Of a stretch of DNA of 48,563 nucleotides, positions 1 through 48,563 are shown in pieces (positions within the stretch are counted from its first letter, which is position 1; every line of letters starts with the position of its first letter). A program made the translations under genes and the position numbers. Source of the DNA: Candidatus Andersenbacteria bacterium RIFCSPHIGHO2_02_FULL_46_16 (GTDB taxonomy: Bacteria; Patescibacteriota; Andersenbacteria; UBA10190); assembly GCA_001817065.1 (NCBI GenBank), contig MHHQ01000027.1, forward strand, positions 30,866-79,428, written 5' to 3'. The notes below the pieces were generated by a model. That model saw only the letters and a list, made by a program, of their open reading frames with translations, had not been told where the DNA came from and searched no databases.

Positions 1-462
1 CTCGCTTATCCTTTTACGCGGCCTATGCTTAGATCCGGTGACCTTGATTTCAGTTTCTCCGGCCTCAAAACGGAAGTCCTGTACAAAGTCCGCGAGTTGT
101 CTAAAGACCAGCCGGTCGCCTCCTTCGTCAACGACATCGCTGCCTCATTTCAGGCTGCTGTCATCGATTCTTTGCTCGCCAAAACAAACCTGGCTATCAG
201 CCAAGGAGAGCCCCACTTATTACTCCTCGCCGGTGGTGTGGCTGCCAATACAAAGCTGCGCCAAGCCTTTACCGATTTATCTGCACAAACAAGTATACCG
301 CTGCGTATTGCTCCCTTGTCCCTATGCTCAGATAACGCTGTCATGATCGCACTGCCCGCCGTCTTCGCTTATCAGGCAGGTCGTCTGACTGACTGGTCAG
401 ACATTGATGCCTGTGCGCGCCCTGATTTATCTGCGTTCTCCGGAACAGTTCCTACGGTTTAA
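1..462 (+). CDS. tsaD: tRNA N6-threonylcarbamoyladenosine transferase TsaD, C-terminal part
   Basis: The frame is open from base 1, so the gene begins before the window. About 153 residues remain. They match the C-terminal half of the TsaD/Kae1/YgjD family: the DFSFSGLKT segment, the LLLAGGVAANTKLR glycine-rich segment and the final CSDNAVMIA segment of the ASKHA nucleotide-binding fold. TsaD transfers threonylcarbamoyl to A37 of ANN-decoding tRNAs in the cytoplasm, with TsaB and TsaE. The tail ends at the usual position for the family. The stop overlaps the 3' end of a convergent small gene by 11 bases. Confidence 0.95.
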   Translation, partial: LAYPFTRPMLRSGDLDFSFSGLKTEVLYKVRELSKDQPVASFVNDIAASFQAAVIDSLLAKTNLAISQGEPHLLLLAGGVAANTKLRQAFTDLSAQTSIPLRIAPLSLCSDNAVMIALPAVFAYQAGRLTDWSDIDACARPDLSAFSGTVPTV

Positions 463-895
463 GAAAATTTCTCACGCCAACCTGGTCTCGAATTTTTAGC
501 AGTAACGCCCGCCGTAATTGCGCACAACTTTCTTGTGGGCAATTAGCTAGATGATGCGCCACAAATTCAAAATCTCTTTTCTTTAGAATCACTTTTGATG
601 AACCATACAGCAACGGCTGTATCTGCACGCAACCCAATAATTTGCCTTCCTCCCACAGCCAATCAAGTTTTGTCTTAATACTCGTAATAACTTTTTTTCG
701 GAGCTTACTGCATGACCGCTTCTTGCAGGTCTTCAAATGATTCAACGAAGTACGAAATCCTACTTGCCCTGGAATACTGAACACAAAAGCTGGCCGGCAA
801 CCGCCTTTAGCTTGTTTGCAATTACATCTAGACTTAACTCGGAAGCCGTCAAAACTCCACACGTGCACACGACCAATTCCTAAATGATATGCCAT
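452..895 (-). CDS. small Cys/His-rich hypothetical protein with a duplicated motif
   Basis: I do not recognise this 147-residue basic protein. It contains two copies of an HL-x2-C-x4-C-x2-LR-x6-I motif, near residues 53-70 and 114-132. Each has one His and two Cys in the same spacing, and a further CNCKQAKGGC cluster lies near the N-terminus. This suggests metal-binding repeats, possibly zinc and nucleic acid binding; that is inference. The gene converges on tsaD with an 11-base overlap and is transcribed away from valS. A TATAGT-like box lies about 10 bases before the ATG and no good Shine-Dalgarno is seen. The duplicated motif argues for a real gene. Confidence 0.55.
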   Translation of the reverse strand: MAYHLGIGRVHVWSFDGFRVKSRCNCKQAKGGCRPAFVFSIPGQVGFRTSLNHLKTCKKRSCSKLRKKVITSIKTKLDWLWEEGKLLGCVQIQPLLYGSSKVILKKRDFEFVAHHLANCPQESCAQLRRALLLKIRDQVGVRNFLKP

Positions 896-1137
896 AATCT
901 CTTTACTATACCGTAAAAAACGATCCGTGCCAGGTTGATCTTGTGCTATTTTTGAGGTTTCCTATCAATACGGCTGCGACAAGCCTTTTTATCTACCCCA
1001 TTTTGCGACAAAGATCGCGACCAACCGGACAAACGCAACTTCGTCTGTCCGTAAGACAGTAAAAATATACGCATTATCCCCGACAAGGTATTATAAATAG
1101 TAATCTCCATTAACTAAACGAAACCAATTGGCATATT

Positions 1138-3732
1138 ATGGCTCCCTTACCTAAACAATATGATCCATTGCAGCACGAACCAGCCATTTATAAAAAATGG
1201 GAGGAATCTAATGCCTTTAAGCCCAATAACGGGCAACCGTTTAAACGCCAGGATAAAAAACCTTTCACCATAATGCTGCCCTTGCCCAATATCACCGGCA
1301 GCCTCCACATGGGTCATGCCCTCCAGTATTCCATCATGGACGTATTGATCCGCTATCACCGGATGAAAGGGGATCCGACGCTCTGGCAGCCCGGTACCGA
1401 TCATGCGGGCATTGCCACTCAAAACGTTGTCGAAAAAAGCCTGCGCAATCAGGGGATTTCCCGCCATGACCTGGGTCGGGAAAAATTCCTAGCTAAAGTT
1501 TGGGAATGGCGCGAGGAATACGGTAATCAGATTATTCAACAAATGAAGCGGCTGGGCAGCTCGTGCGATTGGAGCAGGTTAGTTTTTACCATGGACGACA
1601 AATACATGAGAGCCGTACAGGAGGCTTTTGTTCGTTACTATGAGCAGGGGATTGTCTATCGCGGTAATCGGATCATTAATTGGTGTCCCCGTTGCACCTC
1701 TGTCATCTCGGACCTCGAAATAAATCATGTCGAACAAGCGAGCGAGCTTTATACCATCGCGTATCCCTTCTCCAGCCAGCCCGGTCATATTTCTGTCGCT
1801 ACCACGCGCCCCGAAACCATGCTGGGCGACACTGCCATCGCTGTCCACCCTGCAGATAAACGATACAAAAAGCTTGTAGGAGAGATGGTCATCGTGCCTC
1901 TTATAAACCGTCCCATCCCCATTATTGCCGATGAACGCATCGACCAGTCCTTTGGCACCGGCGCAGTTAAAGTCACTCCAGCCCACGATCCGCTCGATGC
2001 CGAAATAGGCAACACTCACAAGCTGCCGATTATTAATGTTATCGGCGAAGATGGCCGGCTCACCAACCTTGCCGGTGCCTATGCCAACTTGCCGCTTGAT
2101 GAAGCCCGCCTCCAAATCATTAACGAATTAGACGCCGCTGAACTTTTAATTAAAACCGAGCCTTACCGCCACTCCATCACTCTTTGCGATCGTTGCTCCA
2201 CTCCCATCCAGCCGTTAATCTCTCGCCAATGGTTTGTCGACATGAGCAAGTTGAAAGGCGCCACCACTGCCGTGGCGGAGCAGGAAATAATTAAATTCTT
2301 TCCTCCTCGCTGGAAAAAACACTTCATTAACTGGATGGACAATGTGCATGATTGGACCATCTCACGGCAGCTTTGGTGGGGTCAGCGCATTCCGGCTTGG
2401 TGGAAGGAAGACACGCGAGGCACAGCCAAAGAAGAAGGCAACTTTGTTGTTTCAATTGATCCGCCCGAAGGTGACGGATGGCTGCAAGACCCTGACGTCT
2501 TCGACACTTGGTTTTCCTCTGCCTTATGGCCGATGGCGACCCTCGGCTGGCCTGACAACACAGCAGATCTAAAGACTTTTTACCCTACTTCTGTCCTCAT
2601 TTCCGGCCGTGACATTATTTACCTTTGGATCGCTCGCATGATTTTCTCCGGACTTAATTTTATGGAGGATGAAAAATATGCGCGGCCCGATCAAGCCAGC
2701 CGCATCCCCTTTGAACATGTTTTTATCCATCCCACCGTCCTAACTAAAACCGGCCAGCGCATGAGTAAAAGTCTTGGCACGGGTATTGATCCCTTAGAAC
2801 TTGTCGACGAATATGGCGCCGACGCCACCCGCTTTGGCTTGCTTCATCAAATAAGCTACGACAACCAAGCGATTAAATTTGATCCTGTCAGTATTCGCTC
2901 CGGTCGTAATTTCGCCAATAAAATCTGGAACATCGCTCGCTTCCTGGAATCTATTGAAGATCGCGACCAACCTTCCACATACGCTGACCACTGGATCCAG
3001 CAGCGCATCCAACAAGTAGCAGTCGAAGTTACCGGTAATTTAGAATCGTATAAAGTCGGTGAGGCCGCCCGACTCCTCTACGATTTTATTTGGCATGACC
3101 TAGCTGATTGGTATCTAGAAATACTAAAAGTGCAGGGAGACACTAAAGTTGCTCATGCTGTTTTCAGGGACGCCTTAATTCTAATGCACCCATTTCTGCC
3201 GCACATCACCGAATTATTATGGAGTAATAAAAATAACGCAGACCTGTTAATCAGTCACCCCTGGATCACCAACAAAGCTTCTGCCAAGAATCCTCCATCA
3301 TTAGATCTTTTTCAGGACATCATTAATACCGTCCGCAGTGCCCGTCGTCTGCTCGACTTGCCGACTAAGTCAGTGATCGATTTATATATCTCGCAGCCGT
3401 CTGACCTTGCTCCAGCGTTGCAAACTATGACGCACTCCCGTCTCGTTGACGCTGACGCTTCCAGCTTCCTCAAATTCCCCTTAATTATCGGTGGTGTGGT
3501 TGGTATTGGTTCCTCTGACATCACCGCCGACAGTATCGAAGCTGCCGCTAAAAAACTAGACAATGACTATAATGCCCTCATCACTCAGCAAACCAAATAC
3601 CAGCAAATACTGCGGCAAATGACGGGCAAGGCGTCATCCAAAGCCATAACAGCCAAGAAACAAGAACTCGCGTTGCTTGCCGAGAAACTATCCGAAATTG
3701 ATCGCAGCCGCCACGCTCTGCAAGGTCACTAA
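1138..3732 (+). CDS. valS: valyl-tRNA synthetase
   Basis: This 864-residue class Ia synthetase charges tRNA-Val in the cytoplasm. The HIGH signature is HMGH (residues 57-60) after the PLPNITGSLH segment. The KMSKS signature is RMSKS (about 541-545). The editing domain with TTRPETMLGDTA, the tryptophan-rich DVFDTWFSSALWP segment, and a C-terminal anticodon-binding plus coiled-coil arm are present, so the protein is full length. The ATG follows an AT-rich leader without a clear Shine-Dalgarno. The 242 bases upstream contain a TATTATAAAT box near 1090 and nothing else recognised. A GGGC/GCCC hairpin lies just after the stop. Confidence 0.98.
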   Translation: MAPLPKQYDPLQHEPAIYKKWEESNAFKPNNGQPFKRQDKKPFTIMLPLPNITGSLHMGHALQYSIMDVLIRYHRMKGDPTLWQPGTDHAGIATQNVVEKSLRNQGISRHDLGREKFLAKVWEWREEYGNQIIQQMKRLGSSCDWSRLVFTMDDKYMRAVQEAFVRYYEQGIVYRGNRIINWCPRCTSVISDLEINHVEQASELYTIAYPFSSQPGHISVATTRPETMLGDTAIAVHPADKRYKKLVGEMVIVPLINRPIPIIADERIDQSFGTGAVKVTPAHDPLDAEIGNTHKLPIINVIGEDGRLTNLAGAYANLPLDEARLQIINELDAAELLIKTEPYRHSITLCDRCSTPIQPLISRQWFVDMSKLKGATTAVAEQEIIKFFPPRWKKHFINWMDNVHDWTISRQLWWGQRIPAWWKEDTRGTAKEEGNFVVSIDPPEGDGWLQDPDVFDTWFSSALWPMATLGWPDNTADLKTFYPTSVLISGRDIIYLWIARMIFSGLNFMEDEKYARPDQASRIPFEHVFIHPTVLTKTGQRMSKSLGTGIDPLELVDEYGADATRFGLLHQISYDNQAIKFDPVSIRSGRNFANKIWNIARFLESIEDRDQPSTYADHWIQQRIQQVAVEVTGNLESYKVGEAARLLYDFIWHDLADWYLEILKVQGDTKVAHAVFRDALILMHPFLPHITELLWSNKNNADLLISHPWITNKASAKNPPSLDLFQDIINTVRSARRLLDLPTKSVIDLYISQPSDLAPALQTMTHSRLVDADASSFLKFPLIIGGVVGIGSSDITADSIEAAAKKLDNDYNALITQQTKYQQILRQMTGKASSKAITAKKQELALLAEKLSEIDRSRHALQGH

Positions 3733-3800
3733 TCTTTTTGGGCATTTATAGCCCAGCGTATAATTTCTAAGTTCTTTGACATTTAGGCTTTGGACTTGAT

Positions 3801-3828
3801 TTGACATTAGGATTTTGACATTAGGATT
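3801..3828 (+). repeat. tandem 14-base repeat (TTGACATTAGGATT x2)
   Basis: Two perfect adjacent copies of a 14-base unit, with a degenerate third (TTTGACATTTAGG) just upstream near 3775. Similar low-complexity text (TTTGTCATTTGGATTT) recurs at 4638-4695. It lies in the valS to sHSP gap (3733-3991). No gene is seen there. Confidence 0.6.
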
Positions 3829-3991
3829 TCTCAGTAACCCTTACAAGTATCTCCTTCTAATAACGTGAACATCATGGGATAGACAATACAACGCGTAAAA
3901 TTTCGAGTTGTGTAAAAATCTTCACCCCAATTGTGCTACAATCAACGCATAGTTTACATTTATCAATTGTGTTATCATTAACTCGTTAACT

Positions 3992-4558
3992 ATGGGAAAA
4001 ATAAACACACCTGGATTTTTTGAAAGGCTAACCGGCGCTCGCATCATGAATCGCGATGACGACGAGGAACAGGTGGCGATGCACGAAAAAGAAATCGACA
4101 CAGGAGTTGAGGAAGAGTCAGACAAAGACGATCAGCAATATTTAAATGAAGCAACCGAGGAAACCGAAACCGAACCGGAAGAGGATTATAACGACGAGGC
4201 TGACACTACCAAAGAAGGCGACGAACAGGAAGGCCAACTGACCGTTGACGTCTTTCAGGATGACACGAACGTGGTTATCCAAAGCACTATTGCCGGTGTC
4301 TCCCCGGATGATCTCGATGTATCCATCACTAATGACATGGTTACTATTCGCGGAGAACGTCGTCGCGGTTACGATGTAGATGAAGAGAATTTCTTTTACC
4401 AAGAGTGTTACTGGGGCACTTTCTCCCGCTCCATTATTCTGCCGGTTGAAATCGACGCCGACCGCGCGGAAGCCAAAATAAAAAACGGCATCCTCACCAT
4501 TCGAATTCCCAAGGCCAATGCCGCCATGACCCGTAAACTCAAAGTGAAAGCCACCTAA
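3992..4558 (+). CDS. small heat-shock protein, Hsp20/alpha-crystallin family
   Basis: A 188-residue protein. Residues 1-75 form a very acidic, Glu/Asp-rich, probably disordered arm. Residues 80-188 form an alpha-crystallin domain. Diagnostic parts are the QSTIAGVSPDDLDVSITNDM strand pair, the FYQECYWGTFSRSIILP segment, and the final GILTIRIPK (the A-x-x-x-n-GvL/I-x-I/V-x-I/V signature). Such proteins are ATP-independent holdases that keep unfolding proteins soluble. The acidic N-terminal arm is much more charged than in typical bacterial sHSPs. It stands alone between valS and a methyltransferase and is probably monocistronic. An in-frame ATG at 4046 is an alternative start. Confidence 0.93.
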   Translation: MGKINTPGFFERLTGARIMNRDDDEEQVAMHEKEIDTGVEEESDKDDQQYLNEATEETETEPEEDYNDEADTTKEGDEQEGQLTVDVFQDDTNVVIQSTIAGVSPDDLDVSITNDMVTIRGERRRGYDVDEENFFYQECYWGTFSRSIILPVEIDADRAEAKIKNGILTIRIPKANAAMTRKLKVKAT

Positions 4559-4587
4559 TTCAACAAGGTAATTATTCTCAAATCTCG

Positions 4588-4610
4588 CTGGTCAAAACCA
4601 GGGACTTTTT
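4588..4610 (+). terminator. weak hairpin plus T-run after the sHSP gene
   Basis: CTGGT-CAAA-ACCAG stem, then GGAC and five T. The stem has only 5 bp, so this is a weak candidate terminator. Confidence 0.4.
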
Positions 4611-4720
4611 ATTCCAAGCACTCATCATCTGGTTAAATATTTTTGTCATTTGGATTTCAGCATTGATTTGTAATTTGGGTTTTGTCATTTGAATTTCGTC
4701 CATTATATTTACTAAAACAT

Positions 4721-5308
4721 ATGTCAGCCATCATAAATTGGATCATTTTCTTCGGCCTCGCCCTTTTGCTTCCGACCGCCTACGCCGCCAAGATCGGTGC
4801 GCCATACGCGCCCACTTTCATGGCTGCCATCAAGCGCGCTTTTTCGCACATTTCACTTGGTCCCTCGGACGTCATCGTCGACCTTGGCGCCGGCGATGGT
4901 CGTGTACTGCTCGAAGCGGCTTCGCGCGGAGCCAAAGCCGTCGGTTATGAATTATCGCCCATCATGTGGTTCATCGTTTGGTCCCGGTTGCACCTGCTGC
5001 CTTCCCGCTCCTCTTCAGCTGCCAAGTCTGGCCAACCGTCCGTACCACAAAAACGGCTCACCGTTTATATGCGTAATTTTTACCGACAGAAACTCCCCGT
5101 TGAAACCACCGTCATCTTCGCGTTCTTAATGCCGGAGCACATGGCTAAAGTGAAATCTTTTCTATCTAAGCAGCACCTGCCTAACCTGCGCTATGTGCTT
5201 ATCTATGCTTTTCCTTTTCCAGATCTCAAGCCGCTAGAAGTTATTCATGCACCAAAATGCTCTCGGCTATATGTTTACCGTCCCTCCGATTTTCGGCTGA
5301 ACACATAA
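4721..5308 (+). CDS. membrane-anchored class I SAM-dependent methyltransferase
   Basis: A 195-residue protein from the ATG at 4721. An upstream TTG would add 13 residues of repeat-like sequence and is not preferred. One N-terminal membrane helix (about residues 2-22) is followed by a short class I methyltransferase core with motif I VIVDLGAGDGRVLLEAA and the acidic E of VGYELSP. The family is common in CPR genomes; its substrate is unknown. The active domain should sit at the inner face of the membrane. A TTTACT box 7 bases before the ATG fits a leaderless transcript. Confidence 0.8.
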   Translation: MSAIINWIIFFGLALLLPTAYAAKIGAPYAPTFMAAIKRAFSHISLGPSDVIVDLGAGDGRVLLEAASRGAKAVGYELSPIMWFIVWSRLHLLPSRSSSAAKSGQPSVPQKRLTVYMRNFYRQKLPVETTVIFAFLMPEHMAKVKSFLSKQHLPNLRYVLIYAFPFPDLKPLEVIHAPKCSRLYVYRPSDFRLNT

Positions 5309-5429
5309 CCTTCCCCCCTGATAAGGGGGACGTCAGGGAGTTAACCTGTGATCTCAGCTCACCTTCCCCCCCTGATAGTGCCCTCCCGACGCCAATGGCA
5401 GAGGGGATTAAGGGTGAGATGGAGGGCGT
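5309..5429 (+). repeat. GC-rich interspersed repeat cluster
   Basis: Two related units around CCCCCCTGATA, the first continuing into AGGGGGACGTCAGGGAG, then a GAGGGG/GGAGGG tail. Related units recur near 7983-8048, 12904-12930, 14811-14885 (other orientation) and inside a methyltransferase gene at 21247-21294. They look like short dispersed palindromic elements of non-coding origin. Confidence 0.6.
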
Positions 5430-5438
5430 TTTCATTGA

Positions 5439-5454
5439 TATAATCCTGTATAAT
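5439..5454 (+). promoter_or_regulatory. double -10 boxes upstream of metG
   Basis: Two perfect TATAAT hexamers, 5439-5444 (in the TTGATATAAT context repeated elsewhere in this window) and 5449-5454. No convincing -35 box is seen. They lie about 60 bases before metG. Confidence 0.5.
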
Positions 5455-5515
5455 ACAAAAATACATCTAACCATTTAGTTGTTAATTACTTGATTTGGCC
5501 GTACAATTCCTTTCC

Positions 5516-6964
5516 ATGAAGTACTACATCACCACACCCATTTATTACGTCAATGACAAGCCGCACGTCGGCTCGGCTTATACCACCATCGCCGCTGACG
5601 TCTTAGCCCGTTACCACAAGCAACAAGGCCATGACGTCCATTTCCTTACTGGCACAGCTGAGCACGGCTCCAAAATAGCGGGCAGCGCTAAAGCCGCTGG
5701 CCAATCACCGAAGGCTTTTGTTGATAAAAATGTCAAATTCTTTAAAAAGGCTTGGGAAGCCCTCGGTATCAGCTACGACGATTTCATTCGCACGACGGAA
5801 AAACGACACGAAGACGCCGTTAATCTTTTCTTCGACAAACTATATAAAACAGGCAAGTTATATGAAGGGGAATATGAAGGACTCTACTGTGTCGGTCATG
5901 AAGCGTTCATCAAAGAAGAGGACTTAGACGACCAAGGCAACTGCCCCGACCACGGTAAGCCGCCGGAAAAAATTAAAGAGAGCAACTGGTTTTTCAGATT
6001 ATCCGACTATGGCGAATTGTTGCGGGATAAAATTACCAGCGGTGCCCTAAAAATATCTCCCGAGATCAGACGTAACGAAGTCTTATCGTTAATTGAACAA
6101 GGGCTGGAAGACATTGCTATCTCCCGCCGTACAGCAAAATTTGCCCTGCCGCTGCCCTGGGATAAAGAACAAACCATCTACGTTTGGCTGGACGAGTTAT
6201 TTAATTATTGCTCGGCGATCGGCTACGGCAAGGACAAGAAGAAATTCAAACGCTATTGGCCTGCCGACGTTCACATAATCGGCAAAGATATCTTAAAATT
6301 TCATTGTGTCATATGGCCTGCTTTGCTGGACGCGATAGGGGAGGAACTGCCTAAGCAAGTCTTTGCCCACGGCCACTTTACTATCGACGGCCAGAAAATC
6401 AGCAAAACCCTAGGCAACGTTGTTGATCCGGTTGATCTGGTAGCGGACTATGGTGCCGACGCCATTCGTTATTTCCTCCTGCGTGACATTCCTTTTGGTA
6501 ACGATGGTGATTTTTCCCATACTCGTCTGAAAGACAGATATAATGCCGACTTAGCTAATGGTCTCGGTAATCTTGTCTCCCGCACCCTCAACATGATCCA
6601 GCAGTATGCCCCCGACCAGGACTATCAGGCTAATAATAAAATTCTTCCTCGTGAAGTTAAAAGCACCCTAAAGCTAGTTGATAACTATATTGAGAAGCTG
6701 GAATTTCATCATGCCCTGGCGGTCATCTGGTCTGTCGTCAAAACAGCTGACAACACCATCGAGGAAACCAAACCTTGGCAATTGATGAAGGGCGGAAAGG
6801 AAGATCGTGCACAAAAAGTACTCGCTGAGCTCTTCCAAATATTACTAGCCGTCAATAAACAAATCGCTCCTTTCCTGCCTGACACTCACGCCAAGCTGGA
6901 CCAATTGCTCAGCGCCCGCCCTATCAAGAAACCCAGCGACCCTTTGTTTGCCCGCAAGGCTTAG
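5516..6964 (+). CDS. metG: methionyl-tRNA synthetase
   Basis: This class Ia synthetase (482 residues from the ATG at 5516) charges initiator and elongator tRNA-Met. The start is set by the family's usual N-terminus MKYYITTPIYYVND; an upstream TTG adds seven residues and is unlikely. The HIGH motif is HVGS and the KMSKS motif is KISKTLG. The connective insert carries a reduced C-x-x-H...C-x-x-H knuckle (YCVGHEAF, NCPDHGKP). The anticodon-binding helical domain is complete. The C-terminal EMAP/Arc1p-type tRNA-binding domain found in some MetRS is absent, so this is the short form. Confidence 0.97.
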   Translation: MKYYITTPIYYVNDKPHVGSAYTTIAADVLARYHKQQGHDVHFLTGTAEHGSKIAGSAKAAGQSPKAFVDKNVKFFKKAWEALGISYDDFIRTTEKRHEDAVNLFFDKLYKTGKLYEGEYEGLYCVGHEAFIKEEDLDDQGNCPDHGKPPEKIKESNWFFRLSDYGELLRDKITSGALKISPEIRRNEVLSLIEQGLEDIAISRRTAKFALPLPWDKEQTIYVWLDELFNYCSAIGYGKDKKKFKRYWPADVHIIGKDILKFHCVIWPALLDAIGEELPKQVFAHGHFTIDGQKISKTLGNVVDPVDLVADYGADAIRYFLLRDIPFGNDGDFSHTRLKDRYNADLANGLGNLVSRTLNMIQQYAPDQDYQANNKILPREVKSTLKLVDNYIEKLEFHHALAVIWSVVKTADNTIEETKPWQLMKGGKEDRAQKVLAELFQILLAVNKQIAPFLPDTHAKLDQLLSARPIKKPSDPLFARKA

Positions 6965-6979
6965 TTATTCCTCATGCCC

Positions 6980-7104
6980 ACACCCAGGTGTTCCCATGTC
7001 CACACCACACCCGGTGTGTAAAGAACGGGTTAAATGCATGCCTACACGCCGTTTTAGACTATGTCTTCCCACTCTCCACACCTGGTGTGTAAAAACCTGG
7101 TGTG
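6980..7104 (+). repeat. cluster of CACACC-N-GGTGTG palindromes
   Basis: Perfect 6+1+6 palindromes at 7006-7018 and 7077-7089, a related ACACC-CA-GGTGT at 6980-6991, and a half site CCTGGTGTG at 7096-7104. They fill the metG to CYTH gap. They could be operator sites or a decayed repeat family. No T-run follows them, so they are not obvious terminators. Confidence 0.6.
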
Positions 7105-7157
7105 AAAAATAAAAAATGTCAACTTTACCAATTTTTATTACCCATTAAGTAAAATCA

Positions 7158-7766
7158 ATGATTGAAGTCGAAATAAAGTTTCCTCTCATCAAGAATAACG
7201 AACAGCTCATCACGGCTGATGCAAAGTTTATTAGTGAAAAAAACGTCACTGATGTCTACTACGACAACGCTACCAACCAACTCACCTTGTCCGATCAATG
7301 GCTGCGCTGCCGCAATGGCCAATTCGAGCTCAAGACCCCAGTAGATGCAAGCACCAAGAACTCTGCCTTTGTTGCTCGTCGATACATTGAGTTAACCACT
7401 GACAACGAGATCATGGCTGCTCTAAATCTGACCGGGCTGGGCCTAGCGCCTGCTCTCCAGCAGAACCACATCGCACCATTTGCGACCGTTAACACTACCC
7501 GACGCTCCTACCAGCATAGTGAACTACATATTGATATTGATCGCACTGATTTTGGCTACGCAATAGGGGAGATCGAGAAACTAATCTCAGATCCATCTCA
7601 AGTAAAAGAAACAGAAAAGGAACTGCAAGACTATCTCTCCGAGCGTCACATCGCCTATTCGCAAGGACATCTCGGCAAAGTCGCTCACTACTTGCAGAAG
7701 CACCAGCCGGACCATTTTCACCAACTAGTCGAAGCTGGTGTAATCAGCCACACCAACGCGCTCTGA
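7158..7766 (+). CDS. CYTH-domain protein, thiamine-triphosphatase-like
   Basis: A 202-residue protein with the CYTH (CyaB/thiamine triphosphatase) tunnel-fold signature: MIEVEIKF at the N-terminus (the ExExK motif), DVYYD, then WLRCRNGQFELKTP. Later strands include RRSY and HIDIDRTDFGYAIGEIEK, which carry further metal/phosphate-binding residues. The family hydrolyses triphosphate-containing substrates with Mg2+. The WLRxRxGxxELK pattern resembles the ThTPase branch, but the substrate cannot be fixed from sequence. Cytoplasmic, apparently monocistronic. Confidence 0.85.
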   Translation: MIEVEIKFPLIKNNEQLITADAKFISEKNVTDVYYDNATNQLTLSDQWLRCRNGQFELKTPVDASTKNSAFVARRYIELTTDNEIMAALNLTGLGLAPALQQNHIAPFATVNTTRRSYQHSELHIDIDRTDFGYAIGEIEKLISDPSQVKETEKELQDYLSERHIAYSQGHLGKVAHYLQKHQPDHFHQLVEAGVISHTNAL

Positions 7767-8128
7767 TCCAATCTACTTTATTAAATTGTACAGTCGTCTC
7801 CCTTATCGCGCCTGAATTGCTCCGCTCGTTTCCTGTGCAGTTTGTATCGGCTCCCAGTGTTTTATGAAATTATTTCCGCATACTTCCTCAAATGTCTTTC
7901 CTATTACCCGTGCACTCCGTATCCACATTTACCTTCCCATCTTTACGCACCTAGCGTGCATTTTATCGACCAGTTTTTTCTTCCCCTGATAAAGGGAGAT
8001 GAAGAGGGGTTATTATTCGTGTTCCAGCCCTCCCTTATTAGTTAAGGGGGCAAACACCTTTCTTTCTTCAAGACTTAAGAACGCGAGGAACTTGATTTTA
8101 ATTTTCTTTACTGTTATCACTCAATTAT
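7767..8128. other. intergenic region with a GC-rich interspersed repeat
   Basis: No gene seen. Bases 7983-8048 contain the CCCCTGATAAAGGGAGATGAAGAGGGG unit type (here split by position: the unit starts at 7983), then CCCTCCCTTATTAG/TTAAGGGGG, a second hairpin-forming unit. A TATCAC box sits 8 bases before the rfbB ATG. Confidence 0.5.
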
Positions 8129-9127
8129 ATGAAATTATTAATCACCGGCGGGGCGGGATTCATCGGCAGCAACTTCATCCATTACTGGCTTGAACATCAT
8201 CCGGAGGACCAGATTGTAAATCTTGATGTCTTAACTTATGCCGGCAATCCTGCTAATCTGGCGGACGTAGCCAACAACCCAAACTACACCTTCGTCAAAG
8301 GGGATATCCGTGATGCTGAGATTGCAAATAAGCTGGTTAAAGCTGCAGACATTGTTGTTCACTTCGCCGCGGAATCTCATAACGACCGCGCCGTTCTCGA
8401 TCCCGGCATCTTTGTTGAAACCAACATCAATGGCACCTTTAAGCTATTGGAAGCCGCCAGACAAAACAATAAAAGATTTCATCACATCTCTACCGATGAG
8501 GTCTTCGGACATCTGCCGCTTGATGAAGGGACTTTTACCGAAGAAACACCCTATGCTCCGCGCAGCGCTTACTCAGCTTCCAAGGCTGCTTCCGATCATT
8601 TGGTCCGCGCTTTCAACATCACTTACGGTTTGCCGGTTACCATTACCAACTGCTCCAACAACTATGGTCCATACCAACATCCGGAAAAATTCATCTCGCG
8701 CATGATCACGAACTTGATCGATGGCGAGAATATAAAAATATATGGCGATGGTAAATACGTGCGTGATTGGCTGCATGTCCAAGATCATTGCCGAGCGATC
8801 GATCTGGTCTTAACATCGGGCAAAATAGGGGAGACCTACCTCGTCGGCGGTATGACAGAAGACATTAATAATCTGACCGTCGCGCACTTCATATTGCAGC
8901 TCATGAATCTAAAGGAGGATCGTATCGAATTTGTTAAGGACCGCCTCGGCCATGACCGTCGCTACGCCGTAGACTGGACAAAGATCAATAAAGACCTTGG
9001 ATGGGAACCTGAACATTCCTTCAGCAAATGGCTCAAGGAAACCGTGGAGTGGTATAAGAACAACGAATCATGGTGGCGTCCTCTTAAGGACGAAGCGGAA
9101 GCTACCTACAAAAAAACTGGTCAATAA
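8129..9127 (+). CDS. rfbB: dTDP-glucose 4,6-dehydratase
   Basis: A 332-residue extended short-chain dehydrogenase. The N-terminal NAD-binding GGAGFIGSN, the HFAAESHNDRAV segment, the STDEVFG catalytic segment and the YSASK catalytic Tyr/Lys are all present. So are the NCSNNYGPYQHPEKFI and GKYVRDWLHVQDH segments that define RmlB. It converts dTDP-glucose to dTDP-4-keto-6-deoxyglucose for deoxysugar (for example rhamnose) synthesis. No rmlA, rmlC or rmlD neighbour is in the window, so partner enzymes must be elsewhere. Length is typical. Confidence 0.95.
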   Translation: MKLLITGGAGFIGSNFIHYWLEHHPEDQIVNLDVLTYAGNPANLADVANNPNYTFVKGDIRDAEIANKLVKAADIVVHFAAESHNDRAVLDPGIFVETNINGTFKLLEAARQNNKRFHHISTDEVFGHLPLDEGTFTEETPYAPRSAYSASKAASDHLVRAFNITYGLPVTITNCSNNYGPYQHPEKFISRMITNLIDGENIKIYGDGKYVRDWLHVQDHCRAIDLVLTSGKIGETYLVGGMTEDINNLTVAHFILQLMNLKEDRIEFVKDRLGHDRRYAVDWTKINKDLGWEPEHSFSKWLKETVEWYKNNESWWRPLKDEAEATYKKTGQ

Positions 9128-9377
9128 TTCAAATTCGCTAAAAAACGATCAGCAGCCCTCTAATATATAGAGAATTATACTCCCGCCTAAATTGGTATTG
9201 GGGTTCATGAAAAGGGGACAAACTGCCCCAGCAAATGTGTCTATACAACAAACAGCCCCTTGCCGCCGGCTGGGATTCCAGATAATTGTATATTCATACC
9301 CCCCCAATCTATTTTTTCTATCAAGTCGACTGCCAGAGCAGTCATATTTTTCATTAAATCTAATTTGTCATAAACTA
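9128..9377. other. intergenic region, nothing recognised
   Basis: Apart from a weak GGGG/CCCC hairpin near 9213-9228, no gene or repeat is supported before the promoter at 9378. Confidence 0.5.
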
Positions 9378-9406
9378 TTGACAAAATGCTATTTGTGGCG
9401 TATAAA
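9378..9406 (+). promoter_or_regulatory. sigma-70 promoter of the nitroreductase gene
   Basis: A perfect -35 TTGACA at 9378-9383, a 17-base spacer, and -10 TATAAA at 9401-9406. The ATG follows 24 bases later. This is the cleanest canonical promoter in the core part of the window. Confidence 0.8.
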
Positions 9407-9430
9407 GACTTGTTTTAACTTAAATACGAT

Positions 9431-10453
9431 ATGCAACAAAAAAGCCCTCAACCAACAGTCAAAGAACGCATCTCTGCCGATACTATAACGCGGCAGATCA
9501 TCCCATCAGCTATTCTAGCGCCCTCCGCGCACAACACCCAGCCTTGGAAATTTAAGGCTTTGTCAAACACTATCGACATTTATATCGACTGGAGCCGGCA
9601 TTTAACTGTCTCGGATCCGACCCTCCGTCAGCTATATGTCAGTCTCGGTTGTGCCACGACAAATGCTATAAATGCTGCCAAGTATTGGAACAAAACTGCT
9701 GCCGTACAATATTTTCCTGAAGGTAATGGCAAAAACCAGCCGGTCGTTCGCCTGACCTTTGCGCCTGCCAACAAACCGATTGACCACAATCAAACAGAAG
9801 CGGATATTTTCGCGGCCATCGTGCAGCGCCACACCAATCGGTCATTCTTTGATGAGAAAACATTAACTGACGATGAAACAACAATTCTCAATCAATCACT
9901 CGACCATAACATCGCCACCTTCATTTCTGACCGAAGCAAGCTGGAAAAAATTGCTGATATATCACACGAAGGCACTTTCAGTACATTATCCCGGCCCGAA
10001 TTCAAGGAAGAGCTATCTCGTTGGGTGCGCAACAGCTGGACCTATCAGCACGACGGTATGCCCGGTTATGCCATGGGTATTCCTGCGCCTCTTTCCTTAG
10101 TTGCGCCGATGATGGTGCGCATTGCCCCGATCCATATTCAGGAAGCGTCAAAAACAAAACAGCAAGTGACCAGCGCCTCAGCCGTAGCTGTCTTTTCTAC
10201 AGCTACTGATACACCGGTTGACCACATCCGGGCCGGCCAGCAACTCCAGCAAGTCTGGCTCAATGCCACTGCTGCCGGATTAGCTGCCATGCCTGTCGTC
10301 GCCGCTATCGAAGCCGGTGCAGAATTTCGCAGCCAGGTGCGTGACGTAGTCCAAGCCAAACCATTCACCCAATCAATGTTGCGTATTGGTCATTCATCCA
10401 AAACAAATCTTCGCGCCACACCCCGCCGCACCCTAGACGAGTGCCTCCGCTAA
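9431..10453 (+). CDS. Acg-type nitroreductase-family protein
   Basis: A 340-residue protein. ILAPSAHNTQPWKF near residue 30 is the FMN-phosphate-binding signature of the Acg/TM-1586 nitroreductase branch. A second half with VFSTATDTPVDHIRAGQQLQQVWLNATAAGLAAMPV matches the family's C-terminal helix pair. Members bind FMN, and some act as FMN stores or in redox stress; substrates are mostly unknown. It lies downstream of a strong promoter and upstream of a convergent aminotransferase. Confidence 0.8.
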   Translation: MQQKSPQPTVKERISADTITRQIIPSAILAPSAHNTQPWKFKALSNTIDIYIDWSRHLTVSDPTLRQLYVSLGCATTNAINAAKYWNKTAAVQYFPEGNGKNQPVVRLTFAPANKPIDHNQTEADIFAAIVQRHTNRSFFDEKTLTDDETTILNQSLDHNIATFISDRSKLEKIADISHEGTFSTLSRPEFKEELSRWVRNSWTYQHDGMPGYAMGIPAPLSLVAPMMVRIAPIHIQEASKTKQQVTSASAVAVFSTATDTPVDHIRAGQQLQQVWLNATAAGLAAMPVVAAIEAGAEFRSQVRDVVQAKPFTQSMLRIGHSSKTNLRATPRRTLDECLR

Positions 10454-10482
10454 GTTCAGGTTTTTAGCAAACTTAAAAAAAT

Positions 10483-11592
10483 TTACTTCATCAGTATCTC
10501 CGCCACTTTCCGCGCGGCCTCTTCCTTAGCGGCAAAATGAATCCTCAGGAATCCCGTTTCTTTACTTCGGTCATGAAAAAATATCGTTGCCGGCGTTGTT
10601 ACAATCTTTTTCGCGATTAATTCCTCTACAACAGCCATGTCTGTTGGCCGGTCATGTTTCATTAGCATGTAATAAGTAGCCGGCACTGGCTGGGGAATAA
10701 AACCATACTTCGTAAACGCTTCTTCCAGCACCGCCTTATTTCGCAGCAGCATCTCCCTCAATTCAACCACGTATTGATTTAATTCCGGCAGATTATTTTG
10801 CAGCACCTCCGCCAGGACATGTTGGGACACTGTCGATCCGCCGATATATAAAGCATCATGGCGCACGGCCATTTCTTCAATCCGTTCCGGACTTGTCACA
10901 GAGAAACCAACCCTCCACCCGGGAATAGCGAATGCCTTTGACCAGCTGCGCACCAGTACTGTTTTTGACCAATCCATCTTCTGGTAATCCGCGTCATCCT
11001 TCGGTGGATTATCCCAGATGAATTCCCGATACATTTCATCCAATACCAATAAGCAATTCTTATCTCTCGCTGCTTCGCTCAATTTCTTTAAAGTCTCCAA
11101 AGAAGCCGTCTGTCCCGTCGGATTGGCCGGGGAAGTAATAATTACCCCATCCACATCATCCATTTTGTCTATCACATCATCCCAGTCCAATTGTTCCCCA
11201 ATCTTGGCTGGCAAGAAAACTATCTCGAAACCCAGTGCATTCAGCAGTATTTCATGCACTATATAAAAAGGTTCCGGCAGCAACACCTTGGTACCCGGTT
11301 TTAGGTCAGTCAATAAAGAGCTGGTTATCCCGGCCATCGCTCCGGCTACGGACATCACGTTGTCTACTTCAATATTCCATCCGCGTGACCCCAAATAATT
11401 CACTAATGCCTCCCGATATGCCGGCACACCTCGTTTATTATCGTACCGGGAAATTTTTTGTATGGGAACTTTATGTAGCGCGTTCACTAACGGCGTGGGC
11501 AGATCCGTATCAATTACCCCCTGCGCTAAATCAATTGCCCCTTCCTTTTTGGCTCTCTCAGCCAACTCTCTGATACCTAATTGTTGTGTCAT
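10483..11592 (-). CDS. class I/II PLP-dependent aminotransferase
   Basis: A 369-residue fold-type I aminotransferase, cytoplasmic. N-terminal IDLAQGV, the SRYDNKRGVPAYREALVNYL segment, SPANPTGQTAS (substrate/cofactor Asn), DEMYREFIW (Asp-Tyr), and the Schiff-base lysine in RSWSKAFAIPGWRVGF are all seen. The C-terminal FLRIHFA carries the substrate carboxylate Arg. The exact amino-acid pair is not predictable. The 3' end of a homologous gene is present as a fragment at 47886-48098. Confidence 0.9.
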   Translation of the reverse strand: MTQQLGIRELAERAKKEGAIDLAQGVIDTDLPTPLVNALHKVPIQKISRYDNKRGVPAYREALVNYLGSRGWNIEVDNVMSVAGAMAGITSSLLTDLKPGTKVLLPEPFYIVHEILLNALGFEIVFLPAKIGEQLDWDDVIDKMDDVDGVIITSPANPTGQTASLETLKKLSEAARDKNCLLVLDEMYREFIWDNPPKDDADYQKMDWSKTVLVRSWSKAFAIPGWRVGFSVTSPERIEEMAVRHDALYIGGSTVSQHVLAEVLQNNLPELNQYVVELREMLLRNKAVLEEAFTKYGFIPQPVPATYYMLMKHDRPTDMAVVEELIAKKIVTTPATIFFHDRSKETGFLRIHFAAKEEAARKVAEILMK

Positions 11593-11600
11593 ATCGCCTT

Positions 11601-11653
11601 ATAATATAGAACACTGCCAGTTTTCACAAATAATTTATTATTTAGGTTATACT
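11601..11653. promoter_or_regulatory. divergent leaderless promoters (aminotransferase / ThiF)
   Basis: On the minus strand TATTAT (11601-11606) lies 8 bases before the aminotransferase ATG. On the plus strand TATACT (11648-11653) lies 6 bases before the ThiF-type ATG. Both placements imply transcripts starting at or next to the start codon. Confidence 0.6.
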
Positions 11654-11659
11654 TAAACT

Positions 11660-12889
11660 ATGACAAAAAACCTCATTAAAAAACTCAAACCAACACCGTC
11701 TGCCAAAGAGCAGGCACCCAAACCAGATTTCTTTAATTTATCTAATCCAGATGATGCTGCCCGATTATCAAATCTCCTAGACCAGAATCCGCACATCAAG
11801 GTCATCGATACCTACGACACCCAGCTCAAGGAATTATTTACCTTAAATAATCCCGCTTTAAAAATGAATCCCCCCGAGTTGGAAAAACAGTTTGCTGTTC
11901 ACCAAACAGAACATTACCAAGACAACGACCCCTCTGCCGCCGGCAACTGGGTTTACTTGCCCTGGCGCTATGTTTTACTGCATCTGCTCAAGGATGATGA
12001 TTTCCAGCAGGTGCGCACCGGCCGCAACCGCAACCTGATCACCCCGGAAGAACAAGTTAAATACTATAACAGCACCATCGGCATCGCCGGACAATCAGTC
12101 GGCAACAGCTGCACTTTGAGCATCGTCTTAACCGGCGGCGGTAAACATCTCAAAATTGCCGATCCGGACACGCTGGAGCTGACTAACTTAAACCGCATCC
12201 GTGGCTCCATTGCCGACCTGACCGAGCCAAAAGTATATATGTCCGCCCGCCAAATTTATGAGCTGAATCCCTATGCTGACATCACTATGTTCACCGACGG
12301 CATCACCGAAGATAACCTTCAGGAATTTTGCGATGGACTGGATGTGATGGTCGAAGAAATAGACAATCTGGAAATGAAAATCCGCTTACGTCAGGAAGCC
12401 AAGGCAAAAAAGATTCCTATCGTTATGGCCACGGACAATGGCGATAGTGGTGTCATAGACATAGAACGTCACGACCTGGACGACAATATTCCGCCTTTTC
12501 ATGGCCGCGGTGGTAAAGATATTGCCGAGCGCGTAGTCGGCAAAAAATTACCCTTGCCGGCCATCGGACAAATTATCGGCGGGGAATTACTTGGTTATGA
12601 CCTGTCCGAGGAACGCACCGTGCGTTCTCTTTTGGAAATTGGCCGCTCCATACCCACTTGGCCGCAGCTCGGCTCCGCTGCCACCCTCAACGGCGCCGTT
12701 GTCTCTGTGGCCGTTCGCCGTATCCTAACTGGTCAACCGCTCATCGATAACCGCGCCAACATTTCTGTCCCGGCTCTCCTCGAGCCTGGCTACACCGACG
12801 AAGCGACCACGCAGCAGCGCCTTAAGACCATCCACGAACTCGGCGATCAATTCAACGCCATTGTCCAGCAAATTCTCAAGCATTCATAG
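11660..12889 (+). CDS. ThiF/MoeB/HesA-family E1-like adenylyltransferase
   Basis: A 409-residue protein. After an approximately 130-residue N-terminal region comes the Rossmann core: IGIAGQSVGNSC (in place of the usual GxGGxG), LKIADPDTLELTNLNR (D and N/R of the ATP site), and VEEIDNLEMKIRLRQEA. These enzymes adenylate a C-terminal carboxylate or a small substrate. No ubiquitin-like partner, ThiS or MoaD gene adjoins it. The zinc-binding CxxC pairs of MoeB/ThiF are not visible. The function is therefore open. A leaderless-type TATACT box precedes the ATG. Confidence 0.8.
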   Translation: MTKNLIKKLKPTPSAKEQAPKPDFFNLSNPDDAARLSNLLDQNPHIKVIDTYDTQLKELFTLNNPALKMNPPELEKQFAVHQTEHYQDNDPSAAGNWVYLPWRYVLLHLLKDDDFQQVRTGRNRNLITPEEQVKYYNSTIGIAGQSVGNSCTLSIVLTGGGKHLKIADPDTLELTNLNRIRGSIADLTEPKVYMSARQIYELNPYADITMFTDGITEDNLQEFCDGLDVMVEEIDNLEMKIRLRQEAKAKKIPIVMATDNGDSGVIDIERHDLDDNIPPFHGRGGKDIAERVVGKKLPLPAIGQIIGGELLGYDLSEERTVRSLLEIGRSIPTWPQLGSAATLNGAVVSVAVRRILTGQPLIDNRANISVPALLEPGYTDEATTQQRLKTIHELGDQFNAIVQQILKHS

Positions 12890-12903
12890 CCACATTCCTA
12901 TCT

Positions 12904-12930
12904 TCCCCCCGATAAGGGACAGAGGGGGTT
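12904..12930 (+). repeat. GC-rich interspersed repeat between convergent genes
   Basis: A CTTCCCCCCGATAAGGG unit followed by ACAGAGGGGG, related to those at 5.3 and 8.0 kb. It lies between the convergent ThiF-type and lipase genes. Confidence 0.5.
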
Positions 12931-12970
12931 TCTCAGTTTTGTGAGTATATACGAAAGAAGCTTATGTCTT

Positions 12971-14905
12971 CTACATCACCGGCGCAGACAACCGTATCTT
13001 TTCCACCAATTCAAGTATCCGGTTCGCCACCTCCGCGCGCCGTCCCTGTCTTAACCACCGCGTCACTTCATTCCCAATCTTATCCAATTCCTGGTAATAA
13101 TCCCGCAGCCGTTCCAGCGCGGCCTCTTCCCTGTCCTGTCTCATCCTTTGTTCATAAATCCGCCGATCATTTCGCGCGTGTGTGACCGGCCTGGTAACAT
13201 TTGCCATCTCATTGCCAGAGATTAACTTATCCTTCTTGGCTTGTTTAGCAAGCCGTTCAATTTCCTTGAGTAAAGCAATATAATCTCCGTCATCAATCAA
13301 AGAAATCGTATTATTACCAATGTAAACTCTCTGGTTTGTTTCTTGTCCCAGCGTAGCCTCCCCCTCATTTGTTGAGGAAACATTCTCATCTTCATCCGCG
13401 TAAGAAGTAATGATGGTATATTCCCCATTACCCGTGCCGGTGTAAGCCAAGGTATACCAGCCATTTGGCGGATTAAGAATGGTTACTTCTATCGGGTCGT
13501 CAGGGTCGTTCGGATCATCGTCATACTCCGCGTTCTCTGCCCCGAAGTCGTTGCGGTTAGCAGACAAAACTTTTCCATTTGGTCCCATAATGGAAACCGT
13601 TAACGGCGACAGAATAGTAATACCAAAGATACTTTTCGGCTCTTGGGTAGTAAACTGCTGCGCCACCGGATTTAATCCCAAAATATCCAGCACTTTATCC
13701 TGCGCCGCGTCCGGCAGCTTATGATGCTCGGCGTTATCTAGCGTGATGTTAGTTTCACCCGCGTGCGCGCTGGCCAGCATCACCCGGTCGTCTCCCTCCG
13801 CTGAATCCAGCGGCGGGGGAATGGTTGCGGGTTGTCCGTCCCGCCAGCGAGCCAGCGCCTCGTCTTCATGGCTGCGCTCACCGGTCAAACTTACCTTATT
13901 CAGCGTCTGCTCTTTGTTTCCCGCAATGGTTGTCAGGCCTACACCCTTGCTTACGATACTTCCTAAAGCTTCATTCAGATTCTTCAGCCAGGAGTTTTGT
14001 TCGGTCAGCGTGCCAACGGCCACCGTCTCTCCGCTTCGCCGAACAAAATCGCTTGTCGGCAGCATGTCGCGTAGAGAAGGGAAGTAGGCGCGGAAAGATG
14101 CGGGACGCTTTAGATCTTTTTGGTTGTGCGTTTTCTTTAATGAATCTTCAACTTTTTCTACACGGTTTATTATCCAAAACTTCCACCCCTCGGGGAAAAT
14201 TCCCCCTTCCCAAGCGACGTAAGAATCAGCCGAACCCCTATGCGGTGATCCAAGAGTGATTAACTGGTCAATGTCGTTCGCGTAAATATCATTCTGAATA
14301 TATGCCCGCGTCACGATGCCGCCGAAGCTGTGGGCGACCACATCAACCTTACTGGCTCCGGTGCTTTGCTTAATTTGATCAATGATCGGCTTGAGATAAG
14401 TGACAGCATTATGCTCGGCCGGTTTTCTCCAGTCATAGTGGGCGACAAACAAGTCCGTGCCTTCCTCGTATCCCTCTTGTTCCAGTTTCGTCATTAACCC
14501 CTTATATATGTTAAACCCAAAAGCGAATTTCCATTTGCCACCTTCTTGATCCTTGTACAATAATTTCTTGTTCTGGGAGACCGTAATTCCCGGCACGATC
14601 ACGATCGGGTCATGGGTGGGGGTAGGTGACGGAGACGGGGAAGGGGTTGGCTGCGGACACCAAGGTTCATAAGGCGCGAATTGGCACATTTCCTGGCAAA
14701 AATAATCCTGCGGTGTCACATTGCAATCCGGGATCTCAATGATTTGGGCGTTGGCAGGTGCAGGAAAATACCAAAGTAAAAAAACTACAAGCAGCAAACA
14801 TGGCAAAGCCGTTCTCTCCCTTGCGAAGCCCCGTAGTGAAGCAGCAGCTTCTACTACTGGGGGAAGGGGAGACGAAGAGGGGTTTCGTGGTCTTTCGTAC
14901 ACCAT
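12971..14905 (-). CDS. secreted LCAT/lipase-like alpha/beta hydrolase
   Basis: About 644 residues from the ATG at 14905; an upstream ATG at 14935 adds ten more. A short basic N-terminus precedes a hydrophobic signal segment ending ANAQ, then a Cys-rich region, a proline/serine/threonine linker, and a hydrolase domain. VVAHSFGG carries the nucleophile Ser, AEGDDRVMLASA resembles the GDGTV Asp segment, and AEHHKLP resembles the catalytic His segment of lecithin:cholesterol acyltransferase-like lipases. The C-terminal 110 residues are charged helices. It probably acts outside the cell on lipids or esters. The codons before the signal segment are a mobile-repeat copy; TTG starts inside the signal segment are an alternative. 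Confidence 0.8.
   Translation of the reverse strand: MVYERPRNPSSSPLPPVVEAAASLRGFARERTALPCLLLVVFLLWYFPAPANAQIIEIPDCNVTPQDYFCQEMCQFAPYEPWCPQPTPSPSPSPTPTHDPIVIVPGITVSQNKKLLYKDQEGGKWKFAFGFNIYKGLMTKLEQEGYEEGTDLFVAHYDWRKPAEHNAVTYLKPIIDQIKQSTGASKVDVVAHSFGGIVTRAYIQNDIYANDIDQLITLGSPHRGSADSYVAWEGGIFPEGWKFWIINRVEKVEDSLKKTHNQKDLKRPASFRAYFPSLRDMLPTSDFVRRSGETVAVGTLTEQNSWLKNLNEALGSIVSKGVGLTTIAGNKEQTLNKVSLTGERSHEDEALARWRDGQPATIPPPLDSAEGDDRVMLASAHAGETNITLDNAEHHKLPDAAQDKVLDILGLNPVAQQFTTQEPKSIFGITILSPLTVSIMGPNGKVLSANRNDFGAENAEYDDDPNDPDDPIEVTILNPPNGWYTLAYTGTGNGEYTIITSYADEDENVSSTNEGEATLGQETNQRVYIGNNTISLIDDGDYIALLKEIERLAKQAKKDKLISGNEMANVTRPVTHARNDRRIYEQRMRQDREEAALERLRDYYQELDKIGNEVTRWLRQGRRAEVANRILELVEKIRLSAPVM
14811..14885 (-). 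repeat. interspersed repeat coding the N-terminus of the lipase
   Basis: Read on the minus strand it contains AACCCCTCTTCGTCTCCCC, a CCCCCAGTAGTAGAAGCTG arm and a CAGCTTCACTACGGGGCTTCGC-like arm. The AGTAGAAGC/GCTTCAC arms can pair. It relates to the GC-rich units at 5.3, 8.0, 12.9 and 21.2 kb and is read in frame by the hydrolase gene. Confidence 0.5.
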
Positions 14906-14912
14906 ATTTCTG

Positions 14913-14936
14913 ATTATATACGACGCGGCGTACAAT
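14913..14936. promoter_or_regulatory. divergent leaderless promoters (lipase / membrane protein)
   Basis: Minus-strand TATAAT at 14913-14918 lies 7 bases before the ATG at 14905. Plus-strand TACAAT at 14931-14936 lies 5 or 8 bases before the ATGs at 14942 and 14945. Confidence 0.6.
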
Positions 14937-14941
14937 TAAAG

Positions 14942-15316
14942 ATGATGAAATGGACGCAAGCGTTCCAACCGAAGAAGTGGAAAGTGATTGTATCGCTAGT
15001 CCCATTTATTTTTCCGTTATTTGAAATTTGGCTATGGATTCAAATAACATTCGACTTATATGTAGATGTAGATAATTTTCTTTTTGATGTCGAAGAAATT
15101 ATCGGAGGTGTTTTATATATTAGCGAAGTAACTATATCAGCTCCATTTGAAAATCTTCTGCGCCCGCTCGGTTGGTGGTCACGCAACAGTCTTGTTGTCG
15201 CCCCCGACGGCCCCCTCCTCCCCGGCAGCTTCGCCGTCGCCATCACGTACTCGCTGCTAATTTATATCATTTGGTCGCTCGTCAGCCTGCGGAGCAGTAA
15301 TCAGAAGCCATATTAG
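14942..15316 (+). CDS. hypothetical two-helix membrane protein
   Basis: I do not recognise this 124-residue protein. A hydrophobic segment at about residues 16-34 (IVSLVPFIFPLFEIWLWI) and one near the C-terminus (FAVAITYSLLIYIIWSLV) predict two membrane helices, with a soluble loop of about 60 residues between them. It is divergent from the secreted hydrolase with only 36 bases between the two ATGs, so the two may be co-regulated. ATG 14942 and ATG 14945 are equally possible starts. Confidence 0.6.
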   Translation: MMKWTQAFQPKKWKVIVSLVPFIFPLFEIWLWIQITFDLYVDVDNFLFDVEEIIGGVLYISEVTISAPFENLLRPLGWWSRNSLVVAPDGPLLPGSFAVAITYSLLIYIIWSLVSLRSSNQKPY

Positions 15317-15620
15317 CCTTTCTTTAATCCCATTGGACGCGTTTGCGGCCGTCGGTGTACGCTTACTGTATGCCAGAATATAGTCTCCCCCAAGCCATCC
15401 CCGCGCGTGATAAAATAAAGCAACAGGCAGTAATTATACTTGAACCCCCTTACCCTTATTGCACTTATACCTGCACATTGGACGCATTCTTCAGACGTTA
15501 GAGACGTTAGTGTTTACTGGAGTCACACAATACAGAGAAAAAACTAAACAACCAAAACAGTGAAGCGCAAACATAAAGTATAAAGATAAGTAGCGTTGAT
15601 GATTTTATTAAATAAAAAAT
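15317..15620. other. intergenic region upstream of the defence-like genes
   Basis: No gene seen. It contains a short direct repeat (GACGTTAGAGACGTTAG) near 15493-15509 and becomes AT-rich towards the helicase start. It marks the change from GC-rich core codon use to the more A-rich use of 15.6-24.4 kb. Confidence 0.5.
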
Positions 15621-18600
15621 ATGAGCACTGATTTAACATTTATCACAAACGAAAAAGGTCAAAATCTCAAAGAGAGATTCGAGATTTTAATTAAAGATAC
15701 AAGATTTTTTGATTGTTTAGTTGGCTATTTTTATGCCAGTGGTTTTCACGCCATTTATAAGTCTCTGGAAAAAACCGACAAGGTTAGAATTATAATTGGG
15801 ATTAGTACCAGTCCTCAAACATACGATTTAATGCAAAAAGCAAAAACTGTCGAACAGTCATCTTTGCAATTTTCAAGTGCGGAAACTAAAGAGAAGCTTG
15901 GTGAGGTTGTTGAAAAGGAAATAGAGGAGGCTGATGACAGCGAAAATACAGAAAACGGTATTAATACTTTCATTGATTGGATTAAAAATGGCAAATTGGA
16001 AATCAGAGCGTACCCATCAGAAAAGATTCACGCCAAGGTTTACATTATGACTTTTGGCGAGGGTGATCGAGACAAGGGTCGGGTTATCACCGGCTCAAGC
16101 AATTTCACACAGGCAGGCCTGGTAGATAATTTGGAATTCAACGTCGAGCTTAAAAATCGAGCCGACTATGATTTTGCATTGGCAAAGTTCAATGAGCTTT
16201 GGAAAGACTCTGTTGATGTCAACCAGAAATATGTCGATACGATTCGCACAAAGACTTGGTTGAATGACACAATCACTCCCTACGAACTTTACCTCAAATT
16301 CTTGTATGAATATTTCAAGGACGACTTGAGTCAGCACGACGAGATGTTTCTCAAATACCTACCGAGTGAGTTCAAGAAACTGGAGTACCAAGAGCAGGCC
16401 GTTCTTAACGCTAAAAAGATTCTTGATGAGTATGGCGGTGTCTTTATTTCAGACGTGGTCGGTCTTGGTAAAACCTATATCTCGGCCATGCTTGCTGGCC
16501 AGCTCATTAACGAGGGCAGGATTCTTGTTATTGCGCCACCGGTACTTTTGGATAAAACCAACCCCGGCTCATGGCCAAACGTGTTCCGAGATTTTAATGT
16601 GCCAGCTACATTCCGATCAGTCGGAGAGCTTGAGAAAATCATCAAAGATGGTGTTGAGCAATACAGCCATGTATTTGTGGATGAAGCTCACCGCTTCCGA
16701 ACCGAGAATAATGCCACTTATGAAAATTTGGCCGAGATTAGCCGCGGCAAAAAAGTAGTGCTTGTTACCGCTACTCCATATAACAATTCACCAAAAGATA
16801 TATTGAGCCAGGTAAAACTTTTCCAAAAAGCTAGAAAAAGCACAATCCCAAACTTACCCGATCTTGAACAGTTTTTTGCCAGCCTTGAACGCAAGCTCAA
16901 AAACCTTGATCGCCAGAAAGATTACACCGACTACATCAAGACCGTAAAGGAAAATGCCAAAGAAATTCGGGAAAAGGTTCTCAAGTACTTAATGGTACGC
17001 CGAACTCGTACAGAGATTGCGAAATATTTTGCCGAGGATTTGGCTTCCCAAAAATTGCGTTTTCCAGACATTGAAAAACCGGAGGCGGCTTTTTACGAGC
17101 TCAACGACAAGGAAGACGTTGTCTTTACCAAGACCGTTGAATTGATCGCCAAAAAATTCAAATACGCCCGTTATACCCCGATCCTTTATTACAAGGGTGA
17201 AGTGAGCCAGCCGGAAGAATTAGCGCAAAGAAATATGGGTAAATTTATGAAGATTTTGCTCATCAAACGTCTTGAGTCCAGTTTCCATGCTTTCCGCAAT
17301 TCTCTCGGCCGCTTCATTCATTCCTACGAGTCAGTTATCTCCGAAGTGGATAATGGCAATGTGTATGTCAGCAAAAAATATACCAATAAGATTTTTGAGC
17401 TTCTTGCCGATGATAATGACGACGCGGTTGAAGCGCTGATCAGCGAGGGCAAAGCGGAACGCTTGCCGAGCAAAGATTTCCGGGATGAATTCCGGAAAGA
17501 TTTGCAGGGCGATTTAGATATTCTAAAAGAAATTCACGAGCTTTGGATCGGCGTTAACAGAGACCCGAAGCTTTTATCCTTTATAGATAAACTCTCCGCA
17601 AATCCAATCCTAAAAAAGAACAAGCTTATTGTCTTTACTGAATCAAAAGAAACGGCCGAATATCTTGCTAAAAATATTGACGAAAAGTTTCCAAACGAGA
17701 CTCTTTGCTTTACCGGTAGTTCCAGCGCGTTGGTTCGGGAACAAGTCATTGAAAACTTTGATGCCAGGGCACGGTTTCCCAAAGATGATTACCGCATTCT
17801 CATCTGTACTGAAATACTGGCGGAAGGCGTAAACTTGCACCGCTCCAACGTGGTCATAAATTATGATCTCCCATGGAATCCGACTCGCATGATGCAAAGG
17901 GTCGGCCGTATTAATCGCGTGGACACCAAGTTTGATACTGTTTATACCTTTAATTTTTTCCCAACCAAACAAGCCAACGATCAAATCAAACTCCGGGAAG
18001 CGGCCGAAGCGAAAATCAACGCTTTTCTTTCCCTGCTTGGAGGGGATGCTCATTTGCTGACTGAAAACGAACCAATCGGTTCTCACGAGCTATTCAGTCG
18101 CCTTACTTCCAAAGAAATTATTACCGGCGAGGACGAGAGCGAAGAGAGCGAGCTCAAGTATCTCCATGTGATTAAAAATATCCGAGACAAAGAACCGGAC
18201 ACTTTTGAAAAGATTAAACATCTCCCCAAGAAAGCCAGAACAGCAAAAACCGATAAAACTAACGCGAGCCATCTGGTGACTTATTTCCGCCGGGGTAAAA
18301 TCCAAAAGTTCTTTATGGCCTCGTCTGTTGGTGCCAAAGAATTGGATTTTATTACTACGGCCAAAACACTGGAAGCATCAAAAGATGTCAAACAGCAAAA
18401 AATAGACAAGGACTTTTACGGCTTAATTGAACAGAATAAAAAAGCATTTATTTTTGCCACTACCGAAGGGTTGCCGGATGTAAAAATGCGCGGAGGCAGG
18501 GACAGTGCCACGCAAATTTTACGTATTCTCAAAGCAACTATGAAAGATCGCCGACAGTTCACCGAAGATCAAGACCTCTACCTTAAAAAGGTTATCACCC

Positions 18601-18812
18601 AGCTTGAGGAAGGCGGCTTGCCAAAACAAACCACCAGAGTAACCCTGCAGGCTCTCAATAAAGAAATTGAGAAAGGCATTAATCCTCTAAAAATTCTCTC
18701 GGTTTTGCAGAGCCATATCTCGACCCGGCTTCTTAAGGGTCATTTTGCTGAAACTACCGCCGATCACTTTGGTAAGCGAGAAGTTATTCTGTCAGAGTAC
18801 TTAACGAATTAA
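15621..18812 (+). CDS. PLD-nuclease/superfamily 2 helicase fusion protein
   Basis: A 1063-residue protein. Residues 1-190 form a phospholipase-D-like nuclease half with HAKVYI (about 137) and GSSNFTQAGL (the HxK...GSxN signature). Next is an SNF2/DEAD-type helicase: Walker A GLGKT (about 281), Walker B DEAH (about 354), motif III TATPYNN. The C-terminal helicase half has the motif VI segment QRVGRINRVD. An extended C-terminal domain follows. Such fusions occur in restriction and DISARM-like defence loci, where the helicase translocates DNA and the PLD unit may cut it. It starts a unit in which the next two genes follow at 11 and 1 bases. The specific defence type is not assigned. Confidence 0.85.
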   Translation: MSTDLTFITNEKGQNLKERFEILIKDTRFFDCLVGYFYASGFHAIYKSLEKTDKVRIIIGISTSPQTYDLMQKAKTVEQSSLQFSSAETKEKLGEVVEKEIEEADDSENTENGINTFIDWIKNGKLEIRAYPSEKIHAKVYIMTFGEGDRDKGRVITGSSNFTQAGLVDNLEFNVELKNRADYDFALAKFNELWKDSVDVNQKYVDTIRTKTWLNDTITPYELYLKFLYEYFKDDLSQHDEMFLKYLPSEFKKLEYQEQAVLNAKKILDEYGGVFISDVVGLGKTYISAMLAGQLINEGRILVIAPPVLLDKTNPGSWPNVFRDFNVPATFRSVGELEKIIKDGVEQYSHVFVDEAHRFRTENNATYENLAEISRGKKVVLVTATPYNNSPKDILSQVKLFQKARKSTIPNLPDLEQFFASLERKLKNLDRQKDYTDYIKTVKENAKEIREKVLKYLMVRRTRTEIAKYFAEDLASQKLRFPDIEKPEAAFYELNDKEDVVFTKTVELIAKKFKYARYTPILYYKGEVSQPEELAQRNMGKFMKILLIKRLESSFHAFRNSLGRFIHSYESVISEVDNGNVYVSKKYTNKIFELLADDNDDAVEALISEGKAERLPSKDFRDEFRKDLQGDLDILKEIHELWIGVNRDPKLLSFIDKLSANPILKKNKLIVFTESKETAEYLAKNIDEKFPNETLCFTGSSSALVREQVIENFDARARFPKDDYRILICTEILAEGVNLHRSNVVINYDLPWNPTRMMQRVGRINRVDTKFDTVYTFNFFPTKQANDQIKLREAAEAKINAFLSLLGGDAHLLTENEPIGSHELFSRLTSKEIITGEDESEESELKYLHVIKNIRDKEPDTFEKIKHLPKKARTAKTDKTNASHLVTYFRRGKIQKFFMASSVGAKELDFITTAKTLEASKDVKQQKIDKDFYGLIEQNKKAFIFATTEGLPDVKMRGGRDSATQILRILKATMKDRRQFTEDQDLYLKKVITQLEEGGLPKQTTRVTLQALNKEIEKGINPLKILSVLQSHISTRLLKGHFAETTADHFGKREVILSEYLTN

Positions 18813-18823
18813 CTTATAATTTT

Positions 18824-19684
18824 ATGGAAAAACAATCAAAGGATAAAACTATTGCTATTTTTGAAAGGAATCAAATCCGCCGCCACTGGGACGAGGATAA
18901 AGAACTTTGGTATTTTTCTATAGTGGATGTCATAGCTGCCCTAACAGAACAGCCCGATCATAAAAGAGCTCAGAGCTATTGGACAACACTTAAAAACCGT
19001 TTAAAACAAGAAGGAAGCGAGGTCGTCACAAAATGTGACCAACTGAAAATGCGAGCATCTGACGGAAAATATTACTTAACGGATGCAGCCGATACGGAAG
19101 CGATGCTTCGCCTTATCCAATCTATTCCCTCGCCAAACGCCGAGCCGTTCAAGCTCTGGCTGGCCCGTGTTGGGTATGAGCGATTGGAAGAAACCGCCGA
19201 CCCGGAACTGGCTATCAATCGCGCTCTGAAAACCTATTTGCAAAAAGGTTATAGCCGCGAGTGGGTAAATCAACGTCTAAAAAGCATAGAAATCCGCAAG
19301 GTATTGACGGACGAATGGGAAAAGCGCGGAGCGAAAGAAGGCCTTGAGTTTGCTATTCTCACTGACGAAATATCCAAAGCTTGGGCGGGACTAACAACCA
19401 AACAATACAAAAGCCTCAAAGGTTTAAAAAAAGAAAATTTGCGCGATAATATGACCAATTTGGAATTGGTTTTGAATATGTTAGCAGAAACCGCAACTAC
19501 GGAAATATCGCAGAAACGCGAGCCGAAAAATCTTGACGAAAATAGAACGGTAGCGCGAGAAGGCGGAACGGTAGCGGGCAACGCACGCAAGGAAATTGAA
19601 GTTAAAACCGGTAAAAATGTTATAACCAGTAAAAACGCAAAGGCGTTGCGCGGCAAGGAACAGAAAAAATTGAAAAGTAAATGA
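18824..19684 (+). CDS. Bro-N/DinD-like protein
   Basis: A 286-residue protein. The N-terminal 110 residues resemble the Bro-N (phage antirepressor/baculovirus BRO) DNA-binding domain: IRRHWDEDKELWYFSIVDVIAALT, SYWTTLKNRLKQEGSE, KMRASDGKYYLTDAADTEAMLRLIQ. The second half (NRALKTYLQKGYSREWVNQRLKSI onward) resembles the C-terminal part of DinD, a DNA-damage-induced protein in E. coli. The tail is lysine-rich. It sits between the helicase and methyltransferase genes and is likely co-transcribed. Its role, perhaps regulator or accessory specificity factor, is inference. Confidence 0.75.
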   Translation: MEKQSKDKTIAIFERNQIRRHWDEDKELWYFSIVDVIAALTEQPDHKRAQSYWTTLKNRLKQEGSEVVTKCDQLKMRASDGKYYLTDAADTEAMLRLIQSIPSPNAEPFKLWLARVGYERLEETADPELAINRALKTYLQKGYSREWVNQRLKSIEIRKVLTDEWEKRGAKEGLEFAILTDEISKAWAGLTTKQYKSLKGLKKENLRDNMTNLELVLNMLAETATTEISQKREPKNLDENRTVAREGGTVAGNARKEIEVKTGKNVITSKNAKALRGKEQKKLKSK

Positions 19685-19685
19685 C

Positions 19686-22034
19686 ATGCAGAAAGCACAG
19701 GCGCAAAATAAAATAAAAGAAACTTTTGAAAATCCTTTTGAGGAAGCGCGTTTTCGTGATTTCATTAGAAATTTGTTGAATCATATTGAGGAAGAAGATA
19801 ACCATCCGTATAGCGGACAATTTATTGCTACAGCTTTTCAACCGTATATCAGCACCTTAAAAAGAGTCGGTAAATATTCAGATGGCGAGCACGAAATAGA
19901 TATTCTTATCGTTCAGCTTAAAAAATTTACATCTCTTGAACGCGCTCGTACTGCTCAAAGAAATTTTATCGCCAGATATTTGAACGGAAGCCGGGGCGGC
20001 AAGATGAAAGACGCCGCGCTGGTTGCTTTTGTTTCCCCAAATGATACGGATTGGCGATTTTCGCTGATCAAGATGGACTATAAATTTGCCGAAGGAAAAA
20101 ATGGCAAAACCAAAGTTAAAGAAGAGTTTACACCGGCACGCCGGTGGTCTTTTCTTGTTGGCCCAAACGAGCATAGTCATACGGCACAAGCAAAATTGGC
20201 TCCAATTATTGAGGACGAAAACGTTATAACCTTGGCGCGGTTAGAAGAAGCGTTCAACATTGAAAAAGTAACAAAAGAATTTTTTGAAAAGTATCGGGAA
20301 CTGTTTTTGCGTGTTCACGAGACTTTGAATGATGTCATCAAACAACACCCTGGCATCAAAGCGGACTTTGCGGATAAAAACGTTAACACAGTAGATTTTT
20401 CCAAAAAACTGCTCGGTCAAATCGTGTTTTTGTACTTCTTGCAAAAGAAGGGCTGGTTCGGAGTGCCGATGAATAAAAGTTGGGGCGAGGGCGATAAGAA
20501 GTTTTTGCGAACCTTGTTTGAAGAGGCGGCTGGCAAAGACAAGAACTATTTTAACGATTATCTTGAACCTCTCTTTTATGAAGCTTTGGCCAAGGAAAGG
20601 GACGATGATTTTTACAGCCGGTTTGAATGCAAAATACCTTTTCTAAACGGCGGACTCTTTGATCCGATTAGCAACTACGACTGGGTAAATACGGCCATTG
20701 ATCTGCCTAATGATATTTTTTCCAATACCCGAAAGACTAAAGACGGCGACATCGGCGATGGTGTTTTGGACTTCTTTGATCGCTATAACTTTACGGTAAA
20801 AGAAGACGAACCGTTGGAAAAAGAAGTCGCTGTTGATCCGGAAATGCTTGGCAAAGTATTTGAGAATCTATTGGAGGTTAAGGATCGTAAATCCAAAGGC
20901 ACTTATTACACGCCGCGCGAGATCGTGCACTATATGTGCGAGCAGAGCTTGGTGAATTATTTGGCTACCGAGCTTGAAAGCAAAGTCTCAAAAGAGGACA
21001 TAGAGAAGCTTATCAAATTTGGCGAGAACGTCGTCGAGCATGAAGCGGTATCAATATCCAAGGAAGACAATCCAGACTATGGGGGTGATTATAAAAGACT
21101 CCTGCCGGACTCCATAAAAGAATTTGCTGGCGAAATCGACAATAAGCTTGCCACCATCAAGGTTTGCGATCCGGCTATCGGTTCCGGAGCCTTTCCTGTT
21201 GGCATGATGAACGCCATTGTTAAGGCTCGCATGGTGCTGTCCGCTTATCTTTCTCCACCTGCCCGAGGGGGAGATAAAGAGGGGGTGGGAGAAAACCGGA
21301 CGCTCTACGCTTTCAAGCGCGACTGCATTCAAAACTCTCTTTACGGCGTGGACATCGATCCCGGCGCGGTGGAAATCGCCAAGCTTCGTTTATGGCTTTC
21401 ACTGGTCGTTGATGAGGATAACATCAAGCAGATCAAGCCATTGCCGAACCTGGACTACAAAATCATGCAAGGCAATAGCTTGCTTGAGGAGTTTGAGGGT
21501 ATAAAGCTATTTGATGAAAAACTGATCGCCGCTATTGATACTGGTAAAGAGAAACAACTTGAATCCATCAAGCAAAAACAAGCTGTTTTGCAAAAAGAAT
21601 ATTTTGAGCTTCATTCGCAAAATAAACTAACGCCGGTCAAACAGGCCGAACTTAATGCTGAATTAAAGAAGTTACAAACTCAACTAAAAAAACTTAACAA
21701 TGCCGGCCTGCCCGCCGAAGCCTCGGCGAAGGCGAGCCTCTTTGATGTGATGAGCGAGGCTAAGAAAAAAGCCGACGATCTTAAGCTTCTGCATAAGGAA
21801 TTTTTTGAAGCCACGCAAAAGAGCAAAAAGGACAGTATCAAAAAGCAGATTGAACAGCTGGAATGGGAGCTTATCGAAGCGACACTCAAAGAACAGAACA
21901 AAATTTCTGCTCTCAAAAAACTTGAGGAGTTCAAGCGATCAATACCAAACCGTTTTTCCTTTGGAAACTTAACTTTGCCGATGTGTTTGAAAGTGGTGGA
22001 TTTAATATTGTTATTGCAAATCCACCCTACGTAA
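19686..22034 (+). CDS. PglX/Eco57I-type DNA adenine methyltransferase, N-terminal part (frameshifted)
   Basis: The first 782 codons of a large N6-adenine methyltransferase/type IIG-like enzyme. The N-terminal region has HEIDILIVQLKK, reminiscent of a PD-(D/E)xK-type nuclease core, but this is not firm. FENLLEVKDRKSKGTYYTPREIVHYM and motif I DPAIGSGAFPVG (about 495-505), then SLYGVDIDPGAVEIAKLRLWLSLVVDE, are the methyltransferase core. A charged coiled coil follows. The last 20 or so residues are out-of-frame: the expected FADVFESGGFNIVIANPPY continues in the -1 frame, so this and the next entry are one gene broken by one missing base between 21926 and about 21962. Two interspersed repeats are read in frame inside it. 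Confidence 0.85.
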   Translation: MQKAQAQNKIKETFENPFEEARFRDFIRNLLNHIEEEDNHPYSGQFIATAFQPYISTLKRVGKYSDGEHEIDILIVQLKKFTSLERARTAQRNFIARYLNGSRGGKMKDAALVAFVSPNDTDWRFSLIKMDYKFAEGKNGKTKVKEEFTPARRWSFLVGPNEHSHTAQAKLAPIIEDENVITLARLEEAFNIEKVTKEFFEKYRELFLRVHETLNDVIKQHPGIKADFADKNVNTVDFSKKLLGQIVFLYFLQKKGWFGVPMNKSWGEGDKKFLRTLFEEAAGKDKNYFNDYLEPLFYEALAKERDDDFYSRFECKIPFLNGGLFDPISNYDWVNTAIDLPNDIFSNTRKTKDGDIGDGVLDFFDRYNFTVKEDEPLEKEVAVDPEMLGKVFENLLEVKDRKSKGTYYTPREIVHYMCEQSLVNYLATELESKVSKEDIEKLIKFGENVVEHEAVSISKEDNPDYGGDYKRLLPDSIKEFAGEIDNKLATIKVCDPAIGSGAFPVGMMNAIVKARMVLSAYLSPPARGGDKEGVGENRTLYAFKRDCIQNSLYGVDIDPGAVEIAKLRLWLSLVVDEDNIKQIKPLPNLDYKIMQGNSLLEEFEGIKLFDEKLIAAIDTGKEKQLESIKQKQAVLQKEYFELHSQNKLTPVKQAELNAELKKLQTQLKKLNNAGLPAEASAKASLFDVMSEAKKKADDLKLLHKEFFEATQKSKKDSIKKQIEQLEWELIEATLKEQNKISALKKLEEFKRSIPNRFSFGNLTLPMCLKVVDLILLLQIHPT
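21247..21294 (+). repeat. GC-rich interspersed repeat inserted in frame
   Basis: TCTCCACCTGCCCGAGGGGG followed by AGATAAAGAGGGGGTGGGAG belongs to the repeat type seen at 5.3, 8.0, 12.9 and 14.8 kb. It adds about 16-20 residues between the methyltransferase motif I helix and the YAFKRDCIQNSLYGVDI segment. Confidence 0.6.
21702..21740 (+). repeat. hairpin repeat coding LPAEASAKAS
   Basis: Contains the hairpin CGCCGA-AGCC-TCGGCG flanked by CCTGCC and GGCGAG. It is read in frame as GLPAEASAKAS in the coiled-coil part of the methyltransferase. I associate this motif with dispersed repeats of Parcubacteria-like genomes (recollection, not searched). Confidence 0.7.
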
Positions 22035-23383
22035 AAGAATACGTCCATCGTTCCGCATTCGATGGATTAAGAAGCTCTCTCTATTATCAAGGCAAGATGG
22101 ACCTTTGGTATCTCTTTGCATGCAAAGGTATAGATTTAGCAAAGGATAATTCAGGCATAATCACATTTATTGCCCAAAATAATTGGGTCACGAGTTATGG
22201 TGCATCAAAAATGAGGAATAAGGTTTTAGCCGACACGCAAATCTTAAGCTTAATAGACTTCGGGGATTTTAAGATTTTTGTAGCGGGCATACAGACTATG
22301 GTAATGATGTTTGAGAAAAATGTTGCGATTGATAATTATTCATTTGATTACAGAAGACTTCTGGGCAATACGTTAGAGCTTGCAGATGTAATTACTATTT
22401 TAAATAAGGAGAGCGATATCAATGCAGAATATCTTACTGCAAAAATAAGTAGGAATGAACTCAGGGATAAAATGCTTACTTTCAGTAATTCAGGGGTAGA
22501 GTCTATTCTTGAAAGAATTTCAAACAAGGCGAATTTCCACCTCGATCCGACCAAAGAAGTTGCTCAGGGAATTGTCTCTCCCCAAGATTATGTAAATAAA
22601 GCCAGTCAAGAAATATTGGGTGGAAATTCTAAAGTCGGAGATGGCATATTTGTATTGTCTGACGATGAAATGAAAATGCTCAATTTCTCTAAAAAAGATG
22701 TATCCCTCATTAAGCCTTTCTATACGACAAACGAACTTAAAAGATGGTATGGGATTCCTGAAATAAAGGGTTGGATAATTTATACTGATTCTAGTTTTAA
22801 AGATAAGAAAAAAATTGAAGAGTACCCCGGTATTCAAGCCCACCTTGATCGTTACAAAAAAGTAATTACTTCTGATAACAAACCCTATGGTTTACACAGA
22901 GCCAGAGACGCACACTTTTTCACTGGAGAGAAAATTATTGCCTTACGGAAATGTTCTAAGCCAACTTTCACTTACGCTGACTTCGATAGTTATGTTTCGG
23001 CAACTTTTTATGTGATCAAAACTGAAAGAGTTGATCAAAAATATTTGCTGGCCATCTTGAATTCAAAGTTAGTAGCTTTTTGGCTCCGGCATAAAGGAAA
23101 AATGCAGGGTAATAACTATCAAATTGATAAAGAGCCAATCATTGATCTCCCAATTTATAAAGCTCCCACAAAAGAACAAAAAGACCTGACAAATCTTACA
23201 GCCAGAATTATTGAGTTTATAAAATCACCGGATTATCTGGTCAGCTCAGAGAAACAAGCAAAAGTCCTGGACATTGAACATCAGATAGACGAGCTGGTGT
23301 ATAAGCTTTATAACCTGACCGACTCTGAGATTGCAATTGTTGAGTCATTGAATAAGGTCAATAAGGAAACTTATGACAAGTAG
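21983..23383 (+). CDS. PglX/Eco57I-type DNA adenine methyltransferase, C-terminal part (frameshifted)
   Basis: Continuation of the preceding gene in the -1 frame. The frame is open from 21926, so TKPFFLWKLNFADVF comes before the nominal GTG at 21983. NPPYV is catalytic motif IV of N6-adenine methyltransferases. The remainder (KMDLWYLFACKGIDLAKDNSGIITFIAQNNW, then a TRD-like region ending in NYQIDKEPIIDLPIYK and EHQIDELVYKLYNLTDSEIAIVE) is the usual C-terminus of Eco57I/PglX-like proteins with target-recognition function. It has no plausible independent start signal. The gene may be inactive, or the frameshift may be an assembly error. The last 11 bases overlap the next gene. Confidence 0.85.
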   Translation: MFESGGFNIVIANPPYVKEYVHRSAFDGLRSSLYYQGKMDLWYLFACKGIDLAKDNSGIITFIAQNNWVTSYGASKMRNKVLADTQILSLIDFGDFKIFVAGIQTMVMMFEKNVAIDNYSFDYRRLLGNTLELADVITILNKESDINAEYLTAKISRNELRDKMLTFSNSGVESILERISNKANFHLDPTKEVAQGIVSPQDYVNKASQEILGGNSKVGDGIFVLSDDEMKMLNFSKKDVSLIKPFYTTNELKRWYGIPEIKGWIIYTDSSFKDKKKIEEYPGIQAHLDRYKKVITSDNKPYGLHRARDAHFFTGEKIIALRKCSKPTFTYADFDSYVSATFYVIKTERVDQKYLLAILNSKLVAFWLRHKGKMQGNNYQIDKEPIIDLPIYKAPTKEQKDLTNLTARIIEFIKSPDYLVSSEKQAKVLDIEHQIDELVYKLYNLTDSEIAIVESLNKVNKETYDK

Positions 23384-24077
23384 TAACATTACTCGTTGGA
23401 TTCTTGATGCAGGGTCTGTTTCGGGGCTTGTTGCCTTAATTTATACAGTGACACAAAGCCTGAGACGGCGACCCAGATTTAAGTTTGATTTTAGAGGAAG
23501 CAATCGCCAGCTGTTTAACAAGGACAATCTTGAGTATTGCCGCTTCATGTTTGATGGCTACGTAAAGAATCAGAGCTTGGATCCCAACTCATTGACGGCT
23601 ATACATCTCGTGTTGTGGGAAAACAAAAAACGTAACCGCTATCTTAGTTTTGGGCATACGCCTATTGAAATTGTGAACAAGGGAAGTGACGCTAAGGTAC
23701 GACTTCCTATCTCGTTTCAACCACGAGAAGGTAAACATTTGACTCTGACTTATGAAATTCCCCTGACTGGTACTCACGATATAAGCTTAGTCCACGCTTC
23801 CAGACGGCTTGATTTGGAAGAGGGTATGGCTTGGCTTCCAAAACACAACTATTCCTTGGCTTTTATTGACGTGAATGAAAATCTATTCGATGAACGCGGA
23901 GTATTGCGGAATCGCAAGGAACTTGATTTGCAATGGACATTAGTAAATACGTTCGAATCACTCAAGAGAGGTAATCCAATTCCTTATTTACGGCATCTGT
24001 TTCGTATCTGGGGTAGCAAGATTGCGTTTAAAGCTCATAAGCTGTTCTTTGCTGTGGGTATTTGGAAATGGGGTTAA
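23373..24077 (+). CDS. hypothetical protein with N-terminal membrane helix
   Basis: I do not recognise this 234-residue protein. Residues 8-28 are a single hydrophobic segment (ILDAGSVSGLVALIYTV), followed by a soluble domain rich in beta-strand patterns (HLVLWENKKRN, HTPIEIVNKGSDAKVRLPISF, LTLTYEIPLTGTHDISLV) that may form an immunoglobulin-like or sandwich fold. Its ATG overlaps the methyltransferase stop, so it is translationally coupled to the defence-like operon. It could be an effector or a membrane partner; that is inference. Confidence 0.7.
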   Translation: MTSSNITRWILDAGSVSGLVALIYTVTQSLRRRPRFKFDFRGSNRQLFNKDNLEYCRFMFDGYVKNQSLDPNSLTAIHLVLWENKKRNRYLSFGHTPIEIVNKGSDAKVRLPISFQPREGKHLTLTYEIPLTGTHDISLVHASRRLDLEEGMAWLPKHNYSLAFIDVNENLFDERGVLRNRKELDLQWTLVNTFESLKRGNPIPYLRHLFRIWGSKIAFKAHKLFFAVGIWKWG

Positions 24078-24092
24078 GAATTAACTTACACT

Positions 24093-24374
24093 ATGGAAAT
24101 AAAAATACCGGATTTTACTAAATTAACTTGGCAGCTGAACGTTGCTATTATCGCTGCAGTGTTCACGGTTTTTTCGCTGATTTACAACGAAAAATACATT
24201 TATTATGGATTGTTTACTTTCGCGTATGGTGTTATTGGAGCGTCAATTCTTCCTGCGCTAGAAAACCTTCTTCCAGGGAATAAATGGAGAAACTATCTGG
24301 TTGTGCAATCGATCTTGACGGTTTTATGGATAGCTATTTGTATGTGGTTCGGTTTCAGCTCAATGCGGTTATAG
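24093..24374 (+). CDS. small hypothetical membrane protein
   Basis: A 93-residue protein with three predicted membrane segments (about residues 15-30, 35-55 and 70-88). It begins 15 bases after the preceding stop and is probably the last gene of the defence-like unit. Function unknown. Confidence 0.65.
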   Translation: MEIKIPDFTKLTWQLNVAIIAAVFTVFSLIYNEKYIYYGLFTFAYGVIGASILPALENLLPGNKWRNYLVVQSILTVLWIAICMWFGFSSMRL

Positions 24375-24433
24375 ATATGGTTGCTATATATCTTATTTGT
24401 AGTAGGGGTAAGTAAAGAATTAAGGGTCAGGAG

Positions 24434-24454
24434 TGCTCCTTAGAAAACCCCTCA
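24434..24454 (+). mobile_element. left terminal inverted repeat of an IS remnant
   Basis: The sequence beginning TGCTCCTTAGAAAACCCC (21 bases in all) matches the reverse complement of 34164-34184 at 20 of 21 positions. It lies 24 bases before a transposase-like N-terminal fragment, as expected for an IS left end. Confidence 0.7.
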
Positions 24455-24478
24455 TTTCTGTAAGACAATAGTCTCAAT

Positions 24479-24610
24479 ATGCAAACATCAAAATCACCCA
24501 AGCAAACAGCGCGAGTGGCCTATGCCGCCGCCCAAAAAGTTTTACCTCCATACAGTCACGATTGTTCGCCACATATGTTCACCCAGCCGCAGTGGATAAA
24601 GTGTGGGGAT
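24479..24610 (+). pseudogene. transposase N-terminal fragment
   Basis: The first 35-40 codons, with ARVAYAAAQKVLPPYSHDCS and MFTQPQ, resemble the start of DDE transposases of IS4/IS5-like elements (pattern YSHxxSPxxFTQPQLxA). The similarity stops at about codon 36, after which the frame is unrelated. It follows a terminal inverted repeat, so it is the left remnant of an IS. Confidence 0.55.
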
Positions 24611-24686
24611 GAATCGATGAACGATGAAGGTGACGTGCCTCAACAGTGCTTGTTTTTACGGTATATTTAACATATATTCAACGGTT

Positions 24687-25472
24687 ATGAACAAGATCCA
24701 ATCTTACATGTATGTATCAGTGCTACTGGCAGCATTGCTGGGCGTGTCTGTTTTCTGGGCGGACAAGAGGGAAATAAACTCAGAAGTAAGAGAAAAAGGT
24801 GTTTTTTTTGAGCAATTGGAAGGGCACTCCGGTGATGCGACAGTAGAAGATACTTTATTGGCCAATGAAAAATTAGCAGCTATAAGGAGAGAAAACGGAA
24901 ATCAACGCATATCTTTGACTAATGAGGAATATGGAAAATATCTTGATAAGATTAATCCGGATCACTGGTCCGTGGCCAGATGTGAAGTTGACTTTAAATC
25001 GCGACTTGAACCTAGCGAAACGATTATTTTTGACGATTTAATAAGAGGTATAAAATTAAAATTGCCATTTAACAATGATTGGGGAGGAGAGACATTCTTA
25101 ATACCTCCTTTCGAAACAGAGAAAAATATTAGAGACGCGGATCAAATTACCTTTGGTCCGATTAGCAGTATGTTTGAAGGTGGTTGCGGTTGGTTGCGTC
25201 CATATACTCTAACGTTTAATGAGCCGATAGATCTGCATGACATTGATTACCATGCGCTAAAAAGTAATGACGACTATAACTTAATAACTGATCTTCAAGT
25301 TGAAAAAGTGTCTGGTAAAACTATCGCATATTACAGTATCAGCGATTATTGTACGAACTACTACGTTATTATTTTCGGATTTAAACATAATTATGAACTC
25401 ATGGTAAGTTGTGGGGAAGAAAAAGATCTGCAGATTTTACTGGAGGTTGCACGAAGTGCGGAACTTTACTGA
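24687..25472 (+). CDS. hypothetical membrane-anchored or secreted protein
   Basis: I do not recognise this protein. From the ATG at 24687 it has 261 residues and begins with a membrane or signal segment (YMYVSVLLAALLGVSVFWA). An upstream ATG at 24624 lies in transposase-remnant sequence and is not preferred. The rest is a soluble extracytoplasmic domain with about six Cys after the signal (ARCEVDF, GGCGWLRPYTL, DYCTNYYVIIF, MVSCGEE), which could form disulfides. It lies just inside the left IS remnant. Confidence 0.65.
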   Translation: MNKIQSYMYVSVLLAALLGVSVFWADKREINSEVREKGVFFEQLEGHSGDATVEDTLLANEKLAAIRRENGNQRISLTNEEYGKYLDKINPDHWSVARCEVDFKSRLEPSETIIFDDLIRGIKLKLPFNNDWGGETFLIPPFETEKNIRDADQITFGPISSMFEGGCGWLRPYTLTFNEPIDLHDIDYHALKSNDDYNLITDLQVEKVSGKTIAYYSISDYCTNYYVIIFGFKHNYELMVSCGEEKDLQILLEVARSAELY

Positions 25473-25510
25473 TTTCGCAATGATATATTTGGTCTAACCT
25501 AGCGGGAGCT

Positions 25511-25530
25511 CCACGGGCGTAAGCCCGTGG
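25511..25530. repeat. 8-bp hairpin with a GTAA loop
   Basis: CCACGGGC-GTAA-GCCCGTGG is a perfect hairpin with a GNRA tetraloop. No T-run follows on either strand. The form recalls REP-like or IS200/IS605 end hairpins. Only one copy is seen in the window. Confidence 0.6.
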
Positions 25531-25539
25531 GCGTCTATG

Positions 25540-25563
25540 AAAAAAGGCTCACAGTAGCGAGCC
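25540..25563 (-). terminator. rho-independent terminator of the minus-strand zincin-like gene
   Basis: On the minus strand: GGCTC-8 bases-GAGCC followed by six T (25545-25540). It lies 40 bases after the stop at 25603. Confidence 0.7.
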
Positions 25564-25602
25564 AATGTTTTGTAACTCCACGAGAAGATCCTTCGTGTTT
25601 GA

Positions 25603-26550
25603 TTACAGAGATTCTATTATTCGGGCCGCACTAGGTTCAGCTCTCATGATCGTGACAATAGCCTTTTTCTGCTTAACCATTAAATCTCCGTCATTCGAAG
25701 CTTGACGCTCGGCGATCCGAAAGGCGATGGCTGTTACATAGTAACCATAGCGCATAGCCATCTCTGACACACTTGCCGGAAACTCGTGAGTTATCAACGT
25801 ACCGAGCCGTAAGGATATTTGTTCCCATTTCTGATGATCACTGCGGACGACCATCAGTATATCAGTGGGATCATCGAAAGCATTCGTAATAATAATATCG
25901 TCGATAACTGTTGAGAACTTACCCTGAGTTATGACACTTACTAAGGCGTCTTCAGTACGATATGCCCTGACCTCACCCTCCACATATTCGTCTAGGCTAC
26001 GGGTCGCACCTTCAGCGCCTATAGCGATGTCATAGAGATGGCCGGCCTCATGAACCTGAAAAATACCAGCCCATATGTGAGTGAGCTTGACTGGCTTGAT
26101 AGAGAGAATGTTTAATCCGTCACGGCAGTGCGCCTGAAATACGTTATCTTGCTCATCCATAAGTCGATGACTCGGTGGAACAATCACCATCCAGGCAATG
26201 TTTTTACCGTTCTGCAGTGACACATAACTATTTCCGCATATTTCTGCCCAAAGCACCTGCTCTCTGCGGAACTGAATGATGCTATAAAGTCGAGTCATAC
26301 TAGTCTGCGTGTCGGTTGTTGCGGGGTATATCCTCCGACAAACAAGCTCAAAACCTGCATCATGCAGTTGTCTTGCTTCAGATTCAGACACTAAATTAGA
26401 AACTGATGCACCACCTACCGTATCCAACATGAGTTCTTGATCGCCCGCAAATACAGCATCTACCAATTCTGGCACAAACTTTTTTTCTAAACTCACTTGT
26501 GAGATCCTTATCTTTTGTTGTTCAACGTGCACGATTAATCTACTCAACAC
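25603..26550 (-). CDS. putative zincin-like protein (HEAGH motif)
   Basis: A 315-residue protein from a GTG at 26550. The central segment IFQVHEAGHLYDIAIG contains HExxH, and EGEVRAYRTEDA about 30 residues later supplies a candidate third ligand Glu, as in gluzincins. No signal peptide or membrane segment is visible. Large parts before and after are unrecognised. The start is uncertain: a perfect ACACGT/ACGTGT palindrome overlaps it and no Shine-Dalgarno is seen. It may be a metallopeptidase or a toxin-like domain. It is monocistronic with its own terminator. Confidence 0.6.
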   Translation of the reverse strand: MLSRLIVHVEQQKIRISQVSLEKKFVPELVDAVFAGDQELMLDTVGGASVSNLVSESEARQLHDAGFELVCRRIYPATTDTQTSMTRLYSIIQFRREQVLWAEICGNSYVSLQNGKNIAWMVIVPPSHRLMDEQDNVFQAHCRDGLNILSIKPVKLTHIWAGIFQVHEAGHLYDIAIGAEGATRSLDEYVEGEVRAYRTEDALVSVITQGKFSTVIDDIIITNAFDDPTDILMVVRSDHQKWEQISLRLGTLITHEFPASVSEMAMRYGYYVTAIAFRIAERQASNDGDLMVKQKKAIVTIMRAEPSAARIIESL

Positions 26551-26563
26551 GTACGAAACGTGT
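26547..26563. promoter_or_regulatory. palindrome overlapping a start codon
   Basis: ACACGT-ACGAA-ACGTGT, a perfect 6+5+6 inverted repeat over the GTG start of the zincin-like gene. It is a candidate operator. Confidence 0.4.
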
Positions 26564-26905
26564 CGTCACATTTTACCATTTCTTCCAGAAACCAGCTTAA
26601 GTAAGGGTTTCTAGAAAATTATTTGTACATTGCGAAATTAACATTGTCAACTAAGATTAACAAAGATTAACAAATAAGCCATAAATAAGAACATAATAAG
26701 TACAAATATAAAAGTATAATGGCTATAATAAGCCACTATATTATAACAGACAAATAAATAATTCATTGATAACTTGTCTTGACAATGCATAATGAGTCGT
26801 TGCAAAAAATATCATAGTTTTAAAAGATCAGTCACACCAGCACTCTCCTTGTAAACCCTTCCTTAAGCCAAAAATACTCATCAGCACACCTTAGATACTT
26901 TCAAA
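26564..26905. other. AT-rich intergenic region
   Basis: No gene seen. Bases 26645-26664 hold TTGTCA-N8-TAACAA, one mismatch from the operator found at 38.2, 41.5 and 47.8 kb. A TTGTC-TT-GACAA palindrome lies near 26777. Confidence 0.45.
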
Positions 26906-26943
26906 CAGTAGCCCCAACTTTCTCCTTGATATACAATAAAATC
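26906..26943 (+). promoter_or_regulatory. promoter-only copy of the ligase-leader repeat
   Basis: AGTAGCCCCAACTTTCTCC and TTGATATACAATAAAATC match the start of the repeat copies at 27975, 37875, 41319, 45080 and 48101. Homology ends exactly at the start codon: GTG at 26944 occupies the place of the ligase ATG. TATACA lies 8 bases before the GTG. Confidence 0.65.
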
Positions 26944-27498
26944 GTGAAAATCAATAAATGGAAAGTCCTTGATTCCAAACTCGTTCTCGACGAAAAGTGG
27001 TACAAGGTACGCCAGGAAAAAGTGGAGATAAAACCAGGCAAGATCGCGGACGATTACTTTCTCGGAATATTCAACGATATTGTTATGGTGGCAGCCATCA
27101 CTGCCGACAGCAAAATTCCGCTTGTTAAACAATATAAACATGGGGCAGGCGAAATTTTGCTTGAGTTACCAGCGGGCTATATTGAGGATGACGAAGAACC
27201 GTTAGCCGCCGCTAAACGAGAGCTTGCAGAAGAAACAGGATTTACAGCACCCACCTGGCATAAGCTGGGATTCTTCTACCGCAATCCAACCAAGGCCAGA
27301 GGTAACGCCATCCATTTATTTCTTGCCCTTAATGCCGAAGAAACACACCCACAAGTACTCGATGACAATGAAAATATTGAATTAGTCATAAGATCATTTC
27401 ACGAAGCTGTCTCAATGGCCAAGTCTGGTAAACTCAAAGTCAGCGACACTGTCCTAGCCCTTCTGCTAGCACAACAAAAGTTAGTTGAAAGCAGTTGA
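26944..27498 (+). CDS. Nudix hydrolase, ADP-ribose pyrophosphatase-like
   Basis: A 184-residue protein from GTG 26944, the codon that aligns with the ATG of the neighbouring repeat copies. An ATA-preceded longer frame to 26926 lies within the promoter. The Nudix box G-x5-E-x7-RELAEETGF is complete (GYIEDDEE...RELAEETGF). The preceding VKQYKHGAGEILLELPAG segment matches NudF/ADP-ribose pyrophosphatases. It hydrolyses nucleoside diphosphate-X substrates in the cytoplasm, metal dependent. Confidence 0.88.
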   Translation: MKINKWKVLDSKLVLDEKWYKVRQEKVEIKPGKIADDYFLGIFNDIVMVAAITADSKIPLVKQYKHGAGEILLELPAGYIEDDEEPLAAAKRELAEETGFTAPTWHKLGFFYRNPTKARGNAIHLFLALNAEETHPQVLDDNENIELVIRSFHEAVSMAKSGKLKVSDTVLALLLAQQKLVESS

Positions 27499-27541
27499 TT
27501 ATCCGAACTCGCTTTTAAGTAATCCCATAACAAAATCATCA

Positions 27542-27913
27542 ATGATTAAATACCGTTACAACTTAATAAAAGACCTTAAGAATCATATCGATGTACTGAT
27601 GTCACTACGTGAACTTAAAAAACTGCCTGTAACCATCCACTACCCTAACCCGTGGGAAACATTGAAACTGATCTTCATCCGCCCCAAGATAGATTATCAA
27701 TGTGACAAAGACATTACCTGCTATTGGAAAAGCGCCGGTACTGGTGGAAGTTACTTCCCACCCGATGAGATTTATGTCTGCCCCAGAGAAACGTCATATA
27801 CCGTGGAGGAAATTGTAAAACATGAGATCATCCACCTAGAGCATGAGCATGAAGTGCAAGGTATGACCCATGAAGAGAAAGAAGCTTATATCATATCTAA
27901 GGAAAATTCTTAG
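27542..27913 (+). CDS. small predicted metallopeptidase (HEIIH)
   Basis: A 123-residue protein from the ATG at 27542; a frame to 27485 lacks support. EEIVKHEIIHLEHEHE is an HExxH helix, and MTHEEKEAYI about 12 residues later offers a Glu ligand, which fits a minimal zincin fold. Substrate unknown. It follows the Nudix gene by 43 bases and probably shares its transcript. Confidence 0.65.
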   Translation: MIKYRYNLIKDLKNHIDVLMSLRELKKLPVTIHYPNPWETLKLIFIRPKIDYQCDKDITCYWKSAGTGGSYFPPDEIYVCPRETSYTVEEIVKHEIIHLEHEHEVQGMTHEEKEAYIISKENS

Positions 27914-27974
27914 TACCGCTTTCTAAAAACGTGCACTAGCGTGTTGGATCACTAGCTACATACATCACCGCAAA

Positions 27975-28075
27975 CAGTAGCCCCAATTTTCCTCTTGATA
28001 TACTATAAAACCATGATCCCTTGGCTCCGTCGTCCCAACAATAATCACCGTGACTCGTTATTCAACCTGCCGCTG
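27975..28075 (+). repeat. ligase-leader repeat, copy A
   Basis: Starts CAGTAGCCCCAATTTTCC, then TTGATATACTATAAAACC, then about 62 bases of the ligase coding start (MIPWLRRPNNNHRDSLFNLPL). TATACT at 27999-28004 lies 8 bases before the ATG at 28013. Homology ends at about 28075. Confidence 0.85.
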
Positions 28076-28174
28076 CAAACAGCTCTAGCGATAAAAAACA
28101 AAAGATATTCCCGTCATTGCTTTTACGATTACTCCCCGGCAGGTTTTTCCTGCGGAAACCAGAAGTTTCATTGA
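28013..28174 (+). pseudogene. truncated 5' fragment of the adenylating ligase gene (copy A)
   Basis: A 53-codon frame. The first 21 codons equal the N-terminus of the ligase at 48139, and the rest is unrelated sequence up to a TGA. It is the displaced start of a longer gene, placed just upstream of proS. Confidence 0.7.
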
Positions 28175-28236
28175 GTCCAATATGATAGGTTGATGTGTCG
28201 GTGAGAAAACTCGTGGAATAATTTAGTAAGATATAT

Positions 28237-29688
28237 ATGGCGAACACTGAAAACAATAAAGCTAAGGAAAAAATGATAACTCCTCGCGCAAAGGATTATT
28301 CGCAGTGGTATCTAGATATTATCGCTGTAGCTGATTTAGCGGAAAATGGGCCAGTGCGCGGCACGATGATTATTAAGCCATATGGTTACACGCTCTGGGA
28401 GAGGATTCAGACTATTCTCAATGCGCGTTTTAAAGAAGTTGGAGTACAGAACGCATACTTTCCGATGTTTATTCCGGAAAAATTTCTCAAGCGTGAAGAA
28501 GATCACGTAGAAGGATTTGCGCCGGAGGTTGCGGTGGTAACACATGCCGGTGGTAAAAAGCTTGAGGAGCCGTTGATTGTTCGTCCAACTTCAGAAACTA
28601 TAATATATGACACTTTTTCAAACTGGATACAATCCTATCGTGATTTGCCTCTATTGATTAATCAATGGGCTAATGTTGTGCGCTGGGAGATGCGTCCCCG
28701 ACTTTTTCTGCGCACGACGGAATTTTTATGGCAAGAAGGTCATACGGTTCATGAAACCATGGAAGAGGCTGATGAACGTGCACGACAAATGCTCGATGTG
28801 TACAGAGATTTTGCCGAGAACGTCATGGCAATTCCCGTTGTTCGAGGAATTAAATCGGAGTCAGAGAAATTTGCCGGTGCATTTCGAACGTATACAATCG
28901 AGGCCATGATGCAGGATGGTAAAGCGCTCCAGCTGGCGACCTCACACAACCTTGGTACCAATTTTGCCAAGGTGTTTAATGTATCATTTCTTGGCAGAGA
29001 CGGCGAGCAACATTATGGCTCACAGACAAGCTGGGGACTTTCCACGCGGACTATCGGTGGGCTCGTTATGGCGCATAGCGATGACAAAGGTCTCGTGTTA
29101 CCGCCTCGCATGGCATCGATTCAGGCCATTATTACCACAATCGGTCATGGTAGTGATGCAACCAACGTTGAAGAAAAGGCGCGGGAGATAATGAAGGCAT
29201 TACAGGACGCTGGTGTCCGGGTAGAAATTGATGCTCGTGAATTGCGTCCGGGTGAGAAATTCTATGAGTGGGAAAAGAAGGGCGTGCCTATACGTATTGA
29301 ATTGGGACCTAAGGATGTCGCAAAGAATGCAGCGGTAGTTGTTCGCCGAGATACAGGCGAGAAACAGAACATAGCGCTCGATGCTCTTGCGAGCGAAATC
29401 ACAACGCTCTTAGAGACGATTCAAAAAGACCTCTACACAACAGCACTTGAAAGAAGAGTTGCTCATACAAAGACGGCAGACTCATGGGATGACTTTACTC
29501 AAGCGATCAAGGAAGGAAACTTCGTTCTTGCCCACTGGTGCGGCGATGCAGAGGTCGAAAAACAAATCAAAGAAGAAACAGGTGCGACTATTCGCTGTAT
29601 TCCTTTCGATCAAGTACAAGAGACTGGTGCGTGTATCAAAAGTGGCAGGCCTTCAACAGGGCGAGTACTGTTTGCCAAAGCGTATTAG
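28237..29688 (+). CDS. proS: prolyl-tRNA synthetase, archaeal/eukaryotic-type
   Basis: A 483-residue class II synthetase that charges tRNA-Pro. The KDYSQWYLDII start, GTMIIKPYGYTLWERIQ (motif 1), VRPTSETIIYDTFSNWI, RWEMRPRLFLRTTEFLWQEGHT (motif 2 region) and SQTSWGLSTRTIGGLVMAHSDDKGL (motif 3 region) fit the short ProRS branch without the bacterial editing insert. The C-terminus ends near Tyr (GRVLFAKAY), typical for the branch. It lies next to ligase-leader copy A. The last coding bases are repeated at 34183-34247. If the genome has another proS, this copy could be a resistance form; that is inference. Confidence 0.95.
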   Translation: MANTENNKAKEKMITPRAKDYSQWYLDIIAVADLAENGPVRGTMIIKPYGYTLWERIQTILNARFKEVGVQNAYFPMFIPEKFLKREEDHVEGFAPEVAVVTHAGGKKLEEPLIVRPTSETIIYDTFSNWIQSYRDLPLLINQWANVVRWEMRPRLFLRTTEFLWQEGHTVHETMEEADERARQMLDVYRDFAENVMAIPVVRGIKSESEKFAGAFRTYTIEAMMQDGKALQLATSHNLGTNFAKVFNVSFLGRDGEQHYGSQTSWGLSTRTIGGLVMAHSDDKGLVLPPRMASIQAIITTIGHGSDATNVEEKAREIMKALQDAGVRVEIDARELRPGEKFYEWEKKGVPIRIELGPKDVAKNAAVVVRRDTGEKQNIALDALASEITTLLETIQKDLYTTALERRVAHTKTADSWDDFTQAIKEGNFVLAHWCGDAEVEKQIKEETGATIRCIPFDQVQETGACIKSGRPSTGRVLFAKAY

Positions 29689-29720
29689 GTATATCTTTTA
29701 CGATTTTGTTGAATAAGTAG
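29657..29720 (+). repeat. proS 3'-end direct repeat, left copy
   Basis: Covers the last codons and stop of proS plus about 30 bases. It recurs at 34183-34247, nearly identical over the first 45 bases and then diverging. The pair flanks the epimerase/ATP-grasp operon. Confidence 0.75.
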
Positions 29721-29731
29721 GTTAAAGGGAC

Positions 29732-29777
29732 ACTGAAGGTGTCAGATTTTCTGCGGAGCATACCTGACACCTTCAGT
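29732..29777. repeat. 14-bp perfect inverted repeat with an IS-end-like loop
   Basis: ACTGAAGGTGTCAG (29732-29745) and CTGACACCTTCAGT (29764-29777) with an 18-base loop. The loop contains TTTTCTGCGGAGCA, close to the right IS end at 34171-34184 (TTTTCTACGGAGCA). It may serve as a proS terminator but looks like a mobile-element end. Confidence 0.6.
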
Positions 29778-29819
29778 ATCTTTACCTGTTTCAATTTGTT
29801 TATATACCTAATCTATGCT

Positions 29820-29847
29820 TTGACACAGGTATTGAACTGGATACAAT
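29820..29847 (+). promoter_or_regulatory. promoter of the epimerase/ATP-grasp operon
   Basis: -35 TTGACA (29820-29825), 16-base spacer, -10 TACAAT (29842-29847), then 6 bases to the ATG at 29854, implying a leaderless start. Confidence 0.7.
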
Positions 29848-29853
29848 AGCAAG

Positions 29854-30669
29854 ATGAATAGGGACGTCGTAATGCGCCTTTATGAGGTATGTGGTAATCG
29901 TCTTCTTGTCTGTGATCGTCAAGGGGGTGGCGAGATAGAGAATGATGCGAACAATCTCGCAAAAGCCTGTTGGGACGAAGGGCGTCGGATTGCTGATGGC
30001 GTGGTCTGGTTCCAAAGGAATGGTCAGGAGATTGCATTCGGTTTTGTTAATCCTGACGGCTCCGTTGAAAGTGTGTGTGGTAATGGTCTCTTCGCAGTAG
30101 CGCACGCTCTCGAAACAGGTAAACATTCTCAGATAACCCTTTCGCCAGCGAAACATGCACCTGCGGACATGGAAATTAATGAAGCTACATACACCCTTTC
30201 GGTTCCGTACAGTCTCTATGATCAGCAGCTAATCGATATGCCTAATGGTGGCAAGCTTTACGACACTGGATCGCCGCACGTGGTGATGACTGTATCCGAT
30301 GTCCAGAAAGCACCTCTTCATCAGTTGGGTATAGAGACCGGAGATCGTTGGAAGGCAAATTTGACTATGTACAGTTTTTCTGGCTCAGAAGTGCGGGCAC
30401 GCACGTTCGAGCGGGGAGTCGATGCTGAAACAGATGCGTGCGGAACTGGTGCTTTAGCTGTCTCTATAGACTCATGGCTCCGGGGGGTAAACCGTTGTAA
30501 AATTCTGTATCCGGGGGGAGCTTATGATTCTCATGTCATCAAAAATCAAGGAGGACTGACCTTGCGACTGAAGATCCGACGGGAGAGTATTTGTTCGATG
30601 GGTAATATAGCCCTGCGTTCTTTTTCTTCTCAAGAAGTTTTAGATAGAGGTCTCCTATGCTCTCATTGA
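29854..30669 (+). CDS. diaminopimelate-epimerase-family (DapF-like) isomerase
   Basis: A 271-residue protein with both active-site cysteines of the two-base racemase fold: ESVCGNGLFAVAH (first Cys) and TDACGTGALAVS (second Cys). NPDGSVES and the C-terminal ARTFERGVDAETDACG segment also match. The usual N-terminal GLGNDFV is altered to VCGNRLLVCD, so the substrate is probably not standard diaminopimelate. It should invert an amino acid alpha carbon without a cofactor. It is the first gene of a five-gene operon, and the next gene overlaps it by 13 bases. ATG 29872 is an alternative start. DapF homologues serve in D-cycloserine synthesis (DcsC). Confidence 0.85.
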   Translation: MNRDVVMRLYEVCGNRLLVCDRQGGGEIENDANNLAKACWDEGRRIADGVVWFQRNGQEIAFGFVNPDGSVESVCGNGLFAVAHALETGKHSQITLSPAKHAPADMEINEATYTLSVPYSLYDQQLIDMPNGGKLYDTGSPHVVMTVSDVQKAPLHQLGIETGDRWKANLTMYSFSGSEVRARTFERGVDAETDACGTGALAVSIDSWLRGVNRCKILYPGGAYDSHVIKNQGGLTLRLKIRRESICSMGNIALRSFSSQEVLDRGLLCSH

Positions 30670-31589
30670 AAGACGTGAAACTTGCAATCGTAACAGGAGG
30701 GTGGTCCGCCGAGCGCAACGAGAATCTCACTGGGGCTCGGACAGTTCAAAAGACTCTTGTAGAGAATAATGTTGATGCCGCATGGGTTGAGGTACGAAGA
30801 GGTCATAACTTCATTCCTGAAATATTACAGCAGCGTCCTGATTTCGCCATCTTGTGTATGACAGAGGAGGTGCCGATTCAAGGAGCTTTCGATATTATAG
30901 GGATTCCCTACAACGGTTCGGGGGTTCTTACTACCGCTCTTTGCTTCGATAAACAAAAATCAAAACAGCTTATGGTAGCTGCAGGCATACATACGCCTGC
31001 GTATTACATTTTTAGTGTGGAAGACGTTAAAAGTATTCTCTCTCATATGGATTGGAGGGTGATAGAACAACGCATCGGCTTTAGTTTTCCTATAGTGGTG
31101 AAACCAAATGCATGTGGCTCCTCAGTCGGCGTGTGCCTTGTGACTGAGCTGGCGGCTTTGCCTGGTGCTCTTCAACGAGCTATAGAGCACAGTGAACTCA
31201 TACTTATTGAGCGATATATACAAGGAACCGAAGTGACTTGCCCTGTATTGGGAGATCGAATTTTCCCAGCTGTTAAGGTGCAAACGCCTACTGGTATTTA
31301 CGATTATTCTCACAAAGAACATCTTACGGCCTCCTATAGTGTAATACCGGAATCGGAGAAGTTCTTGCATGTAGCACTAGAAGAAGCAGTTGGTATCCTC
31401 CGAAGTACCTTTTCTTTAGAAAATATTTGGCGACTTGACGCTATCTGGGATGGGGCTCATCTTTTTATTCTTGAGGTGAACACTCTTCCGTATCTTGGGG
31501 GGACATCGGGAGTTATGGCAACCTCATTTCATGCTTTAAACATGGACCACTACCAATTTCTTAGTGCTGTTATTGGGGAGAAGCTTTAA
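30657..31589 (+). CDS. Ddl-type ATP-grasp ligase 1
   Basis: A 310-residue protein of the D-alanine-D-alanine ligase family. GGWSAERN matches the N-terminal GGxSxE/R segment. IPYNGSGVLTTALCFDK, VVKPNACGSSVGV (ATP lysine and loop), ERYIQGTEVTCPVLG, and WRLDAIWDG followed by LEVNTLPYLGGTSG (metal-binding Glu/Asn) are all present. It forms an amide from an acyl phosphate at the cost of ATP. The NTLPYL replaces NTMPGMT of true Ddl, pointing to a different second substrate. It overlaps the epimerase gene. Confidence 0.88.
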   Translation: MLSLKDVKLAIVTGGWSAERNENLTGARTVQKTLVENNVDAAWVEVRRGHNFIPEILQQRPDFAILCMTEEVPIQGAFDIIGIPYNGSGVLTTALCFDKQKSKQLMVAAGIHTPAYYIFSVEDVKSILSHMDWRVIEQRIGFSFPIVVKPNACGSSVGVCLVTELAALPGALQRAIEHSELILIERYIQGTEVTCPVLGDRIFPAVKVQTPTGIYDYSHKEHLTASYSVIPESEKFLHVALEEAVGILRSTFSLENIWRLDAIWDGAHLFILEVNTLPYLGGTSGVMATSFHALNMDHYQFLSAVIGEKL

Positions 31590-31590
31590 T

Positions 31591-32547
31591 ATGGAGTCTG
31601 ACCTTCCCGGGGGTCTCTGTCCTCCCGATTTTAAGATACCTTTGGATATTGCCGTGGTTTATGGAGGCGTATCTGAAGAAAAAGAGATAAGCACAAAAGA
31701 AGGAGAGCGAACGATGAAGCTGTTTCGGTTGTATGGGCATAATGTCTATCCGATTTTCATAGACGGCACAGATAGATGGCTTAAGCGTTTGCAAAAAGCC
31801 CCTCGGTACGCGATTCTATGCGTAACTGAAGATGTGGGTATTCAATGGATGCTAAATGCATTCAAGATTCAGTATAATGGCTCAGGTCCGCTAGCAACTA
31901 TGCTCTCATTTGATAAATTGTTGACTAAAGTACTTTTTGATCAGGCTGACGTACCTACACCTCGGTGGCAATCGTTCGGGCTAGAAGATAGCCTTATACC
32001 AAATGCGATTACTATTGATTATCCGATGATTGTTAAGCCTGTGCGGGGAGGAAGTTCGCACGGTATGTCAGTTATAGATAGGCCAAATCAGTTACAAGAT
32101 GCCGCGAAGTTAGCATTTTTGGATGATAGCAAGATCCTTCTAGAAGAGTTTGTCGATGGAACCGAAATTACCGTTGTGTGTATAGGGGCACGCATACTTG
32201 GGGTCGTGGAGTTGGTGAAGGATGATCGCATGTATACATATGCGACAAAATTAGAGGGACATATCGGATATCGAGAGCCTGCGGAGATTGAGAAAGCTGC
32301 GAGTAGACAAATTGAGGTAATTGTGCAAAAAGTGGTCGATGTATTCGGCCTGAGGAGTCTCTGGCGCTTGGATGCGATTGTTACAAAACAAACACCATTC
32401 GTACTTGAGATTAACACCTTACCCTTCTTGGCAGAAGGAGGAGAACCATACGAGGCGGTGCGAAATAAGGGTTGGGAACTATACGACCTAATGCGAGAAA
32501 TTATATATGACTTTAGTGCGGACGAATCAAGGCGTCTCCTGGATTAA
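31591..32547 (+). CDS. Ddl-type ATP-grasp ligase 2
   Basis: A 318-residue protein from the ATG at 31591, one base after the preceding stop. It is clearly related to ligase 1: VVYGGVSEEKEIS, IQYNGSGPLATMLSFDK, IVKPVRGGSSHGMSV, EEFVDGTEITVVCIG and WRLDAI...LEINTLPFL. It keeps the ATP and metal residues and likewise lacks the PGMT loop of Ddl. Two divergent ligases in tandem suggest two successive peptide-bond steps or two substrates. The next gene begins 41 bases before its stop, which indicates translational coupling. Confidence 0.88.
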   Translation: MESDLPGGLCPPDFKIPLDIAVVYGGVSEEKEISTKEGERTMKLFRLYGHNVYPIFIDGTDRWLKRLQKAPRYAILCVTEDVGIQWMLNAFKIQYNGSGPLATMLSFDKLLTKVLFDQADVPTPRWQSFGLEDSLIPNAITIDYPMIVKPVRGGSSHGMSVIDRPNQLQDAAKLAFLDDSKILLEEFVDGTEITVVCIGARILGVVELVKDDRMYTYATKLEGHIGYREPAEIEKAASRQIEVIVQKVVDVFGLRSLWRLDAIVTKQTPFVLEINTLPFLAEGGEPYEAVRNKGWELYDLMREIIYDFSADESRRLLD

Positions 32548-33235
32548 GTGGTTGCTGTTCTATGTCGCAGCCCGTCTTTTTGACGCATTATGGCGTATCA
32601 ATGCTCCAAAGGCAGATATAGAGCTCTTCCTCACAAGTGCGTTTAAGGATATTTATCAAAGCCAAGAAGCTTCATTTGTTCCTTTGCAGGAAACCCCCTC
32701 GTCATTCGAAAGTCTACATTGGCATACATTCGGTTTTGAGACCAAAGAAGAGTACGAATTCTGGTGTGTGCGATTGTGCGGTATCGCGTGTCTAAAGATC
32801 GTATTGAATTATTTTCAGATTGATCTTGGGGCGAACATTGCAACGATTACTAAATGGTGTAGATTGCATGGAGGCTACGATGTTATAGCTGACCGGGGAT
32901 GGACACACCGCAGCCTAACAGCATATTTGGGACACAAGGGGCTCAAGGTTTCGCTCGGGCGCTTGATTTTGTGGTCGATGATCATTCACAATTTTCGTCA
33001 GAATAACGTCCTGATTGTATCAATTAAGGAGGGGAAAGGGGTGAACCCGCTAATTGGAGATGGGCATTTAATTGTCCTTGTTGGTGCATCGGAGGCGAGC
33101 GGAGAACGATGGGTGCATTACTTAGATCCGGCAAAACCAGAGAAACCATTCATGAATCAAGCGTCGAGCATGACATGGAGTGATTTTCTGCGGTTGTATC
33201 GTCTACGGTTTATTAAAGTAAGTAATAACAATTAA
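32507..33235 (+). CDS. C39-like cysteine peptidase-fold protein
   Basis: A 242-residue protein. VRLCGIACLKIVLNYF resembles the catalytic Cys helix of C39 and related papain-fold proteins (CGPAxLxMVL). GDGHLIVLVGAS carries the His and HYLDPAKP the Asp. A hydrophobic stretch at about residues 12-28 may be a weak membrane contact or just the start of the fold. It could trim, transfer or cyclise the product of the two ligases. It overlaps ligase 2 and lies 14 bases before the last gene. Confidence 0.7.
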   Translation: MTLVRTNQGVSWIKWLLFYVAARLFDALWRINAPKADIELFLTSAFKDIYQSQEASFVPLQETPSSFESLHWHTFGFETKEEYEFWCVRLCGIACLKIVLNYFQIDLGANIATITKWCRLHGGYDVIADRGWTHRSLTAYLGHKGLKVSLGRLILWSMIIHNFRQNNVLIVSIKEGKGVNPLIGDGHLIVLVGASEASGERWVHYLDPAKPEKPFMNQASSMTWSDFLRLYRLRFIKVSNNN

Positions 33236-33249
33236 GAGGAGGCAGGCCA

Positions 33250-33948
33250 ATGCGAGTGGATTGCACACCATGTCCTGTTGAGCTTGGGGTTGCAAACGTT
33301 CAGGTCGCGTACATAGAAAAATATGATGGATTGGCACGAGAGCAACGAGAGTATGTTTTCGAAGAGAGTAGATTGCTGATCAGTAAGAGCTTTGGTCAAG
33401 AAACTGCCGATACATCGTTCGATGAAGACGTTATGAGGTTCATTCGCAACGGCGAGATGTATGTTCTCAGGTGCGGTGAGGCATTAATAGGCATGAAGCT
33501 TGTACGGATGCTTTCATGCTGTCAGCGAAGCGTATTATACAATGCAGGCACAGTGATCGCATTAGAGTGGCAACGACGTGGCGTTAATACACGATTGACT
33601 CGTTGGATCGTTCAATCGCGCGGTGCTGAGATTGTTGCGTCACGGACTCAGAATCCGAATATCTACAGGACATTGCAACTCACTTGCTCTCGGGTCTGGC
33701 CCCAGATGCATGAGAGGACGCCCGAAAACATCCAGCAAATTGCTCTGTGTGTGGCGCAGAAAGTGAACGGTACTCTGGAGACGTTTGACAGACAGCGGTT
33801 GGTTGACCGAGGGACATATGGGGATACGCTCTATGACACCATTCCATTTCCGGAAAACCCATCGCCAGTCATTCGGGAATTGTTCTCTCAATACGTGGAT
33901 GCAAAACGTGGGGATTCCATGTTGGTTATTGGAGAGGTTTCTTCTTAA
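33250..33948 (+). CDS. GNAT-like acyltransferase
   Basis: A 232-residue protein. YVLRCGEALIGMKLVR, LYNAGTVIALEWQRRGVNTRLTRWIVQ and SRTQNPNIYRTL follow the GNAT pattern: the beta-4 strand, then a Q-x-R-G-V/x-N/G acyl-CoA loop. The C-terminal third is unusual. It likely N-acylates a product of the operon, as acetylation often protects or tailors amino compounds; this is inference. A strong AGAGGAGG ribosome binding site precedes the ATG. A terminator follows. Confidence 0.65.
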   Translation: MRVDCTPCPVELGVANVQVAYIEKYDGLAREQREYVFEESRLLISKSFGQETADTSFDEDVMRFIRNGEMYVLRCGEALIGMKLVRMLSCCQRSVLYNAGTVIALEWQRRGVNTRLTRWIVQSRGAEIVASRTQNPNIYRTLQLTCSRVWPQMHERTPENIQQIALCVAQKVNGTLETFDRQRLVDRGTYGDTLYDTIPFPENPSPVIRELFSQYVDAKRGDSMLVIGEVSS

Positions 33949-33975
33949 GGAGTAACTACACTAAATATCAAAGCG

Positions 33976-34002
33976 GGCCTGAATACACTTTCGGGCCTTT
34001 TT
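33976..34002 (+). terminator. terminator of the epimerase/ATP-grasp operon
   Basis: GGCCTGAA-TACACT-TTCGGGCC (8 bp with one wobble) followed by TTTTT. Confidence 0.85.
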
Positions 34003-34166
34003 CATACGATTACAGAATACAGAGGGAAGCTGATGTGATAAAGTCAAGTATGCTCAAGCGCAATCTTGGTTCAGCCTTGCGGGCTCGCTCCTACTGGAGC
34101 CAGTGCCGGGAGATCATGCTGCGACTGTTCACCCACGACGTAATGATTGTTATGCCTGAAGTTTGA
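34003..34166 (+). pseudogene. transposase C-terminal remnant
   Basis: The frame EADVIKSSMLKRNLG, then RARSYWSQCREIMLRLFTHD and a TGA stop, has the form of the C-terminus of IS4/IS5-like DDE transposases. The 5' part is missing. Its stop codon lies in the terminal repeat at 34164-34184, as in intact small IS elements. Confidence 0.6.
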
Positions 34167-34184
34167 GGGGTTTTCTACGGAGCA
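34164..34184 (-). mobile_element. right terminal inverted repeat of the IS remnant
   Basis: On the minus strand it begins TGCTCCGTAGAAAACCCC and matches the left end at 24434-24454 in 20 of 21 bases. The proS-tail direct repeat starts directly beside it. Confidence 0.7.
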
Positions 34185-34247
34185 GGGCGAGTGCTGTTTG
34201 CCAAAGCGTATTAGGCATATCTTTTGAAATATTGAAGAAGCAGGTTC
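34183..34247 (+). repeat. proS 3'-end direct repeat, right copy
   Basis: Contains GGGCGAGTGCTGTTTGCC and AAAGCGTATTAGGCATATC, matching 29657-29720 including the proS stop codon. It lies beside the IS right end. Confidence 0.75.
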
Positions 34248-34267
34248 ATGGATCGTGTAATCAAGGC

Positions 34268-34390
34268 ATGGATATATTTATTCATCTGACACTAAACGGG
34301 CTAATCGCTGGGTCGATATGCGTTGGTTGCTTTAGGTTTCAATCTCATTTATGGCACAGTGCGCTTGTTTGATCTTGGATACACTTAACA
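34268..34390 (+). pseudogene. fragment of a LivH-type branched-chain amino acid permease
   Basis: MDIFIHLTLNGLIAGSI followed, after a two-base deletion near 34320, by ALVALGFNLIYG and TVRLFDLGY in another frame. This is the N-terminal signature of LivH ABC permeases. Only about 40 codons remain. Patescibacteria rarely carry this transporter, so it is likely foreign debris. Confidence 0.6.
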
Positions 34391-34452
34391 GGTACGGAAA
34401 AAGTGGGGCACTACCTTCCTTATGGCACATATAAAACCACCCGACACAAAAT

Positions 34453-35187
34453 GTGCAGATGATCTTGTTACAATTTATATCCGTCCGCATTACCTTGATG
34501 CAGAATAGGATATGCCATAGAATACATATCCGCAGCCTCTTCTTTTCGCAAAGTACGGTCAGGGTGGCGAAGTATTATCCTAACCAGGACATTGTCCTGC
34601 CCATTGACTGCGCCAAGTCTTTCTACTGCCTTTGGGTGAAGGTTGGCAAAAGCTGTTCTCTCAAGAATAACTACTTCTTTAATGTCCAACCATTTCAAGA
34701 AACCCTGCATGGCAGTTATTGTGGTCCTGCCAGCTTAAGGATAGTGTTGGACTATTACGGCGTGGAGAAAACCGAGGAAGAAGTGGCTAAAATATGCGGG
34801 CGCGATCCTGATATAAGGACCGATGCTTCATCAATCAAGAAGGCAGCCGTAAGTTTTGGCTTCAAAGCTGAAATTCAGAATGATTCTTCGTTTGATGATA
34901 TTCAACGCTGGCTCGATAAAAAAGTGCCGGTTATTGTTGACTGGTTTACTCGCGGTCGGGCCGATTATGACGATTCGGAAGTGCCGGATGGGCACTATTC
35001 GGTGGTAGTTGGGTTAGATAAGGACAATATCTATCTGCAAGATCCGGAAATAGGGAAAATGCGTACACTAAAGCGTGACGATTTTATGCGGGTTTGGTTT
35101 GATTTTAAAAGCAGCCAGATTACTTCTTGGGACGAGATGATTATTCGGCAACTAATTGCCATTCAAAAAAACAATGAAAAACGATAA
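34453..35187 (+). CDS. C39-like peptidase domain protein
   Basis: The open frame has 244 codons, but the conserved domain begins only near 34680: NVQPFQET, SYCGPASLRIVLDYYGV (catalytic Cys), EEEVAKICGRD, DASSIKKAAVSFGFKAEI, VPVIVDWF, DGHYSVVVGLDKDNIYLQDPE (His and Asp). This is the common stand-alone C39-like domain of about 165 residues. The upstream 75 codons overlap a relic on the other strand and are probably not native; a GTG near 34637 is one possible start. Substrate unknown. Confidence 0.7.
   Translation: MQMILLQFISVRITLMQNRICHRIHIRSLFFSQSTVRVAKYYPNQDIVLPIDCAKSFYCLWVKVGKSCSLKNNYFFNVQPFQETLHGSYCGPASLRIVLDYYGVEKTEEEVAKICGRDPDIRTDASSIKKAAVSFGFKAEIQNDSSFDDIQRWLDKKVPVIVDWFTRGRADYDDSEVPDGHYSVVVGLDKDNIYLQDPEIGKMRTLKRDDFMRVWFDFKSSQITSWDEMIIRQLIAIQKNNEKR
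34468..34710 (-). pseudogene. probable FDX-ACB domain fragment of a phenylalanyl-tRNA synthetase
   Basis: The minus-strand frame has AVERLGAVNGQDNVLVRI, then LRHPDRTLRKEEAADMY and ILHQGN, the pattern of the ferredoxin-fold anticodon-binding domain of PheRS. It has no upstream catalytic part and overlaps the 5' end of the plus-strand C39 gene, so it is probably a relic. Confidence 0.4.
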
Positions 35188-35266
35188 ATATCGCAAGGCA
35201 AGAGGAGGATATTCAAGAATACTACAACTATCATGTGCCAGCTGCGGGAAAGAATTATTCAAGAAC

Positions 35267-35282
35267 TGTAGCCCCAATTTTA
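35267..35282 (+). repeat. left edge of the ligase-leader repeat
   Basis: TGTAGCCCCAATTTTA equals the first 15-16 bases of the repeat copies, without the promoter or coding part. It is short enough that chance cannot be excluded. Confidence 0.4.
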
Positions 35283-35428
35283 TCGCTACACAGCAACAGG
35301 CACATAAGCAAAATACTAAGCAGACAATCGAGTATTGTTAACATGGCGATTAAATTCGTTATCCAAGCTCTGTTTGAGCGAATGTACAGAAAATTTACAA
35401 AAACCTTGCCTAACCCTATGTCTGATGT

Positions 35429-35908
35429 ATGAATCAAGCTGACAAAATAAATGGTGACTGCCGAATTTGTGACCGGATCAGTGCAATTAAGAGCAACAAC
35501 AATCCATATTTGGTCGCCGAGCTTAATACCGGATATGTAGTAATTGGCGATTATCAATTATTCAAGGGGTACACCTTATTTTTGTGTAAGGAGCACAAAC
35601 GTGAACTACATGAATTAGAAATAGAGTTTCGACAGAAATACTTATGGGAAATGAGTTTAGTTGCCGAAGCGGTCTTTCTCGCATTTCAACCTCAAAAACT
35701 TAATTATGAATTGTTGGGCAATACTGATCAACATATGCACTGGCATATTTTCCCACGACATAAAAACGACCTACTGCCGAACAACACTATCTGGAATATT
35801 AATAAAGAAATTCGTACAGCAGAAACGGCGAAGCCTACCCCTGCTACACTTGAAGAATTAAAGAAAAACTTAAAACGATGCTTGGACGATGTATTAAAAA
35901 CCCCCTGA
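35429..35908 (+). CDS. HIT-family hydrolase
   Basis: A 159-residue protein. QHMHWHIFPRH gives the HxHxHxx histidine triad with the central nucleophile His, and CRICDRI near the N-terminus and LFLCKEHKREL fit the family. HIT proteins hydrolyse nucleotidyl phosphates (for example dinucleoside polyphosphates or nucleoside phosphoramidates). It is followed within 10 bases by a truncated gene. Confidence 0.85.
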   Translation: MNQADKINGDCRICDRISAIKSNNNPYLVAELNTGYVVIGDYQLFKGYTLFLCKEHKRELHELEIEFRQKYLWEMSLVAEAVFLAFQPQKLNYELLGNTDQHMHWHIFPRHKNDLLPNNTIWNINKEIRTAETAKPTPATLEELKKNLKRCLDDVLKTP

Positions 35909-35912
35909 GGCT

Positions 35913-36149
35913 ATAATTAGTTCCCATACTCTTTGTGGAACTATCAAGGAGATTCCGAAGCCGTATCAATGGCTCTATGAAGAATCTGGATTGATACACC
36001 AATGCTCAACCTTAGAAGAAGTATATGAAGGGGTTGATCGATGGATGCATGATCCAGCGCTTCCGGAGAGACTGGCAAGAAAAGACAAATGGGTTCGGTC
36101 TAATCAAGATCGATGCCTGGGGAAAATCGTTAAAACGCTTCAACTATAG
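35913..36149 (+). pseudogene. 3' fragment of a glycosyltransferase-like gene
   Basis: A frame without a start codon that ends at a TAG. TIKEIPKPYQWLYEESGLIH, CSTLEEVYEGVDRWM and ALPERLARKDKWV have the form of a glycosyltransferase or polyglycerol-phosphate-transferase C-terminus (helix pairs after the sugar site). The exact family is unsure. It is a 5'-truncated relic. Confidence 0.45.
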
Positions 36150-36219
36150 CTGGAAGAGTGACTATGAAAGAAAAGCGAAATTAACAAACCGCAGACGGAT
36201 AATCACCTTCGGTATTTTT

Positions 36220-37029
36220 TTACAGAACAATCGTTTCTAAATCGTTTGGGACAAGGACATTTCCGCTATAATATTTTGTTGCTTCTTCAATGTAAGCCTT
36301 TTTACGATTACTAAATGTCGATCTATCTTCAGTATGGATGAGAATTAGATTTTTCGCGTTTGTTGTGGTAGCCGCATCGCAAGCATCTTTGACGCTGGAG
36401 TGGTGCATGTCATGAGGTTTGAATCTGGCACTATCTCGTTCGAGGCAAAAGGCATTGTGGAGAAGATAATCGGCATTCTTGCATGCTACCAAGAGGCTTT
36501 CTTTGTATGGTTCATCGCCAAGGCAGACAAAATTTTGTCCATCTTCGAATTGAAGTCTAAATCCGAATTGTTCTTCTTTCGTACTTTGAAGGTTGAATGG
36601 TTCCAGTTGCCATGATCCGATAGTAATTTTCGTTTCTCCATCGATCGGATGAAACATAATTTTTCCTGCAAAAAGTTTGGTTACTTTCTCCGAAAGGAAA
36701 GTTGGGGCGATATCCTGAATGATTTTGATCACGTTTTGAGAAGCGTAGATAGTAAGATCTTTTGCCTCGTTTTTCGCTATCTTTGCTCCGAGTAAGCGAA
36801 GAATCCAGAATATACCTAAGAGGTGATCAATATGCTTGTGCGTCACAAAAAGATGCCGAATGCTCTCGAGGGGAATATTCATTTTTTCAAGCTGCGACAA
36901 GATACCGTTTCCGCCCCCAGTATCCACTAGTAAACCGATATCTTTGTTCTGTATATAGAAACAAGAATGGTAGTATTTTGTTGCATCAGCTGCGCCAGTT
37001 CCGAGAAATGTGATTGTTTTTGACGGCAT
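36220..37029 (-). CDS. metallo-beta-lactamase-fold hydrolase, RNase Z-like
   Basis: A 269-residue protein. TFLGTGAAD at the N-terminus, LLVDTGGGN, VTHKHIDHLLG (HxHxDH zinc motif), FVCLGDEP (metal Asp), KPHDMHHSS (His) and LILIHTEDR (final His) give the complete RNase Z/ElaC-like set. It may process tRNA 3' ends or act on a small phosphoester or lactone. The long exosite arm of true RNase Z is not evident. Confidence 0.85.
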   Translation of the reverse strand: MPSKTITFLGTGAADATKYYHSCFYIQNKDIGLLVDTGGGNGILSQLEKMNIPLESIRHLFVTHKHIDHLLGIFWILRLLGAKIAKNEAKDLTIYASQNVIKIIQDIAPTFLSEKVTKLFAGKIMFHPIDGETKITIGSWQLEPFNLQSTKEEQFGFRLQFEDGQNFVCLGDEPYKESLLVACKNADYLLHNAFCLERDSARFKPHDMHHSSVKDACDAATTTNAKNLILIHTEDRSTFSNRKKAYIEEATKYYSGNVLVPNDLETIVL

Positions 37030-37126
37030 GAACTTTATTTAGTCGCTATACAAATTGATACAGCAAATTTCTATATGTATTATAATAGTCACTATAGTAG
37101 AGGGCAGGCAATGCTAGGACTGCTCG

Positions 37127-37831
37127 TTAACTTTCATTTGTCTTAATTTCCAGGATGGCTTCCTTTACTAATCTTTGAAAGTTTCTATTTTCTCTCCAAG
37201 ATTGTCGCAACTTATTTCTTAGCTCTTGATGCTTGGGGTAACCCCTGTCCTCAGATAAAATCACAGCATCAAATTCAGGTTCATTCAACAGAATCGTTAG
37301 CGCTTCTTTCAAATTATCGCTTTGCTTCATATTTAATCCGTTCTTTTTCAAATAGTTTCTATAATAATGCAGAAACTGAAGATGCATGATTTCATGGCAA
37401 ATTGTTGTAATTGAATCCGGGAGGCTACGCCACAACGAAACCATGAACCAATTTTCCTTTTCGTTATATGGACACATGTATCCTGTCGTCCAAAAACAAT
37501 TAAACTCCTCAGAAAAAATCGGTTTACCTGTCATTTTCTCCAAAGCTTGCCAGTACTGTTGCTCCACCATCTTCCAGGCGATTTCTAGTGATCTCATTTC
37601 TTCTTTAATTATCAAGTCTTTGTATTTACATTTCCGATCACTTTGCAGATACTCCCTGATTATTTCTTCAGCGTCTGTAAAACTGGCTTTTAACACCTGC
37701 GATAATAAATTCTTTGGGATATGGCCGACTTCGTCCTTCCAGTCCAATCCCCAGAGATTTTTATCTTTAGCAATTAAAACCCAACTCCAAGCGTCTTTCC
37801 CGATATCGTATTTAAATTTTATTTGCGGCAT
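37127..37831 (-). CDS. predicted zinc metallopeptidase (HEIMH)
   Basis: A 234-residue soluble protein. SITTICHEIMHLQFLHYYRNY carries HExxH, and NLKEALTILLNEPEFDAVI about 35 residues later provides candidate ligand Glu residues, fitting a gluzincin. Related uncharacterised proteins occur in Patescibacteria and archaea (recollection). Monocistronic, minus strand, and next to ligase-leader copy B. Confidence 0.7.
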   Translation of the reverse strand: MPQIKFKYDIGKDAWSWVLIAKDKNLWGLDWKDEVGHIPKNLLSQVLKASFTDAEEIIREYLQSDRKCKYKDLIIKEEMRSLEIAWKMVEQQYWQALEKMTGKPIFSEEFNCFWTTGYMCPYNEKENWFMVSLWRSLPDSITTICHEIMHLQFLHYYRNYLKKNGLNMKQSDNLKEALTILLNEPEFDAVILSEDRGYPKHQELRNKLRQSWRENRNFQRLVKEAILEIKTNES

Positions 37832-37874
37832 TTAAATTTCTATAAATACGTAACACCTTAGCCGTGTATTCCAA

Positions 37875-38172
37875 CTGTAGCACCAATTTTTCTCTTGATA
37901 TACTATAAAACCATGATCCCATGGCTCCGACGTCCCAATAACAATCACCGCGACTCGTTATTCAACCTGCCCCTCTACCCTCCCGCCCCTAAAAAAATGG
38001 GGGAGTCGATCTTGCCTCCCAGCAACTCACCACCGACGTTAACCAAATACTAAAGTCTTTTTCGGTCGTTAAAGCCCGCCGTCAGTTATCTGAAATAAGC
38101 GAGGAAGAATGGCAACACCGGGGAGAAAAACGAGCGCTAGCTATCTTTCACACTGCGACTAAACATACTTGA
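37875..38172 (+). pseudogene. ligase-leader repeat copy B with a truncated ligase gene
   Basis: The leader, TTGATATACTATAAAACC, and ATG at 37913 are followed by about 250 bases homologous to the ligase start at 48139. The frame MIPWLRRPNNNHRDS... is interrupted at an A7 run (37991-37997). The downstream homology (LASQQLTTDVNQILKSFS, SEISEEEWQHRGEKRALAI) is in the -1 frame and ends at a TGA. It is the longest internal copy. Confidence 0.8.
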
Positions 38173-38178
38173 TTCGTA

Positions 38179-38226
38179 TTTGTCAATAATTATTGACAAA
38201 AAGGCTAAGTAAGCCATTGATATATA
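38179..38226 (+). promoter_or_regulatory. operator palindrome and -10 box upstream of precursor candidate 1
   Basis: A perfect 22-base palindrome TTTGTCA-N8-TGACAAA (38179-38200), 20 bases, then TATATA (38221-38226) in a TTGATATA context. The same palindrome with the same 20-base gap lies at 41480-41527. Confidence 0.7.
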
Positions 38227-38400
38227 CTACAAATAGTATACCATTCACCGTTCGTGTTAGTGATGGTTCTTTAGCAATCTACAAAAATCCTTGTGGTTCA
38301 GTTTATCTTGTCGCCAGAGCACAGTGCCTAAATGACCACCAAAGATAATGGTCATCTTGCGATTCGGTAACAGACCAAAAGGTGGAAAGGAGGGAGTGTT

Positions 38401-38526
38401 GTGAAGCAAAGAAAAAAGAGCCAACAGAGGAACAAACCTGTTTCTCACATTGTATGCCGTGGCAATCGCCGTCGCATTGTTGCTCATCGTGAGGCACTCG
38501 GTGCAGTCAAGTACAAAGGACAGTAG
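38401..38526 (+). CDS. 41-residue basic peptide, candidate RiPP precursor 1
   Basis: A short gene with an excellent ribosome binding site (AAAGGAGG, 7 bases before the GTG). The product begins MKQRKKSQQRNKP, contains one Cys in SHIVCRGNRRR, and ends EALGAVKYKGQ. It is followed by a terminator-like hairpin and then a radical SAM/SPASM gene with an N-terminal PqqD-like domain, the usual order of precursor and modifying enzyme. It resembles the 42-residue ORF at 42734 in length, basic start and an (E/Q)AL-x-A segment before the tail. A hairpin ATGACCA/TGGTCAT (38332-38355) lies in its leader. A RiPP role is inference. Confidence 0.6.
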   Translation: MKQRKKSQQRNKPVSHIVCRGNRRRIVAHREALGAVKYKGQ

Positions 38527-38544
38527 CCAGTTAACCTCCATCTT

Positions 38545-38578
38545 GGGTGTGAGAAAAACACTTTTTCACACCCTTTTT
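38545..38578 (+). terminator. attenuator between precursor candidate 1 and the radical SAM gene
   Basis: GGGTGTGAGAAA pairs with TTTTTCACACCC, followed by five T. Its place between a small ORF and its enzyme suggests partial termination that favours precursor mRNA. Confidence 0.85.
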
Positions 38579-38601
38579 CAAATCTTGATAGGAGCTGAAC
38601 T

Positions 38602-39969
38602 ATGAGAATGAATGTTTATTCGAGAAACGGTAGACACTTATTAGTGTTCGCTGACCAGCCGCAATGGTTAGTAGTAGATGATGTTGGTAAAGATATAGCC
38701 GATAATCTTTTCTTAAAAAAGAAAAGCATCAAACAAATTGTGGCCTCTTATCCACAAGAAGAAAGAGAGGTAGTGCAAAGCACATGCGCGGAAATAGTTG
38801 AATTAACAAGCGGAAGTAAAGAAAACGAGGTTCGCATTAATAAACCGCTTACTTCTCATGCGACCATTGCAATGATTAGCTTAACAAGAACTTGTAATCT
38901 AGCCTGTCCTCACTGCTATGTTGATGCTAGGAAAACCAAAGGCATAGAGTTGTCTCTCAAGGAGCATGAGTTACTGGCAAAGCAGGTTAAAGAAGTGCTG
39001 GCCACAAACGACCTTCTTGAATATCAAGTTAACCTAACCGGCGGTGAACCGTTTATGCGTTCAGATATTTCTGAGATTGTATGCATTTATTATGAGTCTG
39101 GTTTCCGAGTAAGCATAAGCACTAACGGCTTACTAATTAAAGATAGACACTTAGACCTCCTACATCAGGTTGATGCGGCACTATCTATTTCTCTTGATGG
39201 GTCATCCGCCAACGCACACGAAATAATTAGAGGCCCAGGCACGTTCAAGCCAACTGTCCAAAATATACGGATGCTAGTGGAACGAGAAATCAGAGTGAGT
39301 GTGAACTATTTGGTGCATGCGGGAAATATCAACGAGTTGGGTGAGACCATAAGCCTTGCATATGATCTCGGCTGTGCTGCCTTTAACCCCATAAACCTAA
39401 TTCATCTAGGTAGGGCAAGGAAATCAAAACTTCAGAGAGCCCCCGAGGCAGAGATTTTCCGAACATTAGCTGGCCACTTGGTTACACACCCAGAGCAACA
39501 AGCAATGTTCAGGAAAACTTCGCTATTTTCTTCCTTGGGCGCTGCTCTCATGGGAGGAATAATTTGTGTCTCTTGTGGAGTAGGGGACAGGCCTTGTGTA
39601 TACATTACACCAGAGGGAGACGTGTATCCTTGCTCTAACACGCAGGATCCCAAATTTTACTTAGGCAATATTAGGGAGCGTAGCTTAGTCGATTGTTTGA
39701 GCAAAAAACAGCCGGTATATGTTGAGCTTCAAACGCTGGATGTCGACCATCTCAATGATATTTGTGCAAAATGTGACGTTCGCTACTTTTGCGGAGGTGA
39801 CTGCCGCGGTGAAACATTCAAAGTGACCGGCGATCTCTACTCTCCTTATGCGCATTGTTTAGATAGGCATGATTCCATAATAGAATTAATGTGGATTGTT
39901 TCCGAGAGCCCTGAACTCTTTGCTGAACGTAGTGCCGAATATGTCATGAACGCGGATAGGCAAGCGTGA
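38602..39969 (+). CDS. radical SAM/SPASM peptide-modifying enzyme 1
   Basis: A 455-residue protein. Residues 1-75 resemble a PqqD-like peptide-binding domain (FADQPQWLVVDDVGKDIADN, then a helical SIKQIVASYPQEEREVV part). The radical SAM cluster is CNLACPHC (C98, C102, C105), with the GGEPFMR segment after it. The C-terminal SPASM region has CVSCGVGDRPC, GDVYPCSN, CAKCDVRYFCGGDC and a final Cys, for auxiliary Fe-S clusters. Such enzymes form thioether, C-C or other crosslinks in ribosomal peptides. A ribosome binding site AGGAGC lies 6 bases before the ATG. The likely substrate is the small ORF just upstream. Confidence 0.88.
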   Translation: MRMNVYSRNGRHLLVFADQPQWLVVDDVGKDIADNLFLKKKSIKQIVASYPQEEREVVQSTCAEIVELTSGSKENEVRINKPLTSHATIAMISLTRTCNLACPHCYVDARKTKGIELSLKEHELLAKQVKEVLATNDLLEYQVNLTGGEPFMRSDISEIVCIYYESGFRVSISTNGLLIKDRHLDLLHQVDAALSISLDGSSANAHEIIRGPGTFKPTVQNIRMLVEREIRVSVNYLVHAGNINELGETISLAYDLGCAAFNPINLIHLGRARKSKLQRAPEAEIFRTLAGHLVTHPEQQAMFRKTSLFSSLGAALMGGIICVSCGVGDRPCVYITPEGDVYPCSNTQDPKFYLGNIRERSLVDCLSKKQPVYVELQTLDVDHLNDICAKCDVRYFCGGDCRGETFKVTGDLYSPYAHCLDRHDSIIELMWIVSESPELFAERSAEYVMNADRQA

Positions 39970-39975
39970 TATCTT

Positions 39976-40009
39976 AGCAGGACAAATATTTTATTTATCC
40001 TGCTTTTTT
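39976..40009. terminator. terminator between convergent radical SAM and methyltransferase genes
   Basis: AGCAGGA...TCCTGCT with an inner AAATA/TATTT pairing and six T after it on the plus strand. Confidence 0.8.
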
Positions 40010-40731
40010 GCGATCACAATTAGTCGATCACTTCTATATGAATATTTATCTTTGTTAAAACCACCTTTAAAAACAAGGTTACTATTTTTTATTCCTGCTG
40101 TTGCAAACAATGTCTTAATCTCTGGTGCCATAAAATATTGCGTACTTGACTCTAACACAGCACGACCTCTTTTTTCTCGTGCTAAAAGATGTAGGTTTAT
40201 AGCGTCGAATTCTAGTTCATCAGTATCTTCTGCCTTTTTGTTATGTTCTGTTAAGAACCTAACTAGTCTAAATACATTGTCTATATCCACACAAATAATA
40301 CCTTCCATTGTTGTTGCGGAAACCATTTTGGTGATTAAATTTTGAGCTTCAGATAAATCACGACAATAACTAAACGATGAAAAAATGCAATAAGTGATAT
40401 CGTAACACTCATGTTCAGGTTGCCAGTCAGCGAAAGATTGGTTTTGGATAGTGAAATTACTGTCGTTGACATTTTTTTTAGCTTGCTTAACCAGTTGGTT
40501 AGACAGGTCAATTCCTAAACCGTTTGGTATTCCCAATTGTTGAAATACCTTCAAGTGACGCCCGTCTCCGCAACCGACATCACAAACAGAATGCGGCTTT
40601 TTGCTTAATGACTCTATTAAAAAGTTAACTTCTTGTGCAGCTCGCGAAGCAGTAAAATAGTCCTTATGTTCATCGAGGTAATACTTGTCATAGTAAGTCT
40701 GAATTGCTTTTTGTCCTTTTATTACATTCAT
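39991..40731 (-). CDS. class I SAM-dependent methyltransferase
   Basis: A 246-residue protein with motif I SVCDVGCGDGRHLKVF, acidic GLGIDLSN, and CYDITYCIFSSFSYCRD. The C-terminus (SYRSDRLIVIAKK) is of the common small-molecule/peptide methyltransferase type. It converges on radical SAM gene 1, and remnants or relatives of the same type occur at 40808 and 44346. It may methylate the modified peptide; that is inference. Confidence 0.85.
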   Translation of the reverse strand: MNVIKGQKAIQTYYDKYYLDEHKDYFTASRAAQEVNFLIESLSKKPHSVCDVGCGDGRHLKVFQQLGIPNGLGIDLSNQLVKQAKKNVNDSNFTIQNQSFADWQPEHECYDITYCIFSSFSYCRDLSEAQNLITKMVSATTMEGIICVDIDNVFRLVRFLTEHNKKAEDTDELEFDAINLHLLAREKRGRAVLESSTQYFMAPEIKTLFATAGIKNSNLVFKGGFNKDKYSYRSDRLIVIAKKQDK

Positions 40732-40807
40732 AATTGTATGTTATTGGAACTTACCTATGAAAACAAACAAAACTCCTTATTGTTAATATTATAACTAACC
40801 GTATTAT

Positions 40808-41246
40808 ATGCGTACGAGTTGTTCGTTCTGTGCTGTTGGGTGTGGGTGTAGTACTCTTTACAGCTTTCTAGGTTTTTTCTGGAGGTGGAGCAGGCCATCT
40901 TCAAATTTTAATGACAACGACAGCTATTCAGCAATGAGAAGTGAACAGATCTTACGAAGATTGGAGCCTGACGGGGAAACAAATTCAGAAAAACGTGAAC
41001 GCAACTGTGACAACTCGCACCCTTAATTTCAACCCGGAAACATTTCGTGCAGATTTACAGTGGCAAGTTTCTCAAAACACAAAGAAGGTTTCGTTTAGTG
41101 GAAAGTTGCGTTTGTACACGCCACCAGAGATTAATCACCTTCTTAGCGAGCGAGGCTTGGTTATTAGAAAAACGTATGGTTCATTCAGTGATGAGACATA
41201 CAATATTGATACACAGCGTTACCTGGTAGTAGCGCAAAAGATATAA
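40808..41246 (+). pseudogene. decayed SAM-dependent methyltransferase
   Basis: The last part (40941-41246) reads LRLYTPPEINHLLSERGLV, KTYGSFSDETYN and RYLVVAQKI, the usual C-terminus of this methyltransferase type. Upstream pieces in other frames (TLYSFLGFF) look like its middle part. No motif I remains. It is frameshifted and 5'-truncated. Confidence 0.55.
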
Positions 41247-41318
41247 TTAATGTCACAAATACGTTTACATTCTAAGTAGGGTAGTCTTTGAGAATGGTTG
41301 AGCATTGTGGGCGCCATT

Positions 41319-41422
41319 CAGTAGCCCCAATTTTCCTCTTGATATACTATAAAACCATGATCCCATGGCTCCGACGTCCCAATAACAATCACCGCGACTC
41401 GTTATTCAACCTGCCCCTTTAA
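41319..41422 (+). repeat. ligase-leader repeat, copy C
   Basis: The same leader and promoter as copy A, with ATG 41357 and 21 codons (MIPWLRRPNNNHRDSLFNLPL) ending at a TAA at 41420-41422. Homology ends there. Confidence 0.85.
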
Positions 41423-41479
41423 CCGGCGCCTCCGCAAAAAAACAAGAGAACCAATTTAGCCAAAAAGCACTATTATATA

Positions 41480-41527
41480 TTTGTCAATAATTATTGACAA
41501 ATATTACTTAAAACTACTTGATATAAT
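41480..41527 (+). promoter_or_regulatory. operator palindrome and -10 box upstream of the 71-residue peptide
   Basis: The palindrome TTTGTCA-N8-TGACAAA (41480-41501) is identical to 38179-38200. After 20 bases comes a perfect TATAAT (41522-41527). Confidence 0.75.
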
Positions 41528-41586
41528 ACAGATTCAGTGTATTCTTTTTTAGTTCTTTCGTACCTTCCAATTTAAGGGGACTCACA

Positions 41587-41802
41587 GTGAAGAAAAAACC
41601 TGCCAAGAAAGAACCAGTAGCAACAAACAAAGAAAAGGCTTTCATTAAAAAGTGTGTCAAGGAATACTTGTGCGAACATGGGTATGATAGAGATATGGCG
41701 CATTTACGACGGTTGTTGTCTGCGATAGAAGAGAAAGGAGGTAATTCATCTGGGTTGGGTATGATGTTTGGTAGCGATGACAGTGCTAATCCCTTTTCCT
41801 AA
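41587..41802 (+). CDS. 71-residue peptide, candidate RiPP precursor 3
   Basis: A GTG start with AAGGGGA 7 bases upstream. The N-terminus is very basic (MKKKPAKKEPVATNKEKAF), the middle is helical with two Cys (KKCVKEYLCEHGYD), and the tail is Gly/Ser rich after a GG pair (KGGNSSGLGMMFGSDDSAN). This leader-GG-core layout suits a modified peptide. It shares its operator with precursor candidate 1 and is followed by an attenuator and a methyltransferase. I do not recognise a family. Confidence 0.6.
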   Translation: MKKKPAKKEPVATNKEKAFIKKCVKEYLCEHGYDRDMAHLRRLLSAIEEKGGNSSGLGMMFGSDDSANPFS

Positions 41803-41907
41803 GGAGAAAGCGCAGAAGTTTTAATGTGGCGGTTGTCGGGCTAGAGCTTTCGTCGAGTATAATGATTACCTTGCTCCCGATCCTCATTGTTGGTTGTAAC
41901 CCTTTCG

Positions 41908-41935
41908 GGCTATCATGGACGATAGCCTTTTTCTT
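41908..41935 (+). terminator. attenuator before the methyltransferase gene
   Basis: GGCTATC-ATGGAC-GATAGCC followed by TTTTTCTT. The ATG at 41915, the apparent start of the methyltransferase frame, lies in its loop, so the true start is more likely the ATG at 41939. Confidence 0.8.
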
Positions 41936-41938
41936 AGT

Positions 41939-42406
41939 ATGAACATTTACCTACAACGATTTCTAAATAAGTTCGATAAACCAGGCAAGGCATTAGACTT
42001 GGGTGCTGGCGACTTTTTTGATGTGGCTTGCCTTAAACAACTAGGTTGGATTTGCGATGGCGTAGATCTTAACACGGGAGTGGATCTAAATAAGCTATAC
42101 ATCGGAAACAAACAATATGATCTGGTTTTTTCTAATTACGTTATTCAGAGGCTGGATTCCAAAGATGTGTTGGTGTCTTCCGCTTACCGCAACTTAAAAG
42201 AAGGTGGCTGGTTTTTCCTGCATACTTTTGATAAGTCGGATAAGAGCGCCAAGGGTTTTGATAAAGACTGTATCGTGAATCTGTTAAAAGACGGTGGTCT
42301 TATTGACGTTAAAGCAAAAATATTCAGCTTCTATGATAATGAACATCAACACTGGCACAAAGTTATTGAAGTTATAGGAAGAAAGCCCTCAAAATTGCCT
42401 AGTTAA
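41939..42406 (+). CDS. short class I SAM-dependent methyltransferase
   Basis: About 155 residues from ATG 41939, compact for the fold. Motif I KALDLGAGDFFDVACL, the acidic DGVDLNTG and DLVFSNYVIQRLD are visible. KEGGWFFLHTFDKSD is the central strand region. The C-terminal substrate part is short. It follows the 71-residue peptide across an attenuator and may act on that peptide; that is inference. Confidence 0.75.
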   Translation: MNIYLQRFLNKFDKPGKALDLGAGDFFDVACLKQLGWICDGVDLNTGVDLNKLYIGNKQYDLVFSNYVIQRLDSKDVLVSSAYRNLKEGGWFFLHTFDKSDKSAKGFDKDCIVNLLKDGGLIDVKAKIFSFYDNEHQHWHKVIEVIGRKPSKLPS

Positions 42407-42733
42407 GTAGACTAAGTCCAAATCTCTCTAAAAATAAAGGGGGTAGTTCATATCGTGATTCTTTGTTCAATTCACTACTTGACCTACAAGCGCTTCACTT
42501 CAATAACAAGTAAATAAAGCTGCTCCCAAGCCTTAAATATGTCATTCAACCATGACAAAATCAATACTACGTCCTATTGATCCCAATTCACGATTGATTA
42601 TACTTATAAAATTCTGAATCCGTCTTGTTCGCTCACAACTGAATCATAAAACATCCTATTACCCATGTTAAGGACTGTCATTTCCTGTACATAGTAGAAC
42701 CTTTGTCACTCAGAACAGAAAGGAGAAAACGCT
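42407..42733. other. leader region of precursor candidate 2
   Basis: No full gene. TTGATTATACTTATAAAA (42595-42612) resembles the repeat promoter, with TATACT at 42599-42604. Bases 42455-42480 read RDSLFN in one frame, like the ligase N-terminus, possibly a very decayed repeat copy. Confidence 0.45.
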
Positions 42734-42862
42734 ATGAGCAAGGCACGAAAGCTATCGAAGAAGAAAATACGTAATTCTTCATTGCGACGTGAACGTTCTC
42801 GCTACCGTCTCACTCAAGCTCTGAATGCTTTCGACGGTGACAAACCGCGCCGTGGTAAGTAG
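42734..42862 (+). CDS. 42-residue basic peptide, candidate RiPP precursor 2
   Basis: A short gene with AAAGGAG 8 bases before the ATG. The product starts MSKARKLSKKKIRNSSLRRE, continues RSRYRLTQALNAFDG and ends DKPRRGK. It is followed by a terminator-like hairpin and then a PqqD-like/radical SAM/SPASM gene, the same order as at 38401-39969. The shared length, basic N-terminus and (E/Q)AL-x-A segment suggest it is a relative of candidate 1. The candidate core residues (Tyr, Asn, Phe, Asp) lie in the tail. A RiPP role is inference. It could otherwise be a small basic nucleic-acid-binding protein. Confidence 0.6.
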   Translation: MSKARKLSKKKIRNSSLRRERSRYRLTQALNAFDGDKPRRGK

Positions 42863-42869
42863 ACCTAAA

Positions 42870-42914
42870 GGGAGCTTCCTTCATTTAAGAGATCAAGAAA
42901 GCTCCCTATTTTCA
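42870..42914 (+). terminator. attenuator between precursor candidate 2 and the radical SAM gene
   Basis: GGGAGCTT (42870-42877) pairs with AAGCTCCC (42899-42906), followed by TATTTTCATT. Confidence 0.75.
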
Positions 42915-42933
42915 TTAAATGGAAGGAATTTTA

Positions 42934-44307
42934 ATGAGAGATTACATGATTTTATCAACGGATTTTACTTTGAAAGGATCACACGAAGAACAGGTATTGT
43001 TGCACTTAGCGGGAGGAGAGAAATATGAACTCACGCGGGATCAATATGATCTGTTGTGCCTCTTTGACGGATCGTTCACCCTAAGCCAAATCCACTCCCA
43101 GTATGATCGAGCTTCGCAAATAGTAATTGAAAAATTCTTAGCTAGGCTCAATAAGCTTGGAGCAATAACTTCTTCAAGTAAGCGGGGACAAAGGAAAGCG
43201 CAACGAAAACTTGTCTCATCTCCCCGGTTAAAGAACGTGCAACTCGAAGCCACAAGTGTCTGTAACTTATCGTGTGCTCATTGCTATCAAGCATCAATGT
43301 ATCCCGTATATAAAAACATCACTCGAGCTGATTGTGATGAACTGATTGCTCAGCTATCAACCATGCAAGTTGAAGGGGTGAGTATTAGTGGCGGAGAACC
43401 ACTTCTTGATAGTAAAACAATTCATCTAGCACACGAGGTTGAACGCAACGACATGAGAGTCACCTCGTTATTCACTAATGGACTTTTACTGGATAAGGAC
43501 ATAGCGGCAGAGATTAGTAGCTGGCGAAGTCAACCGACTATCTTCATTAGTCTAGACACCCTAGTTCCAGAGAATTTTCGCTTTCGAAGCATTCAACGTA
43601 AGGCAGCTAAAATAGCACTAGGTAGAGTCTTTGATGGTATCACAATGATTACGAGCAAAGGATTGCCCATCGTAATCAACACCGCCGTTAATCAATGCAA
43701 CCTATCTAAGTTATTTGACATGCATGAATATATCAAAAATCTTGGTATTGCTAGCTGGCGCCTTGGTTTCCCAAAAAGAACAGGCAATTTTCGTGATTCG
43801 TATCACGATTTGGAGGTACCTTGGGATAATCTGCTATCTGCCTCTTTTGCTCTGCTTCGGCACCACCTTGAATGTGGCAATCCCTTCCATATCCAGATTG
43901 AGTACCTATATAGAGACGAGCTTTTTGCAGATATGGCAATGTTGCCCGATTCATCCTATGTATGCGACTACGAAGGAAGGCGTAACAGTTGTTGCATTAA
44001 ACCCAATGGCGATGTCGTTTCATGTGCTTATTGTAGTAAAATGCCACTAGGAAACATCCTAATACAAAGGATGGAGAGTATCTGGTACTCCGGTTCGATG
44101 CAATCAATCAAAAACATGCGGATCTGTGATGTGACCGAATGTTGCGATTGTACATTGAGGGGGTACTGCGCTGCTGGATGTAGAGCTAATGCCTCGTTCT
44201 TGGGAGGAGACTTCAAAACATCAAAAGATCCCTACGCTTGTCAGGCAGTCCGGTATTTTGTCGATCAGGTTCTTCCATATCTTCGACAGCAAGGAATTGC
44301 TAAATAA
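42934..44307 (+). CDS. radical SAM/SPASM peptide-modifying enzyme 2
   Basis: A 457-residue protein from ATG 42934, chosen because GGAAGGA lies 6-7 bases upstream; an ATG at 42919 adds five residues. The first 80 residues form a PqqD-like domain (LLHLAGGEKYELTRDQYDLL, FTLSQIHSQYD). The cluster motif is CNLSCAHC, followed by SISGGEPLLD. The SPASM part has CDYEGRRNSCCIKPNGDVVSC, CSKMPLGN and CCDCTLRGYCAAGC with a final CQAV. It resembles enzyme 1 in architecture. The likely substrate is the 42-residue ORF upstream. Confidence 0.88.
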   Translation: MRDYMILSTDFTLKGSHEEQVLLHLAGGEKYELTRDQYDLLCLFDGSFTLSQIHSQYDRASQIVIEKFLARLNKLGAITSSSKRGQRKAQRKLVSSPRLKNVQLEATSVCNLSCAHCYQASMYPVYKNITRADCDELIAQLSTMQVEGVSISGGEPLLDSKTIHLAHEVERNDMRVTSLFTNGLLLDKDIAAEISSWRSQPTIFISLDTLVPENFRFRSIQRKAAKIALGRVFDGITMITSKGLPIVINTAVNQCNLSKLFDMHEYIKNLGIASWRLGFPKRTGNFRDSYHDLEVPWDNLLSASFALLRHHLECGNPFHIQIEYLYRDELFADMAMLPDSSYVCDYEGRRNSCCIKPNGDVVSCAYCSKMPLGNILIQRMESIWYSGSMQSIKNMRICDVTECCDCTLRGYCAAGCRANASFLGGDFKTSKDPYACQAVRYFVDQVLPYLRQQGIAK

Positions 44308-44315
44308 TGCTAAAT

Positions 44316-44345
44316 GTCCGATAGTTTTAACTAGCGGACTTTTTT
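44316..44345 (+). terminator. hairpin and T-run between radical SAM 2 and a methyltransferase
   Basis: GTCCG-A-TAGTT-TT-AACTA-G-CGGAC followed by seven T. The next ATG starts directly after the T-run. Confidence 0.75.
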
Positions 44346-45023
44346 ATGACAATACCTTATTCCCTATTAGCTAAGTGGTACGACCAGCTTTACTCTGACG
44401 ACTTTTATAATCAGTATGCTATCTTTATCCAGTCCCAAGCACAACAATATAAAATTTCAAAAATAGACCTGTTAGACGTTGCCTGCGGCACCGGAAGATT
44501 GTTATCCAAGCTTGTTCCTTATAGCGTCTCTTCTGTTGGAATTGACTCGTCTGCAGGCATGCTTGCAGAAGCAAGAAAAAAACTGCCACAAACAAAATTT
44601 CACCTACAAAACATGACTGCTATTAGAATTAGTGGTATGTACAATGTTATTACGTGCACCTTTGACTCATTAAATTATGTGTTGAATATAGATGATGTCC
44701 AAGAATATTTTCGCAATATTAAAAAACTGTTAAAGGAGCAAGGCATTTTCATCTTCGATTTTAATACGATTCACAAAAAACCCCTTGGTCTAATAAGCAA
44801 AGGTAAAATAACCTACAAGGACCGCACCCATGGCACCTTTTGGGATATAAATATCCATACACCCAGTGGACAAGAATTTCATCATGAAAAATTATATACG
44901 CTAGAGGAAATAAAACACGCCTTAGAGGTAAACGGTATGCACATCAAGAAGATTTATTCTAATTTCAGCACACAAATTACTAAGGAGGACAAACATCCAA
45001 GAATAATAGTAGTTGCCCAATAA
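44346..45023 (+). CDS. class I SAM-dependent methyltransferase
   Basis: A 225-residue protein. LAKWYDQLYSDDFYNQY at the start, motif I LLDVACGTGRLLSKL, acidic VGIDSSAGML and ITCTFDSLNYVLN place it among the methyltransferase-11/25 type that often accompanies natural product genes. It lies directly after radical SAM 2 and its terminator and is possibly a tailoring enzyme. The C-terminal RIIVVAQ is complete. Confidence 0.85.
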   Translation: MTIPYSLLAKWYDQLYSDDFYNQYAIFIQSQAQQYKISKIDLLDVACGTGRLLSKLVPYSVSSVGIDSSAGMLAEARKKLPQTKFHLQNMTAIRISGMYNVITCTFDSLNYVLNIDDVQEYFRNIKKLLKEQGIFIFDFNTIHKKPLGLISKGKITYKDRTHGTFWDINIHTPSGQEFHHEKLYTLEEIKHALEVNGMHIKKIYSNFSTQITKEDKHPRIIVVAQ

Positions 45024-45079
45024 TGGCCATCACATTTTCTGATGCAGTCTCCCGGAACGAGATTTTTCTAATCCAAATC

Positions 45080-45338
45080 AATAGCCCCAATTATTCTCTT
45101 GATATACTATAAAACCATGATCCCTTGGCTTCGTCGTCCCAATAACAATCACCGCGACTCGTTATTCAACCTGCCTCTTTATCCACCAGCCCCAAATAAG
45201 AAGGGTGGGATAGACTTAGCGTCGCAGCAACTCACCGCGGACGTTAATCAAGTCCTAGCCTCTTTTTCCGTCGCCAAGGCCCGCCAACAGTTATCTGAAA
45301 CCAGCGAAGAGGAATGGGTAACCCTTAGTATTGGTTAA
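45080..45338 (+). pseudogene. ligase-leader repeat copy D with a truncated ligase gene
   Basis: Leader, TTGATATACTATAAAACC and ATG 45117. The 73-codon frame is uninterrupted (MIPWLRRPNNNHRDS, then PPAPNKKGGIDLASQQL, SFSVAKARQQLSETSEEEW) because AAATAAGAAG replaces the A7 run of copies B and E. Homology to the ligase ends after EEEW and a TAA follows. Confidence 0.8.
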
Positions 45339-45376
45339 ATATCTATTTCTCAAACATTTTGTCAGCCTAAGTTCAA

Positions 45377-46369
45377 ATGGTTATGATCATTCCAGAAAAA
45401 TTGAAACCTGGTGACATGGTTCGCGTTATTGCACCATCTAATACGATGAGTGAAACGGTAAAGATAAACTCAAAAAATGCGCTTAAGCGATTTAATGAAG
45501 ATTTATGCCTGAATGTTTCTTTTGGAAAACATATAAACCATACAGACAAATTGAACAGTACGAGTATTGAATCAAGAATAGACGATTTACACTCCGCTTT
45601 TTCTGATCAGAAAGTTAAGGCTGTTTTTGCTGTTATGGGTGGCTTCAACAGCAATCAACTATTAAAATATATCGACTGGAGTGTAATATCCAATAATCCA
45701 AAAATATTTTGTGGATATTCTGACATTACTGCCCTCAATCTTGCTATCTTGTCAAAGACAAACATAATTACCTACTCTGGCCCCGTATATGCAACCTTTA
45801 ATGATGAAATAAACTTTGAATATACTTTGGACTATGTTAGGCGGTGCCTCTTTTCACTAAACCAATTTACGATAGAACCATCGAAGCTATGGAGTGATGA
45901 CAAATGGTACATTGATCAACAACAAAGAAACCTTATCAAGAACACCGGGCATCTGATTATTAATAAAGGCAGTGCGGAAGGTACAATTATTGGTACAAAT
46001 CTCAGCACCATAAATTTGCTTCAAGGATCCGAATTCTTTCCGCAGCCAAAAAACTCAATTCTTTTTCTGGAAGATGACTATAATTCAAAACCAGCAATAT
46101 TTGATCGACAACTTCAAGCACTGTTACATTTGCCCGGATTCATAAAAGTTAAAGGACTTGTTCTTGGTCGGTTTCAGAAGGAGAGCTACATCAACGACAA
46201 CGACTTGATAAGAATTATTAAATCAAAAAAAGAGTTAAGCATAATGCCGATCATAGCCAATGTTGATTTTGGACACACACAACCGATGGTCACATTGCCA
46301 ATAGGAGGGTTAGCGAAAATTAGTATCAGTGACTCAGTCAACAGTAAAATTGAAGTAATAGAACATTAA
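45377..46369 (+). CDS. S66-family serine carboxypeptidase, MccF-like
   Basis: A 330-residue protein. KPGDMVRVIAPSN is the usual S66 start. VMGGFNSNQLLKYID resembles the MccF branch (GGxxSNQLL) rather than LdcA (GGYGxxRLL). GYSDIT carries the catalytic Ser, FLEDDYNSKPAIFDRQL the Glu region, and DFGHTQPMVTLPIGG the His. MccF cleaves microcin C and gives self-immunity; LdcA trims peptidoglycan peptides. It lies after ligase-leader copy D and converges on a radical SAM gene with a tiny ORF. ATG 45383 is an alternative start. Confidence 0.85.
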   Translation: MVMIIPEKLKPGDMVRVIAPSNTMSETVKINSKNALKRFNEDLCLNVSFGKHINHTDKLNSTSIESRIDDLHSAFSDQKVKAVFAVMGGFNSNQLLKYIDWSVISNNPKIFCGYSDITALNLAILSKTNIITYSGPVYATFNDEINFEYTLDYVRRCLFSLNQFTIEPSKLWSDDKWYIDQQQRNLIKNTGHLIINKGSAEGTIIGTNLSTINLLQGSEFFPQPKNSILFLEDDYNSKPAIFDRQLQALLHLPGFIKVKGLVLGRFQKESYINDNDLIRIIKSKKELSIMPIIANVDFGHTQPMVTLPIGGLAKISISDSVNSKIEVIEH

Positions 46370-46402
46370 AAAAAGAGGGTGGTTTATTTGAATAAACCAC
46401 CC
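46368..46402 (-). terminator. strong rho-independent terminator for the minus-strand radical SAM unit
   Basis: On the minus strand GGGTGGTTTATT pairs with AATAAACCACCC (11-12 bp), followed by TCTTTTTTT (46368-46374). It also abuts the S66 stop codon on the other strand. Confidence 0.9.
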
Positions 46403-46411
46403 AGGTCGTCG

Positions 46412-46438
46412 CTAATCGCAGCAGTGACCTTTCAACAT
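46412..46438 (-). CDS. 8-residue ORF MLKGHCCD, candidate minimal peptide precursor
   Basis: The ATG begins one base after the radical SAM stop. AAGGAGGTG, a near-perfect Shine-Dalgarno, lies 6-8 bases before it, within the last codons of the radical SAM gene. The frame is M-L-K-G-H-C-C-D-stop, and a strong terminator follows 10 bases later. Nothing else explains the ribosome binding site. A known precedent for such a short peptide gene is mccA (7 codons) of microcin C. That this peptide is a substrate of the radical SAM protein or of an adenylating enzyme is speculation. Confidence 0.45.
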   Translation of the reverse strand: MLKGHCCD

Positions 46439-46439
46439 G

Positions 46440-47603
46440 TCACACCTCCTTTCTGGATTTAGTAAACGATTCTTCCATTTCTCGTTGAGATGGAAAAACA
46501 AACTCCGGATCAAGCCCCTCCTCGTTTATCAAGCTCTTGTAAATAGTGCGCAACCGAGAAGATAGTATTGGCACAATCTTTTCTTCCACAAGTGGCATCA
46601 CCGAGCACGACAATGGGTCTATCGCATCACATTTTCCCATCCATTCCAAGGCTTCACCACGGCAACCCGTGCCACACAAGCGGTAATAACGACAACGTTT
46701 ACAATTACCCAATTCCCCCTGACGGAGCAGGAAAAAGGGGTGTGTAGAGTACACATTCACTAGTTGTAAAAAATCGTCATACTCCCAGGCTCGAGCAATT
46801 TCTAACTGCAACGGTGAGCAAATAGAAACTTTGCCATCTACTCCAACTGCCATCTTACCAATTGCATATGCGCAAGGGTGAGCATTGTCAAAACCCGGAT
46901 CATCCATATTGTCTGCAGCAAGGTTCTCCAATGAACTTTTATACACGCGGAAAGCGGTCAACTCCATTCTTTGCAAATGGCCATTCTCGTACCTATCTTT
47001 AATGATGTCAGCAACAGTCGTTATTACTTCTCTAAACGAGGCATAGACAGAAGTCGAAGGAGATTTCATAGGTAAATCGAGACGCCAGTGATTGATACCC
47101 ATCTGCACAAGTGTCTCCTGAAAACTTCTCAGCTCGGGAAGGTTATATTTGGTGAGGATTGTGTTAATGGTCACATGGCATTGCGGAGCCACTTTTTTCA
47201 CAAGCTCAATCTTTTTGATCACATCTTTCGCCTTACTTGGTGGACGGGCTTTCTCATGTGATACCAATCCATCTAATGAAACCTTTATTTCTTGGACTTG
47301 TCCTGTGGTGAGTATGTCCGAAATAAGTTGGTCATTAACCTGATCTCCATAAAGGTTAGAAAATAGTATCACATGGCCACCAGAACATGCTCTAATCAGT
47401 TCCAGGATCCCTGGATGTTGTAGAGGTTCTCCACCAGAAATCGAGATTCTTTTAACCCCGTACTCCAGGGCTCCCTTTATCAGCTTGACGAACTTTTTAA
47501 TATTGCCATGTGCCAAACCTTTTCTTCTCCGAGTCACAAAGCAATATTCACAATTCAAGTTACACCTATTTGTAATATCAATATGAAGCGCGGTGATTTT
47601 CAC
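46440..47603 (-). CDS. radical SAM/SPASM (twitch-like) enzyme 3
   Basis: A 387-residue protein from a GTG at 47603, supported by AGGGGA 7-8 bases upstream. CNLNCEYC (C14, C18, C21) binds the radical SAM cluster and SISGGEPLQHPG follows. The C-terminal part has CAYAIGKMAVGVDGKVSIC, CKRCRYYRLCGTGC and a late CDAIDPLSC, so at least one auxiliary cluster is likely. Unlike enzymes 1 and 2 it has no PqqD-like domain. It is related to MoaA/PqqE-like peptide modifiers. The transcript also holds an 8-codon ORF and a terminator. Confidence 0.87.
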   Translation of the reverse strand: MKITALHIDITNRCNLNCEYCFVTRRRKGLAHGNIKKFVKLIKGALEYGVKRISISGGEPLQHPGILELIRACSGGHVILFSNLYGDQVNDQLISDILTTGQVQEIKVSLDGLVSHEKARPPSKAKDVIKKIELVKKVAPQCHVTINTILTKYNLPELRSFQETLVQMGINHWRLDLPMKSPSTSVYASFREVITTVADIIKDRYENGHLQRMELTAFRVYKSSLENLAADNMDDPGFDNAHPCAYAIGKMAVGVDGKVSICSPLQLEIARAWEYDDFLQLVNVYSTHPFFLLRQGELGNCKRCRYYRLCGTGCRGEALEWMGKCDAIDPLSCSVMPLVEEKIVPILSSRLRTIYKSLINEEGLDPEFVFPSQREMEESFTKSRKEV

Positions 47604-47885
47604 GTGTAGGTCCCCTATGTTGTTTTGCTGAAAAGACTGACTATTTTACCGGAGACAAGCGCGACTATAATCTCAAGACTTGCGAAGTCTTGGTGACTGG
47701 AATTGTCAAAGGACAGCTCTATACCAGTAATTTGTCAGTATTGTGCTTATTGCTTTTATATACAAATAGTATTGTCAATCAACGCTGACAAAAAATAGCG
47801 CATAACAGCACACAATAAGCACAAACATAAACAATGCTAAGCTATGTAAAGCCTAGCACTAACCGAGCTATCAGGCTGTCTATTA
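47604..47885 (-). promoter_or_regulatory. regulatory region of radical SAM 3
   Basis: Contains TTGTCA-N8-TGACAA at 47772-47791 (the arms and spacing of the operator at 38.2 and 41.5 kb, different centre) and a perfect CAAGACTT-GCG-AAGTCTTG hairpin at 47674-47692. Near 47756, TATATACAAATAGTAT resembles the text after the 38.2 kb operator. No gene is seen. Confidence 0.5.
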
Positions 47886-48098
47886 CTATCTTATTCTGAC
47901 AATATAGATTATTTCTCGCCTTATGTGTCCAACCTCTCCTCTACCTTTCGCGATATTGCTCCTGCACCGCAAAGTGTGTATCCTAATAAATCCGGTTTCT
48001 TTGCTGATGTCGTCAAATAGAATATCGGCGCGTGTGGTTACAATCATTTTCGGAATCAGCTCTCCGGAAAATAAGCCACGCAAGAACCTTGCGCGCAA
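47886..48098 (-). pseudogene. 3' fragment of a class I/II aminotransferase
   Basis: The minus-strand frame FSGELIPKMIVTTRADILFD and SKETGFIRIH matches the C-terminus of the aminotransferase at 10483-11592 (ELIAKKIVTTPATIFFHDRSKETGFLRIH). The rest is missing and the end is altered. It is a relic of a homologue beside the ligase promoter. Confidence 0.6.
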
Positions 48099-48100
48099 AC

Positions 48101-48138
48101 AGTAGCCCCAAAATTCCTCTTGCTATACTATAAAACCA
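48101..48138 (+). promoter_or_regulatory. ligase promoter, copy E of the repeat leader
   Basis: CAGTAGCCCCAAAATTCC then TTGCTATACTATAAAACC; TATACT lies 8 bases before ATG 48139. This copy precedes the longest version of the gene, so it is likely the parent of the other copies. Confidence 0.7.
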
Positions 48139-48563
48139 TGATCCCATGGCTCCGACGTCCCAATAACAATCACCGTGACTCGCTATTCAACCTGCCCCTC
48201 TATCCGCCCGTCCCTAAAAAAACGGGGGAGTCGATCTGGCCTCCCAGCAACTCACCGCCGACGTTAACCAAATATTAACGTCCTTCTCTGTTGTTAAAGC
48301 CCGCCGCCAGTTATCTGAAATTAGCGAGGAAGAATGGCAACACCGGGGAGAAACCAGGGCCCTCGCTCTTTTCCATGCCGCGGCCGAGCTTGTACCTGCC
48401 TATAAAGATTATTTGCAGAAAAATCAGATCAAACCGGACAAGATTAAGACCATAGCAGACTTCAAACAAATCCCTCTCGTCGATAAAGAAAACTATCTGC
48501 GTGTTTATCCGCTCGACCAGCTCTGCTGGCATGCCAACATATCGTCCAGCCAAATGATCTCGG
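48139..48563 (+). CDS. PaaK/F390-synthetase-like adenylating ligase, 5' part (frame broken at A7)
   Basis: Starts MIPWLRRPNNNHRDS. After the A7 run (48216-48222) the homologous frame continues at -1: GVDLASQQLTADVNQIL, SEISEEEWQHRGETRALAL, AELVPAYKDYLQKNQI, FKQIPLVDKENYLRVYPL and on to the window end. The last part matches the N-terminus of phenylacetate-CoA ligase/coenzyme F390 synthetase-type adenylating enzymes (PAYKDYL...FKQIPLVDKENY). The catalytic core lies outside the window. Either the gene is a pseudogene, the run is an assembly error, or slippage on A7 restores the frame. Confidence 0.65.

Follow-up and report, generated by a model that had tools for sequence, protein, structure and literature searches.

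Do two very short basic ORFs, each followed by a hairpin and a radical SAM gene, encode the substrates of the enzymes beside them? The question arose in a window of 48,563 nucleotides (the whole stretch of DNA analysed here) from Candidatus Andersenbacteria bacterium RIFCSPHIGHO2_02_FULL_46_16. The genome has a size of 1.36 Mb (0.5-2.0 Mb across its phylum), as fits a patescibacterium, and was assembled in 32 contigs with an estimated contamination of 2%; the end of the window is also the end of its contig. We consider it very probable that the window holds two neighbouring RiPP cassettes, each made up of a 41- or 42-residue precursor, a hairpin, an RRE-fused radical SAM/SPASM maturase and a class I methyltransferase.

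Two radical SAM/SPASM enzymes and the genes around them

Both small basic ORFs named in the original prediction were confirmed together with their ribosome-binding sites. The features of the locus are as follows.

38177..38200, no strand: 24-bp sequence with a perfect palindrome (TTTGTCAATAATTATTGACAAA) upstream of precursor 1; candidate operator or promoter, function inferred
38401..38526, plus strand: putative precursor 1, MKQRKKSQQRNKPVSHIVCRGNRRRIVAHREALGAVKYKGQ; GTG start, 41 aa, Shine-Dalgarno (SD) sequence AGGAGG 7 nt upstream
38545..38573, plus strand: hairpin 1 with U-run in the gap between precursor 1 and enzyme 1; 12 pairs, then TTTTT; match in the terminator scan
38602..39969, plus strand: enzyme 1, predicted N-terminal RRE (PqqD-like), radical SAM and SPASM domains, 455 aa; Pfam matches, CteB profile and fold matches
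39991..40731, minus strand: class I SAM methyltransferase (PF13649), convergent with enzyme 1
41478..41501, no strand: the same 24 bp with the palindrome, repeated exactly, upstream of the 71-aa ORF
41587..41802, plus strand: 71-aa ORF, MKKKPAKKEPVATNKEK...GSDDSANPFS; SD AAGGGG
41945..42406, plus strand: small class I methyltransferase resembling those beside third-family precursors (see below), assigned by homology
42734..42862, plus strand: putative precursor 2, MSKARKLSKKKIRNSSLRRERSRYRLTQALNAFDGDKPRRGK; ATG start, 42 aa, SD GAAAGGAG upstream
about 42869..42907, plus strand: hairpin 2 in the gap between precursor 2 and enzyme 2; 16 pairs, weak U-run
42934..44307, plus strand: enzyme 2, predicted N-terminal RRE, radical SAM and SPASM domains, 457 aa (462 aa if translation begins at the earlier ATG, 42919); Pfam and AlphaFold
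44346..45023, plus strand: class I SAM methyltransferase (PF13649) downstream of enzyme 2

Both enzymes matched PF04055 and PF13186 above the cut-off and met the cysteine criterion for radical SAM/SPASM proteins (CxxxCxxC, C-x2-C-x5-C-x3-C and further cysteines). CxxxCxxC was found at residues 98-105 of enzyme 1 and 115-122 of enzyme 2, CxxCx5CxxxC at residues 388-401 and 408-421, and most of the motif cysteines were invariant in alignments of 30 sequences. Judged from the sequence, enzyme 2 probably starts at 42934 rather than at 42919, because GAAGGA lies just upstream and M6 aligns with the start of its ortholog in genome G214. A PqqD-like domain had been proposed for both N-termini; here the radical SAM/SPASM core is supported by Pfam and the N-terminal part by structure models and by the CteB and TigE matches described below, with no Pfam PqqD match at either N-terminus even at an E-value of 1. 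In the models, residues 3-69 of enzyme 1 adopt the order b-b-b-a-a-a and residues 9-86 of enzyme 2 the order b-b-b-b-a-(b)a-a (pLDDT about 95; 87 for the AlphaFold model of enzyme 2). Both N-termini are thus predicted to be winged-helix-like and meet the criterion for an RRE.

Profile searches with enzyme 1 matched SkfB (E-value 2e-23), CteB (5e-21) and PqqE (5e-19) as well as the mycofactocin maturase (9e-36), and those with enzyme 2 matched SkfB, CteB and TigE (8vpo); the CteB and TigE matches take in the N-terminal domain. The best Foldseek matches were SuiB, TigE, CteB and SkfB, aligned over about 390-485 columns, which is nearly the whole enzyme length with the N-terminal domain included. 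Identity to solved RiPP maturases in the structural alignments was 15-21%. The best NCBIfam match of enzyme 1, StsB (NF045574), reached 150.9 bits against a curated cut-off of 625, so that membership in the StsB family was not met. The NCBIfam scores of the enzymes fall far short of the curated thresholds and hence do not point to any named product.

Exact matches to the 24-bp palindrome-bearing sequence number just two across the entire 1.36-Mb genome; a control pattern had none. The 71-aa ORF behind its second copy is followed by a terminator-like hairpin (41907-41928) and then by the methyltransferase; no homolog of it was found, and it is possibly, though uncertainly, a third substrate or an accessory peptide. 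Upstream of a third radical SAM gene, on the minus strand at 46440-47603, no precursor was seen, and neither cassette contains a recognisable exporter or leader protease of its own. A role as viperin or in other defence was rejected, as the PADLOC matches did not go beyond the radical SAM or methyltransferase core that such proteins have in common.

Conservation of the peptides with their enzymes

Among about 380 sampled genomes of the phylum, each enzyme had a single ortholog, that of enzyme 1 in G175 (33-36% identity) and that of enzyme 2 in G214 (44% identity), two genomes from classes other than that of the window. No orthologs were found in 12 other genomes of the same class (family, order and class searches), none beyond G214 in its class, and no new ones in a repeat phylum search that largely redrew the same genomes; a search of viral contigs gave no match. 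A contig scan with an alignment of enzyme 2 and a generic CNxxCxHC pattern returned, among the matches listed, remote radical SAM enzymes of 22-30% identity and was uninformative on orthologs.

Enzyme homologues consistently lacking the small ORFs would have spoken against a RiPP system, yet a tiny basic ORF was present at both orthologs and the order ORF, hairpin, enzyme was kept in G175 as well as in G214. The last 25 residues of precursor 1 aligned without gaps to the G175 peptide MRKFRILNRGNRRIVVLTKESQGTMYYRGQ, an alignment that none of 5000 shuffles equalled, and the conserved segment of this family 1, RGNRR...E..G...YxGQ, reaches the C-terminus. Precursor 2 and the G214 peptide (family 2) have in common a lysine-rich N-terminus and the segment RLTQALN, followed by a variable stretch. 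In this pair, too, none of 5000 shuffles was as good, with a modest margin (score 52 versus 48 for the best shuffle). Four of the seven RLTQALN codons differ synonymously; such changes inside conserved peptide segments answer the question of coding constraint in favour of translated peptides. Nevertheless, for each window family the claim of conservation rests on one pair only.

Both window precursors carry a K/R-rich N-terminal tail, and such basic leaders are an unusual feature. The element (E/Q)AL-x-A, thought to be shared by the two peptides, did not hold up: 4117 of 5000 shuffles scored as high, and it is missing from the peptides of the orthologs. The precursors had also been described as too short and basic for known families. 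No precursor family in Pfam or NCBIfam matched them, but short length as such is known, as PqqA averages 23 aa (PMC3023750). Precursor 1 contains one cysteine and the G175 peptide none, precursor 2 none and the G214 peptide one; the criterion for sactipeptides and ranthipeptides, conserved core cysteines for thioethers, is therefore not met by the window precursors. Family 1 probably forms no thioether, since the sole cysteine of precursor 1 is not conserved in G175.

The methyltransferase linkage was likewise kept family by family, with a 29% identical homolog convergent to the enzyme in G175 and a 39% identical one that immediately follows the G214 enzyme. The layout of the window cassettes recurred in a third family in six more genomes (five members and one divergent), with the motif RIGKGSCxICD/S in G340, G132, G303 and G170, the variant RIGQNGCRTCD in G117, and the divergent KVLKCRCMTCD in G238. 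CxxC is conserved in this family, its peptides mostly end in CD, and the 16 codons of the conserved segment showed 8 synonymous and 2 non-synonymous changes. The small methyltransferase of the window is 48% and 46% identical to those beside the cassettes of G132 and G340. With this common layout and homologous methyltransferase, the window belongs to a wider group of radical SAM RiPPs with tiny precursors in the phylum, a group apparently not described before. In G173, two precursors in tandem share an identical N-terminus of 16 residues but end differently (ARYNCGRG and TRYSCRRG), and they adjoin a pair of radical SAM genes and a gene of the arginase family; a constant N-terminus with a varied C-terminus is the usual leader/core pattern.

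Short ORFs are common and many meaningless ones occur in the window, so that spurious ORFs might simply precede the radical SAM genes. In a control on loci of the CNxxCxHC scan, among the matches listed, an SD-led ORF of 20-80 aa lay 20-130 nt upstream of only 10 of 130 radical SAM ORFs (some loci overlapping), and four of these ten were the G175 and G214 orthologs or members of the third family. Given this rarity and the homologous peptides with synonymous changes in the orthologs, chance is hardly credible. The general RiPP criterion, a short ribosomal precursor beside a modifying enzyme, is met by both window ORFs and by the homologous ORFs at both orthologs. Each ORF as the substrate of its enzyme, as originally proposed, is thus supported, with RiPP maturase structures being the nearest and a third family having the same layout.

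Hairpins between putative precursor and enzyme

The rho-independent-type hairpins expected behind each ORF do fold, at -24.1 kcal/mol for the 75-nt gap 1 (z -3.7 against shuffles) and at -17.1 kcal/mol for hairpin 2 (z -3.6). Only hairpin 1 was scored as a terminator; hairpin 2 has a weak tail (ATTTTCATT) and received no score in the terminator scan. G175 has an equivalent hairpin of unrelated sequence. The suggestion that these hairpins are attenuators remains unproven, as is any regulatory function, and hairpin 2 and several hairpins of relatives lack a good U-run.

Short ORF, hairpin and gene form the classical attenuator layout, and the ORFs could instead encode regulatory leader or arrest peptides that control attenuation at the hairpin, and thereby radical SAM expression, without being substrates. 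The G214 ORF indeed can pair strongly with the 5' arm of its hairpin (equalled by 1 of 500 shuffles), and conservation at the amino-acid level would also be expected of a sequence-specific arrest peptide. However, pairing was above chance in this one of ten cassettes only and in neither window cassette, the other nine being no better than shuffles, and attenuation was rejected as a general explanation. Runs of a single codon are absent from the ORFs, several hairpins have no U-run, and neither the varied C-termini of the G173 tandem precursors nor maturase-like enzymes with a predicted peptide-binding domain fit a purely regulatory peptide. We regard this explanation as very unlikely.

Relation to known systems and proposed pathway

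The window enzymes share their domain order and cysteine motifs with CteB, SkfB, SuiB, TigE and StsB, as well as the fold along almost the entire chain, but the window precursors are without conserved cysteines, and the methyltransferase partner and K/R-rich leader are distinctive. PqqA/PqqE and MftA/MftC are similar in the tiny precursor, the SPASM maturase and, for family 1, the conserved C-terminal motif. The product might accordingly be a small redox cofactor excised from the C-terminus of the peptide rather than a secreted antimicrobial or signal; this would compete with our reading on the product and not on the cassettes, being a RiPP by definition. The precursor size near that of PqqA and MftA (23 aa average, PMC3023750), the conserved YxGQ ending of family 1, the CD ending of most third-family peptides and the PqqE and mycofactocin maturase matches of enzyme 1 agree with such a cofactor. 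On the other hand, PqqD and MftB are separate proteins, the window RRE is fused to the maturase, and the precursor sequences differ. No pqqB-D, mftB or mftD-F was found among the neighbours scanned (neighbourhood only), no NCBIfam precursor matched, and no dehydrogenase partner was noted. The patchy occurrence (about one in 380 phylum genomes, none of 12 other class members) suits an accessory product better, and the segment after RLTQALN varies in family 2. A cofactor is therefore unlikely, though less so than a regulatory peptide.

The streptococcal RaS-RiPPs (streptide, streptosactin, bicyclostreptin, enteropeptin and ryptide) share the short precursor adjoining a radical SAM gene, but no adjacent Rgg/SHP regulator or exporter was noted in the window, and the precursor sequences are unrelated. 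Ryptides carry an Arg-Tyr crosslink, which by analogy may offer a lead for RGNRR...Y of family 1.

For the two RiPP cassettes we propose a pathway in which modification of the peptides and all chemistry are inferred. The hairpin would stabilise the precursor mRNA or limit read-through, giving an excess of precursor, and the basic leader would be bound by the N-terminal recognition element of the maturase. A 5'-deoxyadenosyl radical, formed at the CxxxCxxC cluster, would act together with the SPASM clusters to abstract a hydrogen, and the conserved segment would thereby acquire a new bond or another modification. Methylation by the methyltransferase is possible, and unidentified proteases and exporters would release the product.

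RiPPs in CPR bacteria are not new as such: graspetide clusters have been predicted there (PMC8939145), likewise in small symbiotic bacteria of this group but with ATP-grasp instead of radical SAM chemistry, and beyond graspetides a handful of antiSMASH regions is known from Patescibacteria (PMC12153355). In the literature searched, no report of radical SAM RiPPs in Patescibacteria was found. A phylum-wide (CPR-like) class of minimal radical SAM RiPPs can be put forward tentatively, at slightly less than even confidence. Its members would have precursors about 23-42 residues long with a K/R-rich leader and cores from several unrelated families (RGNRR...YxGQ, RLTQALN, RIGKGSCxICD and those of G173), a maturase of their own and, in most cases, a small class I methyltransferase. 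The cassettes would have moved as modules, and their chemistry would be unlike that of any described radical SAM RiPP.

The cassettes probably represent overlooked peptide natural products, since the peptide-enzyme pairs recur in relatives from distant lineages. Precursor genes of such small size may escape gene callers, and the clusters may go unnoticed as a result. As two-gene pairs, they are small enough for direct testing. With their small complement of biosynthetic genes and their life attached to other microbes, Patescibacteria would not be expected to carry a peptide-modifying system that is costly and sensitive to oxygen; its presence may bear on the attachment relationship.

Small ORFs, hairpins and enzyme genes

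The original prediction had read two small basic ORFs, each followed by an attenuator and a PqqD-radical SAM-SPASM gene, as a likely RiPP system. Both ORFs were confirmed together with their ribosome-binding sites, and a hairpin was found 3' of each.

38401-38526, +: precursor 1 (ORF 1), MKQRKKSQQRNKPVSHIVCRGNRRRIVAHREALGAVKYKGQ, 41 aa, GTG start, ribosome-binding site AGGAGG
38545-38573, +: hairpin 1, 3' of ORF 1, 12 pairs, then TTTTT
42734-42862, +: precursor 2 (ORF 2), MSKARKLSKKKIRNSSLRRERSRYRLTQALNAFDGDKPRRGK, 42 aa, ATG start, ribosome-binding site GAAAGGAG
~42869-42907, +: hairpin 2, 3' of ORF 2, 16 pairs, weak U-run

A radical SAM/SPASM gene lies downstream of each hairpin, and the motifs CxxxCxxC and CxxCx5CxxxC are complete in both enzymes. 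Enzyme 2 probably starts at 42934 rather than at 42919, since GAAGGA is located immediately 5' and, in the alignment with the ortholog from the relative G214, M6 falls on that protein's start. The gaps between ORF and enzyme gene folded 3.6-3.7 standard deviations below shuffles in both cassettes. In a terminator scan only hairpin 1 scored as an intrinsic terminator; hairpin 2 did not. Classical attenuation requires complementarity between the ORF and the 5' arm of the hairpin. Among the cassettes tested, such pairing exceeded chance in G214 only and in neither cassette of the window.

Predicted recognition domain and enzyme fold

Neither precursor matched Pfam or NCBIfam, and both window enzymes scored far under the NCBIfam cut-offs of their best matches. 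No Pfam match to PqqD was obtained for either N-terminus; this result is uninformative, because PF05402 is known to overlook the majority of such elements when they do not belong to PQQ clusters (PMC7470986). In a PDB profile search, enzyme 2 aligned with CteB from column 25 and with 8vpo (TigE) from column 17, and enzyme 1 with CteB from column 37. AlphaFold models contained winged-helix-like N-terminal domains (pLDDT 87 for enzyme 2, 81 for enzyme 1). Foldseek was led by SuiB, TigE, CteB and SkfB for enzyme 2 and by CteB, SkfB, SuiB and TigE for enzyme 1, all of them RiPP maturases, with alignments of ~390-485 columns, almost the entire length of each enzyme. The PqqD-like N-terminus is supported in both enzymes by profiles and models, despite the missing Pfam match. 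The idea that precursors this short are unknown could not be upheld; PqqA averages 23 aa (PMC3023750). The small genome of the organism, and small genomes throughout its phylum, are consistent with a patescibacterium. RiPPs on record from CPR include graspetides (PMC8939145) and antiSMASH regions (PMC12153355), and no description of radical SAM RiPPs in CPR was found in the literature searched, which did not cover most subscription papers.

Conservation of peptides with their enzymes

A phylum-wide sample of ~380 genomes contained one clear ortholog of enzyme 2 (G214, 44% identity) and one of enzyme 1 (G175, 33-36%), both outside the window's class; none was present in the 12 other sampled genomes of that class. 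The G214 enzyme is preceded by the peptide MKRKKKLVSAALTKKDCTLRLTQALNSGSQGPDTSRT with ribosome-binding site GAAAGGAG and a hairpin, the G175 enzyme by MRKFRILNRGNRRIVVLTKESQGTMYYRGQ, which has the ribosome-binding site AGGAGG and a hairpin of 12 pairs with U-run. The C-terminal 25 residues of precursor 1 align without gaps with the C-terminal 25 of the G175 peptide (score 61, against 45 for the best of 5000 shuffles); precursor 2 has RLTQALN and a lysine-rich start in common with the G214 peptide (score 52, best of 5000 shuffles 48). Four of the seven RLTQALN codons differ synonymously and none non-synonymously, a pattern not expected from a feature conserved merely as DNA. Enzyme homologues consistently without such ORFs, or ORFs without coding constraint, would have refuted the prediction; both orthologs keep a homologous tiny ORF, and the RLTQALN codons are in line with constraint. 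A methyltransferase gene is also retained, convergent to the enzyme gene in the window and G175 (cassette 1, 29% identity) and directly downstream of it in the window and G214 (cassette 2, 39%).

A third family of tiny precursors came to light when the regions 5' of more distant radical SAM genes were scanned: MKKRNKPETKKPRITVRIGKGSCGICD in G340 and MKNKVVKKRIKVRIGKGSCSICD in G132, with enzymes 58% identical to each other. A search with the third-family enzyme added peptides in G303 (...KARIGKGSCAICS), G170 (...KARIGKGSCGICD) and G117 (...KVRIGQNGCRTCDTNG) and a divergent one in G238 (...VKVLKCRCMTCDVN). Over 16 aligned codons, stop included, the G340 and G132 peptides show 8 synonymous and 2 non-synonymous differences. 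Hairpins are present 3' of the third-family peptides, some of them weak against shuffles (z -1.0 in G170, ~-2 in G340 and G132). The cassettes of G132 and G340 are accompanied by a small methyltransferase that shares 46-48% identity with the window methyltransferase at 41945-42406. Another relative, G173 (L017 2545-2953, -), encodes a tandem pair of tiny basic ORFs whose first 16 residues are identical and whose C-termini differ (ARYNCGRG / TRYSCRRG), followed by MKVRVMAMNTIIKQSSSHCGCHLP; next to them are two radical SAM genes and one gene of the arginase family. As a control for chance ORFs, 130 radical SAM ORFs in the fetched loci (some overlapping) were considered: a Shine-Dalgarno-led ORF of 20-80 aa lay 20-130 nt upstream of 10, four of these being cassettes of this study and a fifth belonging to the G173 locus as its third peptide.

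In G214 (L039 8117-8311) the precursor ORF itself contains a hairpin whose arms (GGCCTTGA...TCAAGGCC) recur in the downstream hairpin; this layout resembles a classical attenuator and was not seen in other cassettes. Past this cassette (L039 10643-15778) are a class I/II aminotransferase-fold gene, an amidohydrolase, an unknown gene and a third-family radical SAM gene (37% to G132); the region is a larger biosynthetic locus. Among the matches listed, a Deltaproteobacteria MAG (L044 ~5550-7158) carries a 20-aa ORF, MKIKKVEKVSKGLCKCKSSC, immediately 5' of the gene for a remote enzyme 2 relative that includes the N-terminal domain; the tiny-precursor layout may extend beyond the window's phylum.

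Proposed pathway and origin of the cassettes

What the analysis directly shows are the ORFs, the hairpins, the predicted enzyme fold and the joint conservation of peptide, enzyme and methyltransferase. In the inferred pathway the basic tail of the precursor would serve as leader and be recognised by the maturase's N-terminal domain, and the conserved segment would be the core or overlap it. A radical SAM reaction would place a crosslink or other change in this segment, the methyltransferase would act on the product, and the hairpin would set the precursor-to-enzyme ratio. Judged from the peptide sequences alone, thioether chemistry is unlikely in families 1 and 2, since neither has a conserved cysteine, and possible in the third family (CxxC). 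For family 1 an Arg- or Tyr-centred crosslink would be the natural first guess, given the common RGNRR and the Tyr close to the C-terminus; this is a lead, not a test.

Elsewhere in the window, an exact 24-bp sequence with a 22-bp palindrome occurs at 38177-38200 and 41478-41501, upstream of precursor 1 and of a 71-aa ORF; with only two exact copies genome-wide, it is a candidate shared operator. A third radical SAM gene (46440-47603, -) is separated from the cassettes by a peptidase S66 (LD-carboxypeptidase / MccF fold, 45377-46369), which could serve self-immunity or cell-wall recycling. The third radical SAM enzyme is without the N-terminal domain, and no small ORF was seen upstream of its gene. 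A 57-nt copy of a gene 3' end is found at 29657-29713 and 34183-34239 (source ORF 28237-29688, proS-like in appearance). It bounds a module of a DAP epimerase-like gene, two D-Ala-D-Ala-ligase-like ATP-grasps and a C39-like peptidase, an insertion beside a duplicated gene end like the case of the following repeat.

37878-38001, 41322-41445, 45082-45205, 48103-48226: 124-nt repeat, four copies between modules, 88-91% identical

The repeat extends to 300 nt in two copies. It resembles the 5' end of a single gene (MIPWLRRPNNNHRDSLFNLPL...), with frame-shifts or truncation in several of the copies, and this gene-like sequence had no Pfam match. G+C is 39-41% in the cassettes and 45% in the window up to 29.7 kb. 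The lower G+C, the repeats between modules and the patchy distribution suggest that the cassettes were acquired as modules.
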